The notes beneath the pieces are model-generated. The model saw only the letters and a list, made by a program, of their open reading frames with translations. It had not been told where the DNA came from and did no database searches. Positions 1 to 64,000 of a stretch of DNA of 64,000 nucleotides are shown here, piece after piece. Every line of letters begins with the position of its first letter. Positions within the stretch are counted from its first letter, which is position 1. Source of the stretch: Rhodospirillaceae bacterium (GTDB taxonomy: Bacteria; Pseudomonadota; Alphaproteobacteria; UBA8366; Aestuariispiraceae); NCBI GenBank assembly GCA_002709955.1, contig PAQY01000012.1:443679-507678 (forward strand). The letters run 5' to 3'. Made by a program: the position numbers and the translations under genes.

Positions 1-241
1 TTTCCGTCGGTCTATCGGTCCTTGGGCAAACATGACCATGGAACCAACCGGCAAGCTGATTTCGGCGGAGGAATATGAGCGCCGCAAGGGTGAATTCCTG
101 CCGACCGAAGCGGACCGTGCTTTCGTGAAAAGCCAGATGAAGGCCGTCATGGAACCCGGCAAGGTCGCAGGCTGGATTGCCCCGCCGGATCGCGGCATTA
201 ACAGTCAGCCGGTCGATTACGAATATGTCCACGTTCACTAA
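1..241 (+). CDS. boxB: Benzoyl-CoA 2,3-epoxidase subunit BoxB, C-terminal fragment
   Basis: The reading frame is open from base 2 and ends at a TAA at 239-241, so only the last ~80 residues are present and the gene starts before the window. The tail contains RRSIGPWANMTMEPTGKL, then GKVAGWIAPPDRGINSQPVD and ends in DYEYVHVH, which matches my memory of the BoxB C-terminus. BoxB is the diiron oxygenase that epoxidises benzoyl-CoA. Benzoate-CoA ligase and boxR within the next 9 kb support the call. The internal ATG at 32 is not a real start. A strong terminator follows at 266-297. The identification rests on a short fragment plus context. Confidence 0.8.
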   Translation, partial: FRRSIGPWANMTMEPTGKLISAEEYERRKGEFLPTEADRAFVKSQMKAVMEPGKVAGWIAPPDRGINSQPVDYEYVHVH

Positions 242-265
242 GAACGAGGTCACGTGAGCAACAAG

Positions 266-297
266 GGCGCGGAGATTTCCATCTCCGTGCCTTTTTT
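266..297 (+). terminator. Rho-independent terminator after boxB
   Basis: An 11-bp stem (GGCGCGGAGAT / ATCTCCGTGCC, one G-T pair) with a TTCC loop is followed directly by six T residues. It lies 25 bases after the boxB stop codon and closes that transcript before the repeat array. Confidence 0.85.
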
Positions 298-350
298 GTA
301 TTGGTGATGGATACTTTGGCCGGGGAATTACCGCGCCAATTGCGCCTGCC

Positions 351-1535
351 GCCCTGGATCCCGGATCAGGTCCGGGATGACGATGTATTAGACAAATATG
401 CCCTCACCCTGAGGAGCGCAGCGTCTCGAAGGGTGATCTTTCTGTAAGCACCGCACTTACAGTCCCTCCTTCGAGACGGTGCTGTCGCGCCTCCTCAGGA
501 TGAGAATGGGGCGGAAGGCCAGACGTGGAACGCCATAGTCCACCAGGTCCTCAGCGCCCTTCGCGTCTTCTCTGCGCCCTCTGCGATTAACCTTTACTCT
601 TCGTCTTACCCGCGCAGGCGGGTATCCAGGGCCACAAGCACCATTCGCACGCGCTGCCCTGGATCCCGGATCAGGTCCGGGATGACGATGTGCTAGACAA
701 ATATGCCCTCACCCTGAGGAGCGCAGCGTCTCGAAGGGTGATCTGTCTGTAAGCACCGCCCTTACAGTCCCTCCTTCGAGACGGCGCTGCCGCGCCTCCT
801 CAGGATGAGAGTGGGGCGGAAGGCCAGACGTGGAACGCCATAGTCCACCAGTTCCTCAGCGCCCTTCGCGTTTTCTCTGCGCCCTCTGCGGTTAACCTTT
901 ACGCCTCGTCACGCCCGCGCAGGCGGGTGGGTGGAGTCACAGGCTCCATTCGCGCGTGCTGCCCTGGATCCCGGATCAGGTCCGGGATGACGATGTATTA
1001 GACAAATATGCCCTCACCCTGAGGAGCGCAGCGTCTCGAAGGGTGATCTTTCTGTAAGCACCACCCTTACAGTCCCTCCTTCGAGACGGCGCTGTCGCGC
1101 CTCCTCAGGATGAGGGCGGTGCTTAAGGCCAGACGTGGAACACCATAATCCACCAGTTCCTCAGCGCCCTTCGCGTCTTCTTCGCGCCCTCTGCGGTTAA
1201 CCTTTACTCTTCGTCACGCCCGCGCAGGCGGGTGTCCAGGGCCACAAGCACCATTCGCACGTGCTGCTCTGGATCCCGGATCACGTCCGGGATGACGGCA
1301 GTGGAGAATGCAGAGGACGCGGAGAAACGCAGAGATCGCAAAGGCAATCATCAACTCGTCACGCCCGCGCCTCCTCAGGATGAGAGTGGGGCGGAAGGCC
1401 AGACGTGGAACACCATATTCCACCAGTCCCTCAGCGCCCTTCGCGTCTTCTCTGCGCCCTCCGCGGTTAACCTTTACGCCTCGTCACGGCCCGCGCAGGC
1501 GGGTGTCCAGGGCCACAGGCTCCATTAGCACGCTC
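351..1535. repeat. 305-bp tandem repeat array, four copies (fourth rearranged)
   Basis: Copies begin at 351, 656, 961 and 1266, an exact 305-base period each time. The first three are full length and nearly identical. The fourth keeps both ends but has lost or replaced its centre (about 1300-1370), and its tail degrades up to 1575. Each unit holds four shorter palindromic elements: a CCCGGATCAGGTCCGGGATG box, a facing pair CACCCTGAGGAGCG...CGAAGGGTG / CTCCTTCGAGAC...CTCAGGATGAG, a CAGCGCCCTTCGCGTCTTC segment, and CCGCGCAGGCGGGTGTCCAG. Short open frames here (1214-1571, both strands) follow the repeat and have no family features, so I do not call genes. Nothing else is seen in 298-1595. Confidence 0.9.
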
Positions 1536-1595
1536 CGTCAGGGCCCAGGCTCAAGGTCCGTCCGGGCGTGACGGTTCACTGAAGTCTGATCAGCG

Positions 1596-3590
1596 TCACA
1601 GGCTGGCTGCAACCGCGATGCCTTCGGCGATGGCGCGTTTGGCGTCGACTTCGGTGGCCCGTTTCGCGCCGCCGATCAGATGGGTGGGAATTCCAGCCGC
1701 CTGTAAGGGGGCCAGCAGGGGGGTCTGGGAGGTCTGCCCGGCGCATAGGACAATGGTGTCGCAAGGAAGGGTTCGCTGCTGGGTGCCCGCCAGAATGGTT
1801 AATCCGTGATCGTCGATGCGTTGATAGACAACATCGGGGATCATCTCGACCTTGGCCTTTAACAGGCTCAGGCGATGCACCCAACCGGTCGTCTTGCCGG
1901 GGCCGATCCCCATCTTTCCGGATCGGCGCTGTAACAGTGTCACCTCCCGGACGGGTGGGGGATTGTCTGCGGCTTGATCGACGCCCCAGTCCCGCCTAAA
2001 GGCATCAGGATTCAGGTGGGACTGGCTGTCACCTTCGGTCAGATAGACACTGACATCTATGCCGATGCCTCCGGCTCCAATCACGGCAACACGGTCGCCC
2101 GCCTGACGTTTCCCCGATAACAGATCGGCATAGGTCATGACACTGGGATGGGTGATGCCGTCAATGTCTGGGATGTGCGGCGCGACGCCACTGGCCAAGA
2201 CAACCTCGTCAAAGGCGGTCAATGCTTCAAGCGTTGCGGGGGTGGACAGTTTTAGGGTGATCCCAAGCTCCGCAATGCGCGTTGTATAGTAGCGCAGAGT
2301 CTCGTTAAATTCCTGCTTTCCTGGAATGGCGCTGGCCAGTCGGAATTGCCCGCCGATTTGATCCGACGCTTCAAACACGGTCACATTATGGCCCCGTTCG
2401 GCCAGAACTTCAGCGCAGGACAGGCCCGCGGGACCAGCCCCGACGACGGCCACCTTCTTTGGGGTTTGGGCGGGTGTCCAGGTCAACAATGTTTCGTGGC
2501 AGGCGCGGGGATTGACCAGACAGCTTGAAACCTCCCCCACAAAGTAATGATCCAGGCAGGCCTGGTTGCAGGCGATACAGGTATTGATCTGTTCAGGTGC
2601 CCCCCGTTGTGCCTTTTCAACAAAGGCCGCGTCGGCCAGGAAGGGACGGGCCATGCTGACCATATCCGCCTGGCCGCTGCTGAGGATTTGTTCGGCCGTT
2701 TCGGGCATGTTGATGCGATTGACTGCCGCGATGGGGATGCGCGTCAGGGCATCTTTAACCCGCGCAGTGGCCCAGGCAAATCCGCCACGGGGAACCGCCT
2801 GGGCGATGGTCGGGGTGCGTGCTTCATGCCAGCCGATGCCGGAATTGATGACATCGGCCCCTGCGGCTTCAACCCGCTGTGCCAGCTCGCGCACTTCTGA
2901 TAGGGGACTGCCGCCTTCGACAATATCCAGTACGGACAGGCGGTACATCAGGATGAAATTTGGTCCTGTTGCGGCGCGCACGGCCTGAATAATGCGCAGG
3001 GGGAACCGGATGCGGTTTTCAAAACTGCCGCCCCATTGATCGGTGCGATGATTGGTGCAGGGCGCGGTGAATTCGTTGATCAGGTATCCTTCGCTGCCCA
3101 TTACTTCGACGCCATCATAGCCTGCCTCTTTGGCAAAGACGGCGGCCTGTGCGAAGTCCGCAATGGTTTGTTCAATCTCCGCTTCCGTCATCTCCCGGGG
3201 CACGGTCTTGTTGATGGGCGCGCGTATGGGGGAGGGGGCAACGATCTCGCCATGATAGCCATAGCGCCCGGCATGCAGAATCTGCAACAGGATGCGCCCG
3301 CCGTGATCGTGCACAACCTGAGGGATCGGCTTATGAGCCTGGGCGATTTCCGGTGTGTTGAAGCTGGCGGATTTCCGGTCCAACTGGCCTGCCGCATTCA
3401 CCGAAAAGCCACCGGTAATGATCAGGGCACAGCCCTGTTTGGCGCGTTCCCCGTAAAACGCTGCCATACGATCAATGCCGCCGTCACGCTCTTCCAGCCC
3501 GGTATGCATGGACCCCATAATCAACCGATTGGGCAGCGTTTGGGTGCCAATTTGGATGGGGGTAAAAATATGGGGATAGGCTTCAGCCAT
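1596..3590 (-). CDS. fadH: FadH-type 2,4-dienoyl-CoA reductase (NADPH, FMN/FAD/4Fe-4S)
   Basis: At 664 residues it has the length and layout of E. coli FadH (about 672). An N-terminal old-yellow-enzyme TIM barrel carries Y169 (GSEGYLINEF) and H255 (GIGWHEARTP), in register with the catalytic Tyr166 and His252 of FadH. A 4Fe-4S cluster uses C338, C341, C345 and C357. FAD (VAVVGAGPAGLSCAE) and NADPH (VAVIGAGGIGIDVS) Rossmann motifs follow. The enzyme reduces 2,4-dienoyl-CoA to 3-enoyl-CoA. It is the last gene of the benzoate operon and overlaps the MaoC gene by 8 bases, so it may act on unsaturated CoA intermediates of ring cleavage (inference) rather than general fatty-acid oxidation. Confidence 0.88.
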   Translation of the reverse strand: MAEAYPHIFTPIQIGTQTLPNRLIMGSMHTGLEERDGGIDRMAAFYGERAKQGCALIITGGFSVNAAGQLDRKSASFNTPEIAQAHKPIPQVVHDHGGRILLQILHAGRYGYHGEIVAPSPIRAPINKTVPREMTEAEIEQTIADFAQAAVFAKEAGYDGVEVMGSEGYLINEFTAPCTNHRTDQWGGSFENRIRFPLRIIQAVRAATGPNFILMYRLSVLDIVEGGSPLSEVRELAQRVEAAGADVINSGIGWHEARTPTIAQAVPRGGFAWATARVKDALTRIPIAAVNRINMPETAEQILSSGQADMVSMARPFLADAAFVEKAQRGAPEQINTCIACNQACLDHYFVGEVSSCLVNPRACHETLLTWTPAQTPKKVAVVGAGPAGLSCAEVLAERGHNVTVFEASDQIGGQFRLASAIPGKQEFNETLRYYTTRIAELGITLKLSTPATLEALTAFDEVVLASGVAPHIPDIDGITHPSVMTYADLLSGKRQAGDRVAVIGAGGIGIDVSVYLTEGDSQSHLNPDAFRRDWGVDQAADNPPPVREVTLLQRRSGKMGIGPGKTTGWVHRLSLLKAKVEMIPDVVYQRIDDHGLTILAGTQQRTLPCDTIVLCAGQTSQTPLLAPLQAAGIPTHLIGGAKRATEVDAKRAIAEGIAVAASL

Positions 3591-4035
3591 TGCGGGTCTT
3601 GATCATCGTCATTGAGGTGAAGGTCAGCACCGTATCGCCGTCCTGATTTCGAACCTCGACATTGAAATGCACAATGCCGCGGTCGGGTTTTGTCTTTGAT
3701 TTCCGCGCTTCTGCGACGGTGAAGCGGGGGGTCAAAGTATCGCCGGGGCGCACAGGTTTGACCCAGCGGACTTCATCCATGCCGGGGCCCCCCAGGGACA
3801 CATCCTTGAAAAAGCCCATCTTGATAAAGGATGAAAAACTGGCGGCCAGCGTCTGAAATCCGCTGGCGATTAAGCCGCCAAAAGACCCTTCATTAACGGC
3901 ATAGTCTTTGTCGATATGAATCGCCTGAGGGTCATAGACCTTGGCAAATTCGATAATGAAGTCTTCCGTAAAATCCACGGCTGGGGCAACAATGACTTCC
4001 CCGACCGTATAGTCTTCAATGTAACGCCCGGTCAT
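3583..4035 (-). CDS. MaoC-family enoyl-CoA hydratase
   Basis: A 150-residue single hot-dog domain. The hydratase signature is visible as YDPQAIHID (D35, H40), followed by the SFGGLIASGFQTLA helix and the RWVKPVRPGDTL strand typical of MaoC proteins. Such enzymes add water to trans-2-enoyl-CoA. The start overlaps the stop of the MBL gene by 4 bases (ATGA) and the end overlaps fadH by 8, so it is translationally coupled in the benzoate operon. A hydratase next to a dienoyl-CoA reductase fits processing of dehydroadipyl-CoA, but the substrate is not shown by the sequence. Confidence 0.85.
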   Translation of the reverse strand: MTGRYIEDYTVGEVIVAPAVDFTEDFIIEFAKVYDPQAIHIDKDYAVNEGSFGGLIASGFQTLAASFSSFIKMGFFKDVSLGGPGMDEVRWVKPVRPGDTLTPRFTVAEARKSKTKPDRGIVHFNVEVRNQDGDTVLTFTSMTMIKTRNG

Positions 4036-5096
4036 GTGTTTGATACCTTCAGTTGATACAAGACGCGCCCATCGCTGACTGTGGCATCAACCTGACCCTG
4101 GGCGACCAGATAGGCCAGATGGGCGATGCTTTCACCCAGGGCGAACATGACATGTTCGTCCCCGATTGCGCGCGGAAAAATTGCTGGAACCAGGGTCCAG
4201 GCATCTTGAGGTCCGCCGTCTTCAAGTGCGTCCTTGATATCCTGCAACCGGTCGCGATGATGTTCCTGAATATCCGCGATGCGTGTGTGCAGGCCATAGA
4301 AGGGCAATTTATGGGACGGCAGGACCAGCGTATCGCTGGGCAGTGACTCTGCAATCCGCTCCAGGCTGCCCAGGAAATCACTCAAGGGTTCCGTGCCATC
4401 TTTGAACCAATGAACCGAGATATTGGGGGTGATTTTGGGTAGAACCTGATCGCCAGGGATAAAGACACGCAAATCCGGGCAATACAGGCCGGCCAGTTCT
4501 TCGCTGTGTCCTTCCAGCATCATAACCTGCCAGACATGCGCCCCGATCTTCAATTCGTCCTTATCGCGCAGGCGCGTGAAGGCCTGGGGCGGGTCAAAGA
4601 TACAGGTCCGATAAGCATTGCCAATGGCATTCAAGGGGCCGCACATATCCGCCGGGACCCCATTGCGCCGATAGAATTCCGTCTGGCCCGTGACATAAGT
4701 GTCATCGCCCATTTTCTCCAGAAGGGTACCAACCAGCCATTCCTTCTCGGACATCAGACAGGGGATCGAATAGGTTCGGGTCAGCCAGCCCGCCAGGCCA
4801 AAATGATCGGGGTGATGATGGGTGCAGATCAGGCGACCGGGCTTCCTGCCCTTGGCTGGGCCGTCAAAGACCGACTGCCATACATCGCATGTTTCTGATG
4901 TGCCAAATCCGGTATCGACAATGACCCATTCGTCGCCATCTTCGATCAGCCACAGGTTGATATGGTCTAGGGAGATTGGCAGGGCCATACGCAACCAATG
5001 CACCCCCGGCGCGACCTCTGTCATCGCCCCGGCGGGTGGGGCCTCTGTCCAGGGATGATGGATTGGATTGGGCTTTAGGGCAGGAAAAGCGGGCAT
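4032..5096 (-). CDS. MBL-fold metallo-hydrolase
   Basis: A 354-residue protein of the metallo-beta-lactamase superfamily. The zinc motif THHHPDH is at residues 92-98, with further ligands likely in LEGHSEE and IPGDQVL, and LPSHKLPFYGL near the C-terminal third. The long C-terminal segment resembles the helical extension of LACTB2-like hydrolases. AAGG lies 7 bases before the ATG. It is in the benzoate-CoA ligase operon, 9 bases after the alpha/beta hydrolase gene. A thioesterase or lactonase role is possible, but the substrate is unknown. Confidence 0.8.
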   Translation of the reverse strand: MPAFPALKPNPIHHPWTEAPPAGAMTEVAPGVHWLRMALPISLDHINLWLIEDGDEWVIVDTGFGTSETCDVWQSVFDGPAKGRKPGRLICTHHHPDHFGLAGWLTRTYSIPCLMSEKEWLVGTLLEKMGDDTYVTGQTEFYRRNGVPADMCGPLNAIGNAYRTCIFDPPQAFTRLRDKDELKIGAHVWQVMMLEGHSEELAGLYCPDLRVFIPGDQVLPKITPNISVHWFKDGTEPLSDFLGSLERIAESLPSDTLVLPSHKLPFYGLHTRIADIQEHHRDRLQDIKDALEDGGPQDAWTLVPAIFPRAIGDEHVMFALGESIAHLAYLVAQGQVDATVSDGRVLYQLKVSNT

Positions 5097-5105
5097 TGAA
5101 ATACC

Positions 5106-5888
5106 TTATTGTGTTGTGGGCGGGGCGGCGACAAATCCCCGGACCAATGCCAGAACTTCCTGCGGTTGATCCTTATGGGCCGAATGGCGGCAATTGGGCA
5201 GGATACGGACTTTCGCCGGTCCGGCAACGCCATTGGCAATGGCATGGACCTGGGCATCTGTGCCGTATTCATCCTGCTGTCCCTGAATGGCCAGCACGGG
5301 ACAGGAAATGGTGGGCAGGTATTCTTCGATAGTCCAATCCCGGAAGCTGGGGGCAAGCCAGGCCTGGTTCCACATCCAGAACGCCCCTTCCGGGTCATCG
5401 TGATATCGCCCCAGCCGGTCTTTCATATCGGTGGTTTCAAAGGCTACTTTCGCCTGTTCGATGGCAGCGACGCAAATATCCTCGTTAAAAACATGGGCCG
5501 CCAGGGTGATCACACCAGATACCGGGCGTCCCGCACCACCGGCATGGATCAACGCGATGGACCCGCCATCGGAATGCCCCAACAGGAAGGGCGCATCGAT
5601 TTTCAGACTGTCCAGCAGGGCGGGCAGGGCTTCCAAAGCCTCCCGGTGCATATAGCGATCCCCAACGGGATGCGTGGTGCAGGGCGTCGACCGGCCATAG
5701 CCATAGCGTGAATAGACCAGCACCGCATGGCCGGTTTCCTGGGCCAGCTTTTCTGGAAAATCCCGCCACATGGCAACGGATCCCAGGCCTTCATGCAGGA
5801 CGACGATGGTCGGGGCCTTGCCTGGATATAGGACGCATTCCAGTTGATGGCCCGTCACGTCCACGAAGAACGTTTCCGGATTGGTCAT
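5106..5888 (-). CDS. Alpha/beta hydrolase
   Basis: 260 residues of alpha/beta-hydrolase fold. The oxyanion region is LHEGLGSVAMW, the nucleophile elbow is GHSDGGS with Ser106, and a late Asp/His pair is visible around IQGQQDEYGT and NCRHSAHKDQP. The ATG shares one base with the TGA of the benzoate-CoA ligase gene (TGATG), a sign of coupled translation. box clusters often encode a hydrolase or lactonase, so a role in hydrolysing a CoA ester or lactone by-product of the pathway is plausible but unproven. Confidence 0.8.
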   Translation of the reverse strand: MTNPETFFVDVTGHQLECVLYPGKAPTIVVLHEGLGSVAMWRDFPEKLAQETGHAVLVYSRYGYGRSTPCTTHPVGDRYMHREALEALPALLDSLKIDAPFLLGHSDGGSIALIHAGGAGRPVSGVITLAAHVFNEDICVAAIEQAKVAFETTDMKDRLGRYHDDPEGAFWMWNQAWLAPSFRDWTIEEYLPTISCPVLAIQGQQDEYGTDAQVHAIANGVAGPAKVRILPNCRHSAHKDQPQEVLALVRGFVAAPPTTQ

Positions 5889-7444
5889 CAGGTCGCATCC
5901 CGCAGTTTGAATCGCTGAATCTTGCCAGTCGCGGTTTTCGGCAGTTCATCCAGAAATTCAATCCAGCGGGGGTATTTGTAACTTGCCAGTTCCGCCTTCA
6001 CGAAGGCCTTGATCTCATCAGACAGGGCGTCATCGGGTCGGATGCCATCGCGCAGGACGATAAAGGCCTTTGGCTTGATCAGGCCATCCTGGTCGGCATG
6101 ACCGACAACAGCGACTTCCAGCACTTTTTCGTGTCGGACAATGGCGCTTTCGACTTCCACAGGCGACACATAGATACCGCCAACTTTCAGCATATCGTCG
6201 GATCGACCGGCATGAGTATAGACGCCGTTTTCATCGCGCACATATTTGTCGCCGGTGCGGGTCCACATCCCCTGGAAGGTTTCGCGGCTCTTGTCACGCT
6301 GGTTCCAGTACAGAATTGCGGAGGTTGGGCCGGAGACTTCCAGCATGCCCATTTCCCCGGCGCCCGTCAGGACCGTTCCGTCATCATCTACCAGCCGCAG
6401 GTCGTATCCAGGAACTGGCTTCCCGGAAGATCCCGGAATGATATTGTCCAGCGTGTTGCTGAGAAAGATGTGCAGCATTTCGGTTGAACCAAGCCCGTCC
6501 AGAATATCGACGCCGGTCGCCTCCTTGAACCGGCGCAACAGATCAGCGGGCAGGGCCTCGCCAGCGGATGTCGCAAGACGCACCGCATGGTCGCCCTTTT
6601 TCGGCAATTCACCGCTGGCCAACAGCATGCCATACAGGGTTGGAACGCCATAGAAAATGGTCGGCTTTTCTTCGCGCAGAATTCTGGCGACGGATTTTGC
6701 ATCCGGTGGGCCGGCCAACAGGACAGATGTTGCCCCAACCGACATGGGGAAGGTCAGCCCATTGCCCAGACCATAGGCAAAAAACAGTTTTGCCGCGGAA
6801 AAACAGATGTCCTTTTCATGAATGCCCAGGACAGGGATGGCATATAGATTGGCGGTGTCGATTAAGTGTGTCTGCAGGTGAACCGCGCCTTTAGGCTTTC
6901 CGGTCGTGCCGGAGGTATAAAGCCAGAAACACATATCGGACGCCCGGGTCGGCGCGGTCTGATAGTCTGTGGGTTTGCCGTTCAGTTCATCTTTCAACAG
7001 GGCATAGCCCTTGCCATCGGCACCCGACACGATGACGGTGTCCAGAAAGGGGTGATCTGCCAGATGCGGCAGGAAGGCATCCAACAGTGCTTCAGATACG
7101 ACCAGCACCCGCGCGCGGCTGTCATCCAGCATGAATTTGTAATCATCTGCGGTCAGGCGCGTATTGACGGGGATTGGGACGGCACCGGCGCGAATTGCAC
7201 CCAAAAAGCAGGTTGGCCAATCGATTGTGTCCGGCAGGCACAAGAGCACACGTTCTTCTATCCGCACGTTATGGTCGGCCAGAACATTGGCGAACTGGTT
7301 CACGCGCGCATCCAACTGGGCATAGGTTGTGGGCCCGGATACATCGATAAAGGCCGTCTTGTCGCCGCGCCCGGCTTTCAGGTTCCGCCCGATCAGATCA
7401 TCGGCAGCATTGTATAAATCGTCCGTCGCAGAGTGCACGGCCAT
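5888..7444 (-). CDS. bclA: Benzoate-CoA ligase
   Basis: An ATP-dependent adenylate-forming ligase that makes benzoyl-CoA. The phosphate loop YTSGTTGKPKG is at 176-186, KLFFAYGLGNG is the family's middle motif, and the C-terminal catalytic lysine lies in PKTATGKIQRFK. Of two in-frame ATGs I chose the inner one at 7444 (518 residues), because GGAGGG sits 6 bases before it, overlapping the first ATG at 7459. Overall layout and length match BadA/BclA. Location between boxB and boxR supports benzoate as substrate. The closest alternative is a hydroxybenzoate- or substituted-benzoate-CoA ligase. Confidence 0.88.
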   Translation of the reverse strand: MAVHSATDDLYNAADDLIGRNLKAGRGDKTAFIDVSGPTTYAQLDARVNQFANVLADHNVRIEERVLLCLPDTIDWPTCFLGAIRAGAVPIPVNTRLTADDYKFMLDDSRARVLVVSEALLDAFLPHLADHPFLDTVIVSGADGKGYALLKDELNGKPTDYQTAPTRASDMCFWLYTSGTTGKPKGAVHLQTHLIDTANLYAIPVLGIHEKDICFSAAKLFFAYGLGNGLTFPMSVGATSVLLAGPPDAKSVARILREEKPTIFYGVPTLYGMLLASGELPKKGDHAVRLATSAGEALPADLLRRFKEATGVDILDGLGSTEMLHIFLSNTLDNIIPGSSGKPVPGYDLRLVDDDGTVLTGAGEMGMLEVSGPTSAILYWNQRDKSRETFQGMWTRTGDKYVRDENGVYTHAGRSDDMLKVGGIYVSPVEVESAIVRHEKVLEVAVVGHADQDGLIKPKAFIVLRDGIRPDDALSDEIKAFVKAELASYKYPRWIEFLDELPKTATGKIQRFKLRDAT

Positions 7445-7485
7445 GTCGTTCCCTCCCATGGGTCATTAAATGTCGAGCCTGGTTA

Positions 7486-7962
7486 TTATTCTTTTTTGGC
7501 TCTTGTGAACTCAATTGCGCCCTTTGGCAGCAGATACAGAACCACCGCCTTGCCACCCGTCACTGTTGGATAGTGCGCGGATCCGGGCTCGTAAACCAGC
7601 CAGCCCTTGCCGTGATCATCAAATTCAGCATCCGAATCTTCGGGCAGGATCAGGTCGATTTCCCCGCCCGGATGGGCATGGTGCGGCCCGCGACAGTCAT
7701 CCATGACGACGACATCGACAGAAAAATCATGCTCCCCCAGGCTGGGTTTGATCGGGCGGCTATACTGAATGCCGTGGTTTTCATTCTCACACAGCCAGCC
7801 TTCGGCTATGCCGGCTTTACAGGCGGCCTGGATGTTTTTCACAACAGGCCCATCGCTGGGGAATGTCTCGTTCAGAAAGGCCCCTAGTTCCGCGTTCAAC
7901 GGGCGGGTGCCAATCGTGGTCGCGACGTCGTTCATCAATGCGTTGAAGTCGTCTTGCGTCAT
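7486..7962 (-). CDS. DUF4863-family protein (4-hydroxylaminobenzoate lyase-like)
   Basis: A 158-residue protein starting MTQDDFNALM at 7962, where GGAGG lies 4 bases upstream; the frame is open much further upstream, across the flavodoxin gene, but that part is noise. A cupin-like core is suggested by HHAHPGGEIDLILPED and YEPGSAHYPTVTGG. I recognise it as the DUF4863 family, which recurs in aerobic benzoyl-CoA gene clusters and includes PnbB-type hydroxylaminobenzoate lyases. Its exact job in benzoate catabolism is not known to me. It lies 31 bases after flavodoxin and 41 bases before benzoate-CoA ligase. Confidence 0.75.
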   Translation of the reverse strand: MTQDDFNALMNDVATTIGTRPLNAELGAFLNETFPSDGPVVKNIQAACKAGIAEGWLCENENHGIQYSRPIKPSLGEHDFSVDVVVMDDCRGPHHAHPGGEIDLILPEDSDAEFDDHGKGWLVYEPGSAHYPTVTGGKAVVLYLLPKGAIEFTRAKKE

Positions 7963-7993
7963 GGATCCTCCGGTCAAATGAGGTTTTGTCAGG

Positions 7994-8458
7994 TCAGGCC
8001 GCTTCCAGGGCCTGTTCGAACCAGCCTTCAGCCCATTCGGCGGCCATGTCTTCCGGCAGATCGCCAGACGAAGCGTCGTGTTCAACACGGTCGCCCAAGC
8101 GGGTCGCCCCCAGCTTTGCCAACAGGTCGTCAAATTTGCGCCCGCCGAAGCAGAATGTCTGCATATAGGTCATGTCGCCCAGCGCGAATACGCCGTATTG
8201 CACGCCTGTCAGGTCCGGTGCCTGCGACTCCAGCGCGTCAAAGAATTTGCGCGCATTGTCGGGCACTTCGCCCTGACCATAGGTCGAGGTGCAAATAATA
8301 TACAATGGACCAGCGGATAAGGCCGTCGGGTCCAGGTCGTCCATTAACAGGATTTCCGGATCTGCGCCTTTCTCTGTTAAGACATCGACGATTTCATCCG
8401 CCACCAATTCTGCTGTGCCGGTCATTGTGCCGACGAGTATCTTGACCTCGTTGCTCAT
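7994..8458 (-). CDS. Flavodoxin domain protein (MioC-like)
   Basis: 154 residues forming a single flavodoxin domain. The FMN phosphate loop is VGTMTGTAELVADE, followed by the STYGQGEVPDNA loop and the VFALGDMTYMQTFCFGGR segment that binds the isoalloxazine ring. It should be a soluble one-electron carrier. It is the first gene of the seven-gene benzoate operon, 150 bases divergent from boxR. No boxA reductase is visible in this window, so it could feed electrons to BoxB, which is inference from location. Confidence 0.85.
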   Translation of the reverse strand: MSNEVKILVGTMTGTAELVADEIVDVLTEKGADPEILLMDDLDPTALSAGPLYIICTSTYGQGEVPDNARKFFDALESQAPDLTGVQYGVFALGDMTYMQTFCFGGRKFDDLLAKLGATRLGDRVEHDASSGDLPEDMAAEWAEGWFEQALEAA

Positions 8459-8520
8459 TCGCTGCCCTATCGTTTCTGTTTATCCCAACCATTCAGGCCC
8501 TTGCTTGGCGCTGCTTTTAG

Positions 8521-8596
8521 GAACTATAGTGCATGTTATAGAAAGTGAAAAGAACCATAGTGCATTTTGTGATCTTCTTTCAGGGTACAGTGTTCT
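8521..8596. promoter_or_regulatory. Candidate BoxR operator region
   Basis: The 153-bp divergent region between the benzoate operon and boxR holds two identical ATAGTGCA cores (8526-8533 and 8557-8564), each preceded by GAAC, 31 bases apart. A weaker third copy, ACAGTGTT, is at 8587-8594, 30 bases further. That places the sites on the same DNA face. BzdR/BoxR regulators are known to bind TGCA-containing repeats, so these are good operator candidates. Binding itself is inferred. Confidence 0.6.
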
Positions 8597-8611
8597 TTTT
8601 GGGGGGACGCG

Positions 8612-9517
8612 ATGAGTGAAAAGCAAACCGAAGATCCAGCCCTTCGGGAGTATCTTTCCGGTTTGGGTGAACGTGTGCGCCAGGCGCGGGCCAAACGAGG
8701 CATGGCGCGGCGCATTCTGGCCCGGGACTCTGGCGTGTCGGAGCGTTATCTGGCGCAATTGGAAGGGGGATCGGGCAATCCCACCGTCGCGGTCCTGCGA
8801 CAAATTGCGGAGGCTGTGGACTATCCCCTGACAGAATTGGTGACAGGCGACGGCGTTCCTGAAACGGCGTCAGAGCTTGTGCCCTTGATCGCACGGCTGC
8901 GGGGGTTTGGGCCTGAACAACTGACTCAGGCAAAGCTGGCGCTGGATCGCATTGGCAATGGCAAGGGGGCTGTTGGGGATGTCGAAGCGGCCAAGGCCAA
9001 GCGAATCGCCCTGATCGGACTGCGTGGGGCGGGTAAGTCCACCTTGGGCCGTCATCTTGCGATGCGGTTGAAGGCCCCCTTTGTCGAGCTTAATCGGCTG
9101 GTCGAACGGGATTATGGTGGCAGCATTGGTGAAATTCTTGCGTTGAGTGGTCAGCCTGCCTTTCGGCGGTTGGAACGCCGCGCCTTGGAATCAACAATCG
9201 CTGACAGCGACACCGCCATTATCGCGACAGGGGGCGGGATTGTATCAGAACCAGCAACGTTCCAACTGTTGCTGGATCGCTGTCATACAATCTGGATTCA
9301 GGCGCAACCGGAAGAACATATGAACCGCGTTATCGCACAGGGGGATTACCGGCCCATGGCGCGTAATGACGAGGCGATGGAGGATTTGAAGGCAATCCTT
9401 GCGGCACGGGAATCCGCCTATTGCCAGGCCGATGCCAGTGTTGATACCAGTGGCAGTTCGGTGGAAGACAGCCTGATCCTGTTGGAAGAAGCGGCCCGGT
9501 CCCTATTGCGTGGGTAG
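8612..9517 (+). CDS. boxR: BoxR/BzdR-type transcriptional regulator (XRE HTH + shikimate-kinase fold)
   Basis: 301 residues in two domains. Residues ~11-75 are an XRE helix-turn-helix (RILARDSGVSERYLAQLEGG). Residues ~129-300 are a shikimate-kinase-like domain with Walker A GLRGAGKS at 136-143. This fusion is specific to BzdR and BoxR, where the second domain senses benzoyl-CoA and relieves repression. The gene is divergent from the benzoate operon and follows repeated TGCA sites. A GGGGGG run precedes the ATG. Its 3' end overlaps the convergent AbrB-family gene by 15 bases. Confidence 0.92.
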   Translation: MSEKQTEDPALREYLSGLGERVRQARAKRGMARRILARDSGVSERYLAQLEGGSGNPTVAVLRQIAEAVDYPLTELVTGDGVPETASELVPLIARLRGFGPEQLTQAKLALDRIGNGKGAVGDVEAAKAKRIALIGLRGAGKSTLGRHLAMRLKAPFVELNRLVERDYGGSIGEILALSGQPAFRRLERRALESTIADSDTAIIATGGGIVSEPATFQLLLDRCHTIWIQAQPEEHMNRVIAQGDYRPMARNDEAMEDLKAILAARESAYCQADASVDTSGSSVEDSLILLEEAARSLLRG

Positions 9518-10582
9518 GTCTGTTTCCGGCGGTTCCTTGTGCAGGAACATTTTGTAAATGATGGGCGCGGCCACCACGACATAAACGATGCGGACGATGT
9601 GGTGGGTTGCGACAAAGGCGACATCAACGCCCAGGGCCAGGGCAACCAGGCTCATTTCCGCCAGACCGCCTGGTGAATAAGCCAGAACGGCGCTTTGGAA
9701 GGGAACGCCGCCAACCTCATAGACCAATAAGGCGAAAAACACGGTCGCTGTCAGAATGATAACCGTGGATCCCATGCCCAGGGCGATGGTGCGGAAAACT
9801 TCTGATCGGGCGACACCGACAAAGCGACAGCCAATGATCGTCCCCATGATCCATTGGGCGCAATTCACGATCAACAGCGGCGGTGTCGCAGCGGTCATGC
9901 CCGCCAGATGCAGGCTGGCGCTGGCCAGCATGGGGCCGACCAGCATCGGTGCTGGGATGCGCAGGACTTTTGCAATTGGATAGCCAACCAGGCCACAGGC
10001 CCCCAGGATCAGATAGTCCTGCCAGGCGACCGCACTTAAGGCGACGCCAAATCGGGATCGATCTGTCATGTCGATATCACTGACAAACCGGAAGACGACC
10101 GGGACGATCAGGACGGTCAACAGAATGCGGCTGGCATGGGTCAGCACTATCCGCCGGTCATCCCCGCCCATGGCCCCGCCGACGATCATCATTTCATTCA
10201 GCCCGCCCGGCATGGCAGAGAAATAGGCTGTGGGGCGATCATATCCCCCTATTTTCCGGAAAAATGGATAGGCGGACAGTCCCGCAACACCCACAAAGGC
10301 CGCCAGAAAGGCCAGGCTGATAAGCCATTCCCCGGCGCGATCTGCCATATCTGGTGAAAAACCCGCCCCCAACATCACACCCAGAACCATGATCATAGGC
10401 TGGCGCAGCGGCATCGGTCCCTGAATTGGCAGTCCGATAATGGACGCCGCCGTGCAGGTGATCATTGCCCCCAGCATCCAGGGCAGGGGCAGGGTCAGCC
10501 AGTTGGCAACAAAACCACCACAGGCACCCAGACCCATCGCCAGGGCGATCCTGCCCAGATTTGTTGGGTTCATCGCAATCAT
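9503..10582 (-). CDS. AbrB-family (PF05145-type) integral membrane protein
   Basis: A polytopic membrane protein of about 359 residues with roughly ten hydrophobic segments. It shows the internal duplication of the family: MPGGLNEMMIVGGAMGGD in the first half is echoed by YSPGGLAEMSLVALALGVD in the second. Family members are annotated as AbrB or putative ammonia monooxygenase, but a transporter role is more likely. The start is uncertain. I used ATG 10582 because the hydrophobic part begins just after; ATG 10573 is an alternative and neither has a strong ribosome site. It is convergent with boxR, overlapping by 15 bases. Confidence 0.8.
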   Translation of the reverse strand: MIAMNPTNLGRIALAMGLGACGGFVANWLTLPLPWMLGAMITCTAASIIGLPIQGPMPLRQPMIMVLGVMLGAGFSPDMADRAGEWLISLAFLAAFVGVAGLSAYPFFRKIGGYDRPTAYFSAMPGGLNEMMIVGGAMGGDDRRIVLTHASRILLTVLIVPVVFRFVSDIDMTDRSRFGVALSAVAWQDYLILGACGLVGYPIAKVLRIPAPMLVGPMLASASLHLAGMTAATPPLLIVNCAQWIMGTIIGCRFVGVARSEVFRTIALGMGSTVIILTATVFFALLVYEVGGVPFQSAVLAYSPGGLAEMSLVALALGVDVAFVATHHIVRIVYVVVAAPIIYKMFLHKEPPETDLPTQ

Positions 10583-10789
10583 GTACAGTCTTTCACTTAG
10601 GCAGGTCGAACAGCGAAACGCCATGCCAGATACCATCACAGCGCATGATTGATCCGACCAAAGGGATGGTGCAGTGATGCGTTTATGCAAAACTGTGATA
10701 ATTGATTATGCCATGTTTAGACAAGGACCGGTCAGAATACCAGCCCTTGCGCCATGATCTGAATGCCTAACAGCTTTGCCGCCCACTCT

Positions 10790-12496
10790 TTAACGCGGCA
10801 CGTCTTCCGGAAAGTATTTGAACAAGGTCAGGATCGGGTTCGGGGCCGCCTGGCCCAGACCACAGATGGATGCATCCATCATCGTCTTGGACAATTGCTC
10901 CAACAGCGGCACGTTCCAGGTATCCTGCTGCATCAGTTTCACGGCCTTTTCCGTGCCAACGCGACAGGGGGTGCATTGACCGCAGCTTTCATCCTCAAAG
11001 AACTTCATCAGGTTCAGGGCGACATCTGCAATATTGTCCTGATCGGACAGGACGACCACGGCGGCGGACCCGATGAAACTGCCATAGGGTTGCAGCGTAT
11101 CAAAATCCAGCGGGATATCGCCCAGGCTGGCTGGCAGGATACCGCCGGATGCGCCGCCGGGTAGGTATCCCTTGAACGTTTGGCCGTCCTGCATGCCATC
11201 GCAATAGTCATCGATCAATTGACGGATGGTGATCCCGGCAGGGGCCAGTTTGACCCCAGGATTCTTGACGCGACCGGATACAGAAAAGCTGCGCAATCCC
11301 TTGCGTTCATTGGCCCCTTGGCTGGAAAACCACTCCGCGCCATTTTCCAGAATTTCCGGCACCCAATGCAGGCTTTCCACATTGTTGACCAGGGTGGGGC
11401 GACCAAACAGCCCTTCCTGCGCAACATAAGGCGGGCGATGGCGGGGCAGGCCGCGCTTGCCCTCAATTGATTCGATCATCGCGCTTTCTTCGCCACAGAT
11501 ATAGGCCCCGGCACCCCGGCGCAGGACAATCTTGGTGTGGTTGCTCAGGCCAGCCGCTTCCAGTTTCGCAATCTCTGCCTTTAACAGGGCAATGACTTCG
11601 GGATACTCGTCGCGCATATAGATATAGACGGCCTCTGCCTCCACCGCCCAGGCGCCGATCAGCATGCCTTCCAGGAATTTATGGGGGGTGCGTGTCAGAT
11701 AGTGATGATCTTTGATCGTGCCGGGTTCGCCTTCATCGCCATTGACCGCCATCAGACGGGGCTTGGGGGCCATGCGCACAAACTTCCATTTGCGACCAGT
11801 GGGAAATCCAGCGCCCCCCAGTCCGCGCAGATTGGCCCCTTCCAGAACCTCAATCACCTGTTCAACAGAAATGCTGCCATTCAGGCAACTGTGCAGATGC
11901 CGGTATCCCCCCGCCGTGCGATAGGCGGCCAGGTCCTGATAGTCTGGAATGTCTGGATGGCTGTCATGGGCTTCAGCGGCTGCGGCCAGGGCTGCAACGC
12001 TGGTTTGGGTGTGATGCTTGTGGCCTACTTCGGCGACAGGGGCCTGATGGCAGCGACCCATACAGGGCGCGCGCATAACCCGCACATTCTGGCCCACCTG
12101 ACCCGGCAGATCTGCCAGAATCTTTTGCGCGCCCATCAGCTCACAGCTTAAGGAATCACAGACCCGGATCGTCAGGGCCGGTGGGGGAACTTCCCCTTCC
12201 ATCACCAGATCGAAATGGGCATAGAAGCTGGCAACCTCAAAAACCTCCGCCATGCCCAGCTTCATTTCTGATGCCAGGGCATTAAGGTGGCGTGCGTGCA
12301 GATGGCCGTAAGTGTCTTGAATTAAATGCAGATATTCAATTAGCTCGTCACGTTGAAGCGTCCGGCCCGCCAATAGCGCCTGGATTTCTTCCAGCGCGGT
12401 TGGATCCAGTTGTCGCCCCTTGGAATGTGGGGTCGTCTTTCGGCGGCCAAATCCAGGGCTGCGAAATTGATGGACGTTGGTGTCGCCATCCGACAT
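10790..12496 (-). CDS. NuoE-NuoF fusion diaphorase (FdsB/HoxF-like NADH oxidoreductase subunit)
   Basis: 568 residues. Residues ~30-180 are NuoE-like with the 2Fe-2S ligands C113, C118, C145 and C149. The rest is NuoF-like, with FMN motif LGGAGFPTGRKW, NADH motif GDEGEPGTIKDH, GAYICGEESAMIESIEG, and a 4Fe-4S set in ESCGQCTPCRVGTEK plus SICGLGQ. GGAGAG precedes the ATG. All cofactor motifs are intact, so it should oxidise NADH. It resembles the beta subunit of NAD-dependent formate dehydrogenase, but no catalytic alpha subunit or hydrogenase gene is near. It may therefore pass electrons to another carrier. Confidence 0.88.
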   Translation of the reverse strand: MSDGDTNVHQFRSPGFGRRKTTPHSKGRQLDPTALEEIQALLAGRTLQRDELIEYLHLIQDTYGHLHARHLNALASEMKLGMAEVFEVASFYAHFDLVMEGEVPPPALTIRVCDSLSCELMGAQKILADLPGQVGQNVRVMRAPCMGRCHQAPVAEVGHKHHTQTSVAALAAAAEAHDSHPDIPDYQDLAAYRTAGGYRHLHSCLNGSISVEQVIEVLEGANLRGLGGAGFPTGRKWKFVRMAPKPRLMAVNGDEGEPGTIKDHHYLTRTPHKFLEGMLIGAWAVEAEAVYIYMRDEYPEVIALLKAEIAKLEAAGLSNHTKIVLRRGAGAYICGEESAMIESIEGKRGLPRHRPPYVAQEGLFGRPTLVNNVESLHWVPEILENGAEWFSSQGANERKGLRSFSVSGRVKNPGVKLAPAGITIRQLIDDYCDGMQDGQTFKGYLPGGASGGILPASLGDIPLDFDTLQPYGSFIGSAAVVVLSDQDNIADVALNLMKFFEDESCGQCTPCRVGTEKAVKLMQQDTWNVPLLEQLSKTMMDASICGLGQAAPNPILTLFKYFPEDVPR

Positions 12497-12602
12497 TGGA
12501 CTCTCCTAACCGGTCGCTGAAAACATCTTTGGATTCTGTGGCATAGTGAACAAGGCCACAGGGACCATGACTGTTTACCGGAAAGTCACAACACCATTCT
12601 GG

Positions 12603-12821
12603 TCACTGGGCGTCAATATCTGCATCCGCCGCGACCAGTCCAATAACGGATGTGTCGATCAGAACCTTACCGCGTTCTTCAAAATTGACGGTTACCCGCG
12701 TTCCGACGCAGGATTGGACCTGGCCGATGCCCCAATCGGGGGCGTCCGGGTGGCGCACATACACGCCGGGAACAAGGTCGCCTGGCACCAGCGTATTGTT
12801 GTCTGCGTAACTTGATAGCAT
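12603..12821 (-). CDS. DUF3553 domain protein
   Basis: A 72-residue protein whose core PGVYVRHPDAPDWGIGQVQS and RVTVNFEERGKVLID matches the DUF3553 family, a small beta-barrel module common in alphaproteobacteria. The same module occurs at the end of some UvrD-type helicases, so a nucleic-acid-linked role is possible, but none is shown here. It is divergent from chpT with 80 bases between. Confidence 0.85.
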   Translation of the reverse strand: MLSSYADNNTLVPGDLVPGVYVRHPDAPDWGIGQVQSCVGTRVTVNFEERGKVLIDTSVIGLVAADADIDAQ

Positions 12822-12901
12822 TGTGTGACCCTATCTGTATCCGCCCATCGATTGTGCAGTGCAGCATTTTATATCGCGATTCGCAAGTAAAGGCATTAAA
12901 A

Positions 12902-13555
12902 ATGTCACATTCCGATCCGTTTCAACATTCCGCCCGTCTGGCTGATCTGACGGCATCCCGACTGATCCATGAAATTGTGGGTCCCATTGGGGTGATATCG
13001 AACGGTTTGGAACTGATGGAGGAATTGGGGGCCGACGCGGGGGTCGACGCGCTGACCCTGGTTTCCAACAGTGCGCGGGACGCCACAAATCGGTTAAAGT
13101 TTTATCGCATGGCCTATGGTCGCTCAGGGATTGAAATCACCAGTATGGCGCAATTGCGCGCCGTGGCGGTGGCTTTTATGGCGGATCAGCCGCGCCATGA
13201 TTTATCCTGGCCCTTGCCCCCGATCCTGCCCAGCCTTTCCCAGGGGATGGGGCGGGTTATGTTGATCCTGATCGAGGTTGCAAAGGAGTGTCTGCCCCGC
13301 GGCGGCCTGGTGCGCGTGGCTGTCGAAGATGGCGTGGCGCATGTCATCGCCCGGGGAAATAGTCAGAGGGAAGAACCACATATGTCTGATGTATTGGGGC
13401 TGGCCCTGACGGGCAAGGCGTCAATGGAAGACCTGACCCCGCAAACCGTGCATGGTGCTTTGGCCTGGGCGTTTATCCATGCCATTGGCGGTCAGATTAC
13501 GATTCAGTCGGCGGATGGGGCCTTACAGTTTACAGTTACACTCCCCACGGATTAA
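12902..13555 (+). CDS. chpT: Histidine phosphotransferase ChpT
   Basis: 217 residues of the ChpT/HPTransfase family. The phospho-accepting His23 sits in ASRLIHEIVGPIGVISNG, followed by a helical hairpin and a degenerate, ATP-binding-deficient GHKL-like domain ending in GGQITIQSADGALQFTVTLP. In Caulobacter ChpT relays phosphate from CckA to CtrA and CpdR. The start at 12902 fits MSHSDPFQH with AAAGG upstream; a longer frame from 12812 has no support. A response regulator and cheR follow in the same direction. Confidence 0.85.
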   Translation: MSHSDPFQHSARLADLTASRLIHEIVGPIGVISNGLELMEELGADAGVDALTLVSNSARDATNRLKFYRMAYGRSGIEITSMAQLRAVAVAFMADQPRHDLSWPLPPILPSLSQGMGRVMLILIEVAKECLPRGGLVRVAVEDGVAHVIARGNSQREEPHMSDVLGLALTGKASMEDLTPQTVHGALAWAFIHAIGGQITIQSADGALQFTVTLPTD

Positions 13556-13646
13556 GAGTGGGAAACCGCATTAAGGGTTTTGTTGCAGTGGGTTGGCACC
13601 AAGAGTAGTCTCTTATGGCTTTTTCGCCATCTTGCGGAGTATTGGC

Positions 13647-14012
13647 ATGAAAACCTGTCTTATCGTTGATGATTCTCGTGTCATTCGAATGGTCGCACGA
13701 AAGATCCTGGAAGATTTGGGCTTTGACGTCACAGAGGCGGAAAATGGTCAGATCGCATTAGACATGTGCCAGAAGTCTCTGCCAGACGGTATCTTGTTGG
13801 ATTGGGTCATGCCCGTCATGGATGGAATGGAATTTCTGAAGCGATTGCGCGCACTGCCCAATGGATCGGCCACGAAAGTTGTGTTCTGTACAACAGAAAC
13901 GGATGTGGGGCGTATCCGTGAAGCAATCGCAAACGGTGCTGACGAATATATCATGAAACCCTTTGACAGCGAGATCGTGCAGTCCAAATTCATGCAGGTT
14001 GGTCTGATATAG
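13647..14012 (+). CDS. CheY-like single-domain response regulator
   Basis: 121 residues forming one receiver domain. The acidic pair VDDS is near the start, phospho-acceptor Asp52 lies in ILLDWVMPVMDG, and the conserved late Lys is in YIMKPFD. No output domain is present. GCGGAG precedes the ATG at 13647. It lies between chpT and cheR, which suggests it receives phosphate from ChpT or serves a chemotaxis-like branch, but the partner is not visible. Confidence 0.9.
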   Translation: MKTCLIVDDSRVIRMVARKILEDLGFDVTEAENGQIALDMCQKSLPDGILLDWVMPVMDGMEFLKRLRALPNGSATKVVFCTTETDVGRIREAIANGADEYIMKPFDSEIVQSKFMQVGLI

Positions 14013-14089
14013 AATATCCGGTGTGAGCGCATGCAAAGGCATGATGCTCAGGGTTTTGTATAGATCGGTTTCGATCGGTAGGAGCAGGC

Positions 14090-14911
14090 ATGAGAATAGA
14101 GAATTTTGAATTGCTCTCTACTTTGTTAAAGCAACGATCCGGCTTGGTCCTGACCAAAGATAAGGCGTATCTGTTGGAAACTCGCCTGATGCCGGTTGCC
14201 CGCAAATATAATTTAGCCAATTTGGATCAAATCTGTGATGCGGTGCGCACGCGCCAGGATTCTGCAATGATTGCAGATATAACCGACGTTATGATGTCTT
14301 GTGGCACCCACTTTTTCCGCGACAAAAAGCCGTTTGATCTGTTCAGCACGAAGGTATTGCCGCGGCTAAGGGCGGCGCGGGCGGACACCAAGAAAATCAG
14401 ACTGTGGTGCGCGGCCTGTTCCAGCGGCCAGGAACCCTATTCGCTGGCCATGCTTATAAAGGAAGCGCAGGAGACACTGGGCGGATGGCAGATTGAAATT
14501 CTGGCAACAGATTTGTCGGAAGGAATTCTGGCAAAGGCGAAGGCCGGTATATATTCCCAGTTTGAAGTACAGCGCGGATTGCCCATCCGGATGCTGATCA
14601 AATATTTTCGACAGAATGGCGATAAATGGCACATGGATTCCGGAATACGGTCCATGGTCGACTTCAAGCCCTTCAACTTGTTGGAACACCCCCGGGCCCT
14701 GGGTCAGTTTGATGTGATCCTGTGCCGCAATGTGCTGACCTATTTTGATCAGCCCACCAAGGCGAAGACCTTGTCGCATATGTCCGATGTTCTGGCGAAA
14801 GACGGCATTCTGTATCTGGGCCTGTCAGAGACGGTGCGGGGCGTTTCCGAAGAATTTAAGCCAGTCCCAGACATGCGTGGTCTGTACCAGCATGCGGATG
14901 CCGACCTTTAG
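14090..14911 (+). CDS. cheR: CheR-family protein-glutamate methyltransferase
   Basis: 273 residues with the CheR N-terminal helical domain and a SAM-binding domain (IRLWCAACSSGQEPYSLAM, ATDLSEGILAKAK, FDVILCRNVLTYF). CheR methylates glutamates of chemoreceptors. The motif before the catalytic Arg, usually NETxFFRD, reads SCGTHFFRD (residues 70-78), so the Asn-Glu pair is replaced. No receptors, CheA or CheB lie in the window, so the target is open. It follows the CheY-like gene by 77 bases and is convergent with a nitroreductase gene. Confidence 0.88.
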   Translation: MRIENFELLSTLLKQRSGLVLTKDKAYLLETRLMPVARKYNLANLDQICDAVRTRQDSAMIADITDVMMSCGTHFFRDKKPFDLFSTKVLPRLRAARADTKKIRLWCAACSSGQEPYSLAMLIKEAQETLGGWQIEILATDLSEGILAKAKAGIYSQFEVQRGLPIRMLIKYFRQNGDKWHMDSGIRSMVDFKPFNLLEHPRALGQFDVILCRNVLTYFDQPTKAKTLSHMSDVLAKDGILYLGLSETVRGVSEEFKPVPDMRGLYQHADADL

Positions 14912-14923
14912 ACACTCTGAATT

Positions 14924-15511
14924 TTATGCGGGACCGTTCCAGTTTTCCATATACTGTCGCACATCAGGTCTGGCGATGCTGCGTGGTTCTTCAACAGGGG
15001 TGCCCAGATAGACAAACCCAACCATCTTGTCCTTCTTTTCAAAGCCCAGACCCAAACGCACGGTCTCGTCAAAGGCCGGCCAACCGGTCAACAGAACTGC
15101 CCCATATCCGGCCGCATGGGCTGCCAGCAAGAAGTGTTCCGTCGCGCAGGCGGTGGCGACCACCTGTTCGATGACGGGAACTTTTGGGTGACCCTCTACA
15201 ACATTGACCCCAATGGCTATGATCAGCGGGGACCGCAGGGGCTTGGACCGGATGGTGGCGATCATCTCATCATCGACCGCCGGATCGCGCTTTCGCAGCG
15301 CGGTTTCGAACAGATCCGATAGTTTCGCGCGATCATCGCCCCGTATAACTTTAAATCGCCAGGGTCGGATTGCCCCGTGATCGGGGGCGCTCATCCCCGT
15401 TTGCAACAGGGCCGCCAGGGTCGCGTCATCCGGCGCTGGTTCGGTCAGCATCTGGGCCTTTACGGAACGGCGGCTCGATAAGAAATCCAGAAGGGGCGTT
15501 GGGTTGGTCAA
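14924..15511 (-). CDS. Nitroreductase-family protein (YdjA-like)
   Basis: 195 residues of the FMN-dependent nitroreductase family. It has the N-terminal FLSSRRSVKAQ phosphate-binding segment, SAPDHGAIRPWRFKVIRG typical of the small YdjA subgroup, and GYGAVLLTGWPAFD near the dimer interface. I start it at a TTG (15511), since GGAG lies 6 bases before it and the family usually starts just before the LLDFLSSRRS helix; a TTG at 15523 is the alternative. The substrate is unknown. Confidence 0.85.
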   Translation of the reverse strand: MTNPTPLLDFLSSRRSVKAQMLTEPAPDDATLAALLQTGMSAPDHGAIRPWRFKVIRGDDRAKLSDLFETALRKRDPAVDDEMIATIRSKPLRSPLIIAIGVNVVEGHPKVPVIEQVVATACATEHFLLAAHAAGYGAVLLTGWPAFDETVRLGLGFEKKDKMVGFVYLGTPVEEPRSIARPDVRQYMENWNGPA

Positions 15512-15577
15512 GATACACTCCAATTAAGAATCATTCGCAATACCCTAGATGGCATTGAATAAGCGAAGGTCAAGGCA

Positions 15578-16399
15578 TCAGCTCAGATTAAACCCAATTT
15601 TCCGGATGAAGTCTCCAAAATCCGAACGCTCCGGTTCGGCATATTGCCGGGCCTTGTCTTCGGACCAGGTATAGGGTTCCTGCTTTCCAAACCGTTCTAT
15701 ATTGCGCTGACTGGTAAAGGGGCGCGTCTTGTTGCGCCGCATATCATATTCCGAAATCCCGTCCTGGATCGAATCATCCTGAAACCGGTCGCGGTGGACA
15801 GTATGCGACAGGCCCAGACGCGGGCTGATGCGCGGGGGATAGACCGGGTGGCCCAATGTCATGCCACAAATCGGGAAGACATAATCGGGCAGGCCGATCC
15901 GCTGCGACACGGCCTGGGCATGGTTGCGCAAGGCGCTGATCGGGCAGGTGCCGAGGCCCACTCTCTCTGCGGCTGTGATAAAGGCCGACATCGCAATGGC
16001 AGCATCTACCGCACAATTGAAAAAGGCATCCAAATGGTCATTTACAAAATCATGCCCCCGGATCTGATGGATCTGGCGCAGACGGCGGTTATTGCCCAGA
16101 AAGATCACAAAATGCGGGGCATTCACGATCCAGGGCATATCCGGGAACAGGCTGTTGATCCAGGATCGCAGGGCAGGGTCTTCGACAAACAGGATATCGC
16201 GCTGTTGCAGGTCGCTTTTCGTGGGACTGGCCAGGGCGGTCGCCGCCAGACTGTTCAGCACGGTATCTGACACAGGCTCCGCCTTATAGACCCGGCAGGA
16301 TCCTCGTGCCTGCATATCGGCCAGCTGGTCCAACCCTGTTTCCAGGTCTGGGGCCAGTGCGCCATATCGCGCGGTCAGCGGGTCGCGTGTCTCAGTCAT
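15578..16399 (-). CDS. Nitroreductase-family oxidoreductase
   Basis: 273 residues, NfsA-like in length. Residues ~33-40 (RGSCRVYKAEP) and ATALASPTKSDLQQRD form the FMN phosphate site, AAERVGLGTCPISALRNH the dimer and FMN site, and a C-terminal arm rich in charged residues (RFGKQEPYTWSEDKARQYAEPE) is typical of the longer subgroup. It reduces nitro compounds or quinones with NAD(P)H in known relatives. Its start overlaps the rhomboid gene's end by 8 bases. Confidence 0.85.
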   Translation of the reverse strand: MTETRDPLTARYGALAPDLETGLDQLADMQARGSCRVYKAEPVSDTVLNSLAATALASPTKSDLQQRDILFVEDPALRSWINSLFPDMPWIVNAPHFVIFLGNNRRLRQIHQIRGHDFVNDHLDAFFNCAVDAAIAMSAFITAAERVGLGTCPISALRNHAQAVSQRIGLPDYVFPICGMTLGHPVYPPRISPRLGLSHTVHRDRFQDDSIQDGISEYDMRRNKTRPFTSQRNIERFGKQEPYTWSEDKARQYAEPERSDFGDFIRKIGFNLS

Positions 16400-17081
16400 T
16401 GGCAGGTCTCCCCTTGCCCCGCGCCCGCCAGGGCAGGATCAGCGATAAGACGAATCCGGAAACAAACCCGCCGATATGGGCCTCTCCAGAGACGGTCTCT
16501 CCTCCTGGGCCGGGCAGGACATAATACAGCAAATTCATGGCAAAGAAGATACCAACGAAGATCAGCCCGGCTTTGCGGTTGCTGAACGGGTGGGGCACGA
16601 CTTCCTGTCCCCGGCGCAGGAACACCATGCGCGACAAGGCCCCGACCAGCGCGGAAACGCCACCGGACGCCCCAATCAGATACAGTTGACTATCGCCATA
16701 GATTATTGTCACAGCCAGCGCCCCGCCGGCTGTTCCCAACAGGTACAGTGCGATGAAACTGAATGTTGGAATCTGACGGGCCAGCGGCGTGCCAAAGGCC
16801 AGAAGGAAGGCCATATTGACCAAAAGATGCATCCACCCGCCATGCACTAGGCCATAGCCAATCCACCGTGTGGTCAGAACCAACGGGTCCTGATCAAAAT
16901 ATTTCAGATCCGCTGGATTGAAGACGGAATAGAACAACAGTGTGTTCACCCAATGCTGTGGGCCAACCAACTGAAACAGAAAGGCTGCTACCGTAATCCC
17001 GATCAGCCACAACACGACTTTTGGTGCGTTGAAGGCAGGGGTGCGGTGTTCGGGCGGGATGGGTGTAAAGGGCGTGTTCAT
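16392..17081 (-). CDS. Rhomboid-family intramembrane serine protease
   Basis: 229 residues with six to seven hydrophobic segments. The catalytic Ser139 is in IGASGGVSAL and His202 in EAHIGGFVSGF, the rhomboid dyad; HGGWMHLLVNM is the conserved second-helix motif. It should cleave membrane proteins within the bilayer. The ATG at 17081 starts MNTPFTPIPP, 4 bases after the acetyltransferase stop, so the two are probably cotranscribed. Substrates cannot be predicted. Confidence 0.9.
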   Translation of the reverse strand: MNTPFTPIPPEHRTPAFNAPKVVLWLIGITVAAFLFQLVGPQHWVNTLLFYSVFNPADLKYFDQDPLVLTTRWIGYGLVHGGWMHLLVNMAFLLAFGTPLARQIPTFSFIALYLLGTAGGALAVTIIYGDSQLYLIGASGGVSALVGALSRMVFLRRGQEVVPHPFSNRKAGLIFVGIFFAMNLLYYVLPGPGGETVSGEAHIGGFVSGFVLSLILPWRARGKGRPAND

Positions 17082-17085
17082 AGGG

Positions 17086-17568
17086 TCATATTTGGGCCTC
17101 TTGGGCCAATCTGTCCAGTTTCTCGTCACGCAATTCATAGACCAGGGCATTTTCAGGCAGGGCTGCGCCGATGCGCTCATACAGGCGGCGGGCGGGGTTG
17201 CTTTGATAGGCCGCAAGCCCAATACAGCGCTGTCCCTTTTGCTTTGCATCCGCGGCAATACGGGCCAGCATTCGCCGTCCCAACCCGCCGCCACGATGGT
17301 CTTCGACAATGAAGATGTCCAGCAGCCATGTTGCCAGGGTGCCGGTATCGGTATCAAAAAACCGCTGACACAGGGCATATCCAACAGGCTTGCCCATCGC
17401 GTCTTCAGCCAGATATCCAAAGACCAGCGGGTCATCCCCCTGCATCAATGGCAGGATGACCGTGCCGTCAAAGGGTGGCTCATCAATGCCGAAATGCGCA
17501 TTCAGGGCGGCTGCCATTTCTGCCAGGGTATTCGCATCCTTCAGCACTGCTTTGCGAATTTTCAGCAT
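17086..17568 (-). CDS. GNAT-family N-acetyltransferase
   Basis: 160 residues of GNAT fold. The acetyl-CoA pyrophosphate loop reads DHRGGGLGRRMLARI after LLDIFIVE, and QSNPARRLYERIGA is the late motif B. Start at 17568 (MLKIRKAV) has AGAAGAG upstream; the in-frame ATG 15 bases earlier would place that site inside the gene. The spermine/diamine acetyltransferase-like layout is common, but the acceptor is unknown. It leads a three-gene run with the rhomboid and a nitroreductase. Confidence 0.85.
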   Translation of the reverse strand: MLKIRKAVLKDANTLAEMAAALNAHFGIDEPPFDGTVILPLMQGDDPLVFGYLAEDAMGKPVGYALCQRFFDTDTGTLATWLLDIFIVEDHRGGGLGRRMLARIAADAKQKGQRCIGLAAYQSNPARRLYERIGAALPENALVYELRDEKLDRLAQEAQI

Positions 17569-17682
17569 AACTCTTCTCTGCATGCGGATCGGTGAAAGCT
17601 ATTGGCTTTCCTGTTTGGGGCGATAGACTCATCGTCAAAGATCATAACGAACCACAGATTACAATTGCAGGGAGGCAATATC

Positions 17683-19185
17683 GTGAATCTCGCACTCTGG
17701 CTAGAGCGTGCAGCCGCCGCGCATGGGGCACTCCCCTCTATCGGGCTTGGCAATCGCACCATTCGTTCGTTTCGGGACAGCGCTGCACGGGTGATGACCC
17801 TGGCCGGGGCCATGCGGGATGGATTGAATCTAAAACCGGGGGATCGTGTTGCCGTTTTTGCAAAGAACGGCCCGGATTATGCTGAAACATTATATGCAAT
17901 CTGGTGGGCCGGTCTAGCGGCTGTTCCAGTCAATGCAAAACTGCATCGCAGTGAGGTTCAGTATATCCTGGAACATTCCGGGGCGAAGCTGGTTTTTACC
18001 TCTGACGATGTTGCGGAAACCGCCGCACAGGGATTGCCCGATGCAGTGCCATTAATCTCCTTTGGCAGCGCCCAGCATCAGGCCCTTTTGCAAGCGGACA
18101 GCCGCCCAATACAAAATGTTGCGCCTGATGATCTGGCCTGGCTGTTCTATACATCCGGTACGACAGGGCGGCCAAAAGGGGCGATGCTGACACATCGCAA
18201 TCTGATGGCGATGACATGGGGGTATTTCAGCTGTATCGACCGGTTGGAACCAGGCGGCGCGATCCTGCATGCCGCCCCGATGAGCCACGGATCGGGCCTG
18301 TATATCCTGCCCCATCTAGCCCGGGGCTGCTGTCAGGTGACACCGGAAAGCGGTGGCTTTGACCCGGCGGAGATTTTTGACACCATTGCGGCCTGGCCCG
18401 ATACATCCATGTTTGCCGCGCCCACGATGGTCAATCGCCTGACCCGCCATACCGGCCCGCGCCCAACGGATAATCTGCGGGCGCTGATTTATGGCGGGGC
18501 GCCTATGTATGTTGAAGATGCCCAGGCCGCGCTTGAGCGGTTGGGGCCGAAGCTGGTGCAGATTTATGGTCAGGGTGAAAGCCCGATGAACATTACCTGC
18601 CTGGAACGCCAAGCCATAGCCGACACCACCCAGCCGCGGTATCTGGAGCGATTGGGATCTGCGGGACAGCCCTATCCGAATGTTGAGGTTCTGGTCGTCG
18701 ATGAAAACGATGTGCCCGTCCCGCAAGGAGAGACTGGCGAGATCATCACGCGCAGCGACAGCGTCATGGTTGGCTATTGGGACAATCCCGAAGCAACGGC
18801 GGAAACGCTGCGGGGGGGCTGGTTACATACGGGAGATATCGGGCGGTTTGATGCCGATGGGTATTTAAGCCTGATGGACCGATCCAAGGATGTGGTGATT
18901 TCCGGCGGCACCAATATCTATCCCAGAGAGATTGAGGAGGTTCTGTTGAACCATCCGGATGTTCAGGAGGTCTCCGTGATTGGCCGTCGGGATGATGAAT
19001 GGGGTGAAATCGTCGTCGCTTATGTGGTGGGTACAGCGCCCCCGAAGGATCTGGATGCGCTGTGTCTGGAAAAAATCGCGCGCTTTAAGCGACCGAAGGA
19101 CTATATCTATCTGGAAAGCCTGCCCAAGAACAATTACGGCAAGGTCCTGAAAACGGAACTGCGCCAGGCGGATGCACAGCGCTGA
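17683..19185 (+). CDS. Class I adenylate-forming acyl-CoA ligase
   Basis: About 500 residues with phosphate loop YTSGTTGRPKGAML, adenine motif IYGQGESPM, GWLHTGDIGRFDADGYL and the catalytic lysine in LPKNNYGKVLKTEL. It activates a carboxylic acid with ATP and CoA. The GTG at 17683 is preceded by GGGAGG with 7 bases between, which decides the start; a longer frame from 17602 has no ribosome site. Substrate class is unclear: fatty, aryl or malonate-type acids are possible. A PPK2 gene follows 10 bases later. Confidence 0.85.
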   Translation: MNLALWLERAAAAHGALPSIGLGNRTIRSFRDSAARVMTLAGAMRDGLNLKPGDRVAVFAKNGPDYAETLYAIWWAGLAAVPVNAKLHRSEVQYILEHSGAKLVFTSDDVAETAAQGLPDAVPLISFGSAQHQALLQADSRPIQNVAPDDLAWLFYTSGTTGRPKGAMLTHRNLMAMTWGYFSCIDRLEPGGAILHAAPMSHGSGLYILPHLARGCCQVTPESGGFDPAEIFDTIAAWPDTSMFAAPTMVNRLTRHTGPRPTDNLRALIYGGAPMYVEDAQAALERLGPKLVQIYGQGESPMNITCLERQAIADTTQPRYLERLGSAGQPYPNVEVLVVDENDVPVPQGETGEIITRSDSVMVGYWDNPEATAETLRGGWLHTGDIGRFDADGYLSLMDRSKDVVISGGTNIYPREIEEVLLNHPDVQEVSVIGRRDDEWGEIVVAYVVGTAPPKDLDALCLEKIARFKRPKDYIYLESLPKNNYGKVLKTELRQADAQR

Positions 19186-19195
19186 AGGATAACAG

Positions 19196-20218
19196 ATGGC
19201 CCGCAAGAAAAGCCCTAAAGCCAAATCAACGGTCATGTCGGATATTCCAGACGCCCCGCATCGCGCACCTGAACACACGGCGGATGGGGCGGCGATGCTG
19301 CATGAACGGTCGTTTCATGGCGCGGCTGTGGAAGATCTGGGGCCGGAAATCGAAAGCTTCCGCAGCGAAGACTTTCCCTATTCCAAGACCCTGCCCAAGA
19401 AGGACTATCAACAGCGCAAGGAAGACCTGCAGATTGAATTGTTGAAAGTACAACGCTGGGCCAGGGAGACGGGACAGCGTATTCTAATCCTGTTCGAAGG
19501 GCGCGACGCGGCGGGCAAGGGGGGCACGATCAAACGGTTCATGCAGCACCTCAATCCCCGTGGCGCGCGTGCTGTTGCCTTGGAAAAACCAACCGAAGAA
19601 GAACGCGGCCAATGGTATTTCCAGCGCTATATCAAACATTTGCCGACTGCGGGTGAAATCGTGATGTTTGATCGGTCCTGGTATAACAGGGCCGGGGTTG
19701 AACATGTCATGGGCTTTTGCACCCCGATGGAGTACCTGGAATTCATGCGTCAGGTCCCGCAATTGGAACGGATGCTGGCCAATAGCGGTATCCACCTGTT
19801 CAAATATTGGTTTGCGGTCACCCAGGAAGAACAATTGGCCCGGTTTAAGGCGCGCGAAAAGGATCCGCTGAAGCGCTGGAAACTGTCCCCCATTGATAAG
19901 GTCGCGGTGACGAAATGGGATCAATATACCGAGGCGAAAGAGGCGATGTTCTTTTACACAGACACTGCCGATGCCCCCTGGACCGTGGTCAAATCCGATG
20001 ACAAAAGGCGCGCGCGCCTGGCGACCATGCAGCATTTTCTGCACCAGTTGCCCTATACAGACAAATCAATGGAGATTGTGCAGACCCCTGATCCGCGCAT
20101 CCTGGGCCCCGCCAGCCATTTGATCGGCGAAAATCATCATATGTTCGGGGAAAGTCTGGCAGAGCGTCTGGGGGCTTTTGACACCCACCCGCTTGCCCCC
20201 GGGCGCAGCCGAAAGTGA
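19196..20218 (+). CDS. ppk2: Polyphosphate kinase 2 (PPK2)
   Basis: 340 residues, single-domain PPK2. Walker A is EGRDAAGKGGTIKRF, the lid module has EERGQWYFQRYIKHLP, and Walker B is FDRSWYNRAGVEHVMGF. These enzymes move phosphate between polyphosphate and nucleoside diphosphates (usually GDP or ADP). The N-terminal ~50 residues are basic and low-complexity (ARKKSPKAKS). It is cotranscribed with the acyl-CoA ligase upstream and reaches into the next gene, whose possible GTG start overlaps its stop. Confidence 0.9.
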   Translation: MARKKSPKAKSTVMSDIPDAPHRAPEHTADGAAMLHERSFHGAAVEDLGPEIESFRSEDFPYSKTLPKKDYQQRKEDLQIELLKVQRWARETGQRILILFEGRDAAGKGGTIKRFMQHLNPRGARAVALEKPTEEERGQWYFQRYIKHLPTAGEIVMFDRSWYNRAGVEHVMGFCTPMEYLEFMRQVPQLERMLANSGIHLFKYWFAVTQEEQLARFKAREKDPLKRWKLSPIDKVAVTKWDQYTEAKEAMFFYTDTADAPWTVVKSDDKRRARLATMQHFLHQLPYTDKSMEIVQTPDPRILGPASHLIGENHHMFGESLAERLGAFDTHPLAPGRSRK

Positions 20219-20223
20219 GTTTT

Positions 20224-20871
20224 ATGAAAGCCGTCATTGTTCCCGTTACCCCGTTTCAACAGAACTGCTCCGTCATCTGGTGCGAAAAGACCATGAAGGG
20301 GGCGGTCGTCGATCCTGGTGGAGAGGTCGATCGCATCCTGGCCACTGCCCAAAGCCAGGGTGTGGAGATTGAGAAAATCCTGTTAACCCACGGACATCTG
20401 GATCATTGCTGTGCTGCGCGCATTTTGGCTGATCGTTTGGGTGTGCCGCTGGAAGGTCCCCATAAGGAAGATGCCTTCTGGATCAATCGGCTGGCGGAAG
20501 ATTGCGCTAAGTATAATTTTCCCCCGACGACCCCCTTTGTTCCTGACCGCTGGTTGGAAGAAGGGGAAACAGTGACCGTTGGCGACTGTGTGTTGGATGT
20601 CTATCACTGTCCCGGTCACACGCCGGGGCATATCGTGTTTCATGACAAGGAAGGCGGCATTGCCTGGGTGGGGGATGTTCTGTTTAACGGCTCTGTCGGG
20701 CGCAGCGATTTTCCGCGCGGCGACGGCCCGCAATTGATTCAATCCATCGTGGATAAGCTATGGCCCTTGGGCAATGACACGGTCTTTGTGCCCGGTCACG
20801 GTCCCTATTCGACATTTGGGGAGGAACGCCAATCCAATCCCTATGTTGCAGATCGGGTTTTGGGTTCCTAG
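20224..20871 (+). CDS. MBL-fold hydrolase, YcbL/glyoxalase II-like
   Basis: 215 residues starting MKAVIVPVTPFQQNCSVIWC, the normal start of this family; a GTG 9 bases earlier overlaps the ppk2 stop. The metal motif is LTHGHLDHC, further ligands are in YHCPGHTPGHIVF and GDVLFNGSVGRSDFPRG, and FVPGHGPYSTFGEE ends the core. Relatives hydrolyse hydroxyacyl-glutathione or similar thioesters. The missing C-terminal helical domain separates it from true GloB. Confidence 0.87.
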   Translation: MKAVIVPVTPFQQNCSVIWCEKTMKGAVVDPGGEVDRILATAQSQGVEIEKILLTHGHLDHCCAARILADRLGVPLEGPHKEDAFWINRLAEDCAKYNFPPTTPFVPDRWLEEGETVTVGDCVLDVYHCPGHTPGHIVFHDKEGGIAWVGDVLFNGSVGRSDFPRGDGPQLIQSIVDKLWPLGNDTVFVPGHGPYSTFGEERQSNPYVADRVLGS

Positions 20872-20922
20872 CGGTTCATCAAACATACGTATAATCAAAC
20901 ATAAACAGGGAGAGGGTATCTT

Positions 20923-21729
20923 ATGGCGGGTCGTCTGGAGGGTAAAATTGCGTTGATCGTAGGGGCCGGGTCTATCGGGCCGGGCTGGGGAAACGGCAAG
21001 GCGACGGCAACCTTGTTCGCGCGGGAAGGGGCATCTGTCATGTGTGCGGATGTCAATCTGGCCGCAGCGGAAGAAACCGCGCAATTGATCCGCGACGAAG
21101 GCGGCGTGGCCGAAGCGGTGGCGGCGGATGTGTCCAGCCATGCCGATATCCAGGCAATGGTTGAAGCCACCGTCGCGCGTTTCGGGCGGATCGATGTGCT
21201 GGATTACAATGTCGGGCTGGCCCATGTCGGGGGCGTTGTGGAACTGTCAGAAGAAGACTGGGACCGCATGCATGATATCAATCTGAAGGGCTGTTTTCTG
21301 ACATTAAAGCATGTCATTCCATTGATGGAAGCCCAGGGCAGCGGGTCGATCATCAATATCTCCTCCATCGCCTCCATTCGCTATCTGGGTTTTGCCTATA
21401 CGACCTATTACACGACCAAGGCGGCGTTGAACCAATTGACCAAGGCCTTGGCGGTGCAATACGCGCCAAAAGGCATTCGGGTGAATGCGATCCTGCCAGG
21501 GCTGATGAAGACCCCGATGGTTGAGAAATCCGCAGGACTGGCCAAGGAATATGCAGGCGGTGATGTCGATAAAATGTGGGCGGTGCGCAATGCGCAATGT
21601 CCAATGGGCCATATGGGCGATGCCTGGGATGTTGCCTATGCCGCCTTGTTTTTGGCGTCTGATGAATCAAAATATGTCACGGGGCTGGAAATGCTGGTCG
21701 ATGGCGGGATAACGCTGAAATGCAGTTAA
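20923..21729 (+). CDS. SDR-family NAD(P)-dependent oxidoreductase
   Basis: 268 residues, classical short-chain dehydrogenase. The nucleotide loop is GAGSIGPGWGNGKA, slightly longer than the usual TGxxxGxG. NISSIAS gives the catalytic Ser, YYTTKAALNQL the Tyr-x3-Lys pair, and ILPGLMKTPM the PG motif. The end YVTGLEMLVDGGIT is typical. The substrate is not evident. A secreted protein gene starts 10 bases after its stop, so the two may share a transcript. Confidence 0.88.
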   Translation: MAGRLEGKIALIVGAGSIGPGWGNGKATATLFAREGASVMCADVNLAAAEETAQLIRDEGGVAEAVAADVSSHADIQAMVEATVARFGRIDVLDYNVGLAHVGGVVELSEEDWDRMHDINLKGCFLTLKHVIPLMEAQGSGSIINISSIASIRYLGFAYTTYYTTKAALNQLTKALAVQYAPKGIRVNAILPGLMKTPMVEKSAGLAKEYAGGDVDKMWAVRNAQCPMGHMGDAWDVAYAALFLASDESKYVTGLEMLVDGGITLKCS

Positions 21730-21739
21730 GGATGAATTG

Positions 21740-22636
21740 ATGCACCGCTTTGGATTGTTGTTGATATCACTTTTGGTCGGCCTTGCGGCGACTCCCGCCC
21801 ATGCGGAAATCCCCTATCGGTATTCAGTGCAGGAAGGGTTCATTGTCGCCATTGACGATGTGTCCCGCCGCAGTGTGCCCCAGGATGACCCTGTCGCCCA
21901 GGCCGCATTGAACGGGTTGGCCAATCTTCTGGAAAGTGATTCCTATCGCATTCCGGTGGAATATGGCCGCACCCTGGCCTGGAATCAGGGGGAACGCCTG
22001 ACCCAGGGCATGGATCGCGACAGTCAGCGGGCATTGTATACACAGGCCCGGTCCAGCGATGCGTCGCGTCCGGTACCCGCGACGATCCTGTTTTTGCGTT
22101 TGATGCTGCGGGATCAGTCGGATGGGACCGCAACGACAACGGCGTGGCTGGATCTTGTGGACGTAACGCGGGGCGATGTTAAGGCGCGCTATAGCTCTGA
22201 TCCCATCAGTATCGCATTTCAGGACGGATGCCGTGATAATCCAGCCTGTCGCGCCAGAGCGGTAACAGATGGCCTGATCCCGTTTTTTGACGAAGCTGCG
22301 GGTCAGATCCTTCAACTCCTGGGCCCGGCACCGCCCCGCGGCTATGGCGATGTTCCGCCCGCCTGGCTGGTCGATGCAATACGTTACAGTGTGGATTTCC
22401 GCGATGTGCCAGAGGATATTCGCGCAGAGGCCGTGGACGCCCTGCAAATAGAATTTCCCTATTATCTGGCCTCAACTATCGACCGCGACGAGCCCGGTCG
22501 CTTCACTCTGACCTATGAAACCCAGGCCCCCAGTTGGTGGCTGGCTGACCGACTGATGGAGGTCTTCGCAGATATGTCCTATGCCGCCAGGATAGACCCC
22601 AGACCCAATGGCCTGAGGATTTCTCCGGCGGAGTAA
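21740..22636 (+). CDS. Secreted protein of unknown function
   Basis: 298 residues. It starts with a clear signal peptide (MHRFGLLLISLLVGLAATPA, cleavage probably after AHA) and the mature part has no family I recognise. It contains two cysteines in QDGCRDNPACRARAV that could form a disulfide. The region 60-200 has alternating strand-like segments (VPATILFLRLMLRDQS, TTAWLDLVDVTRGDV), recalling periplasmic proteins of the lipoprotein-assembly kind, but I do not claim a family. ATG 21740 has AAGGA 7 bases upstream. Repeats follow directly. Confidence 0.75.
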   Translation: MHRFGLLLISLLVGLAATPAHAEIPYRYSVQEGFIVAIDDVSRRSVPQDDPVAQAALNGLANLLESDSYRIPVEYGRTLAWNQGERLTQGMDRDSQRALYTQARSSDASRPVPATILFLRLMLRDQSDGTATTTAWLDLVDVTRGDVKARYSSDPISIAFQDGCRDNPACRARAVTDGLIPFFDEAAGQILQLLGPAPPRGYGDVPPAWLVDAIRYSVDFRDVPEDIRAEAVDALQIEFPYYLASTIDRDEPGRFTLTYETQAPSWWLADRLMEVFADMSYAARIDPRPNGLRISPAE

Positions 22637-22649
22637 GACCGCGCATTTC

Positions 22650-23075
22650 ACCATTCGAGACGCTGCACTCCTCAGGGTGAGGGTGCATTTGTTGATACAT
22701 CGTCACCCCGGACGTGATCCGGGGTCCAGGGCGGCAGGCCGACATCGTGCGCGTGGCCCTGGATACCCGCCTGCGCGGGTATGACGGGGATGGAAGGCCC
22801 CATTCTCATCCTGAGGAGGCGCGGTAGCGCCGTCTCGAAGGAGGGGCTGTAAGTGCGGTGCTTTCAGGAAGGTCACCCTTCGAGACGCTACGCTCCTCAG
22901 GGTGAGGAGTATATGTCTCGAAATACCGTCATCCCGGACGTGATCCGGGGTCCAGGGCGGCGGGTGCGATCTATGCGTGTGGCCCTGGATACCCGCCTGC
23001 GCGGGTAAGACGGGTGTGGGATCTCGTCATCCCGAACTTGATCCGGGATCCAAGGCGGCAGGCGCTATCTTATTT
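22650..23075. repeat. Interspersed palindromic repeat block, inverted relative to 351-1535
   Basis: About 425 bases between a secreted-protein gene and pcaF. They contain CGTCACCCCGGACGTGATCC / CCCGGACGTGATCCGGGGTC boxes at about 22704 and 22932, GCCCTGGATACCCGCCTGCG at about 22758 and 22983, the facing pair CTCATCCTGAGGAGGCG ... CCCTTCGAGACGCTACGCTC at about 22806-22900, and a final CGAACTTGATCCGGGATCC near 23034. These are the same elements as in the 305-bp array, mostly in reverse orientation, but not in regular tandem order. No gene is seen here. Confidence 0.85.
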
Positions 23076-23078
23076 GTT

Positions 23079-24281
23079 TTACACTCTTTCCAGGCCGATC
23101 GCGATGCCTTGGCCGACACCGATGCACATGGTTGAGAGGGAGCGCTTTCCGCCGGTCAGGCTGAGTTCCAGCGCAGCGGTGCCGGTGATCCGCGCACCGG
23201 ACATGCCCAGCGGGTGCCCTAAGGCGATGGCCCCGCCATTGGGATTGATATGGGGTGCCGCTGGATCCAGACCCAATTCCCGCAGGACCGCAATTCCCTG
23301 AGATGCGAAAGCCTCGTTCAGTTCAATTACGTCAAAATCAGAGGGCTTCAGGCCCAACAAGGCACACAGTTTTTGGGTTGCAGGCGCAGGGCCCATTCCC
23401 ATGATGCGGGGTTCAACACCGGCCGTCGCACCGCCCAGAATGCGGGCAATCGGGGTTAAGCCATGGGCCTTGGCAGCCGCTTCGGATGCGATGATCAAGG
23501 CTGCGGCCCCGTCATTGACGCCAGACGCATTACCCGCCGTTACGGTGCCGCCCTTGCGGAACGGTGTGCCCAAGGCTGCCAGCTTTTCCATGGAGGTGCG
23601 ACGGGGATGTTCATCGGTATCCACGACAATGGGATCGCCCTTGCGCTGGGGGATGGTGACGGGCGTGATTTCTTTTGCCAGACGACCATTGCCCTGGGCG
23701 GTGCTGGCCTTTTCCTGGCTGGCGAGGGCAAAGGCGTCCTGATCCTCACGGCTGACCTTGAAGTCTTCAGCTACGTTCTCGCCGGTCTCCGGCATGGAAT
23801 CGATACCATATTGCTGTTTCATCAGCGGATTCACAAAGCGCCAGCCAATGGTGGTATCGTAAATCTCTGCCGTGCGGGAGAAGGCCGCATCCGCTTTTGG
23901 CATGACGAAGGGCGCGCGGGACATGCTTTCCACACCGCCTGCAATGGCCAGGGAAATTTCACCTGCCTTGATGGCGCGGGCGGCGGCGATGACGGCATCC
24001 ATGCCCGAACCACACAGACGGTTCATCGTGGTTCCGGGGACGGAAACCGGCAGGCCTGCCAGAAGGCTGCTCATCCGGGCGACATTGCGGTTGTCTTCAC
24101 CGGCCTGGTTGGCACAGCCGAAATAGACTTCCTCAACAGCGGCCCAATCCACCTTGTCATTGCGCGCCATCAGCGCCTTGATCGGAACCGCGCCCAGATC
24201 GTCGGCACGCACGGCAGACAGGATGCCGCCAAAACGGCCGATTGGGGTGCGGATATAGTCACAAATATAGGCATCAGTCAT
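23079..24281 (-). CDS. pcaF: 3-oxoadipyl-CoA thiolase
   Basis: 400 residues of thiolase fold. The acylated Cys lies in MNRLCGSGMDAVIAAARAIK, the base His in NPNGGAIALGHPLGMSGAR, and the second Cys in LSTMCIGVGQGIAIG. IRTPIGRFGGILS and YFGCANQAGEDNRNVARM are typical of the PcaF/PaaJ group. It cleaves 3-oxoadipyl-CoA to succinyl-CoA and acetyl-CoA. The start is ATG 24281, one base after the catJ stop. Order with catI-catJ supports the beta-ketoadipate substrate. The thiolase alone could also serve phenylacetate. Confidence 0.9.
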   Translation of the reverse strand: MTDAYICDYIRTPIGRFGGILSAVRADDLGAVPIKALMARNDKVDWAAVEEVYFGCANQAGEDNRNVARMSSLLAGLPVSVPGTTMNRLCGSGMDAVIAAARAIKAGEISLAIAGGVESMSRAPFVMPKADAAFSRTAEIYDTTIGWRFVNPLMKQQYGIDSMPETGENVAEDFKVSREDQDAFALASQEKASTAQGNGRLAKEITPVTIPQRKGDPIVVDTDEHPRRTSMEKLAALGTPFRKGGTVTAGNASGVNDGAAALIIASEAAAKAHGLTPIARILGGATAGVEPRIMGMGPAPATQKLCALLGLKPSDFDVIELNEAFASQGIAVLRELGLDPAAPHINPNGGAIALGHPLGMSGARITGTAALELSLTGGKRSLSTMCIGVGQGIAIGLERV

Positions 24282-24282
24282 A

Positions 24283-25065
24283 TCAGGCAGCCTTCTCTTT
24301 TTTACCATGGGCGGCATCGGTGCGGGCATGAAGCGCGCGCAGGACGTCCAGTTCTTCCGTCGTGGGGGGCGGTGTTTCAGTCACACTGTCAGCAAAAGCA
24401 ACAGTCCAGCCAACTGTTGCCTGTACGGCGTCGCGTGTCACGCCTGGATGCAATGATGTAACAGTGAATTCCTTGCTGATCGGGTCCGGTTCCCAGACGG
24501 CTAGATCGGTTACCAGCAGCATCGGCCCCTGGGTCGTGATGCCCAATCGCTTGCGATGATCCCCGCCTTCGCCATGTCCGAAGGAGGTGTAAAAGTCGAT
24601 CTTGTCGACAAATCCCCGCAAGGATTGCTTCATGGTGATAAACACCTTCTGGCAGGAAGACGCGATTTCCGGGGCACCGCCGCCGCCGGGCAGGCGGATT
24701 TTCGGAGTGTGATAATCGCCAATCACTGTGGTGTTGATATTGCCAAAGCGGTCAATCTGTGCGCCGCCCAGGAAGCCAACGGAAATCCGGCCCCCCTGCA
24801 GCCAATAGCGAAACATTTCCGGCACGGAGACGGTGGTCACCGCTGTTTCGCACAATTCCCCATCCCCGATGGAGAGGGGCAGCACATCCGGTTTGGTGCC
24901 GATGGTGCCGCTTTCATAAATCAGCGTGATATCGGGCGCATGGGTAAGGCGCGCCAGATTACAGGCGGCAGAGGGCGCACCGATCCCGACAAAGACCACA
25001 TCGTCATTTTTCAACGCGCGGGCTGCGGCAATGGTCATCATTTCTGTGGCTGAGAAGCTGCTCAT
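24283..25065 (-). CDS. catJ: 3-oxoadipate CoA-transferase subunit B (CatJ-type)
   Basis: 260 residues of the CoA-transferase beta family. The catalytic Glu is in the ESGTIGTKPDVLPLSIG region, and GGGGAPEIASS is the glycine-rich CoA loop. FLGGAQIDRFGNINTTVIG is conserved in CatJ and glutaconate CoA-transferase beta subunits. The start (ATG 25065) overlaps the catI stop by 4 bases, so translation is coupled. The CatI/CatJ type differs from the shorter PcaI/PcaJ type. Substrate is inferred from the adjoining pcaF and IclR regulator. Confidence 0.85.
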   Translation of the reverse strand: MSSFSATEMMTIAAARALKNDDVVFVGIGAPSAACNLARLTHAPDITLIYESGTIGTKPDVLPLSIGDGELCETAVTTVSVPEMFRYWLQGGRISVGFLGGAQIDRFGNINTTVIGDYHTPKIRLPGGGGAPEIASSCQKVFITMKQSLRGFVDKIDFYTSFGHGEGGDHRKRLGITTQGPMLLVTDLAVWEPDPISKEFTVTSLHPGVTRDAVQATVGWTVAFADSVTETPPPTTEELDVLRALHARTDAAHGKKEKAA

Positions 25066-25922
25066 GCTGCGGTCTCCTTCAGGCGGGCAATGCGGTCGGC
25101 AAAAGTGTCCGGTGTGGCATCCAGCACATTTTCCTGCATCCAGGTGGTGAACAGGTCCCGATCCGCCGATACCTTGTCCCATTCCAGGTAGGCGCTGTTG
25201 TCGCGATCATAATAGCCATGGGCATAGGAGGGCGTCGCGCCGCCTGGAACCTGGGCCAGCGCGGTTACGGTCCAGTTCGGCAGGATGCACAGATTGGGGT
25301 GCAGATCGCCAAAATCATCTACGATTTCCTCAACCGTCACCACAACGCGACGGGCGGCCAGGGCGGCTTCTTTCTGAACGCCGATAATGCCTTCGATCAG
25401 CACATCGCCTTTGCGATTGGCCTTCTGGGCGTGGATCACGGTGACATCTGGCCGCAGGGAAGGGACGGCGGCCAGAACTTCGCCCGTAAAAGGACAGGTC
25501 ACGGATTTGATATTGGGATTGACCCGCTTCAAATCCGCGCCCAGATATCCGCGAAAGACTGCACAGGGCAGGCCCGACGCGCCCGCTTCATAGGCTTGCG
25601 CCATGGCGGAATGGGAATGTTCTTCCATCTCCAGCGCCCGGGGCCATTGATTTTCCACCGCATCGCGCATCCGGCGTAACAGGCCGACACCTGGATTACC
25701 CGCATAGGAAAAGACAACTTTCTTCACACGCCCCATGCCAATCAACTGGTCATAGATCACATCCGGGGTCATGCGGATCAGGGTCAGGTCCGTGATGCCC
25801 TGGCGTATGACCTCATGGGCTGCGGCAAAGGGAATTAGGTGGGTAAATCCCTCAAACGCGACGGTATCGCCGGAATTTACATTATCCCGGATCGCGTCTT
25901 TCAGTGTCGTTATTGCGGCCAT
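25062..25922 (-). CDS. catI: 3-oxoadipate CoA-transferase subunit A (CatI-type)
   Basis: 286 residues of the CoA-transferase alpha family, with GDTVAFEGFTHLIPFAAAHE at the start, the SYAGNPGVGLLRRMR segment and a PSLRPDVTVIHAQKANRKGD strand. It should transfer CoA from succinyl-CoA to 3-oxoadipate together with CatJ. GCGAGG precedes the ATG at 25922 by 6 bases, which favours it over the in-frame start at 25955. It is first in the catI-catJ-pcaF operon and divergent from an IclR regulator. Confidence 0.85.
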   Translation of the reverse strand: MAAITTLKDAIRDNVNSGDTVAFEGFTHLIPFAAAHEVIRQGITDLTLIRMTPDVIYDQLIGMGRVKKVVFSYAGNPGVGLLRRMRDAVENQWPRALEMEEHSHSAMAQAYEAGASGLPCAVFRGYLGADLKRVNPNIKSVTCPFTGEVLAAVPSLRPDVTVIHAQKANRKGDVLIEGIIGVQKEAALAARRVVVTVEEIVDDFGDLHPNLCILPNWTVTALAQVPGGATPSYAHGYYDRDNSAYLEWDKVSADRDLFTTWMQENVLDATPDTFADRIARLKETAA

Positions 25923-26012
25923 GCTGTGCCTCGCCGGTTGGTCATGGGACATCATATGATGACGTGAAGAAAAGGACGATAGGGCCAGGTCGTTCCTTGA
26001 CGCAAGGAATAT

Positions 26013-26046
26013 GTTCGCATTATAGAATAATGTTCATATTACGAAC
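26013..26046. promoter_or_regulatory. Candidate operator for the IclR-type regulator
   Basis: Two similar 15-base partly palindromic sites, GTTCGCATTATAGAA (26013-26027) and GTTCATATTACGAAC (26032-26046), 19 bases apart. The second is an inverted repeat with GTTC/GAAC arms. They lie in the 143-bp divergent region between catI and the regulator, close to the regulator's start, where PcaR/PobR-type proteins usually bind. Binding is inferred. Confidence 0.55.
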
Positions 26047-26065
26047 AAATTCGAAAGTTTGATTT

Positions 26066-26827
26066 ATGGGCGTGGATACTTCCAGCTTTGTCGGCTCCTT
26101 TGCAAAGGGGTTGGCGGTCATTCGGTCCTTTGGGCCGGACAATCCGCGCATGACCCTGACGGAAGTCGCCGACCGCACCGGCACGTCCCGCGCCACGGCA
26201 CGGCGGTTTCTGTTGACCCTGGTGGAATTGGGATATGCGGCCAGTGACGGCAAATATTTCGAGCTGACCCCTTTGGTCCTGACGCTGGGCCAGGCCTATC
26301 TGTCGGGCCTGAGCTTCTGGGAAGGGGCGCGTATCTATCTGGAAGAAGTGACGCGCGAAACAAAGCAATCCTGCAGCATCGCCATTCTGGATAAGGGGGA
26401 GGTTGTGTATGTCGCCCGGTCCAGCGCGCCCCATCGAATTCTGTCTGATGCTATCTATGTCGGGGTGCGCCTGCCTGCCCATGCGACATCACTGGGCCAG
26501 GTCCTGCTGGCCTTTGGATCGGACCAGGCCTTGAATGCCTATCTGGTGACGGCGGACCTGACGCGGTTCACCGACAGGACATTGACCACGCCGGGCCAGA
26601 TCCGAAGCCGTCTTCAGGAAATCCGGGGGCGCGGATATGCCCTTGTCGAACAGGAATTGGAGGCCGGACTGATTTCCTTGTCATTGCCCCTGCAGGATGC
26701 GTCGGGTGTTACCATTGCCGCGATCAATATCAGCGCCCAGGCCGGACGTGTCGGGCGTGAAGACATGGTGGTGAACTATCTGCCCACCTTACAGCGTGCG
26801 GCAGATCGAATAGGGAAGACCGTTTAG
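26066..26827 (+). CDS. IclR-family transcriptional regulator (PcaR/PobR group)
   Basis: 253 residues. Residues ~8-70 are the winged helix-turn-helix (MTLTEVADRTGTSRATARRF, LVELGYAASDGKYFELTP), followed by the IclR effector domain (YVARSSAPHRILSDAIYVG, LPAHATSLGQVLLAFG, GYALVEQELEAGLISLSLPL). This matches PcaR/PobR/PcaU regulators that sense beta-ketoadipate pathway intermediates. Divergence from catI-catJ-pcaF makes these the probable targets. Whether it activates or represses cannot be told. Confidence 0.88.
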   Translation: MGVDTSSFVGSFAKGLAVIRSFGPDNPRMTLTEVADRTGTSRATARRFLLTLVELGYAASDGKYFELTPLVLTLGQAYLSGLSFWEGARIYLEEVTRETKQSCSIAILDKGEVVYVARSSAPHRILSDAIYVGVRLPAHATSLGQVLLAFGSDQALNAYLVTADLTRFTDRTLTTPGQIRSRLQEIRGRGYALVEQELEAGLISLSLPLQDASGVTIAAINISAQAGRVGREDMVVNYLPTLQRAADRIGKTV

Positions 26828-27121
26828 GCGTATTTTGAATCCGCGCCCACCTTTTTGCGATCATTCTGAAAGATTTCAATCCGTCGGGGCCGCAGTGGCA
26901 ATCGACGGGTCCTATATACATGCTCACCGATAATATCGAAAAAACGCCTTAAATTCTGTTTTTGGTAAGAAAAAAGTAAGAAAATTTACAAATAATAGTT
27001 ATTCTGATTTTTGAATTTTATCGGCCCTTTGATGGCATGCTCAGACAATGGACCGCCAATACCCCCTGTTCTTTTTCAATGATAAAGAGCAATTTCAGAT
27101 GTAAGTGGAAATTTTCTCGGA

Positions 27122-28843
27122 ATGAATGAAAATCGGTCACCAAATATAAAACCAAAACAGGTAAAACCCTATATCGTGATGCGAGAGCTTTTGCCGGTGA
27201 TCGCCTTGGTGATAGGATTCGTTCTTGTAACCGGTGCGTTGCTGAATCATTCCGTAAAGCAACACAATGCAATCGCGGAGCAGGCGGCGCAGCATTTAGC
27301 GCGATCCAGCATTATGGTCTTGCAAAACACCCTCACAAAATTTGTCAGTGAGTATGCCTATTGGAATGATACGGCCCAGAATACGATTGAAAATTTCAAC
27401 GAAGAATGGGTGAAGGATTACATAGAGATTTGGGCCATTGACGGGTTGGAAATGGACGGCGTCCTGGCTGTGGGACATGGGAACAGGGTGATAGCACACG
27501 CCCAGCGCAATGGGACGCAAACCCTATCAGATCCATCCCTGTTTCCAACGGGTCTGACAAAGTTGATTGATGCTGCCCGGGCGCAACCACAAGCACTGGG
27601 AGAGGTGAACCCCTCGATATCCGGGTTCTTTAAGGATGATCACGGCCTGTATCTGGCCTCCGCAGCGGTGATCATGTGGGAAGATGAACGCGGCGCAGCT
27701 TTGGATCAGGGCGTGCCGGGTGTTCTGATATTCTTTAAATCGATGGATGGTCCGGTGTTACGCGACATTGAATCCCAGTTTCTGTTGAAAGGACTGGAAC
27801 TGAAGACAGATGCAAGCCCGGCGACCATGGTTCAATTGCCCCTGAAATCGGTCGATGGCACGGTTTTAGGAAAGTTACAGTGGCGCGTGCGGGAGGCAGG
27901 CACGGATATGCTGCGGAATTTAATTGTGCCAATGATCGTAATTTCTGTCCTGATGCTCTGCACGGTGGGCTATATCATTTGGCGGACCTTTCGCGCGGCG
28001 AAACTGGTCGACAATTATCATAAATGGTTAGAGTCTAAGACAGACGAATTGCTGCAGGCCCGAAACCTTGCCGAGGCTGCAAATCGCAGCAAGTCCCAAT
28101 TTCTAGCCACAATGAGCCATGAATTAAGGACACCGCTGAATGCCATTATCGGGTTTTCCGATATTATACGCGACCCTCCGACTCAAAATCTGGGGCCTGA
28201 ACGAACAAAGGATTACGCGAATGATATCTATAACAGCGGGCAATATCTTCTGACCCTGATCAACGATATCCTGGATATGTCCAAGATCGAATCAAAGCGA
28301 TTTGAGTTGTTTGAAGAAATCGTGCCACTGGATCACTTGATTGGGCAATGCTTGAAACTTGTCAGTCGCGCCGCCGATGAGAAAAGCATCGCCATGCATT
28401 GGACAGAAACACCCATTTCGATTCTGTGTGACACACGGGCGATGAAGCAAATTCTCATCAATCTTGTCACCAATGCCATTAAGTTTTCCAAGCCAGAAAC
28501 GCTCATCCGTATTGATATTGACCAGGGGGCGGAAGATTTCGTTATCCGCATTCAAGATCAGGGCATCGGCATGACCGATGAGGATCTGGAACGCGCCTTG
28601 CTGCCCTTCGGCCAGGTGCGAGACGCCCATATCCGGGAAAACCAGGGAACCGGTCTGGGGCTGAATATCAGCCGCGCCTTGACGGAATTGCATGGCGGCA
28701 AATTCACCATCGCCTCCCAATATGCAAAAGGAACAACAGTTTCTATCCATTTACCAAATTATCGGATCGTTCCACCCCAGAGTGACAGCACCGTCGGCGT
28801 TTCCGATGGTGGTTTGTCAGCGGGTATTCAGGGGTCTAAATAG
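27122..28843 (+). CDS. Membrane sensor histidine kinase with CHASE4-like periplasmic domain
   Basis: 573 residues. Transmembrane helices at about 22-42 and 267-288 enclose a ~225-residue periplasmic domain whose FVSEYAYWNDTAQN resembles CHASE4. A coiled linker leads to the HisKA domain with His333 (FLATMSHELRTPLNAIIG), then the ATPase with N box LINLVTNAIKFS, G1 DQGIGMTD and G2 GTGLGLNIS. No response regulator adjoins it, so the partner is unknown. The tail after about residue 550 is low-complexity. Confidence 0.88.
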   Translation: MNENRSPNIKPKQVKPYIVMRELLPVIALVIGFVLVTGALLNHSVKQHNAIAEQAAQHLARSSIMVLQNTLTKFVSEYAYWNDTAQNTIENFNEEWVKDYIEIWAIDGLEMDGVLAVGHGNRVIAHAQRNGTQTLSDPSLFPTGLTKLIDAARAQPQALGEVNPSISGFFKDDHGLYLASAAVIMWEDERGAALDQGVPGVLIFFKSMDGPVLRDIESQFLLKGLELKTDASPATMVQLPLKSVDGTVLGKLQWRVREAGTDMLRNLIVPMIVISVLMLCTVGYIIWRTFRAAKLVDNYHKWLESKTDELLQARNLAEAANRSKSQFLATMSHELRTPLNAIIGFSDIIRDPPTQNLGPERTKDYANDIYNSGQYLLTLINDILDMSKIESKRFELFEEIVPLDHLIGQCLKLVSRAADEKSIAMHWTETPISILCDTRAMKQILINLVTNAIKFSKPETLIRIDIDQGAEDFVIRIQDQGIGMTDEDLERALLPFGQVRDAHIRENQGTGLGLNISRALTELHGGKFTIASQYAKGTTVSIHLPNYRIVPPQSDSTVGVSDGGLSAGIQGSK

Positions 28844-28910
28844 TTCAGCCGTGTTCTGACCCAAACGCGGGGTTCGCAAGCGGTGGTGCGCGACATCAAG
28901 GATGTAAAGA

Positions 28911-28985
28911 TGGTGGGCGATACTGGGATTGAACCAGTGACCCCTCGCGTGTGAAGCGAGTGCTCTCCCGCTGAGCTAATCGCCC
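28911..28985 (-). tRNA. tRNA-Val (anticodon CAC)
   Basis: The 75-base gene folds as a full cloverleaf on the minus strand: acceptor GGGCGAT/ATCGCCC, D arm GCTC...GAGC, anticodon stem CTCGC/GCGAG with loop TTCACAC, T arm ACTGG/CCAGT with TTCAATC, and an encoded 3' CCA. Loop positions 34-36 read CAC, which decodes GUG (Val). Confidence 0.96.
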
Positions 28986-29165
28986 ATCTTGATTGGGAGG
29001 CTGAGGTACAGTCTGGGTCATAGTCTGTCAAGCAGGACGGACGGGGGCTGTTTGTGGCCCATTAGAATTTATTGCACTGCAAAATGGCTGTTCTGATCCT
29101 ATCCGGGTGGAAACCGCTTTTTTTCGCTCCATATCTGTCTCGTTATTCGTTTCAGGGGAAGAGAT

Positions 29166-30008
29166 ATGCGACGGCCCGGTGGTCTGGTTTTTGGTTTCGT
29201 CTGTTTGTGCCTCAGCGGCGCGTCGCCCGTCAGGGCCGATGTTCCAATCGACCTGACACTGGAATATGAAGCCTATTTCGGGGGGATGCATGTCGCCTCC
29301 GCACGGACACAGATTTATCGGGACGCGACCACCTATCATATCCAAGGAAAGGCCCGCGCCAGGGGGCTGTTGGATTGGTATAGCGAATGGAAAGGGCAGG
29401 TATCCTCTCGCGGTCAGGTGCAAGAGGGGCTGAAGGTTGAACCCAACACCCATGTCAATGATGGGGTCTGGCGCGGCAAGGAACGGCGCAACAGCCTGAC
29501 CTTCAATCCAGATGGCACGGTGGATGTCACGCGGGATGCCCCTGAAGAGGATGACATCGTCACCCCTGTGCCAAAGGACAGCATTCCAGGCAGTATCGAT
29601 CCGATTACCGCCATTCTGTCCCTGTCTGGCCTGATCCAACAGGGCGAGCAGTGCCAGGGGACCGTCCCGGTTTATGATGGTCGCAGGCGCTATGACATGT
29701 CCGTCACACCGGATGGCATGCGGACTTTTGAGCGGAATGAGTACACCGTGTTTTCGGGCGAAGCGATGGCCTGTCGCCTGGAATTTGATCGCATCGGCGG
29801 GTTTCGGGAACAGACATCCAATAAATACACAAAGACCGCCCATAATCGGCTGGTCTGGGTCGCCAGCCCTTTCCCAGACACGCTGCCCATCCCAGTGCGG
29901 GTCGAGGTTGATACAGATTTCGGGACATTGATCGTGCACCTGACCGCTGCACGGTATCGCGATCAGGAAGTCGCCCTGGAACCCGGCGGGGACAATCTGG
30001 CGGATTAA
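29166..30008 (+). CDS. DUF3108-family exported protein
   Basis: 280 residues with an N-terminal signal peptide (GGLVFGFVCLCLSGASPVRA, cleaved near ADV). The pattern LEYEAYFGGMHVASARTQIY, ARGLLDWYSEWKGQVSSRG and SLTFNPDGTVDV is that of DUF3108, a periplasmic beta-rich family of unknown function. It contains QQGEQCQGTVPVYDGRRRYD and ends with LPIPVRVEVDTDFGTLIVHL. Its stop overlaps the convergent split-barrel gene by 4 bases. Confidence 0.85.
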   Translation: MRRPGGLVFGFVCLCLSGASPVRADVPIDLTLEYEAYFGGMHVASARTQIYRDATTYHIQGKARARGLLDWYSEWKGQVSSRGQVQEGLKVEPNTHVNDGVWRGKERRNSLTFNPDGTVDVTRDAPEEDDIVTPVPKDSIPGSIDPITAILSLSGLIQQGEQCQGTVPVYDGRRRYDMSVTPDGMRTFERNEYTVFSGEAMACRLEFDRIGGFREQTSNKYTKTAHNRLVWVASPFPDTLPIPVRVEVDTDFGTLIVHLTAARYRDQEVALEPGGDNLAD

Positions 30009-30682
30009 GCTTTATTTTGTGTCCGATTATACGTTTTGGCATAGTCCGGTGTTGAAATTTCCGGTTTCAGTCGGGGGCAATCTTCGACAGGACCTGCGGA
30101 TAGCGAAAGCGGAATACGGCCAGCCCACATATCTCCCGCATAGTCCTCTTCGACATCCAGCACACCGACATCACGAATTTTGACTGAAAATTCTTTAAGA
30201 GGTACTTTCAGGAATATGGTCTCTGAAAGCTCATTTTCCTTTGGCGCACGTACGTTATGGCCGGGGATAATGGTATCGACCAATGCATATACCAAGCGTT
30301 CTTTTTCATCGCGGTCTGTGACTTCCGTTGCCATGCCGTAAAGCACAACGCAACGATAGTCCATGCTGCACCCAAACCCAGAACGACCCGCAACGACGGA
30401 ATCAAGCAGTGTAACGCAAATGCATGTCTCCTGGCCTGTCAGCAGGGTTCGTATCACGCGATTGTGGATGCTGCCGTGTAATACAATATCGTCACCGGCA
30501 CGCATTATTGATGTTGGGATGATGGCTGGCCCAAAGTCCAAGTTGACTGCAACGTGACAAACCAAGGCTTCATCAATGATTTTCTTCGCGATTTCGATAT
30601 CGTAAGATCCCCTATCAGGACGCAGTCTGACACGGCTGCGGGCGGATACAGGTTTTGATTTCTTTTGCTTCTCGCGGGTCAT
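30005..30682 (-). CDS. Pyridoxamine 5'-phosphate oxidase-family (FMN split-barrel) protein
   Basis: 225 residues with a basic N-terminus (MTREKQKKSK) and a split-barrel core: HVAVNLDFGPAIIPTSIMRA, DDIVLHGSIHNRVIRTLL, CVTLLDSVVAGRSGFGCSMD and YRCVVLYGMATEV. This is the NimA-like subgroup that binds FMN or heme. GGAG lies 7 bases before ATG 30682, overlapping the end of the Ldh-family gene (stop at 30685), so both form one operon. The reaction is unknown. Confidence 0.83.
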   Translation of the reverse strand: MTREKQKKSKPVSARSRVRLRPDRGSYDIEIAKKIIDEALVCHVAVNLDFGPAIIPTSIMRAGDDIVLHGSIHNRVIRTLLTGQETCICVTLLDSVVAGRSGFGCSMDYRCVVLYGMATEVTDRDEKERLVYALVDTIIPGHNVRAPKENELSETIFLKVPLKEFSVKIRDVGVLDVEEDYAGDMWAGRIPLSLSAGPVEDCPRLKPEISTPDYAKTYNRTQNKA

Positions 30683-30684
30683 TT

Positions 30685-31767
30685 TCACGCTCCATTTGAA
30701 TCCGATATCGGATCCCCTTCATAGGACTGACGATTGCTATACAGCGCTCCGGTGGACAGCTTCTTAAGCGTTTCGACCAGGCTGGTGGGAACATCAACAC
30801 CCTGTTTCAGACTGCGTTCGCGCGCCTGATACCGTCGGTCTGAAGGAAGACGGGTGCCATCCTGGGAAAGGATTAGGTCAAATAGTTTCTCTGCATGGGT
30901 TGTTTGGGCCTCTAAGGATCCGCCAGGCATACATTTTGAGGGATCTATTGCGATCACAAATTCCCCACCGCACGGCGCACCGGTTTTCGCCTTATCATCT
31001 TCCCCCGATTCAAAACTCAATGCGTCCCCGATCAACGGGCCCGCCAACAGTTCGACCATCAGCGCAATATTTGATCCTTTCGCCTCACCAAAAGGAAGCT
31101 GTGCGCCTGATAACGCCGCCAGCGGGTTTGTTGTCGGTTGGCCCGATGCATCAATAGCCCAACCGTCTGGAAGTGGCTTGCCATCTCTAAGGCGCACCTG
31201 AATCTCTCCGCGTGCGCTCATGCTGGAAGCTTGATCAAAAACCAAAGCTGGTTTGCCCAATCGAGGCCAGGCAAAGGCCATCGGGTTTGTTCCGAATACA
31301 GGTTTGGTTCCACCAAATGGGGCGACATAAGGGATGGCTGAAACAAAAGCGAATCCAACAAGACCTTCATCAGCCAATCGTTCAACTTCTGGCCAAAGGG
31401 CGGCAACATTCAGGGTGTTATTCACTGCCAGGGCAGCAATACCATGGCGGCGGGCACGCTCAACAAGAGGCTTATGCCCGTGTTCCAAAGCCAGAGGAGA
31501 GAATCCCCGATGTCCATCAACCCGGACGATTGAATCGGTCAGCCAGGTTGTTGTGGGTTCTTCTGTGCCTGATGCCTGTCCAGACTGTAACCCGTTGACA
31601 TAAAAAGGTATTCTGAAAAGTCCATGATGGCGGCACTCGTCCCGTTCTGCGGCAGTGACCGTTCTGGCGATGGCACTGGAATGAGACTCTGAGAACCCTT
31701 GAGCCAATAGTAATGTCTTTGCGGTATCATGAACCTCCGCCAGTGACATCCGATGCATCTCCGCCAT
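30685..31767 (-). CDS. Ldh-family (malate/sulfolactate/DpkA-type) oxidoreductase
   Basis: 360 residues of the non-Rossmann Ldh/MDH2 family. Conserved parts are AERDECRHHGLFRIPFYVNG, DGHRGFSPLALEHG and GTNPMAFAWPR. Relatives reduce 2-oxo acids or cyclic imines with NAD(P)H. Where relatives carry a His in NSxHFAALWPEVE, this protein reads NNTLNVAALWPEV, with Asn120 in place of His. GGAAGG precedes the ATG at 31767; starts at 31758 and 31749 are possible. A divergent XRE-cupin regulator and a downstream split-barrel gene suggest a small amino-acid catabolic unit. Confidence 0.82.
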   Translation of the reverse strand: MAEMHRMSLAEVHDTAKTLLLAQGFSESHSSAIARTVTAAERDECRHHGLFRIPFYVNGLQSGQASGTEEPTTTWLTDSIVRVDGHRGFSPLALEHGHKPLVERARRHGIAALAVNNTLNVAALWPEVERLADEGLVGFAFVSAIPYVAPFGGTKPVFGTNPMAFAWPRLGKPALVFDQASSMSARGEIQVRLRDGKPLPDGWAIDASGQPTTNPLAALSGAQLPFGEAKGSNIALMVELLAGPLIGDALSFESGEDDKAKTGAPCGGEFVIAIDPSKCMPGGSLEAQTTHAEKLFDLILSQDGTRLPSDRRYQARERSLKQGVDVPTSLVETLKKLSTGALYSNRQSYEGDPISDSNGA

Positions 31768-31867
31768 TTTTCGAAACCCTTCCACTGTTGAAATTTTGAA
31801 TCTGTTCTGTTCGGGCAAATTTATGCGCCTGCTCAAACCGTGCGCTTTTATTAGTTCGATACTGAGA

Positions 31868-31913
31868 AATAATTTCTTGTGAGTCAATTAAAATGTCATG
31901 TAATGAAATTATT
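31868..31913. promoter_or_regulatory. Inverted repeat between divergent genes, possible operator
   Basis: Nine-base arms AATAATTTC (31868-31876) and GAAATTATT (31905-31913) are perfect complements, 28 bases apart, in an AT-rich 206-bp region between the Ldh-family gene and the XRE-cupin regulator. The location suits autoregulation, but the function is inferred. Confidence 0.4.
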
Positions 31914-31973
31914 GTTGAATGCATACGAGTGAAAATCTGGGTAAGGTATGCCATACGAAACTTTTAGGGATGT

Positions 31974-32642
31974 TTGGCGTTGGAAGATCTTTTGTCACAA
32001 GAGGGCGTGTCTGGTGTTGCAGAGCAAATCGGGGACTCCATGCGGGCTGCGCGAAAGGCGGCCGGTCGAACACTATCTGATGTTGCCGGTGAAACTGGTT
32101 TGTCAGAAAGTTTCCTATCAAAAATTGAAAGAGGGCATGCAAATTGCTCGCTGGCGAACCTGATTCAAATTTGTGCCGTTCTGGGGATCGGCATGGATAA
32201 TCTTTTCAGTAAAGGATTGGGCGCACAGCGCACGAATGTGTCAGTGCATCGCGCGATGCCAGGTAATCCTGGGGCGGTGATGCTGGACGTCGAAAGCACA
32301 GGGTACAAATTTCGACCGTTGGCCGGGGGCAAAATGCGCGATGATCTGGAGATTATCCATTTGGTGTTTCCTTCAAAAAGTGGAATGGAAACAATGGTAT
32401 CTCATGCCGGACAGGAGCATTGTTACGTTTTATCTGGAAGTGTTGAGTTTTTGGTCGATGGTTCGACCCACATTCTCAATGCGGGTGACGGCATTATGAT
32501 TGATTCGAAATTGCCACATCTTGCCCGAAACCGGGGTAAAGATTCCGCGCATGTCTTGATGACGGTTGCGATGGCTGGCAGCAAAGAAAGCCCGCCTGAT
32601 TGGTGGAGTGTCGTTGGACCAACCACTAAGACCAATCGGTAG
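31974..32642 (+). CDS. XRE-family regulator with C-terminal cupin domain
   Basis: About 222 residues. Residues ~17-75 are a lambda-repressor-like HTH (GRTLSDVAGETGLSESFLSK, ERGHANCSLANLIQICAVLG), and residues ~140-205 are a small cupin (VSHAGQEHCYVLSGSVEFLV, LNAGDGIMIDSKLPHLARN). This is a common one-component regulator of amino-acid or polyamine catabolism. The start is unclear: no ATG fits, and TTG codons at 31974 or 31980 are the options after a TAG at 31965. It probably controls the divergent Ldh-family operon. Confidence 0.85.
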   Translation: MALEDLLSQEGVSGVAEQIGDSMRAARKAAGRTLSDVAGETGLSESFLSKIERGHANCSLANLIQICAVLGIGMDNLFSKGLGAQRTNVSVHRAMPGNPGAVMLDVESTGYKFRPLAGGKMRDDLEIIHLVFPSKSGMETMVSHAGQEHCYVLSGSVEFLVDGSTHILNAGDGIMIDSKLPHLARNRGKDSAHVLMTVAMAGSKESPPDWWSVVGPTTKTNR

Positions 32643-32680
32643 CTGTGTGGCTGGCCTTCCGAAATAGATCATAACAAAGA

Positions 32681-32718
32681 GAAGGCGCGACACCGTTTCC
32701 AGTGTCGCGCCTTCTTTT
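32681..32718. terminator. Bidirectional terminator between XRE-cupin gene and rplI
   Basis: A perfect 13-bp stem GAAGGCGCGACAC / GTGTCGCGCCTTC with an 8-base loop, followed by TTTT on the plus strand. It lies 39 bases after the regulator and 24 bases after the rplI stop (minus strand), so it can end both transcripts. Confidence 0.85.
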
Positions 32719-32741
32719 AACGGTAAAAGCAAACTTGGCTT

Positions 32742-33398
32742 TTACTTGTCTTCTTCACCCTCGTCGTCGTCCTGATGGGCGGCGTCCAGGATGCGTTCTG
32801 CGGTTTCTTCATCGACCAGTTCCGCCGCCGCTGCTGCAACTTGTGCGGCCTGACGTTCGGCTTCTTCGGCCATGTCGATATTGGCGCGTTCGGCTTCGGT
32901 CACAACGACGTCTTCGCCGCGTGCCTTGCGTTCGGCCTGGGCTTCCGCTTCTTCTTGCGACTGGGCGACGTTGACCTGAACCGTCACAATCACTTCCGGG
33001 TGCAGTTTGATGCGGAAGTCAAAGATGCCGATGGTTTTCACCGGGCGTTCCATCATCACCTGACCACGACCAATCTGGGTGCCAGCGGCAATGATCGAAT
33101 CCGCGATGTCGCGGGCGGTAACGGAGCCATACAACTGGCCAGTATCGGACGCAGCGCGGATCAGGACGACCGACAGGCCGTTCAAATCATTGGCGACACG
33201 TTCGGCTTCGCTCTTGCGTTCCAGGTTGCGGGCTTCCAGTTCGATCCGTTGGGATTCGAAACGCTCCCGATTCGACTTGGTTGCGCGCACAGCCTTGCCT
33301 TGCGGCAGCAGGAAGTTACGAGCATATCCGGGCTTTACGGCGACTTCGTCACCCATTTGGCCCAGTTTCTCTACACGTTCGAGAAGGATAATTTGCAT
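32742..33398 (-). CDS. rplI: 50S ribosomal protein L9
   Basis: 218 residues. The N-terminal rRNA-binding domain is [19 protein letters not shown] followed by [14 protein letters not shown], then the long connecting helix and the C-terminal domain ([32 protein letters not shown]). Canonical L9 ends near residue 150. Here a further ~65-residue acidic, Ala/Glu-rich tail runs to [15 protein letters not shown] precedes the ATG. Last gene of rpsF-rpsR-rplI. Confidence 0.96.
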
Positions 33399-33410
33399 AG
33401 CTGTATCCTC

Positions 33411-33656
33411 CTATCGGATTACGTAGGGGATGAGACCCAGGAAACGGGAGCGCTTGATCGCTGTGGACAAGGCCCGTTGTTTCTTGGCGCTCACCGCGGT
33501 GATGCGGGACGGAACGATCTTGCCGCGTTCAGAAATGAAGCGCTGCAGGGTTTTCACATCCTTGTAATCAATCGCCGGCGCGTTTGGGCCGGAGAAAGGG
33601 CAGGTTTTCTTGCGGCGGAAGAAAGGCCGCCGTGTTGCTGCTGGTCGCATACCCAT
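33411..33656 (-). CDS. rpsR: 30S ribosomal protein S18
   Basis: 81 residues with the S18 core [40 protein letters not shown] and the basic end [16 protein letters not shown]. The ATG at 33656 overlaps the rpsF stop (TGATG) and GGAGG lies 8 bases upstream, so translation is coupled to S6, its binding partner in the 30S platform. Confidence 0.96.
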
Positions 33657-34162
33657 CAATTTTCCTCCCGATCATTATATTCACGACGCGGACGGCGCTC
33701 GCTGCGCTCCATCCCGGTATCGTCGCCAAATTCGCGACGCGGACCCCGTGGGCGATCACCACCCCGGTCGCCGCGATCTCCACGGTCACCCCGATCTGGG
33801 CGATCACCACGATCGCTGCGTTCCGGGCGATCACGCTCGTCACGACGGGCCAGAACCACGGAAGGTTCAGTCGGCAGGTCTTCGGTGCGAACGGTCATGA
33901 ACCGCAATACGTCATCATGCAAACGCAGGCGACGTTCCATTTCGACAACGGCATCCGAGCCGACATCGTAATTCATCAGGACATAATGTCCCTTGCGGTT
34001 CTTGTTCATGCGGAAGGCGAGGCTGCGAAGGCCCCAATATTCACGGCGGGCAATGGACCCACCGGCTTCGGTCAGGATTTCCTGAGCCATGTCTGCAATG
34101 GTTTCGACCTGTGCAGCCGAAACGTCCTGCCGTGCGATCAGCACGGTTTCATAATGCGCCAT
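33656..34162 (-). CDS. rpsF: 30S ribosomal protein S6 with long RD/RG-rich tail
   Basis: 168 residues. Residues 1-100 are the S6 ferredoxin-like fold ([60 protein letters not shown]). From about 105 the protein turns into a low-complexity tail of repeated RGD, DRGDRGD and RPRGPRRE units that is almost as long as the fold. Extended S6 tails are known in alphaproteobacteria, but this one is rich in Asp-Arg-Gly. ATG 34162 is chosen over an upstream TTG. Confidence 0.95.
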
Positions 34163-34657
34163 CAATGTGACTCCCTATGGCTGTTTCACGGTCCGGCGCA
34201 GTGGGTCGTATGAAGCAAAACCTCAAACCACCTCTGCCGCCCGGCCCTAGCCGGCCTCCTATCAGCAAGACGAAAACGCCTCAAAGACCAGCAAGGAGTG
34301 TCGCCCAGGATCAACCCTGATCCCAGAACGAGCGGCTTATAGGGGAAGAGAGGGGGGGATGCAAGGGGGAAGAGAGGGGGGAGCGTGGCGGATTGAGCGG
34401 TGGGGGTTGCGTTCTGATGCAGGACACCGCTGGCGTTCGGGTTTGTGACGTGACCGCAATACAGCCATATCCAGCGCACGATGCTTTCACACAAGTATCC
34501 TGATGTATTCGCCGCGTTTAACATGTAATTTTACATTATTTTATGTAAATAAAACCGCGATAGGATAAAAATCTCATAAAAATAGGTATTCAGGTCATTT
34601 TTTATTTGAATGCTCTTGCGAATCGCCCGATTCTCTTTGTTAACAAGGAGAGACAAA
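34163..34657. other. Intergenic region with rpsF leader hairpin and AT-rich palindrome
   Basis: No gene is visible in these 495 bases. On the rpsF side, a CCGGC-TAGG-GCCGG hairpin at about 34240-34253 (minus strand) lies ~80 bases before rpsF, where S6:S18-binding leaders occur in other bacteria. Near 34353-34381 is a purine tract (GAAGAGAGGGG repeated). At 34530-34549 is TTTACAT-TATTTT-ATGTAAA in an AT-rich promoter-like stretch before the next gene. Confidence 0.5.
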
Positions 34658-35092
34658 ATGCAAGATCCACAAGAGATGAAGGCGGTGATGGCGGATTTGA
34701 TCGCGCGCGAATTAAGGCGCCTGGCGATGCTGTCTGATATTGTGGTCTATACGCTGTATGACCCTGAAATGCCGGACGATCCTTTGGACTTCACGCTGTT
34801 GGATCGTGAGGAAATAGGGGGCGACATCGAATTGGATATCGACTTTACCTTTGAAGGGGTGGCGCTTTGGTATTTGTGCCGCCGAGACGGTGACGCATTC
34901 AAGGCGAAGAAAATCCTGATCCAGATTCGCGATGGCCGATTCGTACATGGTCAGGTTGGTGACTTTGATGGGTTCTGGGATGAATTCCCGCAATATGTCT
35001 CGGAAGATCGCTGGGTCCGGTCGGCTGTTCTGCAGGGTGGCGTGAATGATGATTCGGAGTTTTCCGACCAATTCGCCGCCGCCGCGGAGTAA
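34658..35092 (+). CDS. Conserved-looking acidic protein of unknown function
   Basis: 144 residues, strongly acidic (MPDDPLDFTLLDREEIGGDI, DDSEFSDQF), with no signal peptide or membrane segment and no family I recognise. The pattern of a helix (ADLIARELRRLAMLSDIVVY) then strands (IELDIDFTFEGVALWYLC) suggests a compact globular fold. AAGGAG lies 8 bases before ATG 34658, so the gene is well supported. It stands alone: upstream is an AT-rich palindrome, downstream a terminator. Confidence 0.75.
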   Translation: MQDPQEMKAVMADLIARELRRLAMLSDIVVYTLYDPEMPDDPLDFTLLDREEIGGDIELDIDFTFEGVALWYLCRRDGDAFKAKKILIQIRDGRFVHGQVGDFDGFWDEFPQYVSEDRWVRSAVLQGGVNDDSEFSDQFAAAAE

Positions 35093-35099
35093 GAATTAA

Positions 35100-35128
35100 G
35101 TAAATCTGGAGTTTGACCTCCGATTTAC
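35100..35128 (+). terminator. Hairpin after the acidic protein gene
   Basis: GTAAATC(T)GGAG and CTCCGATTTAC pair around a short loop, 7 bases after the stop at 35092. There is no T run, so it is more likely an RNA-stabilising or pausing hairpin than a full terminator. Confidence 0.5.
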
Positions 35129-35153
35129 ATGAGAGTTTCACCCTGGCAGGGGT

Positions 35154-35192
35154 AAAGCGTCCCGGATGATTGCGTCCGGGGCGCTTTTCTTT
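35154..35192 (+). terminator. Rho-independent terminator
   Basis: AAAGCGTCCCGGA (35154) and TCCGGGGCGCTTTT (35175) form a GC-rich stem with one bulge and an 8-base loop, ending in TTTTCTTTT. It separates the acidic-protein gene from the fab cluster. Confidence 0.8.
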
Positions 35193-35330
35193 TGTGTGCG
35201 GCTTTGTGGTTTCGCGTGTTGATGGCTTGACAGAAAACCGTCTCCGTCTATGACTGAGCCCGGTTTACCGCGCAGTTTTGGCGCGTTTGGCACGAACAAT
35301 GCCCGATAGAGCGGGCGGGAGGGGGCGAGA

Positions 35331-36272
35331 ATGACGCGGGCATTTGTATTTCCAGGTCAGGGCAGTCAAGCCATTGGAATGGGTAAGGATCTTTCCGATG
35401 CCTTTCCTGTCGCGCGCAGTGTATTTGAAGAGGTCGACGACGCGCTGAACCAAAAACTGTTCAAGCTGATGCAAGATGGGCCAGACAGCGATCTTACGCT
35501 GACGGAAAATGCGCAACCGGCGCTGATGGCGGTCAGTCTGGCGGTTGTCCGGGTTTTGGAAACAGAAGGCGGGCGATCCCTGTCTGATATGGTTGAATGT
35601 GTCGCCGGGCACAGTTTGGGGGAATATTCCGCCTTGGCCGCGGCACGCGCACTGGAACTGGCCGATACGGCGCGGCTGCTGAAGCTGCGCGGCAAGGCGA
35701 TGCAGGCCGCCGTTCCGGTAGGCGAGGGGGCGATGGCCGCGATTCTGGGGTTGGATCTGGAACAGGCGGAAGCGGTTGCTGCACAGGCGGCCCAGGGTGA
35801 TATCTGTGCCGCTGCGAATGATAATGCGCCGGGACAGGTTGTGATTTCCGGGACCAGGGCTGCCGTGGAGCGGGCGATTGAAATTGCCAAGGAAATGGGG
35901 GCAAAGCGCGCCATGTTGTTGCCGGTTTCTGCCCCCTTCCATTGCGACCTGATGGCCCCAGCGGCCGATGCGATGGCACGCGCGCTGGGGGAAACTGTCA
36001 TTCAGCCGCCTGCCGTGCCGATTATCGCCAATGTCACGGCGGCACGATGCATTGATCCGGAAGCCCTGCGCACCCAATTGGTGGAACAGGTCTGTGGGCG
36101 CGTGCGCTGGCGCGAATGCGTTTTGACGATGAAAGATCTGGGCGTCGATACGCTGGTCGAAGTGGGTGCGGGTAAAGTACTATCGGGACTGGCGCGGCGC
36201 ATCGACAAGGATTTGACCGGCGTTGCGGTTAATGGTCCTTCGGATGTTGAGGCTTTCTTAAAGAGCCTGTAA
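35331..36272 (+). CDS. fabD: Malonyl-CoA:ACP transacylase
   Basis: 313 residues. It starts MTRAFVFPGQGSQAIGMGKD, the oxyanion PGQGSQ motif, and has the catalytic Ser95 in VAGHSLGEYSALAA and His in PVSAPFHCDLMAPA. It loads malonate from CoA onto AcpP for fatty-acid elongation. A G-rich ribosome site (GGGAGGGGGCG) precedes the ATG. First gene of fabD-fabG-acpP-fabF, 54 bases before fabG. Confidence 0.96.
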   Translation: MTRAFVFPGQGSQAIGMGKDLSDAFPVARSVFEEVDDALNQKLFKLMQDGPDSDLTLTENAQPALMAVSLAVVRVLETEGGRSLSDMVECVAGHSLGEYSALAAARALELADTARLLKLRGKAMQAAVPVGEGAMAAILGLDLEQAEAVAAQAAQGDICAAANDNAPGQVVISGTRAAVERAIEIAKEMGAKRAMLLPVSAPFHCDLMAPAADAMARALGETVIQPPAVPIIANVTAARCIDPEALRTQLVEQVCGRVRWRECVLTMKDLGVDTLVEVGAGKVLSGLARRIDKDLTGVAVNGPSDVEAFLKSL

Positions 36273-36325
36273 TCCTGGACTATTCGATAACGTCTTTAAG
36301 GAATCCATTTGGAAAGGGAGTTGGA

Positions 36326-37063
36326 ATGTTTGATTTAACAGGCAAAACAGCCTTGGTGACAGGCGCGACAGGCGGCATTGGTGGCGAAATTGCGATTGCC
36401 TTGCATGCGGCTGGTGCGACGGTTGGGCTAAGCGGTACGCGGGCGGAGCGTTTGCAGGCCCTGGCTGATACGCTGGGGGAACGCTGTTTTGTCCTGCCCG
36501 CCAATCTGTCCGACCCGCAAGGGCCGGAAGACCTGGCTAAGGCGGCAGAGGCTGCCATGGGCAGTATCGATATCGTGGTCAATAATGCAGGGCTGACCCG
36601 CGATAATCTGGCGATGCGCATGAAGGACGAAGAATGGGATCAGGTGATCGCGGTCAATCTGACGGCGGCCTTTCGCCTGTCGCGGGCCTGTTTGCGGGGC
36701 ATGATGAAGCGTCGCTTTGGCCGAATCATTGGCATAACGTCCATCGTTGGCGTTACAGGCAATCCCGGTCAGGCGAATTATGCGGCGTCCAAGGCGGGTC
36801 TGATTGGGATGTCAAAATCCCTGGCACAGGAAGTTGCCAGCCGGGGGATCACGGTCAATTGTGTGGCACCTGGCTTTATTGAAACGGCGATGACCGATGA
36901 GTTGTCTGATGCCCAGAAAGAAAAGCTGATGGGCGCGATTCCCGCAGGACGTATGGGCACAGCACAGGAAATTGCAGCGGCGACACTGTATCTTGCCTCT
37001 GCCGAAGCGTCCTATGTGACCGGCCAGACGCTGCATGTGAATGGCGGGATGGCAATGATCTGA
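36326..37063 (+). CDS. fabG: 3-oxoacyl-ACP reductase
   Basis: 245 residues of the classical SDR fold. TGATGGIGGEIAIAL is the NADPH loop, NNAGLTRDNLAMRMKDEEWD the structural NNAG motif, ITSIVGVTGNPGQANYAASK holds the Ser and Tyr-x3-Lys triad, and CVAPGFIETAMTDEL follows. It reduces 3-oxoacyl-ACP in fatty-acid synthesis. AAAGGGAG lies before the ATG. Position between fabD and acpP makes this the housekeeping FabG rather than a paralog. Confidence 0.95.
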   Translation: MFDLTGKTALVTGATGGIGGEIAIALHAAGATVGLSGTRAERLQALADTLGERCFVLPANLSDPQGPEDLAKAAEAAMGSIDIVVNNAGLTRDNLAMRMKDEEWDQVIAVNLTAAFRLSRACLRGMMKRRFGRIIGITSIVGVTGNPGQANYAASKAGLIGMSKSLAQEVASRGITVNCVAPGFIETAMTDELSDAQKEKLMGAIPAGRMGTAQEIAAATLYLASAEASYVTGQTLHVNGGMAMI

Positions 37064-37275
37064 TAAGGTTTGTGACAGAAGGGGTTTCCAGGGGCGACTC
37101 GGGGTATCTTGCATTCTGTCATTCAGTTGACACGATGGGCTGGTCCTTCCAGTTTAAGTGTGATAGGCAGGCGCCGTCGCGCTGAGAAAGCGGCGCTGGC
37201 AAAGGGTTAATCAGTAAGTTAGGCACTAAGGTCGGCCGGTTCTCCTGGGCCGCGACAAACAAGGGAAAGAATGAT

Positions 37276-37509
37276 ATGAGCGACGTTGCGGAACGTGTAA
37301 AAAGCATTGTTGTTGAGCATCTGGGCGTGGATGCCGACAAGGTTGTTGAGACGGCCAGTTTCATTGATGATCTGGGCGCTGACAGCTTGGACACTGTTGA
37401 ACTCGTGATGGCCTTCGAAGAAGAATTTAATTGCGAAATCCCTGACGACGAGGCCGAAAAAATCGCCACCGTTCAGGACGCGATTACGTTCATCGAAGCG
37501 CATAAGTAA
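37276..37509 (+). CDS. acpP: Acyl carrier protein
   Basis: 77 residues, very acidic. Ser37 in [18 protein letters not shown] takes the 4'-phosphopantetheine arm. The 212-base gap after fabG probably holds its own promoter, consistent with the high expression normal for ACP. It carries growing acyl chains between FabD, FabG and FabF, all encoded alongside. Confidence 0.96.
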
Positions 37510-37759
37510 GTCATTTGCGGGATCGGGTGGTCGATTAATCGGCCGCCCGACACTGACTTTGACTGGTTTTTACCGATTGACTGTTCACTTCGATAACAAT
37601 GCGTCTTTGGCCGGTTGAGGCAGTGTGGCCTCTCCTGGGAAACAGTGCGTTTTAGTCCGCTTTTGGGGCGATAGACCGATACTTTTTGGTATCCTTCATG
37701 CTTCGCAGGGCGTCTTATATTTCGATGCATTGGTCGGACAAGGTTAGGATGGGGCAATA

Positions 37760-39022
37760 ATGAAGCGTGTTGTCGTCACAGGCCTCGGTGCCGTAACCCC
37801 GCTTGGGGTGGGTGTTCAGAATGTTTGGGATCGTTTGATTGAAGGAAAATCAGGCATTACGCCGGTTTCCTCCTTTGATGTATCGGATTTACCGGCAAAA
37901 ATCGCTGGTATGGTTCCCCGCGGGACAAAAGCGGATGGTGCCTTCGACCCGGAAGAATGGGTTGAGAAAAAAGAACTCAAGAAAATGGATACCTTTATCG
38001 CATTCGCGCTGGCAGCGGCCGCGCAGGCGGTTGACGATTCCGGTTGGCGTCCTGATGCGGAAGAAGACCTGGACCGGACTGGTGTTATGATCGGGTCTGG
38101 TATTGGCGGTCTGGCGGGGATTTCCGAAGGCTCTGTCGTTCTGGAAACCCGTGGTCCGCGCCGGATGAGCCCGTTTTTCATTCCAGCCAGCCTGATCAAT
38201 CTGGCTAGCGGCTATGTGTCCATCGTCTATGGATTCCGGGGACCAAACCACGCCGTTGTGACGGCTTGTGCAACAGGAACCCATGCCATTGGGGATGCTG
38301 CGCGCCTGATCATGTTTGGCGATGCCGATGTCATGGTCGCGGGCGGCACGGAAGCCGCCGTATGCCGCATTGGCATGGCAGGATTTGCCGCGTCGCGGGC
38401 CTTGTCGACCAATTTCAATGACACGCCAGAACGCGCGTCCCGCCCATGGGATAAGGATCGCGACGGATTCGTTATGGGGGAAGGCGCGGGCGTGGTTGTT
38501 CTGGAAGAACTGGAACATGCCAAGGCACGGGGCGCGAAGATTTATGCCGAGGTTCTGGGCTATGGCCTGTCAGGCGATGCCTATCACATTACGGCACCAT
38601 CGGAAGATGGATCGGGCGGCTTCCGCGCGATGCAGGGCGCGTTCCGCAATGCGGGTATCGGTGTTGATAAGATCGATTATGTGAATGCGCATGGAACGTC
38701 CACCCCGTTGGGGGATGAGATCGAACTGGGTGCTGTGAAGCGGCTGTTTGGCGATCACGCATATAAAATCGCCATGTCGTCCACGAAATCTGCGATTGGG
38801 CATTTGTTGGGGGCCGCTGGCGCTGTGGAGGCTATTTTCTCCGTTAAGTCCATTCAGACCGGGATCGTTCCACCAACGCTTAATCTGGACAATCCGTCAG
38901 ATAGCTGTGACATCAATTTGGTCGCCCATACAGCACAGGAACGGAAGGTCAATTATGCACTTTCCAACAGTTTCGGCTTCGGGGGAACCAATGCCAGCAT
39001 CATCTTTGGCCCGGCCCCTTAA
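37760..39022 (+). CDS. fabF: 3-oxoacyl-ACP synthase II
   Basis: 420 residues. The condensing-enzyme Cys170 is in NHAVVTACATGTHAIGDAAR; the two His are in YVNAHGTSTPLGD and KSAIGHLLGAAGA. It elongates acyl-ACP with malonyl-ACP. A 250-base spacer separates it from acpP and holds a weak hairpin (CGGGTGG...CCGCCCG, 37524-37549). Length and motifs are those of FabF rather than FabB. Confidence 0.96.
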   Translation: MKRVVVTGLGAVTPLGVGVQNVWDRLIEGKSGITPVSSFDVSDLPAKIAGMVPRGTKADGAFDPEEWVEKKELKKMDTFIAFALAAAAQAVDDSGWRPDAEEDLDRTGVMIGSGIGGLAGISEGSVVLETRGPRRMSPFFIPASLINLASGYVSIVYGFRGPNHAVVTACATGTHAIGDAARLIMFGDADVMVAGGTEAAVCRIGMAGFAASRALSTNFNDTPERASRPWDKDRDGFVMGEGAGVVVLEELEHAKARGAKIYAEVLGYGLSGDAYHITAPSEDGSGGFRAMQGAFRNAGIGVDKIDYVNAHGTSTPLGDEIELGAVKRLFGDHAYKIAMSSTKSAIGHLLGAAGAVEAIFSVKSIQTGIVPPTLNLDNPSDSCDINLVAHTAQERKVNYALSNSFGFGGTNASIIFGPAP

Positions 39023-39077
39023 CCGAAACGTCCAGTTGCCCCCCTGTCGCAGTTTCCATTACGGGGCTTAGGGGTGG

Positions 39078-40025
39078 ATGGGACGGCTATCCCTGGGACA
39101 GCAAGGGCTGATCTGGTGTTTGATATTCGTCGTGCTGGACGCCGCGCAGGCCGTTTATTTCGGCGGGATTCTGCAGCGTCTGGACGGGTTTCTATTGGGC
39201 GGTCTGGTGTTTGGACTGTCGTCCATCGGGTGCATCCTGTGGACAGTGTTCAGGCGTCCGCAACAGCTTCGGGTCGTCGTTGACAACAGCGCGTCCGTTC
39301 TGGGTGTGAATCTTTCTGCGGCGGGCGGCTGGATGGCGTATTTCATCGCCATTCAGGTCATTGAACCCGCCGTCGCCTTCACGATCTTTTCTGGCGTTAT
39401 CCCCCTGACAACGATTGTTGCGAAACGCATGGGCTTTGCTGAGGCACAATCATCCCGCAATGGGGTTGAGGCCCTTGGCAATGGTGTCTTGACCCTGGGC
39501 ATGATTTTACTGGCGGCATTCACTCTGCTGGGATGGTCTGGATTCGTGCGGGGCGGCATTGGAACCGGCCTTCTGGGGCTGGTGTTTTCCGCGATTGCGG
39601 GCATCCTGATCGCCATGATGCTGTTATACAGCAAGCGTCTGGATCTTCGCGGACTGGAACCGGTGCCGCAATTCGGGTTTCGGTTCCCGATCTATCTGGT
39701 TCTGACCGCAATTGGCTATGCCTCTGGCATTGATGCAAAGGCGGCGGTTCCCATCTCGGACCTTCTATATGCGGTTGCCATCGGTATGGTGGTGCTGGCT
39801 TTCCCCATCTATGCGGTCCAGAAGGCGATTTCCCTGACAACATCCCTGACAATAAGCTCAGTTGCGGCGATTGCGCCCCTGATTGTCTTTGGATTGCAGG
39901 TTCTGGAAGGGCGGGTTGATTATTCCAATTCGACCTCTGTGGGTCTTGCTGTATATTTCATCGGTGCAATCATTGCAGCCGTAGGCAGTGCGCATGCGGC
40001 GACCCGGATAAAAAGTCCCGGGTGA
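39078..40025 (+). CDS. DMT/EamA-like membrane permease
   Basis: 315 residues with about ten hydrophobic segments and the internal two-fold layout of drug/metabolite transporters, e.g. AAGGWMAYFIAIQVIEPAVA at the end of the first half and AIAPLIVFGLQVLEGRVDYS near the end. The EamA signature is weak, so the family call is moderate. It lies between fabF and mltG on the same strand, with AGGGG a few bases before the ATG. The substrate is unknown. Confidence 0.72.
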   Translation: MGRLSLGQQGLIWCLIFVVLDAAQAVYFGGILQRLDGFLLGGLVFGLSSIGCILWTVFRRPQQLRVVVDNSASVLGVNLSAAGGWMAYFIAIQVIEPAVAFTIFSGVIPLTTIVAKRMGFAEAQSSRNGVEALGNGVLTLGMILLAAFTLLGWSGFVRGGIGTGLLGLVFSAIAGILIAMMLLYSKRLDLRGLEPVPQFGFRFPIYLVLTAIGYASGIDAKAAVPISDLLYAVAIGMVVLAFPIYAVQKAISLTTSLTISSVAAIAPLIVFGLQVLEGRVDYSNSTSVGLAVYFIGAIIAAVGSAHAATRIKSPG

Positions 40026-40052
40026 TCAGATGTTTAGTGGATAGGAGTATAC

Positions 40053-41117
40053 GTGTCAGAGCCGTCTGAAGACTCAACAGATAATAACCCTGCCGCCACA
40101 CCCTCTTCCCCTAAACGCGGTGGTTTGGCGCGCGCGCTGCGCCGGACCCTGGTTCTATGTCTTGCTTTAGGCGTTGTACTGGCAGGGGCTGCCATTGGCG
40201 TGGTTTTCTGGGCACAGGATACCTATCACGCATCAGGACCCTTGCAGACAGAAGTTCAGGTGGTGATCGAACCCGGGGCCAGCCTGCAAGGCATTGCCAC
40301 CCGTTTGCAGCAGGCAGGCGTGATCGAATATCCCAAGGTTTTCATCGCCATGCTGCGGTATCAAAACCAGCATACGAAACTGAAGGCGGGGGAATATCGC
40401 TTTCTACCTGGTCAGTCTCAGGCGGAAGTGGCGCAAACCCTGATCGCCCATAATGTCATAGAGTATCGGATGACAATTCCAGAAGGGCTGACCGTTTCTG
40501 AGATTTTCCGGATTATTGAGCAGACCGACGGTCTGACCGGGGCGATGCCGCCCAAGCCAGCGGAAGGTTCGCTGTTTCCGGAAACCTATCAGTATCGTCG
40601 GGGCGACAGTCGTGCCGCCATCGTGGAACGCCTACAGTCCCAAATGGCAGTAACACTTCAGGAACTATGGCAGGCCCGTTCTGAGAACCTGCCCTATAAC
40701 ACCCCTGAAGAGGCGGTGATTCTGGCGTCGATTGTGGAAAAGGAAACCGGCATTGCATCGGAACGCGCCCATATTGCAGGCGTTTTTGTCAATCGATTGC
40801 GCAAGGGAATGCGCCTGCAATCAGACCCGACAATCGTCTATGGCCTGACACAGGGGCAGGGGCCATTGGGGCGTGCCTTGACCCGGCAGGATTGGAAATT
40901 CGACAATCCTTATAACACCTATCTGATCGCTGGCTTGCCGCCTGGCCCGATTGCCAATCCCGGACGGGATGCACTGATCGCTGCAATGCAGCCAATGAAG
41001 ACAAAGGATATTTACTTTGTCGCGGATGGTACAGGGGGGCATGCATTTGCCGAAACCTTGACCCAACATAACAGAAATGTCGCCAAATGGCGCAAGATCA
41101 GAGATGCGACAGAGTAA
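40053..41117 (+). CDS. mltG: Endolytic transglycosylase MltG
   Basis: 354 residues. A transmembrane anchor at about 31-52 follows a short Ser/Pro-rich cytoplasmic part. VVIEPGASLQGIATRLQQAG is the LysM-like subdomain, and EEAVILASIVEKETGIASER carries the catalytic Glu, followed by FVNRLRKGMRLQSDPTIVYG and YNTYLIAGLPPGPIANPG. It cuts nascent glycan strands. The start is a GTG with TAGGAG 5 bases before it. fab-mltG linkage is widespread in Proteobacteria. Confidence 0.94.
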   Translation: MSEPSEDSTDNNPAATPSSPKRGGLARALRRTLVLCLALGVVLAGAAIGVVFWAQDTYHASGPLQTEVQVVIEPGASLQGIATRLQQAGVIEYPKVFIAMLRYQNQHTKLKAGEYRFLPGQSQAEVAQTLIAHNVIEYRMTIPEGLTVSEIFRIIEQTDGLTGAMPPKPAEGSLFPETYQYRRGDSRAAIVERLQSQMAVTLQELWQARSENLPYNTPEEAVILASIVEKETGIASERAHIAGVFVNRLRKGMRLQSDPTIVYGLTQGQGPLGRALTRQDWKFDNPYNTYLIAGLPPGPIANPGRDALIAAMQPMKTKDIYFVADGTGGHAFAETLTQHNRNVAKWRKIRDATE

Positions 41118-41231
41118 ATGCATAAAATCGAATGAGAGAATTACTCGATTTCGGTAGATTTCATATGCTAAGGTTTCAATCAACTTGTTTGACAGGATGT
41201 TTTGGTGTGTCCGGGGGGAATTCTGGACGTG

Positions 41232-42455
41232 ATGTTAGATCAAGTATTGAAGCGTTTAATTAGGCACGGTCATTTGGTCGTGATCGACGCGCAAGGTTCA
41301 AAAAAAGAATACGGCAATGCGGCTGACGCCCAGAATCCGTCCTACGGGGCGGAACCGCTTACCATGCATCTGCATGATAAATCGGTTGCCTGGACCATTG
41401 CGCTGAATCCGGATCCTGCCTTTGCAGAGGCCTATATGGATGGGCGCCTGTCCTTCACAGGCGGGCGTATCTGGGATTTTCTTGAGCTTGTCGGGCGCAA
41501 TATAACCAGCGGTTCCGGGGCACGTATGCCAGCCAGTATTGGCCGCGCGCTGGGCTTTATGATGCGCAAGGTGCATCAATTGAATCCTGCTGGGCTTTCC
41601 CGCCAGAATGTCGCGCATCATTATGACTTGTCGGGTGAACTGTATGACCTGTTCCTGGATAAGGATCACCAGTATTCCTGTGCGTATTTTCCAACAGCCG
41701 ATGCGACCCTGGAAGCGGCACAAGCGGCAAAGAAGCGCCATATCGCAAACAAGCTGCTGCTGAAATCTGGCATGCGGGTGCTGGATATTGGCTGTGGCTG
41801 GGGCGGTATGGCGTTGAGCATCGCCAAACAGGTTGAGGGCGTCCATGTTCTGGGCATAACGCTGTCGACCGAACAATTGGCGATTGCCCGTAAACGTGCG
41901 GAAGAAGAAGGGCTGGCCGACCGCGTTAAGTTCGAGCTGATCGACTATCGCTTTGTTGACGGTCAATTTGATCGCATCGTGTCAGTGGGCATGTTTGAAC
42001 ATGTCGGCGTCCCAAATTATCAGGCATTCTTTGACAAGGTTCAGTCCCTGTTGACCGAGGAGGGCGTGGCATTGATCCATGCGATCGGGCGCAATGAAGG
42101 GCCGGGCATAACCAGCCCCTTTATTCGAAAGTATATCTTTCCGGGTGGGTATATCCCCGCCCTTTCGGAGGTTGTTACGCGCATTGAAATGACGCGCCTG
42201 TGGATGACGGATATTGAAATTCTGCGTCTGCATTATGCGGAAACGTTAAAGCACTGGCGCTATCGATTCCTGGAAAACTGGGACCGGGCGGAACAGATTT
42301 ATGACGCGCGCTTTTGTCGGATGTGGGAATTTTATCTGGCCGTGTCTGAGATGAGCTTCCGCTATGACACGCTGATGGTCTGGCAAATTCAGCTGTCCAA
42401 GCGGCTGGAAACCGTGCCTTTGACCAGAGATTACCTTTACGCCAAGGGCGCTTGA
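41232..42455 (+). CDS. cfa: Cyclopropane-fatty-acyl-phospholipid synthase family protein
   Basis: 407 residues. MLDQVLKRLIRHGHLVVIDA is the usual start of the family. The SAM-binding site is VLDIGCGWGGMALSIAKQ, followed by HVLGITLSTEQLAIA and RIVSVGMFEHVGVPNYQAFF; YFPTADATLEAAQAAKKRHI precedes the SAM fold. It adds a methylene bridge to unsaturated phospholipid chains. Alternative GTG at 41205 has an AGGA site, so the start is not certain. It fits the lipid theme of the fab cluster. Confidence 0.9.
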   Translation: MLDQVLKRLIRHGHLVVIDAQGSKKEYGNAADAQNPSYGAEPLTMHLHDKSVAWTIALNPDPAFAEAYMDGRLSFTGGRIWDFLELVGRNITSGSGARMPASIGRALGFMMRKVHQLNPAGLSRQNVAHHYDLSGELYDLFLDKDHQYSCAYFPTADATLEAAQAAKKRHIANKLLLKSGMRVLDIGCGWGGMALSIAKQVEGVHVLGITLSTEQLAIARKRAEEEGLADRVKFELIDYRFVDGQFDRIVSVGMFEHVGVPNYQAFFDKVQSLLTEEGVALIHAIGRNEGPGITSPFIRKYIFPGGYIPALSEVVTRIEMTRLWMTDIEILRLHYAETLKHWRYRFLENWDRAEQIYDARFCRMWEFYLAVSEMSFRYDTLMVWQIQLSKRLETVPLTRDYLYAKGA

Positions 42456-42524
42456 TCCGTCACGGTTTCGTCAGACAGGGATGCTATTATTCAGGCGTTC
42501 GGCAATTGGGCTTGGGGGCATAGA

Positions 42525-43487
42525 ATGTCTATTCGGTCATGTGCATTCGTGGGACTGATCCTGCTGGCTGGCGTTGAGGCAAAGGCGGGGGATTTTATCG
42601 TATTAAGCGATCTGCCTTATACCCAGGATCAGCAGCAGGTTTTTGACGACCAGATTATCCCAGCGATCAAGGCCGATCCCGCCCCTTTTGTCATCCATGT
42701 CGGTGATTTTAAAGGCAGCAAGGAAGTATGTAGTGATGGCCTGTTTCAGTCGGTGCGCGATACGCTGTATGATCTGAAGCCAGGCCGGGTTTTCCTGACA
42801 CCAGGGGATAATGACTGGACCGATTGCGACCGGGATTCGACTGGATTGGCGATGCGGGAATATGATCGCCTGTCACGCTTGCGCCAGATATTCTTTGCGC
42901 CCGCGCCGGAAAGCCCGGAAGAAATGGGTGTGGTGCGCCAGGATGGATATCCTGAAAATGCACGCTGGGTGGATCAGGGCGTAACCTTTGTGACGTTGCA
43001 TGTTGTTGGCACCAATAATGGACGAGCACAGATCCTGTTGGATGATGTTGATTTCGCGCTGGCCCAGATCGGCGCGCGGGAACAGGCGAACCGTGTCTGG
43101 CTGGAAGGCGCTGTCGAACAGGCCAGAGATGCCCAGGCAAAGGCGCTGGTCATCGCGATGCAGGCCGATATCACGGAACCCTGGGGCAGCGGGTCCTGTG
43201 AAGGCACCACACGGACAAAATGCGATGCCTTCGCGACGCTGAGAGATCAGCTTAAACTGGCGGCAAGACGGTTCGGGGGGCCGGTCCTGTTGATCCATGG
43301 GGATTCCGACCCCTATTGCCTGGATCAGGAATTCGGGGGGGATCAGGCCCCCAACCTGTGGCGTCTGAATTCTGCCGGGGATTATGCCGTTATCGACGCG
43401 GTAAAAGTCACGGTTCAGCCTGACAGCACGCCGCCCTTCAGGGCGCAAACACTGTTGTCTGGTCAGGCCCCGCGACAAGGATGTTGA
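42525..43487 (+). CDS. Exported calcineurin-like metallophosphoesterase
   Basis: 320 residues. A short signal peptide (SIRSCAFVGLILLAGVEAKA) is followed by metallophosphoesterase blocks: FIVLSDLPY (first Asp), IHVGDFKGS, TPGDNDWTD, IAMQAD and LLIHGDSDPY. The two-metal site is mostly present, though the first block reads SDLPY rather than DxH, so one usual His is missing. It is probably periplasmic. The substrate (nucleotide, lipid head group, or other phosphoester) is unknown. Confidence 0.8.
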   Translation: MSIRSCAFVGLILLAGVEAKAGDFIVLSDLPYTQDQQQVFDDQIIPAIKADPAPFVIHVGDFKGSKEVCSDGLFQSVRDTLYDLKPGRVFLTPGDNDWTDCDRDSTGLAMREYDRLSRLRQIFFAPAPESPEEMGVVRQDGYPENARWVDQGVTFVTLHVVGTNNGRAQILLDDVDFALAQIGAREQANRVWLEGAVEQARDAQAKALVIAMQADITEPWGSGSCEGTTRTKCDAFATLRDQLKLAARRFGGPVLLIHGDSDPYCLDQEFGGDQAPNLWRLNSAGDYAVIDAVKVTVQPDSTPPFRAQTLLSGQAPRQGC

Positions 43488-43531
43488 CGGGGACTGAGCA
43501 TACAAATGGTGCTGCGGCAGGCGCGCCTATT

Positions 43532-44803
43532 CTACAGCCAGTCGGTTTCAAAGGGATAGGAGGACATGCGTTCGACACCGGTTTCGGTGATGACAACCTG
43601 TTCTTCCAGCTTCACGCCTTCGCGCCCGCCTTCGACCCCGATGAAGCTTTCAACGCACATCACCATGCCTGGAACGAATACGCCATCATAGCCTTTCGCG
43701 TTGAAATCCGCCTTGTGTTTGATGGATGGATATTCATCCGCCAGGCCAATTCCATGCATACAGCTGCTATAGCGGTTTGACATGAATTCTTCAGGGATGG
43801 TCCAGGTGGATTCCGTCACTTCCCGGAAGGATTTTCCAGGGCCCAACGTGCCGATATTAAATTCGATCTGCTCATGCGCCTTGGCATACAGGCGGCGCTG
43901 TTCATCGGTTGGTTTGATGTCCCCCTGATCCACGCCACAGACCCAGGCGCGGGAGATATCGGAACAATATCCATAGGGGCCGATCAAATCTGTGTCGAAG
44001 CTGACCATATCGCCCAGTTCGATGGGGCGCATGGAGCATTCCCGGAACCAGGGATTGGTGCGCGGCCCAGCCGATAGCAGGCGGGTTTCAATCCATTCCC
44101 CACCCAGTCGGATGTTGACCTCATGCAATTTTGCCCATAGCGCATTTTCAGTGATGCCGGGCTCCAGGATCGCACGCATTTCGCGGATTCCCTGTTCACA
44201 GGCATTCATGGATGCCTTCATCAGGATCAGTTCTTCGGGCGATTTGATCGCGCGGGCCATTTCTGCCAGGCCTTCGCCGTCATGCAGGCTGATTTGCTGG
44301 TCCTGCAGCGCGCCGGCGGCCATGATGGAAACGTGATCCACTGCGATGCGATTATTGCCCCCGCCATAGGTTTTGACCAGATCTGAGATTTGATCGGCGA
44401 ACATCTTCACACGTTCTTCGCCTCTTGGGCCGACGGAAAAGAAATAGAAAGAGGGAATGGCGCGATATTCATCAACCCCTGGCAGATCGGTCGCCAGATG
44501 CGGGTGGTTGGCGTAATCAAACAGAACAACCGGCCCATCGGTGCAGACAAAGACACAGCGGGTTTCATAATGGGCGCACCAGACCTGCATGTTGGTGGCG
44601 TCAGTCGCATAGCGCGTGTTCAACTGGTTAAAGAACAGGCCACCGGCATAATCACCCGCCTTCAGGGCGTCGCGTAATCTTTGCAGACGATACCCCCGCA
44701 CCACATTCAGGTCGGTTGGGGCTTCGGAATATTCCATTGCGCCATGTTGGCGGGGTGCCTTCTTGGCGGCGTCGATTGCGTTCAGGCCCATTGCTGCGCT
44801 CAC
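43532..44803 (-). CDS. M24-fold enzyme, DddP-like (DMSP lyase family candidate)
   Basis: 423 residues of the pita-bread M24 fold. Metal ligands are D270 and D272 (SFDTDLIGPYG), D282, H350 (CMHGIGLADEYP), E385 and E400. Spacing of these matches my memory of Roseobacter DddP, as does the possible catalytic Asp356 six residues after H350 and the segment GGEWIETRLLSAGPRTNPWF. DddP cleaves dimethylsulfoniopropionate; true Xaa-Pro peptidases share the fold. A GTG start with AAGG upstream is used; ATG 44791 is the alternative. Confidence 0.75.
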   Translation of the reverse strand: MSAAMGLNAIDAAKKAPRQHGAMEYSEAPTDLNVVRGYRLQRLRDALKAGDYAGGLFFNQLNTRYATDATNMQVWCAHYETRCVFVCTDGPVVLFDYANHPHLATDLPGVDEYRAIPSFYFFSVGPRGEERVKMFADQISDLVKTYGGGNNRIAVDHVSIMAAGALQDQQISLHDGEGLAEMARAIKSPEELILMKASMNACEQGIREMRAILEPGITENALWAKLHEVNIRLGGEWIETRLLSAGPRTNPWFRECSMRPIELGDMVSFDTDLIGPYGYCSDISRAWVCGVDQGDIKPTDEQRRLYAKAHEQIEFNIGTLGPGKSFREVTESTWTIPEEFMSNRYSSCMHGIGLADEYPSIKHKADFNAKGYDGVFVPGMVMCVESFIGVEGGREGVKLEEQVVITETGVERMSSYPFETDWL

Positions 44804-44891
44804 ATTCCTGCCTTGCCAGCGTCGCGATATGCGAACACCTAAGACAACAGCTTGGGTCCAGATTGCCAGCGGCAGTTTCCTGATTGCGACG

Positions 44892-45626
44892 CTATTGCGT
44901 TGATATTGGCTGGGGCGATACCGCCCGGTCGCGTTTGCGCTCATACATGGCGGCATCGGCCTTGGCGAACAGGCTGTCGGCCTGGTCCTGCAGACCATAA
45001 GGCGCATAACCGAAGGATGCGCGAATGGGGATGCGCATGCCATTCCAGGGAACATCGCTGCAGTTCAGGATTTGATCCAATTTGCGAACCCGCAGCTTTG
45101 CCCCTTTGTCATCCGTGTCCGTCAGGATCAGGGCGAATTCATCCCCGCCAATGCGCGCAGCACTGTCGGTAAAGCGGGTATGCCGGTTCAGGATTGTGCC
45201 AACTGTGGCCAGCACCAGGTCACCAACCGCATGGCCGTGGCGATCATTGATGGCCTTGAATCCATCCAAATCTATCATCACCAGAACGCCCTGTTCCCCA
45301 TGGCGTTTGACCCGCGCCAGGGCTGTTTCCAGCGCCAGTTCAAAACCGCGCCGGTTCAGCAGGCCGGTCGTCTCATCCGTGCGCGACAGATGTTCCAATG
45401 TCGCGATGCGTCGCTGTGCATCGGTCAGGTTCTGGCGGGCCTCCTGCGCCAGGGTCAGCGCATCCCGCAGCATTTGACGGTAATTGCGTATTTCCGCCCA
45501 ATCGGTTGGATGGCCGTTCAGGCCGGATTGCTGATGTCCGTCGGGCGATACAATCCCCTGCCCACCGGGCGATACATTCCCTTGTGTGTCACTGACCAGA
45601 CGTAATGTTTCAACTGCTTGGACCAT
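44892..45626 (-). CDS. Diguanylate cyclase (GGDEF domain)
   Basis: 244 residues. The C-terminal half is a GGDEF domain with active-site RIGGDEFALIL and an inhibitory I-site RFTD five residues before it, so it should make c-di-GMP and be feedback inhibited. DETTGLLNRRGFELALETAL and IDLDGFKAINDRHGH precede it. The N-terminal ~75 residues have no clear domain, only a coiled helix (RQMLRDALTLAQEARQNLTD). GGAG lies 8 bases before ATG 45626. It lies 88 bases upstream of the M24 gene in the same direction. Confidence 0.92.
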   Translation of the reverse strand: MVQAVETLRLVSDTQGNVSPGGQGIVSPDGHQQSGLNGHPTDWAEIRNYRQMLRDALTLAQEARQNLTDAQRRIATLEHLSRTDETTGLLNRRGFELALETALARVKRHGEQGVLVMIDLDGFKAINDRHGHAVGDLVLATVGTILNRHTRFTDSAARIGGDEFALILTDTDDKGAKLRVRKLDQILNCSDVPWNGMRIPIRASFGYAPYGLQDQADSLFAKADAAMYERKRDRAVSPQPISTQ

Positions 45627-45836
45627 TATGCTCTCTCCCGTTCCTAAATGCCAATCTGGGGGAAACAGCGCAAAGTGCATGCCAAAGGTTAGATCCCCAA
45701 GAGTCCGGGCCTTTGCACGTCCTGGCCGCCAAATTGGCTTTTAGACGCATAAGAAGGCAGGATTTTCCTGCCCAGTTGCCCGGAATCGGATTCCTAGTGG
45801 TTGGGAATCAAAATGTAGTGTCGATCTTGTGTAGGG

Positions 45837-46511
45837 TTAGAAACGCTCCAGCCAGGGGCGCAATTCAACTTCCCAGGTCCAGGCGCTGCGATGTTGGCGG
45901 TGCAAATCCAGATAACTGCGCGCGATCGCCGTCGGGTCCAGTTTGTCATCTTCAGGGCAGGGACCTGTGGCAATGCTGCCATCAATGATGAAATGTCCAA
46001 CATGAATACCCAGGGGCTGCAATTCCCGCGCCATGGATTGGCACAACCCCCTCAAGGCAAACTTCCCCATCGCGAAGGTGGAGGAATTTGGATAGCCTTT
46101 TACGCTGGCAGATGCCCCGGTAAACAGGATCGACCCAGTGCCGCGGGGAATCATGCGCTTGGCCGCAGCCTGTCCAACCAGAAAGCCCCCAAAGCATGTT
46201 GTCTCTATCGCTTCTTTCACAGCGGCTGGGTCCAAATCCTGAACCGGGCCCCGCACCCGCTTTGAGGCATTGAAGACGACCAGATCGGGCACGCAGGGCA
46301 GGGCATTGAACAATGCCTCCACCTGATCCGGCTGGGACGCATCGCAGGCATGGGCAACCGCCCCTGTTTCCTGGCACAGTTCGTTCAGTTTTGATGGTGC
46401 GCGCGCGGCAAGATGAACTGCCATCCCCTGTTCATGACACAGACGGGTCAGCGCGGCACTAAGGCCGGATCCTGCGCCAACGATAAGAGCGGTTTCCTGT
46501 GCTGGTGCCAC
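45837..46511 (-). CDS. SDR-family oxidoreductase
   Basis: 224 residues, short-chain dehydrogenase fold. ALIVGAGSGLSAALTRLCHE is the nucleotide loop, LVVFNASKRV replaces the NNAG motif, LFTGASASVKGYPNSSTFAM gives a Ser but a Phe where the catalytic Tyr usually stands (TFAMGK), so the Tyr-x3-Lys becomes Phe-x3-Lys. This may reduce or change activity. The GTG at 46511 has GGAGG 8 bases upstream. Substrate unknown. Confidence 0.8.
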   Translation of the reverse strand: MAPAQETALIVGAGSGLSAALTRLCHEQGMAVHLAARAPSKLNELCQETGAVAHACDASQPDQVEALFNALPCVPDLVVFNASKRVRGPVQDLDPAAVKEAIETTCFGGFLVGQAAAKRMIPRGTGSILFTGASASVKGYPNSSTFAMGKFALRGLCQSMARELQPLGIHVGHFIIDGSIATGPCPEDDKLDPTAIARSYLDLHRQHRSAWTWEVELRPWLERF

Positions 46512-46632
46512 GTTTATTTCCTCCAAAGGATTTTTCAGAATAGTTAGGGTCGCGACCCTGCCCACCAGGACCGGACGGCAGCCGACAGGATACCTCTTAA
46601 AAGTAATAATATACTCATAAATTGGGGGAAGC

Positions 46633-47661
46633 ATGAGCAAACTGGATTTTGACGGCGCGCGCGTGGATGTGGATGCCGGTATCCTTCGGGATTTGGGACG
46701 GAATGTCTTGCGCGAAATCGGCTGTACGCCAGAAACAGCGGCCAGCGTCAGCAACCATTTGGTGGAGACGAGTCTGGCGGGCGTCGAATCCCATGGTGTG
46801 ATGCGCCTGTTGCAATATGTCGATCAATTTAGATCAGGATATATGTCTGCTGGCGCTGTGCCGACCGCGATGGAAACGCGCAGCGGCGTTTGGGAAATAG
46901 ACGGGGGTGGTGGTATCGGCATCCCGGCTATGGAACTGGCGATAGAGAAAGCAGTCTTGGCAACGCGACAATCAGGGTTGGTTGCTGTTGCGGTAAGGCA
47001 TTGCGGGCATACGGGGCGCATTGGCGCCTATGTCGAACGCGGTGCGGACGCCGGTTGCCTGACGATATGTATTGGCGGCGGGGGCAGACATAACTGGCGT
47101 CAGGTTGCGCCGTATGGCGGCAGTCGGGCGATTTTGCCAACCAACCCCTATGCGCTTGCTATGCCGGGTGGCAATCACGGACCGGTCGTTCTTGATTTCG
47201 CAACCTCCATCATTGCCGGTGGTTGGATATATGCGGCGAAAAATGCGGGTGCTTTGTTGCCGGAGGGGTGTCTGATTGATCGGGATGGACATCCCAGCCG
47301 TGATCCGGACGCTTACTTTAATGGCGGCGCCATCCTGCCCATGGGGGGCCCGAAAGGTTACGCGCTGGGTCTGATTGCAGAGCTGATCGGGGAGGCCATG
47401 TTGGGGCCATCCACAACTGAAATGAACTGGCTGATTTTGTGTCTGGACACGAAAATGTTCAAAGAACAAAGCGCATTGCATGCAACGGCTGAGGAAATTC
47501 TGACAGAGATACGCACCTGCCAGCCAGCGCCTGGCTTCGACTCGGTGCAAGTCCCTGGCGAGCGGGAACGCGCAGCGAAAGCGAAATCCAACGCGGTGGC
47601 GATTCCAGAGCCAACTTGGAATGATCTGCAAGCCCTGGCACAGCAGTTGGGGTGTGCCTAG
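46633..47661 (+). CDS. Ldh-family NAD(P)-dependent oxidoreductase
   Basis: 342 residues of the malate/L-lactate/sulfolactate family. SNHLVETSLAGVESHGVMRL is the conserved early segment with SHG, VAVRHCGHTGRIGAYVERGA keeps the expected His (unlike the paralog at 30685-31767), and RAILPTNPYALAMPGG and DGHPSRDPDAYFNGGAILP follow. It reduces a 2-oxo acid or the reverse. The end overlaps the convergent D-hydroxyacid dehydrogenase gene by 4 bases. Function in vivo is unknown. Confidence 0.85.
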   Translation: MSKLDFDGARVDVDAGILRDLGRNVLREIGCTPETAASVSNHLVETSLAGVESHGVMRLLQYVDQFRSGYMSAGAVPTAMETRSGVWEIDGGGGIGIPAMELAIEKAVLATRQSGLVAVAVRHCGHTGRIGAYVERGADAGCLTICIGGGGRHNWRQVAPYGGSRAILPTNPYALAMPGGNHGPVVLDFATSIIAGGWIYAAKNAGALLPEGCLIDRDGHPSRDPDAYFNGGAILPMGGPKGYALGLIAELIGEAMLGPSTTEMNWLILCLDTKMFKEQSALHATAEEILTEIRTCQPAPGFDSVQVPGERERAAKAKSNAVAIPEPTWNDLQALAQQLGCA

Positions 47662-48623
47662 ATGACCCGGCTGGGCAAAGGCTGACCCGCGAAATGGGCA
47701 GCCAGATTATCCAGGCATCTAAAACCCATATCGTTGCGGGTTTCCATCGTGGCCGACCCGATATGTGGCAACAGGAACGCATTGGGCAGGTCCAGATAGC
47801 GCGGGTCCAGTTTGGGTTCGCCGGTGAAGACATCCAGGCCTGCTGCAAATACTTTCCCTGATTTCAGCGCATCGATCAGCGCATCATCAACCACGACTGG
47901 ACCCCGCGCGGTGTTGGCGACAATCGCCCGGTCCGGCAGCAGGGCAATGCGCTCTGCATTCAACCAATGTTTGGTGTCTTCCGTCAGGGGACAGGTCAGC
48001 GCCAGAAAATCGCACAGGGGCAACATGTCTTCCGCCTTGGCATAGAAGGTCGCGCCCTGATCGTCACTGCCTTCCAGTTGGCGGCGATTGTGATACAGGA
48101 CGGTCATGTCAAATCCCTTGGCGCGCCGCGCGACGGCCTGGCCAATGCGCCCCATGCCCACAATGCCCAGCCGCTTACCGCTCATATGAACGCCCAGCAT
48201 GTCCCGGGGGGCCCATCGACCCCATTTCCCCGCCCGCAGGGTGGCTTCGGCGTCCTGCGCCATTCTGGCAGCCCCCAAAAGACACAGGATGGTCGTATCC
48301 GCCGTCGCATCGGTCAGCACGTCTGGCGTATTGGTGACGATCAGGCCGCGGGCCTTGGCCGCCGCTAAATCGATATGATCGCAGCCCACGGAAAAGGTCG
48401 CCAGAATCTCCACAGATTTTGGCAATGCAGCGATTGTTTCGGCATCCATTTTTTCGGTCGGACTGCAAATGATCGCACGACAGCCCTGGGCCCCAGTCAC
48501 AATTGCATCTGTGTCCATTGGTGCGTCGGTTTCGTTGGGCAGCGCATCAAATTCCGACCGGAACCGGGCTTCAACATCTTCCGGCATCAGGCGGGTGGCA
48601 AATACTTTGGGCAGATCAGACAT
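47658..48623 (-). CDS. D-2-hydroxyacid dehydrogenase (glyoxylate/hydroxypyruvate reductase type)
   Basis: 321 residues. The Rossmann loop is KRLGIVGMGRIGQAVARRAK, and the catalytic trio is Arg in NTARGPVVVDD, Glu in DVFTGEPKLDP and His in LLPHIGSATMETR. NRRQLEG after the second strand (YHNRR) suggests NADP use. Relatives of this group reduce glyoxylate and hydroxypyruvate to glycolate and glycerate. It is convergent with the Ldh-family gene. Confidence 0.88.
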   Translation of the reverse strand: MSDLPKVFATRLMPEDVEARFRSEFDALPNETDAPMDTDAIVTGAQGCRAIICSPTEKMDAETIAALPKSVEILATFSVGCDHIDLAAAKARGLIVTNTPDVLTDATADTTILCLLGAARMAQDAEATLRAGKWGRWAPRDMLGVHMSGKRLGIVGMGRIGQAVARRAKGFDMTVLYHNRRQLEGSDDQGATFYAKAEDMLPLCDFLALTCPLTEDTKHWLNAERIALLPDRAIVANTARGPVVVDDALIDALKSGKVFAAGLDVFTGEPKLDPRYLDLPNAFLLPHIGSATMETRNDMGFRCLDNLAAHFAGQPLPSRVI

Positions 48624-48830
48624 GGGATAGGCAACTCCTTCATCCTAAGAGAAAGACAGCTTAGGAGAACTATTCCGACCCGTCACGCCCCGTTATGGGA
48701 TGTCCAAGGATCGTAACTTGACCGATATGCAATTTGTCATTAGCGTTTCATTTATGGGGTTTGCGAACACCCCGTGAGGCGTCAGCCCAAGGATCGCGTC
48801 CTAAAGCCACTTATCTGGAAAGGGCGCATT

Positions 48831-49649
48831 ATGACGTCACCCACTGAAATAACACCACAACAACTCAATCGTCTTGTCGGGACACCAACCTGTCCCGTCA
48901 TTCTGGACGTTCGCATTGATGAGGATGTATCTCTGCATCCCAGCTTTATTCCTGGATCCCGTCGACAGAATTACACTTCCGTATCGGACTGGGCATCGGA
49001 ATATCAAGGGCAATCCGTTGTTGTCTCTTGCCACAAGGGCCTGAAACTCAGCCAGGGTGTTGCGGCCTTGTTGCGACACTACGGGATCGATGCACAGACA
49101 TTGGAAGGGGGGTATCTGGGATGGCTTGCTGCGCAGTTACCCCATGTCCCATTCACATCCTTGCCTGCGCTTGATGGTAAGGGGCGGACCCTTTGGGTGA
49201 CGCGGGCGCGTCCAAAGATTGATCGACTGGCCTGCCCCTGGCTGATTCGGCGCTTTGTTGATCGCGATGCAGTGTTCCTGTTCGTCGCCCCCGGTGAAGT
49301 CCAAAATGTTGCAGACCGTTTCGGGGCGACGCCATTTGATATCGATGATGTCTTTTGGAGTCATCGCGGTGAGACCTGTACGTTTGATACCATGCTGACG
49401 GAATTTGGGTTGACCACAGAACCTCTCGCGCGATTGGCAAGGATTGTGCGCGGTGCCGATACAGCGCGCCTGGATTTGGCACCAGAGGCTGCTGGACTAT
49501 TGGCAATCTCGCTTGGTTTATCGCGGCAATATAAGGATGATTTAGAACAGCTTGGTGCTGCGATGGGCGTTTATGATGCGCTGTATCGATGGTGCAGGGA
49601 TGCGACTTCAGAAACACATGATTGGCCCAATACAGCAGGTGCGGCATGA
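48831..49649 (+). CDS. chrB: Rhodanese-ChrB fusion, chromate resistance protein
   Basis: 272 residues. Residues ~8-110 are a rhodanese-like domain with Cys67 in VVVSCHKGLKLSQG. Residues ~118-265 match the ChrB C-terminal domain (RARPKIDRLACPWLIRRFVD, TPFDIDDVFWSHRGETCTFD). AAGGG lies 7 bases before ATG 48831. It overlaps chrA by 4 bases (ATGA). The ChrB domain is linked to chromate-responsive regulation; the rhodanese part may handle sulfur or bind the oxyanion (inference). Confidence 0.83.
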   Translation: MTSPTEITPQQLNRLVGTPTCPVILDVRIDEDVSLHPSFIPGSRRQNYTSVSDWASEYQGQSVVVSCHKGLKLSQGVAALLRHYGIDAQTLEGGYLGWLAAQLPHVPFTSLPALDGKGRTLWVTRARPKIDRLACPWLIRRFVDRDAVFLFVAPGEVQNVADRFGATPFDIDDVFWSHRGETCTFDTMLTEFGLTTEPLARLARIVRGADTARLDLAPEAAGLLAISLGLSRQYKDDLEQLGAAMGVYDALYRWCRDATSETHDWPNTAGAA

Positions 49650-50989
49650 CAGATACAGCGACGTCCCCACAAACAATGCCAAGCCTGGCAGAAGCCACGA
49701 AAGTCTGGTTTCGCATTGGGTGCCTGTCCTTTGGCGGCCCCGCAGGACAGATTGCGTTGATGCATCGCGAAGTAGTTGAAGATCATAACTGGATCGGCGA
49801 CCGACGGTTTCTGCACGCTTTAAATTTCTGTTCCCTGTTACCGGGGCCGGAAGCGCAGCAATTGGCGACCTATTTGGGATGGCTGATGCATGGCGCGATT
49901 GGCGGCTTAATTGCCGGTCTGCTGTTCATCATTCCGGGCGCAATTGTCATGATGGGCCTGTCGATTCTGTATGTGACGGCGGGGGAAGTGCCTGCCGTCT
50001 CTGCGGTTTTCTTTGGCTTGTCCTGCGCTGTCATCGCGATCGTCTTGAATGCCCTGTATAAGGTGGCCAAACGGGCCCTGCATGGGGCGATAGCCTGGGG
50101 GCTGGCCAGTGTTTCCTTTGCGGCCCTGTTCCTTCTGTCGGTTCCGTTTCCAATTGTCGTGATTACGGCCGCCTTGGTCGGCTTCCTGTTGCCTGGGCGT
50201 TTTCAGGGAGGCAAGCATGAGACAGAAGGCGGCGAAACCCCGGCGCTTTTGGATCATGTGATCGCGCAAAATCCAGGATTTATGGCGATGCGGGCGAAAG
50301 CGGCGCGCCGCGCCGGGCTGCTGTCGCTTTTTGCTTGGGGCGCGCCGGTCGTGGCACTGGTAATGCTGGGTGGCTTTTATGCGGATGTCGCCTTGTTCTT
50401 TTCCAAGATGGCGGTTGTGACATTTGGCGGGGCTTATGCCGTCCTGACCTATGTCGCGCAACAGGCGGTGGAAAGCTATGGTTGGTTGACACCAGACCAG
50501 ATGTTGACCGGTTTGGGGCTTGCGGAGACCACACCGGGCCCGCTGATACTGGTGCTGGAATTTGTCGGTTTTCTGGCAGGATATGCGGCCCAAGGGACGT
50601 TGTGGGCAGGCGTTCTGGCCGCCTGTGTCACGCTGTGGGTGACCTTTGCGCCGTGTTTCGCCTTCGTCTTTCTGGGCGCGCCTGCGATTGAGCGTTTACA
50701 GCAGAATCCCCGGCTGTCGGGTGCCTTGTCGGCAATTACAGCCGCAGTCGTCGGGGTTATTGCCAATCTGGCTTGTTGGTTTGGCCTTCGTATTCTGTTT
50801 ACCGACGTATCGGCTATACCATTCGGGCCATTTTCGTTGGATATGCCGGTTCTGACCAGCCTGGACATATCTGCGGTTCTCGTGACGGCCCTGGCGTTGT
50901 TGGCGGTGTTTCGATACGGGCTGGGCGTTATCGCCACACTGAGTATCTGTGCCGTCTTTGGATTGGGTCTGAAGCTAATCCTGGGTTAG
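49646..50989 (+). CDS. chrA: Chromate efflux transporter ChrA
   Basis: 447 residues, a two-repeat CHR-family transporter. The first repeat begins [20 protein letters not shown] and [20 protein letters not shown]; the second repeat has [20 protein letters not shown] and [20 protein letters not shown]. Chromate is expelled by proton motive force in known members, and members may also act on sulfate. The ATG overlaps the chrB stop. Its end overlaps dinB (minus strand) by 4 bases. Confidence 0.9.
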
Positions 50990-52272
50990 GTCCAGCCGCG
51001 TCCTTTTTTCACAGCGCTGTCGCCCAGTTTTTTGCGCACCGCATCCATGGCGCGTTCGATCTTTGCCCGTTTACCGGCATCGGGATCGCCCAGGTCAATT
51101 GGGTCGGCACCAGCCGGGTCGGTCAGTTCCGACATGCCAATGCCAATCAGGCGAAAGGCCCGGCCATCCGCTTCCTTGTCCAATAGGGGGGCCGCCGTGC
51201 GATACAGGGTTTCGGCCAGTTGACTGGGGTCGGTTAAGGTGCGGGATCGGGTGACCGTCTTGAAGCCATTGGTTTTCAGCTTCAGTGTCACGGTGCGCCC
51301 GGCATAATTCTTGGCCTTCATGCGGCGGGCAACCTTTTCACATAGGGGCCACAGGGCGTCTTTCAGTTTAGCCGCAGTGGAAATGTCGTCGTTGAAGGTT
51401 GTCTCGGCAGAGATGCTTTTGGTTTCTCCTTCCGGCTCAACACTGCGGATATCTTCTGCCCTGGCGAAATGATACAGCCGATTGCCCATCGCACCATACC
51501 GCCCGATCAGGTCAAATTTTTCATAGGCCGTCAGATCGCCAATGGTGTGGATTCCGTCTGCCTCCAAGGTCGCGCGCAAGGTCTTGCCCACCCCCCAGAT
51601 AATGCCAACCGGTTTTGTTTTCAGGAAGGAGACGGCTTCCTGCTGGCCAATCACGGCAAAGCCCCGGGGCTTGTCCAGGTCAGAGGCGATTTTCGCCAGG
51701 AATTTGTTATAGCTGAGCCCAATGGATGCCGTGACCCCGATTTCCTTTTCAATGCGTTTCACCAGATAGGCCAATGTCGCAGCGGGGGGACGGCCATGCA
51801 GGCGGGTCGTGCCGGTCAGGTCCAGGAATGCCTCGTCGATAGAAATTGGCTCAACCTGTGGGGTCATTTCCAGCATCATGGCGCGGATTTCCCGGCCAAC
51901 AGACGCATATTTCTCCATATTCGGGCGAATGACGACGGCATTGGGACAGGCCTTCAGGGCCTTGAACATCGGCATGGCAGACCGCACGCCATACAGCCTG
52001 GCAACGTAACAGGCGGCAGACACCACGCCGCGTTTTCCCCCGCCGACAAGCACAGGTTTATCGGCCAGGCTGGGGTCATCCCGCTTTTCGACAGAGGCAT
52101 AGAAGGCGTCGCAATCAATATGGGCAATCGATAGGCTGCTTAGTTCCGCATGCGCGATGACGCGGGGCGAATGACAGTGCGGGCACCGCTTTGGCATTTC
52201 CTCCAGCGTTGGGCGCGTTATCTGGTGCAGGCATTCCCGACACAGGAACAGGGGCGGCGGCGCATCCGTCAT
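50986..52272 (-). CDS. dinB: DNA polymerase IV with N-terminal zinc-ribbon-like extension
   Basis: 428 residues of the Y family. Catalytic acids are in [17 protein letters not shown] and [34 protein letters not shown] and [11 protein letters not shown]-type motifs follow (here [18 protein letters not shown]). A ~55-residue N-terminal addition contains CRECLH and CPHCHS, two CxxC pairs, like a zinc ribbon. It carries out error-prone lesion bypass. The ATG at 52272 overlaps the stop of the ROK kinase gene. No SOS box is seen near its start. Confidence 0.93.
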
Positions 52273-53159
52273 TGCGCAGGCCATAACCACGCAGCACCCC
52301 GAACGCCACTGTCCGGGCCGTGTTTGTGGCACAGCAAGGGTGTGCTGACCGTATCAGAAAAGACGTATTTTCCCCACAGCGTCGGTACGTCCTTGTATAA
52401 ACTTTGAATACCAGACAGGCCGCCGCCCAGAACAATCGCATCAGGGTCCAGGATATTGATCACATGGGACAGGGCCCGGGCCAACCTGTTGGCATACAGG
52501 TTCAGGCTGGCCTGACGATGGGGCGAATCGGCGCGTGCAATTGTATCTGCGGGCACGATTTCTTCCGATGTCCTGGCATGGTGTTTCGCAAGACCGGGAC
52601 CGCTGAGATAGGTTTCGATACAGCCAGATTTCCCGCAATAGCAGGGCAGGGCGGGGTCTGATCCCGGTGTTGCCCAGGGCAAGGGGTTATGCCCCCATTC
52701 ACCGGCAATCGCGTTTGGACCGTTCAGCAAGGCCCCGTTGCTGACAATACCAGCCCCAACGCCGGTGCCCAGAATGACACCAAAGACAGTGCGGTATCCA
52801 GCCCCCGCACCATCAACCGCCTCGGATAATGCAAAGCAATCGGCATCATTGGCGATGCGCACCGGCCTGCCCAGAATCTGTGTCACATCCTGCAATAACG
52901 GTTTGCCGATCAACCAGGTGGAATTGGCATTCTTCACCAATCCCGTTGCGGGAGAAATGCTTCCAGGAATTCCAATCCCAACATGAATCAGTCCACGCGT
53001 GTCACCGGCCAAATGCCGCACTAAATCGCGCAGCATAAACAGTGTCGCCTGATAGTCTCCGCGTGGGCTTTCAACCCGGTGACGGGCCAGTATTTCGCCG
53101 TTCTGGTTCATCAGAATGCCAGATGTTTTTGTGCCGCCCAGATCCAACCCGATCCGCAT
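52269..53159 (-). CDS. ROK-family sugar kinase
   Basis: 296 residues. [18 protein letters not shown] is the ATP phosphate-1 motif and [13 protein letters not shown] the phosphate-2 region. The ROK zinc site is visible in GEWGHNPLP...[15 protein letters not shown], and [10 protein letters not shown] is the adenosine motif. Fructokinase, glucokinase and N-acetylglucosamine kinase all share this layout, so the sugar cannot be told. Translation is coupled to dinB by an ATGA overlap. The start 53159 is preferred over GTG/ATG codons just upstream. Confidence 0.87.
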
Positions 53160-53275
53160 CGCCCTTGTCCTATCTGTGTCTGGACGCAAAAAGCATCGCC
53201 ACCCCAGCTAATATGTTATAGAACACTTTATAGACAGCGTTCCATTGGTCAGTTGATTTCAATGTGTAAGCGGGT

Positions 53276-53316
53276 ACTGTACACAGTGTCGCTTTGAACC
53301 GATATAAAGATCGGTT
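53276..53316 (+). promoter_or_regulatory. Two inverted repeats upstream of divK
   Basis: ACTGT-AC-ACAGT (53276-53287) and a perfect AACCGAT-ATAAAG-ATCGGTT (53297-53316, 7-base arms) end 20 bases before the divK ATG. Size and position suit an operator over the promoter, but no known regulator consensus is matched. The AGGGGGC ribosome site follows at about 53327. Confidence 0.45.
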
Positions 53317-53336
53317 ATGTTCGGATAGGGGGCACT

Positions 53337-53702
53337 ATGGCCAAGACGGTTTTGATCGTTGAGGATAATGAACTCAACATGAAGCTGTTTCATGATTTGT
53401 TGGATTCAAAAGGGTATTCCATTCTTCAAACACGCGATGGTATGGAGGCCCTGAAAATTGCCCGCAGTGAGAAACCCGATTTAATCCTGATGGACATTCA
53501 ATTGCCGGAGGTTTCCGGCCTGGAAGTGACCAAATGGATTAAAGAGGATGATGATCTGAAACATATTCCGGTTATCGCGGTTACGGCATTTGCCATGAAA
53601 GGGGACGAGGAAAAAATCCTGGAAGGTGGTTGTGAGGCGTATATCGCCAAGCCAATTTCTGTGGCAAATTTCCTGTCCACAATTGAGAAATTTCTCGCCT
53701 GA
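53337..53702 (+). CDS. divK: Cell-cycle response regulator DivK
   Basis: 121 residues, single receiver domain, very similar to Caulobacter DivK. Phospho-acceptor Asp53 is in [40 protein letters not shown] is the typical start, and [11 protein letters not shown] and AYIAKPISV hold the Thr and Lys switch residues. DivK controls the PleC/DivJ and CckA pathway that regulates CtrA. It is directly upstream of pleD, as in many alphaproteobacteria. Confidence 0.95.
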
Positions 53703-53735
53703 TTTTAGGCGCGTGAGTGTAAGGATGCGAAGCGG

Positions 53736-55175
53736 ATGACCGCAAGAGTGCTCGTGGTCGATGATCTACGCCCCAACGTCAAACTGTTGGAGGCAAAGCT
53801 GACCAGTGAGTATTTTGAGGTCATAACAGCCCGTGACGGGTTGACTGGCCTCGAAATGGCGAAGCATGACCAGCCCGATATCATCCTTCTGGATGTCATG
53901 ATGCCGGGAATGGATGGGTTTGAGGTTTGTGAAAAGCTGAAGCAAGACCCTGTTACCATGCATATTCCAGTCGTCATGGTCACGGCCCTGTCTGATTCAG
54001 CAGATCGCGTGCGCGGCCTGGAAGCTGGTGCCGATGATTTTCTGACCAAACCTGTCAATGATGCCGCCCTGTTCGCGCGGGTACGCTCGCTGGTGCGCCT
54101 GAAAATGTTGATGGATGAATGGCGCATGCGCGAACAGACATCCGGGCAGCTGGGCGTTATGCGTGAAGACAAACCGATTCATGCCGTAGACGCTTCCAAT
54201 GCCAAGGTATTGGTGGTGGAAGACAATCGGATTGACGCGCAGAAGGTCGTTGACGCGCTGGATCGCGACGGTGCGTCCAGTGACATTGTTGCCACTGTCG
54301 CCGAAGCCAATGAGCGCCTGAAAATGGCGGCTTATGAACTGCTGGTTGTCAGCCTGCGGTTGAAAAGTGGCGATGCCCTGCGCTTTTGCAGTCATGTGCG
54401 GGCCGCCGATGCAACCCGCCACACCCCGATGTTATTGACCGTTGAAGAAGACGATACGGAGCGTTTGGCGAAGGCGCTGGATATCGGGATCAACGATTAT
54501 CTGATCAAACCGATTGATAAACAGGAATTGCAGGCGCGCGTGCGCACCCAGATCCGTCGCCAGCGGTATCAGGATCGCCTGCGCGAAAATTATGAACGCA
54601 GCCTTGCCATGGCGCTGACGGACAGCCTGACGGGCCTGTATAATCGTCGGTATTTAACCGCGCATCTAAGCGGGCTTGTAGACCGGGTTCGTGCCAGTGG
54701 TAAGCCATTGGCGGTCATGATGTTCGATATCGATTATTTTAAGCAGGTCAATGATACCTATGGTCATGCAGCCGGGGATGAGGTTCTGATCGAACTGAGC
54801 CGCCGTATTGGCCTGAATGTCCGGTCTATTGATACGATTGCCCGGTTTGGCGGTGAAGAATTTGTCGTGCTGATGCCGGATGCAGATTACAGCGTCGCCA
54901 GTGTCGTGGCGGAGCGGCTGCGCAAGAGCATCTGTTCTACGACCATTCACGCGCGTGGCGGTCCTGACGGTGGCTTGGATGTTTCCATATCCGTAGGCGT
55001 CGCCTTATTTGATTTCGATAATGATACCGGTGAAGAAGTGCTGCGCAAGGCGGACAAGGCCTTGTATGAAGCTAAACGCCAGGGGCGGAACCGGTGTATC
55101 GGCTATCTGGATAAGGATAGCTTTGAAAAGATCGGCAACAGCAATACCGGGCCGTCATCCAACGCGGCGGAATAG
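53736..55175 (+). CDS. pleD: Diguanylate cyclase PleD (REC-REC'-GGDEF)
   Basis: 479 residues. The first receiver has Asp53 (IILLDVMMPGMDG). The second receiver lacks a phospho-acceptor: the position reads LLVVSLRLKSGD, as in true PleD. The output domain has RFGGEEFVVLMP with the I-site RSID five residues before it, so it should make c-di-GMP with product inhibition. It is controlled by phosphorylation through the DivJ/PleC/DivK circuit. divK ends 33 bases upstream. Confidence 0.95.
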   Translation: MTARVLVVDDLRPNVKLLEAKLTSEYFEVITARDGLTGLEMAKHDQPDIILLDVMMPGMDGFEVCEKLKQDPVTMHIPVVMVTALSDSADRVRGLEAGADDFLTKPVNDAALFARVRSLVRLKMLMDEWRMREQTSGQLGVMREDKPIHAVDASNAKVLVVEDNRIDAQKVVDALDRDGASSDIVATVAEANERLKMAAYELLVVSLRLKSGDALRFCSHVRAADATRHTPMLLTVEEDDTERLAKALDIGINDYLIKPIDKQELQARVRTQIRRQRYQDRLRENYERSLAMALTDSLTGLYNRRYLTAHLSGLVDRVRASGKPLAVMMFDIDYFKQVNDTYGHAAGDEVLIELSRRIGLNVRSIDTIARFGGEEFVVLMPDADYSVASVVAERLRKSICSTTIHARGGPDGGLDVSISVGVALFDFDNDTGEEVLRKADKALYEAKRQGRNRCIGYLDKDSFEKIGNSNTGPSSNAAE

Positions 55176-55304
55176 CTGTCGCTGCTATCGTTTTTCATTC
55201 ACATCCTGACCATTGGTGCCTGAAATCGGCATACCCAATTGGCGCGGCAGAGAGATACACTCCGCTGGCCGCGCCAAAGGGGATTTGCTGAAAAACTAGT
55301 CGCA

Positions 55305-55344
55305 AGAGCATCCTGTGGGAGCTCCTGCGAGCGTATGATGCTCT
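55305..55344. terminator. Imperfect inverted repeat after pleD
   Basis: AGAGCATC (55305-55312) and GATGCTCT (55337-55344) enclose GGGAGCTCC, another palindrome. It lies between the convergent pleD and the small minus-strand gene and touches that gene's stop. There is no T run, so terminator activity is uncertain. Confidence 0.4.
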
Positions 55345-55642
55345 AACTGGCGGCGGAATCGTTTGCCGGGGCGGCATCCAGGACAAAGCCTGTCTGCTTG
55401 GGTTCAACCCGTTGCATCGCTTCGCGCTTTTCATCGGTCCATTCGGCGACCAGGATCAGTTCCATTGGGTCTGTTCCTTCCGCCTCAACAGGTTCTGGAA
55501 CCAGAAGTCCTGCTTCGCTGACATAAAATGTATGATCCCCGAAAGCTTCGGTCAGGGCGGTGTGGGGGGTGCTTCCTTCTTCAACAGGATCGGCACCGGT
55601 CTGCTGTTTCACAGCAGCCTGCTGGCTGGTATTGAGCTTCAT
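55343..55642 (-). CDS. Small protein of unknown function
   Basis: 99 residues, starting MKLNTSQQAAVKQQTGADPV. It is acidic, with many Pro, Glu and Ala and no signal peptide, and contains DHTFYVSEAGLLVPEPVE and PMELILVAEWTDEKREAMQR. No family is recognised. An AAAGG stands 10 bases before ATG 55642; a longer version from 55669 is possible. The composition and a weak ribosome site make it a probable but not certain gene, sited between pleD and the phosphonate transporter. Confidence 0.6.
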   Translation of the reverse strand: MKLNTSQQAAVKQQTGADPVEEGSTPHTALTEAFGDHTFYVSEAGLLVPEPVEAEGTDPMELILVAEWTDEKREAMQRVEPKQTGFVLDAAPANDSAAS

Positions 55643-55803
55643 TGAGAGTCGACCTTTCGGGTCAATCATTCGGACCAGGTGTCGCGCCAAGGGTCTGTGA
55701 AGAACCCTGTATTCTGCTTTGGTCCATGGTTCTGGCGATACGCCGACACCGATGTAAAGACTATGCCAGAGATTCCCAGATCGATCAAATGGGGGACCAG
55801 GAA

Positions 55804-57243
55804 TTATCCCCGATCATTGATCAATTTACGGCGCAACCAGCCCGACGCGATATCCATGGATACGACAACGATCAGGGTCATGACGATCAAATACATCACA
55901 TTTTCCCAATCCTGCTGTGTCTGCATCGATTGCACCAGTTTCAGGCCGATTCCCCCGGCCCCCAGCGCCCCGATCACGGTGGCGGATCGAATGTTGGATT
56001 CCAGATAATACAGTGTCTGCGAGACAAAGATCGGCAGGATTTGCGGTATCACACCAAAGCGATAACGCTGGATTGCCGTTGCCCCGGTGGACCGGACACC
56101 TTCCACCTGCTTTGAATCAATATTCTCAATGGCCTCGGAAAACAGTTTCCCCAGCGTGCCGGTATCGGTGAAGGCGATGGCAAGGGATCCGGTCAGAGGG
56201 CCCAGTCCGAATGCGCGGATAAAGATCAGGGACCAGATGATCTGGTCGATCCCCCGCAGAAAATCAAACAGGCGGCGCAGCACCATGCGACTGGCAAAGA
56301 TTGGATTGAAATTTGCCGCCGCCAGAAAACCAAGAGGCAGGCCCACACCCGCGGCAACAAACGTCCCCAGCAGGGCCATCAACAGTGTTTCCAGCAGCGC
56401 AATGAACATTTCATTATGCTGCCAGTCCGGATTGCGCCAGAATTCCAGGAAGATGAATTCGGCATTGGACAGCGCGGGATCAATCCGCTCCTCAGACCAG
56501 GCGAGATCCCATAGCGCACCAGTGCTCAGGCCATGCAATTGGGATTTTGGGCCAAACCAGAAATATTCCCAGCCAAAGAAATAGCGCTGTACCAGGATTT
56601 GGGCGCGGGTAACGCGCATTGTCTTATAAAAATCCGGTGCATATTCAAATTTGGTCGGCGCAAAGGAGGACCCTTCAGGCAGGATGCCGCGTTCGACCAA
56701 CTCATCCATGTCTAAAGGATTTGCATTTCCGGACTGTTCTTCGGGCACAAAGCGATATTGGTTGTCGTCATCCAGAAAGGCGCGATAGCCATTCACATGC
56801 ACGCCATCCTGGGTGACGCGCACGGCATAGGTCGATCCATCCGGCGCGGTATAGTCTAACCGTCCCGTTGCGAATGTGACGATATGGCGTCCCCCTAACG
56901 AGACACGGTAACTGTCGCCATCTGTTGTGACCCAGCTGGGCAGGGGGTCCTGTTCCGTGTTCCGGTCGCCTTCGACCGTGACGGATACTTCGTCCTGACG
57001 CGCAGAATAGCTGACCTGATATTTGTGGTGAAAGCTGTCCCGTGACAGCAGCACGCCCCGGTTCCAGTCCGCGGCCCCAAAGACGCCGGACACATCGAAG
57101 GCAATCCAGGCATAGACAAGATATCCCAGCACAATGCCCAGGGACGTCAGCGGCCAGAAGGCGGCCATCCGGGATTTCCGGATTACCTCGCCATGGGTGC
57201 GGCGAAGGCGGCTTGCCTGGCTGTCGAGTGTCATCGTCGTCAT
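55804..57243 (-). CDS. phnE: Phosphonate/phosphate ABC transporter permease with large N-terminal insert
   Basis: 479 residues, much longer than a normal PhnE (about 270). A first transmembrane helix (residues ~29-50) is followed by ~200 mostly hydrophilic, strand-rich residues (about 55-265) that should lie outside the membrane. Then comes the permease core with GTFVAAGVGLPLGFLAAANF, FLRGIDQIIWSLIFIRAFGL and the EAA-like loop GVRSTGATAIQRYRFGVIPQ. This resembles the long PhoT of rhizobial PhoCDET. AAGGA lies 9 bases before the ATG. Confidence 0.85.
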   Translation of the reverse strand: MTTMTLDSQASRLRRTHGEVIRKSRMAAFWPLTSLGIVLGYLVYAWIAFDVSGVFGAADWNRGVLLSRDSFHHKYQVSYSARQDEVSVTVEGDRNTEQDPLPSWVTTDGDSYRVSLGGRHIVTFATGRLDYTAPDGSTYAVRVTQDGVHVNGYRAFLDDDNQYRFVPEEQSGNANPLDMDELVERGILPEGSSFAPTKFEYAPDFYKTMRVTRAQILVQRYFFGWEYFWFGPKSQLHGLSTGALWDLAWSEERIDPALSNAEFIFLEFWRNPDWQHNEMFIALLETLLMALLGTFVAAGVGLPLGFLAAANFNPIFASRMVLRRLFDFLRGIDQIIWSLIFIRAFGLGPLTGSLAIAFTDTGTLGKLFSEAIENIDSKQVEGVRSTGATAIQRYRFGVIPQILPIFVSQTLYYLESNIRSATVIGALGAGGIGLKLVQSMQTQQDWENVMYLIVMTLIVVVSMDIASGWLRRKLINDRG

Positions 57244-57278
57244 GGGGTCGTGTCCTTAATCATAAAGCGCGTGACAGG

Positions 57279-58133
57279 TCAGGCCATTTGATACGCGCCG
57301 CCGACAAGATTCCGGCGAATACGGCTGGAAATCTGGTCAATGACGACGATGGTCAGGAATAACAGCAGGAACAGGGCCGATATCTTGTCGCCCGCACCCC
57401 AACTGATGGCGGTGCGAAATTCCTGGCCAATCCCACCCGCGCCGACAAAGCCCAGAATGGCTGAGGCGCGAATATTGATTTCAAACCGCAACAGGGCATA
57501 GCTGCAGTAATTCGGCAGAACCTGCGGCAGAACGCCAAAGCGCATGCGCTGCAGCCAACTGGCACCGGTCGCCTGCAGCCCTTCCAAAGGCTTACGGTCG
57601 ATGTTTTCATTCACCTCAGAGAACAGTTTGCCCAGGGCACCGGCTGTATGCAGCATTACGGCGATGATTGCCGGGATGGGTGTCGCGCCCAGTAAATAGA
57701 TCAGGAACAGTGCCAGAATCAGTTCTGGAAAGGCGCGGGTGATATCCATCAAGCGACGGGCAACCGGAACAAGGCCCGGCAGAATGCCAAGATTGCGCGA
57801 GGAACAGAAGGCCAGGATCATTGCCATCACTGCGCCAAACAGGGTTCCAACCATGGCCATGTTGATCGTTTCCAACATGGCGGGCGAATATTCAAGGACG
57901 GTGATAAGCCAGTCATCGGCAGCAAAAGTGTCTTGAATGATTTGGGACGGGAAATCGAAGAATTTGGCAAGTCCCTGCCAAAAACCACCGGAATTCAGGT
58001 CTTCCGCAATAGAAAATCCCCCAAAGAAGACGATCAGCGATGCGCCAAGAAACACGGCTGTATAGAGCCGCCGTCTTTGTTCCATGCCATTGAAATGGCT
58101 TTGTAATTGGCCGATGGTCAGGGGGGTGTTCAT
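57279..58133 (-). CDS. phnE: Phosphonate/phosphate ABC transporter permease
   Basis: 284 residues, normal PhnE length. Hydrophobic segments and TRAFPELILALFLIYLLGAT, NIDRKPLEGLQATGASWLQR, MRFGVLPQVLPNYCSYALLR are typical. The start is MNTPLTIGQLQSHFNGMEQR at 58133. It should pair with the longer permease to form the channel. Gene order phnC-phnD-phnE-phnE is the same as in rhizobial phoCDET, and the substrate may be phosphonate, phosphate or phosphite. Confidence 0.87.
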   Translation of the reverse strand: MNTPLTIGQLQSHFNGMEQRRRLYTAVFLGASLIVFFGGFSIAEDLNSGGFWQGLAKFFDFPSQIIQDTFAADDWLITVLEYSPAMLETINMAMVGTLFGAVMAMILAFCSSRNLGILPGLVPVARRLMDITRAFPELILALFLIYLLGATPIPAIIAVMLHTAGALGKLFSEVNENIDRKPLEGLQATGASWLQRMRFGVLPQVLPNYCSYALLRFEINIRASAILGFVGAGGIGQEFRTAISWGAGDKISALFLLLFLTIVVIDQISSRIRRNLVGGAYQMA

Positions 58134-58159
58134 TTTATCGAAGCTCCACAGTAAACTAC

Positions 58160-58197
58160 GTGCGGCGCCGATGCGTTTAATGGCATCGGCGCCGCAC
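58160..58197 (-). promoter_or_regulatory. Strong intercistronic hairpin between phnD and phnE
   Basis: A perfect 14-bp stem, GTGCGGCGCCGATG / CATCGGCGCCGCAC, with a 10-base loop. It follows the phnD stop (58214) by 16 bases in the direction of transcription and lacks a T run. It probably stabilises the phnD end of the mRNA so that more binding protein than permease is made. Confidence 0.65.
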
Positions 58198-58213
58198 AAA
58201 ACCAATCCGCTGA

Positions 58214-59128
58214 TTAGTTCTTCATGGAAGCCTTACGGGCTTCGATCACGCTGATATAGGCGTCGTGACCGATTGGGGCGATGCCTTTGACTTCACCGGC
58301 CATAACGCTGTAGGCGCATTCCGGGTCCATCGATTCCAGGCTGGCCATCAGACCGGTCATTTGCAGTTTCACGCGCTCTGGCAGAGCCTTGCGCAGAACG
58401 ATCGGGCCTTCCGGGATAACTTTAGAGCGCCAGATTTCCTGGATTTCGGTCATGTCGACCAGACCGGCATCGGTTGCCTTGCGCAGCGCGCCGGAATTGT
58501 ACCCTTCTTCCCAGTTGCCCAGGCCGTCTGCCCAGGTCACACCGGCATCAACATCGCCATTGGCAACGGCAACGATGGTTTGTTCATGGCCACCAACGAA
58601 TTTCACTTCCGAGAAGTAATCGCCGGATTTCATGGAATAGCCGCCTTCAGGAATTTCAACGGAAGGGATCAGATAGCCAGAGGTGGAGTTCGGATCACCG
58701 AAGGCAAAAACTTTGCCCTTCATATCATCCAGCGATTTGATGCCTGAATCGACTCGGGCAAAGCCGACAGAATAGTAGCCGTAAGACCCGTCCGTGTTGA
58801 TTTTTACCAGAACCGGCTCAACCGCTTCCGGGTCTGCCATGTAAACTGCCGCGTAAGCGGAGGCTCCAAGCCAGGCCATATCCAGGTTGCCACCGATCAG
58901 GCCTTCGATCACGCCGCTGTAATCAGCCGGTGCGAATATTTTGGTTTCAACACCCAGCAATGCTTCGGTTCGGTCTTTCAGGCATTCATGAGACTTCAAA
59001 CGGTCATTGGCGTTTTCACCGCCCAGAATGCCAATGCGGAATTCTGTGATTTCCTGTGCGCTGGCGGCGCTGGAAACGCTCATAATGGCAGCGGTGGCAA
59101 CGGCGGCCGCGATGGATTTGATCTGCAT
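58214..59128 (-). CDS. phnD: Phosphonate/phosphate ABC transporter substrate-binding protein
   Basis: 304 residues. Signal peptide MQIKSIAAAVATAAIMSVSS, cleaved near SAQE. The mature protein shows FRIGILGGENANDRLKSHEC, GGNLDMAWLGASAYAAVYMA, VFAFGDPNSTSGYLIP and VGGHEQTIVAVANGDVDAGV, all characteristic of PhnD/PtxB family proteins. The anion-binding loop FGDPNSTSG is intact. It captures phosphonates or phosphate in the periplasm for the neighbouring permeases. Confidence 0.9.
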   Translation of the reverse strand: MQIKSIAAAVATAAIMSVSSAASAQEITEFRIGILGGENANDRLKSHECLKDRTEALLGVETKIFAPADYSGVIEGLIGGNLDMAWLGASAYAAVYMADPEAVEPVLVKINTDGSYGYYSVGFARVDSGIKSLDDMKGKVFAFGDPNSTSGYLIPSVEIPEGGYSMKSGDYFSEVKFVGGHEQTIVAVANGDVDAGVTWADGLGNWEEGYNSGALRKATDAGLVDMTEIQEIWRSKVIPEGPIVLRKALPERVKLQMTGLMASLESMDPECAYSVMAGEVKGIAPIGHDAYISVIEARKASMKN

Positions 59129-59187
59129 GATATCTCTCTTTCTTGCTGTGGTAGGTTTAACGTCTGGTAAAGGGCACTTGCAGGACC

Positions 59188-59210
59188 AGGTGATCGGTGT
59201 TCCATCACCT
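59188..59210 (-). promoter_or_regulatory. Small hairpin between phnC and phnD
   Basis: AGGTGAT / ATCACCT, 7-base perfect arms around 9 bases, in the 112-base gap between phnC and phnD. It could shape mRNA processing, but evidence is limited to the complementarity. Confidence 0.35.
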
Positions 59211-59240
59211 CGGTTTTGATTAAGCTCGCCTACCTTGTCC

Positions 59241-60089
59241 TCACAGGTTGACGACCTTCCCCGATGCGATCAGGTCATCCTGTTCGGTATCGGGTGTTTT
59301 TGAGACTTCGCGCTCCTGCGAAATCGATGTCGATGTGGCAGCCTCGTTGAATTCCTCACCAGCGCCATAAATCTCCCGCGCCTGGGCGGTGGTCAGGTCA
59401 TCAGGCCCACCGGAAAAGACGATCTTGCCATGGGCCATGCCAACGATGTGCTCACAATAGGTCCGCGCGGTATCCAGGGTGTGCAGGTTGCACACGACGG
59501 TTATGCCGTCTTCCTGATTGATGCGCTGCAGGGCATCCATGACCAGTTTCGCATTCATCGGATCCAGGGAGGCGATGGGTTCGTCCGCCAGAATAAGTTT
59601 TGGATTCTGCACCAGGGCCCGGGCGATGGCGACACGCTGTTGCTGGCCGCCAGAGAGGGTTCCGGCCTGTTGCAGGGCGGTTTGTTCAATCCCCAACCGC
59701 TCCAGCGCCAACAGGCCTTCCATGCGTTCCTTATCGGTGAACAGCCGGAAGACGCTGCGCAGGGTTCCAATATGGTTCAGGCGGCCCAGCATGACATTGG
59801 TCAGCACGTCCAGGCGCGGCACCAAATTGAATTGCTGGAAGATCATGGCACAGTCGGCCTGCCAGTCGCGCAGGGCCTTGCCTGAAAGGTTCGAAATATC
59901 GCGCCCGTGAAACCGGATTTTCCCGGATGTCGGAACGGCAAGGCGATTGATAAGGCGCAGCATGGTGGATTTTCCAGCGCCGGATCGACCAATAATTCCG
60001 ACCATCGCCTTGTCTGGAATCGACAGATTCACGGCATCAACAGCGTGCAATTCACCAAATTTCTTTGTAAGAGACTGAATCTCTAGCAT
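59241..60089 (-). CDS. phnC: Phosphonate/phosphate ABC transporter ATP-binding protein
   Basis: 282 residues. Walker [20 protein letters not shown]-loop [23 protein letters not shown] signature [16 protein letters not shown], Walker [14 protein letters not shown] and switch His in [14 protein letters not shown]. The core matches PhnC. A ~40-residue C-terminal extension after EIYGAGEE is low-complexity and acidic ([20 protein letters not shown]). AGGGGAA precedes ATG 60089. It is the first gene of the operon. Confidence 0.92.
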
Positions 60090-60238
60090 AACTTCCCCTG
60101 CATCTGTCACTGTCGGTTGGGACCGGTGTGATGCTGTCGACCATGGTTTAACGAAGGCGCGTCCCCGGATGCTCAGGCTTTCGACCCTGATGCAGGCCCT
60201 TGATTACAGGTACAGCGTTGCAAACTTGTGCATAAAAC

Positions 60239-60256
60239 GTTTCATATTCATGAAAC
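60239..60256. promoter_or_regulatory. Inverted repeat upstream of phnC
   Basis: GTTTCAT-ATTC-ATGAAAC, perfect 7-base arms, lies 150 bases before phnC and 85 bases before the divergent small gene. It also overlaps AAAACGTTTCAT. It does not clearly match the Pho box, so the regulator is unknown. Confidence 0.4.
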
Positions 60257-60340
60257 AGTTGCGCAAAGGTCTATACGGCGGTTGCGTGGTGGCCTGTAGT
60301 GCGTTTGTACTGGATGGCGTATCATCAGAAAGGAAACAGC

Positions 60341-60685
60341 GTGACGTCAAAACCAAACCCATTGAAACTAAATAAGCTTCAGGCGCGAACCCTTGTTCTG
60401 GCACAGGTTATCGCCCGCGATCCGAATTCCTCCAGATCTGATGAGGCAACGGGAAATGTGACCCTGACCCGAATTCCCCATGCCCATGGCGATCATGTGC
60501 ATGTCGGTGCCTTTACCGTTCATGCTCGCGACGCCAGCGGATTTTCAAATCCTGCCGTCTGGGTGGCTCTGGCGCGCAAGGGCTTGGTTGTCAGCCCGGA
60601 TATGCATACGATCACCCTGACGCCGGAAGGGGTTGCCTATAACACCGGTCTGGGCGATCAGTTCTTAAATGAGTCGGATCATTAA
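60341..60685 (+). CDS. Small protein of unknown function
   Basis: 114 residues, starting at a GTG (60341) with AAAGGA 6 bases upstream. The N-terminus is basic (MTSKPNPLKLNKLQARTLVL), and the middle has HAHGDHVHVGAFTVHARDAS, a His-rich stretch that could bind metal. Then VWVALARKGLVVSPDMHTIT and a TLTPEGVAYNTG turn follow. I do not recognise a family. It lies divergent from phnC and upstream of the agmatinase-like gene. Confidence 0.72.
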   Translation: MTSKPNPLKLNKLQARTLVLAQVIARDPNSSRSDEATGNVTLTRIPHAHGDHVHVGAFTVHARDASGFSNPAVWVALARKGLVVSPDMHTITLTPEGVAYNTGLGDQFLNESDH

Positions 60686-60753
60686 CGGTCTGGTGCACCG
60701 ATAAGGGTCCCCTGTGGACGTGTTGGTTACGAAATCTGGGAAGGAATGCTGTG

Positions 60754-61734
60754 ATGGCGGATGGTGAGATTAGTTACAAACCCCTGTCCGGAATGGTGCT
60801 GCCCCGATTTGCAGGAATTGCGACCTTTATGCGCCTGCCGCATGTTGCGCCAGAAGATGCCGGTGGGGTTGATATTGGTCTGACGGGCGTTCCCTGGGAT
60901 GGGGGGACAACGAATCGCGCCGGGGCCAGACATGGACCCAGACAGATGCGCGATGCGTCCACCATGACGCGCAATTGCCACCATGTCAGTGGCATCATGC
61001 CATATGAACTGGCCAAATGCGCCGATTTGGGGGACAGCCCCGTCAATCCGATTCAATTGGAAGACACGCTGGATCGGATCGAACAGCATTTTCGCAAGAT
61101 TCATGAAAAAGGCATCGTGCCATTGACCGCCGGAGGGGATCATCTGATCACTTTGCCGATCATGCGGGCGATTGCAGACAAGAAGAACCCTTTGGGTATG
61201 GTGCATTTCGATGCCCATACTGATACCTGGGATCGTTATTTCGGGGGCGCACTGTACACCCATGGCACGCCTTTCCGCCGGGCGATAGAAGAGGGGCTGC
61301 TGGATCCCAAGCGCGTTATTCAAATAGGCATTCGGGGCGGCTTGTATGGTCCGGAAGATAAAGAATGGGGGCTGGCCCAGGGGATTCGGGTTGTCGAGAT
61401 AGAGGAATACTTTGATCTGGGCCCCGATAAGGTCGCAGACCTCGCCAGAGAGGTTGTTGGCGGTGGCCCAGCCTATATCTCGTTCGATGTGGATGGGATG
61501 GATCCGGTCTATGCGCCGGGAACTGGAACGCCCGAAGTTGGCGGATATTCTACCCATGACGCGCAACGCATGCTGCGTGGGCTGCGTGGCTTAGATATTG
61601 TGGGCGCAGATGTGGTTGAAGTATCCCCACCCTTTGACCCGTCCGGCGCGACGGCGCTGGCAGGGGTTACAATGATGTGGGAAATACTATGTCTGATGGC
61701 TGAACGTGTTTCGCAACGCTCCGCCGTGCGCTAG
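60754..61734 (+). CDS. speB: Ureohydrolase (agmatinase/guanidinobutyrase family)
   Basis: 326 residues. The two-Mn site is complete: GGDHLI, VHFDAHTDTWD and SFDVDGMDPVYAPGTGTPEV. VPWDGGTTNRAGARHGPRQM is the usual early segment. It hydrolyses a guanidino compound to urea and an amine; agmatine, guanidinobutyrate, guanidinopropionate or similar. AAGGA lies 8 bases before ATG 60754. The substrate is inferred only from the family. Confidence 0.88.
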   Translation: MADGEISYKPLSGMVLPRFAGIATFMRLPHVAPEDAGGVDIGLTGVPWDGGTTNRAGARHGPRQMRDASTMTRNCHHVSGIMPYELAKCADLGDSPVNPIQLEDTLDRIEQHFRKIHEKGIVPLTAGGDHLITLPIMRAIADKKNPLGMVHFDAHTDTWDRYFGGALYTHGTPFRRAIEEGLLDPKRVIQIGIRGGLYGPEDKEWGLAQGIRVVEIEEYFDLGPDKVADLAREVVGGGPAYISFDVDGMDPVYAPGTGTPEVGGYSTHDAQRMLRGLRGLDIVGADVVEVSPPFDPSGATALAGVTMMWEILCLMAERVSQRSAVR

Positions 61735-61781
61735 GGACAGCCTTTGTTTTTGCTTGGTTTTTTGTTGAGTCAAAGAATTTT

Positions 61782-61799
61782 GCATTTTAGCTAAAATGC
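61782..61799 (+). terminator. 18-base perfect palindrome, terminator or operator
   Basis: GCATTTTAGCTAAAATGC, followed within a few bases by GGTTTTTCGGGATTTTTTT. It lies 47 bases after the agmatinase-like gene and before the next gene. As RNA it forms GCATTTT/AAAATGC with an AGCT loop and downstream T runs, so a terminator is most likely; an operator is possible. Confidence 0.5.
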
Positions 61800-61911
61800 G
61801 CGGTTTTTCGGGATTTTTTTGCGTCTTAAATCTATATTAAGAAATATCGTCGATCCTGTTTCTATAAGGATGAAAATCTACATCCCGCATATTTCCGGAG
61901 GATGGATGATA

Positions 61912-63303
61912 ATGACAGTTCAACGATTGGAAACAATTGACCACTTGTGCTCTGCACTGCAAGACCTGCCCACCAAGAGCGATGCTCAGGTTGGACAGAT
62001 GATAGCGATTGGCCTGGAAGAGATCGAGGAACGTGTCGGTGCGGCGCGTTGGGCCAAAATGAAAGAATTGGTCAGTTCATTCGTTGAAAGTGCCATTAAG
62101 GCGCATGCCGGACCCAGGGATGTTTTCCTTCGGGTGGAAGACGGCAGCTATGTGATTGTTTTTCAAGGGGTTTCAAACGATTCGGCATTGTTGATCGCCA
62201 GCAAAATTGCCATGCAAGTGAACAAAACTCTGTTCGGTCAGGATGGGTTTGAAGGGGCCAGCATTAGAACGGTCGTGTCAGAGGGGGAGAGTTGGAAAAC
62301 AAGCGAAACGATGAAGCCAAAGGATATCGCCAACAGATTGGCTGAAAATGCCCATAAGCTTGCCTCTGCGCCACCGCCGGAAGAGGCCCTGAAGAACAAC
62401 AACATCACGCAGGCGATCCCCAACCCACCCAATTTAGATGTAAAACCTGATCGCAAGGAGTTGCGTAAGCAATTTGCCTTGGAAATGGCTGAAATTGAAA
62501 AGACGCCAAGTTTCCTGGTATTCGTTGCCTTATGGTCCGTTCCGACAGAAACAATTTTGGGCTATAAATGCATTCCAGCCCGCAAAAACCCATATGATGA
62601 TGAAATGATGATGGCGTATAACGCCCTGCCATTCGATGCAAAACAACAGGATGTGTTCGACTTCGATATTGAAGCGCTGGAAGACGGCCTGATGCAGTTA
62701 AAGAATGTCATGGCGTCGGGTCATCATCGCATCAATGTGGTATTCAATATCAGTTTCGAAACGCTGTCGGCGCGTCACGGGCGTGATGATCTGACCGCGG
62801 TCTTGCGGATGGTTCCCCCAGCTTTGCGCCAGCGGATTTATGCCAATCTGTGCGATATTCCGGAAGGAATTCCACCCAGCCGGTTGATGGAACTGTATCA
62901 ATATTTGACACCGTTCTTCCGCGATGTTGCGGTCGTAATGCGCCATTCAAAACTGCAGGGCAGCATTAAGAACACGCTTTCAAGATTACATGCCGCAGGG
63001 GTCCGCATGGTTGGGATTGAACTGCCTTCCATACCGACCAATCTGGAAATCGAATGGACGAAATCAACATTGGCGTTGGCCAAACAACTGGGGTTAATCA
63101 CCAAGGTCATCAATGTGACCAGATGGTCGGATGTGCTTGCCTTTGCAGAAGGGGGTGTACAACTGATCAGTGGTCCTGTCCTAGTGACGCCCAGCAGAAA
63201 GCTGTTGCCCCCGAAAAGGCTGACGATTGCAGAGGTCAGAAACAGGGTGAATGAAGACACCAGTATGGATGATATGGCGAGAATCAAATCCAGCGTTGGT
63301 TAA
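61912..63303 (+). CDS. Large protein with degenerate GGDEF-like and EAL-like halves
   Basis: 463 residues. Residues ~50-125 resemble a GGDEF domain whose signature has decayed: DVFLRVEDGSYVIVF stands where RxGGDEFVVVL is expected. Residues ~180-430 resemble an EAL domain without catalytic residues: ALWSVPTETILGYKCIPARK in place of the EAL strand, later RMVGIELPSIPTNLEIEW and VINVTRWSDVLAFAEGGVQL. Such proteins may bind c-di-GMP or proteins rather than make or break it. GGAGG precedes ATGs at 61906 and 61912. The reading is mine, by eye, with moderate confidence. Confidence 0.65.
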   Translation: MTVQRLETIDHLCSALQDLPTKSDAQVGQMIAIGLEEIEERVGAARWAKMKELVSSFVESAIKAHAGPRDVFLRVEDGSYVIVFQGVSNDSALLIASKIAMQVNKTLFGQDGFEGASIRTVVSEGESWKTSETMKPKDIANRLAENAHKLASAPPPEEALKNNNITQAIPNPPNLDVKPDRKELRKQFALEMAEIEKTPSFLVFVALWSVPTETILGYKCIPARKNPYDDEMMMAYNALPFDAKQQDVFDFDIEALEDGLMQLKNVMASGHHRINVVFNISFETLSARHGRDDLTAVLRMVPPALRQRIYANLCDIPEGIPPSRLMELYQYLTPFFRDVAVVMRHSKLQGSIKNTLSRLHAAGVRMVGIELPSIPTNLEIEWTKSTLALAKQLGLITKVINVTRWSDVLAFAEGGVQLISGPVLVTPSRKLLPPKRLTIAEVRNRVNEDTSMDDMARIKSSVG

Positions 63304-63433
63304 CGTCCACCCTTTGAAACTTGACTTTCGCGCGGTGTCTTAACGGCTTTGTTGAAAAACAGGCTGTTTACAAGCACCTGTGCCTATGGTGTCCTATGCA
63401 CATAATAATAACTACGGACGAAAGAGCGCCCGA

Positions 63434-64000
63434 ATGCAGCCTTTTGCAATTGCGGGAGTACAAATGCATGTTGGAGCCTATGCTGAAAATGTAACAGCGA
63501 TCCGACAGCGCCTTGATCTGACCGTCGCCCGCTTTCCTTGGGTTCAGATGGTTATGTTTTCTGAACTGGCCCCTTATGGGCCCTTGCCGGAACATGCACA
63601 GACCCTGCCTGGGCCTGCTGAGGAGATTTTCCAGGAAATGGCGCGCGCCCATGGTGTGTGGCTGTTGCCCGGTTCGATTTTTGAGCGGGTTGGCGACAAA
63701 ATCTACAATACAGCGATCGTGATCAATCCAGAGGGGGAGATCGTCGGGCGCTATCGCAAGATGTTTCCTTTCCGCCCGTATGAGGCTGGAATTGAGGCGG
63801 GGACAGAGTTTCTGATCTTCGATGTTCCAGATGTGGGGCGTTTCGGGGTTTCGATCTGTTATGACATCTGGTTCGCGGAAACGACACGCACCCTGACGGC
63901 GCAGGGGGTGGAGGTTCTGTTGCATCCCGTCCTGACCGGAACCATTGATCGCGATGTGGAACTGTCCATCGCCCGCGCGTCGGCGGCCATGTTCCAATGC
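63434..64000 (+). CDS. Nitrilase-superfamily carbon-nitrogen hydrolase, 5' part
   Basis: The frame is open from ATG 63434 to the window edge (189 residues, C-terminus missing). The catalytic triad is visible: Glu44 in FSELAPYG, Lys109 in GRYRKMFPF and Cys142 in GVSICYDIWFAET. It resembles aliphatic amidases or N-carbamoyl-amine hydrolases. GGACGAAAGAG lies before the ATG as a weak ribosome site. It lies 130 bases after the GGDEF/EAL-like gene. Confidence 0.87.
   Translation, partial: MQPFAIAGVQMHVGAYAENVTAIRQRLDLTVARFPWVQMVMFSELAPYGPLPEHAQTLPGPAEEIFQEMARAHGVWLLPGSIFERVGDKIYNTAIVINPEGEIVGRYRKMFPFRPYEAGIEAGTEFLIFDVPDVGRFGVSICYDIWFAETTRTLTAQGVEVLLHPVLTGTIDRDVELSIARASAAMFQC

Follow-up and report, generated by a model that had tools for sequence, protein, structure and literature searches.

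A putative flavodoxin-dependent, BoxA-less form of the aerobic benzoyl-CoA pathway in a Rhodospirillaceae bacterium

The window considered here, a 64,000-nucleotide stretch of DNA from a Rhodospirillaceae bacterium, opens inside boxB and carries a benzoate-CoA ligase operon headed by a flavodoxin gene. Descriptions of the benzoyl-CoA epoxidase count BoxA among its parts. A published marker survey (PMC10803450) classes clusters without an epoxidase subunit as incomplete and holds that their lower pathway "should not be functional". The best reading of the locus, to which we assign a probability of about 0.8 from sequence comparisons, is a chain from NADPH through a reductase and the flavodoxin to BoxB that would replace BoxA, with the nearby NuoE-NuoF (NuoEF) fusion being part of a formate dehydrogenase. 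The relevant features are listed by window position, except for boxC.

1..241, + strand: 3′ end of boxB (475 aa product; gene start 1187 bp ahead of the window)
L009:17061-18719: boxC, directly upstream of boxB, ahead of the window
1596..3590, − strand: OYE/FadH-like flavin oxidoreductase, final gene of the ligase operon
3583..4035, − strand: MaoC-like hydratase
4032..5096, − strand: MBL-fold hydrolase
5106..5888, − strand: alpha/beta hydrolase (weak PcaD-like match)
5888..7459, − strand: benzoate-CoA ligase (TIGR02262, 729.9 bits; cut-off 375.25)
7486..7962, − strand: DUF4863/PnbB-like protein (PF16155, 159.2 bits; start placed by hand at an internal ATG)
7994..8458, − strand: cindoxin/MioC-type short flavodoxin (PF00258, 104.7 bits; cut-off 25)
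8459..8611: divergent promoter region of the flavodoxin operon and boxR (two ATAGTGCAT repeats, with TGCA at 8530 and 8561)
8612..9517, + strand: BoxR-type regulator with HTH and shikimate-kinase-like domains (PRK08154, 367.8 bits; cut-off 204)
10790..12496, − strand: NuoE-NuoF fusion, predicted beta subunit of an NAD-linked formate dehydrogenase, outside the box system

The ligase operon runs on the minus strand in the order flavodoxin, DUF4863/PnbB, benzoate-CoA ligase, alpha/beta hydrolase, MBL-fold hydrolase, MaoC, and OYE/FadH-like oxidoreductase, with overlaps or intergenic gaps of ≤31 bp, and boxR is divergent from it. The first-pass annotation had recognized both the flavodoxin as first gene of this operon and a full NuoE-NuoF fusion nearby, and the profile searches bore it out, with PF00258 and the three NuoEF domains (2Fe-2S_thioredx, Complex1_51K, and NADH_4Fe-4S) all over cut-off. 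It had also advised inspecting the sequence before base 1. boxB lies outside 5888-12496 and reaches into the window only at its left edge; boxC and the start of boxB were located directly ahead of the window, and no normal boxA was found beside boxB. Both products exceeded their NCBIfam profile cut-offs (BoxB, TIGR03225, 764.9 bits vs 499.1; BoxC, TIGR03222, 910.4 bits vs 712.3), and the solved BoxB structure 3per matched BoxB from the window genome at 4e-195. Box clusters carry a "lactonase" gene, according to PMC6449761. An Rfam scan of window positions 1-13000 gave no match.

Together with the preceding stretch, the window would specify a BoxA-less version of the aerobic benzoyl-CoA (box) pathway. 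Benzoate would be activated by the benzoate-CoA ligase, benzoyl-CoA would be epoxidized by the di-iron enzyme BoxB, and the ring would then be opened by BoxC; the small FMN flavodoxin would supply the electrons for BoxB in place of BoxA, with its FAD and two [4Fe-4S] clusters, and would itself be reduced by an NADPH-dependent FAD reductase. In some relatives the latter appears to be of the adrenodoxin-reductase/FprA type, its gene lying next to boxB; in the window genome, the general ferredoxin/flavodoxin-NADP reductase at L136:1108-1938 (contig C16) probably takes this role. Judged from the genomic evidence, the flavodoxin is very probably the electron donor to BoxB, and the reductase feeding it would probably be of the kind just named.

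The window genome is 99.6% complete and contained no boxA over cut-off, the best match (72.9 bits vs 459.2) being a CysJ-like protein. Compared with the BoxAB benzoyl-CoA 2,3-epoxidase of the Azoarcus evansii type, BoxB, BoxC, BoxR (all over cut-offs), the ligase, and the divergent orientation of boxR are common to both, whereas a BoxA gene was not detected and the flavodoxin heads the ligase operon instead. None of 43 genomes of the order had boxA over cut-off, although 21 had boxB; some of the 43 are only 62-90% complete, and the 11 boxB-bearing members of the window's family are 91-100% complete. As a positive control, the identical search was applied to 36 genomes with boxB loci, 8 of which gave a boxA match over cut-off; it found none anywhere in 33 of 36 flavodoxin-type genomes (12/12 and 21/24 in two sets). 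Three reductases of the window genome were considered as substitutes for BoxA and rejected: on C24, the diflavin enzyme resembling CysJ; on C7, a BenC/MmoC-like reductase encoded next to a PaaA/PaaC-family protein; and on C22, a reductase neighboring a Rieske-type protein, both named by reading. None of the three resembled a general flavodoxin reductase, and all were on contigs other than that of the box genes. The Fpr on C16, also apart from the box genes, was the sole candidate examined that resembled a general flavodoxin reductase.

The flavodoxin itself has the short-chain Flavodoxin_1 domain by profile, and its predicted model (AF2 pLDDT 92.4) has the corresponding fold, with cindoxin 4oxx as both the top fold match (TM 0.86/0.87) and the closest solved relative by sequence in phmmer. 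The loops TMTGTA and STYGxGxVPDN, which we take to be FMN-binding, were largely kept in 29 rows. The fold and these loops are shared with the MioC/YqcA short-chain flavodoxins, from which the box flavodoxins differ in their linkage to box genes and in the majority patterns LGD-x-TY-x-x-TF-x-x-GG and HDASSG-x-x-PE, a candidate signature. They did not form one clean clade, as three long-branched outsiders were nested inside; the best outside relatives from a plasmid search had ∼50% identity, and no box genes lay within 8 kb of a Phaeobacter relative. The proposed pairing of a catabolic oxygenase and a dedicated short FMN flavodoxin has a parallel in the route from NADPH through cindoxin reductase and cindoxin to P450cin (PMC9687028), except that the proposed acceptor is a di-iron epoxidase rather than a P450, and that the reductase is FprA-like where linked and unlinked in the window genome.

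Linkage of the flavodoxin to box genes was conserved and nearly exclusive with that of boxA. Among 80 named boxB loci, 33 had the flavodoxin only, 21 boxA only, one both, and 25 neither, so that the flavodoxin lay beside boxR at 34 loci and boxA was present at 22; profile searches of the open reading frames at all 80 loci for both families added no case. In the window's family, a flavodoxin of at least 60% identity was present in 11/11 genomes with boxB and 0/3 without, at ∼1 Mb from boxB in two of them (G010 and G012) and ∼42 kb in a third (G004). The 34 flavodoxin loci held boxR (34), boxB (34), boxC (33), and the ligase (27); one locus (L062) had neither a boxC nor a ligase match. The flavodoxin might instead serve a different product of the ligase operon, be it OYE/FadH, DUF4863, or one of the hydrolases, since in the window it shares an operon with an OYE-type flavin enzyme; however, these genes were rare at the flavodoxin loci (E<1e-20: OYE 0, MaoC 1, MBL 1, DUF4863 3, and hydrolase 7 of 34; DUF4863 again 3 with a different query), leaving BoxB as the one constant partner needing electrons, and the neighborhood in one genome (G038) has the ligase, flavodoxin, boxR, boxC, and boxB without any of these rarer genes. 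We regard that alternative as very unlikely.

The split between flavodoxin and boxA largely tracked two BoxB clades. One BoxB clade of 58 rows had the flavodoxin in 44 and the flavodoxin plus boxA in one more. Distances of flavodoxin and BoxB were correlated (Mantel r=0.876, 41 rows, 0/5000 permutations, species relatedness not corrected for), and a paired test of the exclusion of flavodoxin and boxA, with only three independent contrasts, was not significant. Two Ramlibacter genomes have both systems: a classic boxR-boxC-boxB-boxA cluster and, elsewhere, the flavodoxin next to a different boxB. That boxA-less clusters are simply incomplete, with a non-functional lower pathway, is the view taken in PMC10803450 of 13 clusters without a BoxA or BoxB gene, including some of Polaromonas, Ramlibacter, and Ferrovibrio; however, neither BoxB nor BoxC shows damage and both are conserved, boxA was not found over cut-off throughout an order with 21 boxB genomes, and most rows of the 58-row BoxB clade carry the flavodoxin, making that view scarcely tenable.

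The boxB-linked reductase matched FprA 1lqt at 4e-71; known partners of FprA and adrenodoxin reductase are ferredoxins or adrenodoxin. It was encoded downstream of boxB at 8 of the 80 loci (seven with flavodoxin, one with neither carrier gene, and none with boxA), and next to or shortly after boxB in G007 and G008 as well. At E≤1e-40, searches gave no FprA for any member of the window's genus, and the reductase of the window genome is thus inferred. Neither boxA nor flavodoxin was detected in nine boxB genomes of family f2 or at loci of Myxococcota, Reyranella/Enhydrobacter, and others, four of which (L040, L042, L048, and L091) have boxR and the ligase, so BoxB evidently has further means of obtaining electrons; reading the open reading frames near boxB at twelve such loci revealed a redox partner at one only, the FprA-type reductase of L032. 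An unlinked general ferredoxin or reductase could accordingly feed BoxB, with the flavodoxin as an accessory, and the BoxA-BoxB contact is seemingly transient, with little BoxA needed, so that a transient donor may suffice (PMC4498308), which would suit the flavodoxin as well. Against an accessory role stand the conserved linkage of the flavodoxin to boxR at 34 loci, its restriction to the boxB genomes of the family, and the occurrence of the FprA-type reductase beside boxB only at loci without boxA, and we consider this alternative very unlikely.

These patterns make it likely, if somewhat less so than the reading of the window itself, that benzoyl-CoA epoxidases include a second class, dependent on flavodoxin and having a separate BoxB clade, which extends across alpha-, beta-, and other Proteobacteria, a cindoxin-like flavodoxin and an FprA-type or general NADPH reductase replacing BoxA; a third class using neither may exist, and some "incomplete" clusters would be working benzoate pathways. 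If the flavodoxin does replace BoxA, present gene markers underestimate how widespread the pathway is, and BoxB accepts a single-FMN carrier instead of an iron-sulfur flavoprotein; Ramlibacter strains with both systems would allow a direct comparison within one cell.

The first-pass annotation had proposed that NADH could feed BoxB through a lone NuoEF diaphorase and the flavodoxin, and in five genomes of the genus only 2-9 kb do separate NuoEF and flavodoxin genes. The flavodoxin half of that proposal agrees with the missing boxA and the linkage to boxB, boxC, and boxR; the diaphorase half does not survive. NuoEF residues 1-567 aligned at 3.1e-232 with residues 1-564 of 7e5z_B, the beta subunit of an NAD formate dehydrogenase, a full-length likeness, and the supposed lack of a formate dehydrogenase partner holds only for the immediate neighborhood, as the alpha gene is on another contig (C3:36893-39628; 68% identity to the query, itself above the TIGR01591 cut-off). 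Both genes occurred together in 12 of 14 family genomes, and both were missing from the other two, G007 and G013, which have boxB; in six relatives (G004, G006, G008, G014, G025, and G035) the two lay ≤5 kb apart. NuoEF was present in all three boxB-negative family members, and in boxB-negative G001 and G002 its flanking genes include homologues of the CheR and response-regulator genes that flank it in the window. Within the flanks examined, NuoEF occurred at 0/80 boxB loci. NuoEF, then, is a formate dehydrogenase subunit rather than an electron source for the flavodoxin, the diaphorase route is most improbable, and the dehydrogenase may oxidize the formate released by BoxC.

The flavodoxin-headed ligase operon is probably controlled by BoxR. 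The ATAGTGCAT repeats of the window's divergent promoter region resemble the TGCA repeats of the BoxR-bound operator described in PMC6449761, and TGCA occurred 74 times in 33 flavodoxin-boxR gaps, against ∼17.9 expected (summed by hand).

The box genes of the source genome (G000; 4.23 Mb in 24 contigs, 99.6% complete), whose contig C11 holds the window at 443679-507678, include boxC and boxB, both above their family cut-offs, and a tight operon headed by a short flavodoxin gene:

immediately upstream of the window, boxB ending at 241, plus: boxC and boxB
1596-3590, minus: OYE/FadH-like oxidoreductase, last gene of the flavodoxin operon
3583-4035, minus: MaoC, flavodoxin operon
4032-5096, minus: MBL hydrolase, flavodoxin operon
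5106-5888, minus: alpha/beta hydrolase, flavodoxin operon
5888-7459, minus: benzoate-CoA ligase, flavodoxin operon
7486-7962, minus: DUF4863/PnbB, flavodoxin operon
7994-8458, minus: flavodoxin, first gene of the operon
8612-9517, divergent from the flavodoxin operon: BoxR, the regulator

BoxB, the di-iron epoxidase, matched the solved enzyme 3per at 4e-195. The first-pass annotation had proposed that the flavodoxin could supply BoxB with electrons if the usual donor, BoxA, was missing, or could act beside it. No boxA lies beside boxC and boxB: boxC is preceded by ABC-transporter genes (by reading) and boxB followed by a repeat array. This tandem array (333-1560) consists of a ∼305-bp intergenic repeat, with three copies of 300 nt that are 90-92% identical plus partial copies; window positions 1-3000 gave 82 matches to the source genome, including self, mostly onto this stretch.

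The best match to the boxA model in the source genome scored 72.9 bits against a cut-off of 459.2 and is a CysJ-like protein. No boxA exceeded the cut-off in the 14 genomes of the family or the 43 of the order, in which boxB exceeded its own in 11 and 21, respectively (completeness 62-100% across the order and 91-100% in the 11 family genomes with boxB). The boxA model works, since among 36 genomes with named boxB loci the same search recovered eight with boxA above the cut-off; six scored 703-771 bits, another 659, and that of L087 473 plus a second piece. In the latter, the match is split into two adjoining pieces (G076:C1:2055570-2056797), which gives this boxA a frameshifted look. Elsewhere in the source genome, a BenC/MmoC-like reductase gene (L012, G000:C7:18744-22172) is flanked on one side by an alpha/beta-hydrolase-like gene (by reading) and on the other by a gene for a PaaA_PaaC-family protein, possibly another oxygenase cluster.

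Every one of the 11 family genomes with boxB also carried the flavodoxin at ≥60% identity, and among the three family genomes lacking boxB only G001 had a distant one (41%). Flavodoxin and boxB are ∼1 Mb apart in G010 and G012 and ∼42 kb apart in G004; in G010 and G004, both inspected, the flavodoxin is still together with the ligase operon and boxR. In G038, from another family, the order is ligase, flavodoxin, boxR, boxC, boxB. On genomic grounds overall, substitution of the flavodoxin for BoxA is well supported, with a probability of about 0.8.

Marker proteins were searched by tBLASTn at the best 80 of 593 boxB loci, a sample that leans towards BoxB similar to that of the window because only these were taken. 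Flavodoxin was found at 34 and boxA at 22, with L037 the one locus having both, and 25 had neither, several of these being short contigs; searches with profiles of the two families added no cases among the ORFs of all 80 loci. At the 40 loci with boxR, ligase, and ≥1.6 kb downstream, 20 had flavodoxin only, 15 boxA only, one both, and four neither (Fisher p ∼1e-6 to 1e-5 for exclusion, ignoring shared ancestry). A BoxB tree (95 rows, quick method) contained a 58-row clade (SH-aLRT 100) with flavodoxin in 44, none in 11, boxA in two, and both in one, and a classic boxA clade with boxA in 19/19; L083 was the single flavodoxin row outside the 58. A paired test of flavodoxin/boxA switches, with three contrasts only, was not significant. 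The boxA loci within the flavodoxin clade (L037, L053, and L065) are ordered boxC-boxA-boxB rather than boxC-boxB-boxA, so boxA looks like a later insertion there.

Genome-wide, boxA above the cut-off was lacking in 12/12 flavodoxin-type genomes of the order and in 21/24 behind named loci (24 of the 34 flavodoxin loci examined); the L081 genome had a partial match of 103.9 bits, below the cut-off. The three with boxA were L037, at the same locus, and Ramlibacter L062 and L069, where boxA is part of a classic boxR-boxC-boxB-boxA cluster, located separately and including a ligase of its own, and the flavodoxin adjoins a different boxB. The L069 flavodoxin locus reads ligase, flavodoxin, boxR, boxC, boxB; that of L062 gave matches to flavodoxin, boxR, and boxB only. 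PMC10803450 describes 13 ligase clusters in which a BoxA or BoxB gene is missing, among them ones from Polaromonas, Ramlibacter, and Ferrovibrio, and terms them incomplete. The Polaromonas and Ramlibacter loci among our best 80 of 593 are flavodoxin-type and are presumably the same cases. No literature joining BoxB with a flavodoxin donor was found in a search thin on subscription journals.

Nine boxB genomes of a second family, f2 (G014-G019, G021, G022, and G024), had neither boxA above the cut-off nor flavodoxin at E≤1e-18. Neither gene was found at the boxB loci of Myxococcota, Reyranella/Enhydrobacter, Binataceae, Rokuibacteriota, Eremiobacterota, and Phenylobacterium (as titled in the records), nor was another redox gene recognised near boxB there (by reading). 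These genomes and loci count against a simple flavodoxin-or-boxA rule, and their BoxB is probably served by another, unlinked electron supply. The boxB genomes or loci of this neither type include L126, L127, and L128 (f2), L079, L080, and L089.

Among solved chains, the flavodoxin was closest to cindoxin 4oxx (8.7e-26), then MioC 2hna and 2m6r (titled YqcA); its AlphaFold2 model (pLDDT 92.4) also had 4oxx as top fold match (TM 0.86/0.87), and 20 columns were invariant over 29 of 41 box flavodoxins. Cindoxin is a flavodoxin-like carrier passing electrons from NADPH via cindoxin reductase to P450cin, and E. coli flavodoxin reductase can replace that reductase (PMC9687028). Several of eight outside plasmid relatives inspected adjoin FAD-dependent oxidoreductases, two also being near oxygenase genes (Klebsiella, P450; Pseudooceanicola, Rieske-type); the Tsukamurella relative has neither nearby, and the Aeromonas record is without annotation. 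An FprA/adrenodoxin-reductase-type gene lies 3′ of boxB, directly or within ∼1.5 kb, at eight loci (L030, L032, L033, L034, L035, L038, L052, and L061; seven flavodoxin, one neither, none boxA). The enzyme also occurs in family genomes G007 (1lqt, 4e-71) and G008 and was not found at E≤1e-40 in the six genomes of the window's genus. In the source genome, a ferredoxin-NADP reductase on contig C16 (L136:1108-1938; 2bgi, 1.6e-108; PRK10926, 153 bits, below the cut-off of 390) is the likely donor.

The first-pass annotation had placed the NuoE-NuoF fusion (NuoEF, 10790-12496) between NADH and the flavodoxin. Along its entire length, this fusion matched 7e5z_B (3.1e-232), the beta subunit in a solved structure of a tungsten-containing formate dehydrogenase, and a formate dehydrogenase alpha gene is on contig C3 of the source genome. 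NuoEF (≥71%) and alpha (≥64%) co-occur in 12 of the 14 family genomes, both missing at those identities from G007 and G013, which have boxB; alpha lies ≤5 kb from NuoEF in G004, G006, G008, G014, G025, and G035. At ≥60% identity, NuoEF was found in 33/43 order genomes, 15 without boxB (hand count; some matches are fragments). Its position beside CheR and response-regulator genes is independent of the box operon, since homologues of these window genes (57-61% and 70-71%) flank it in the boxB-negative G001 and G002. The 7e5z_B match, the co-occurrence with alpha, and the presence in boxB-negative genomes make the diaphorase route highly improbable. A loose metabolic link between formate dehydrogenase and the box pathway is possible, because BoxC releases formate and two Azoarcus strains carry formate dehydrogenase genes close to their box genes (PMC6449761).

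The 153-bp flavodoxin-boxR gap contains two ATAGTGCAT repeats, and TGCA repeats are described as BoxR/BzdR targets in PMC6449761. Across 33 such gaps, omitting L056 (>800 bp), 74 TGCA were counted versus ∼17.9 expected from base composition (summed by hand), L068 being the single gap with none. Further along the window, 23079-26827 holds pcaF (3-oxoadipyl-CoA thiolase, above the cut-off), two CoA_trans-family genes, and a PcaR/PcaU-type regulator, probably the lower part of the benzoate pathway.
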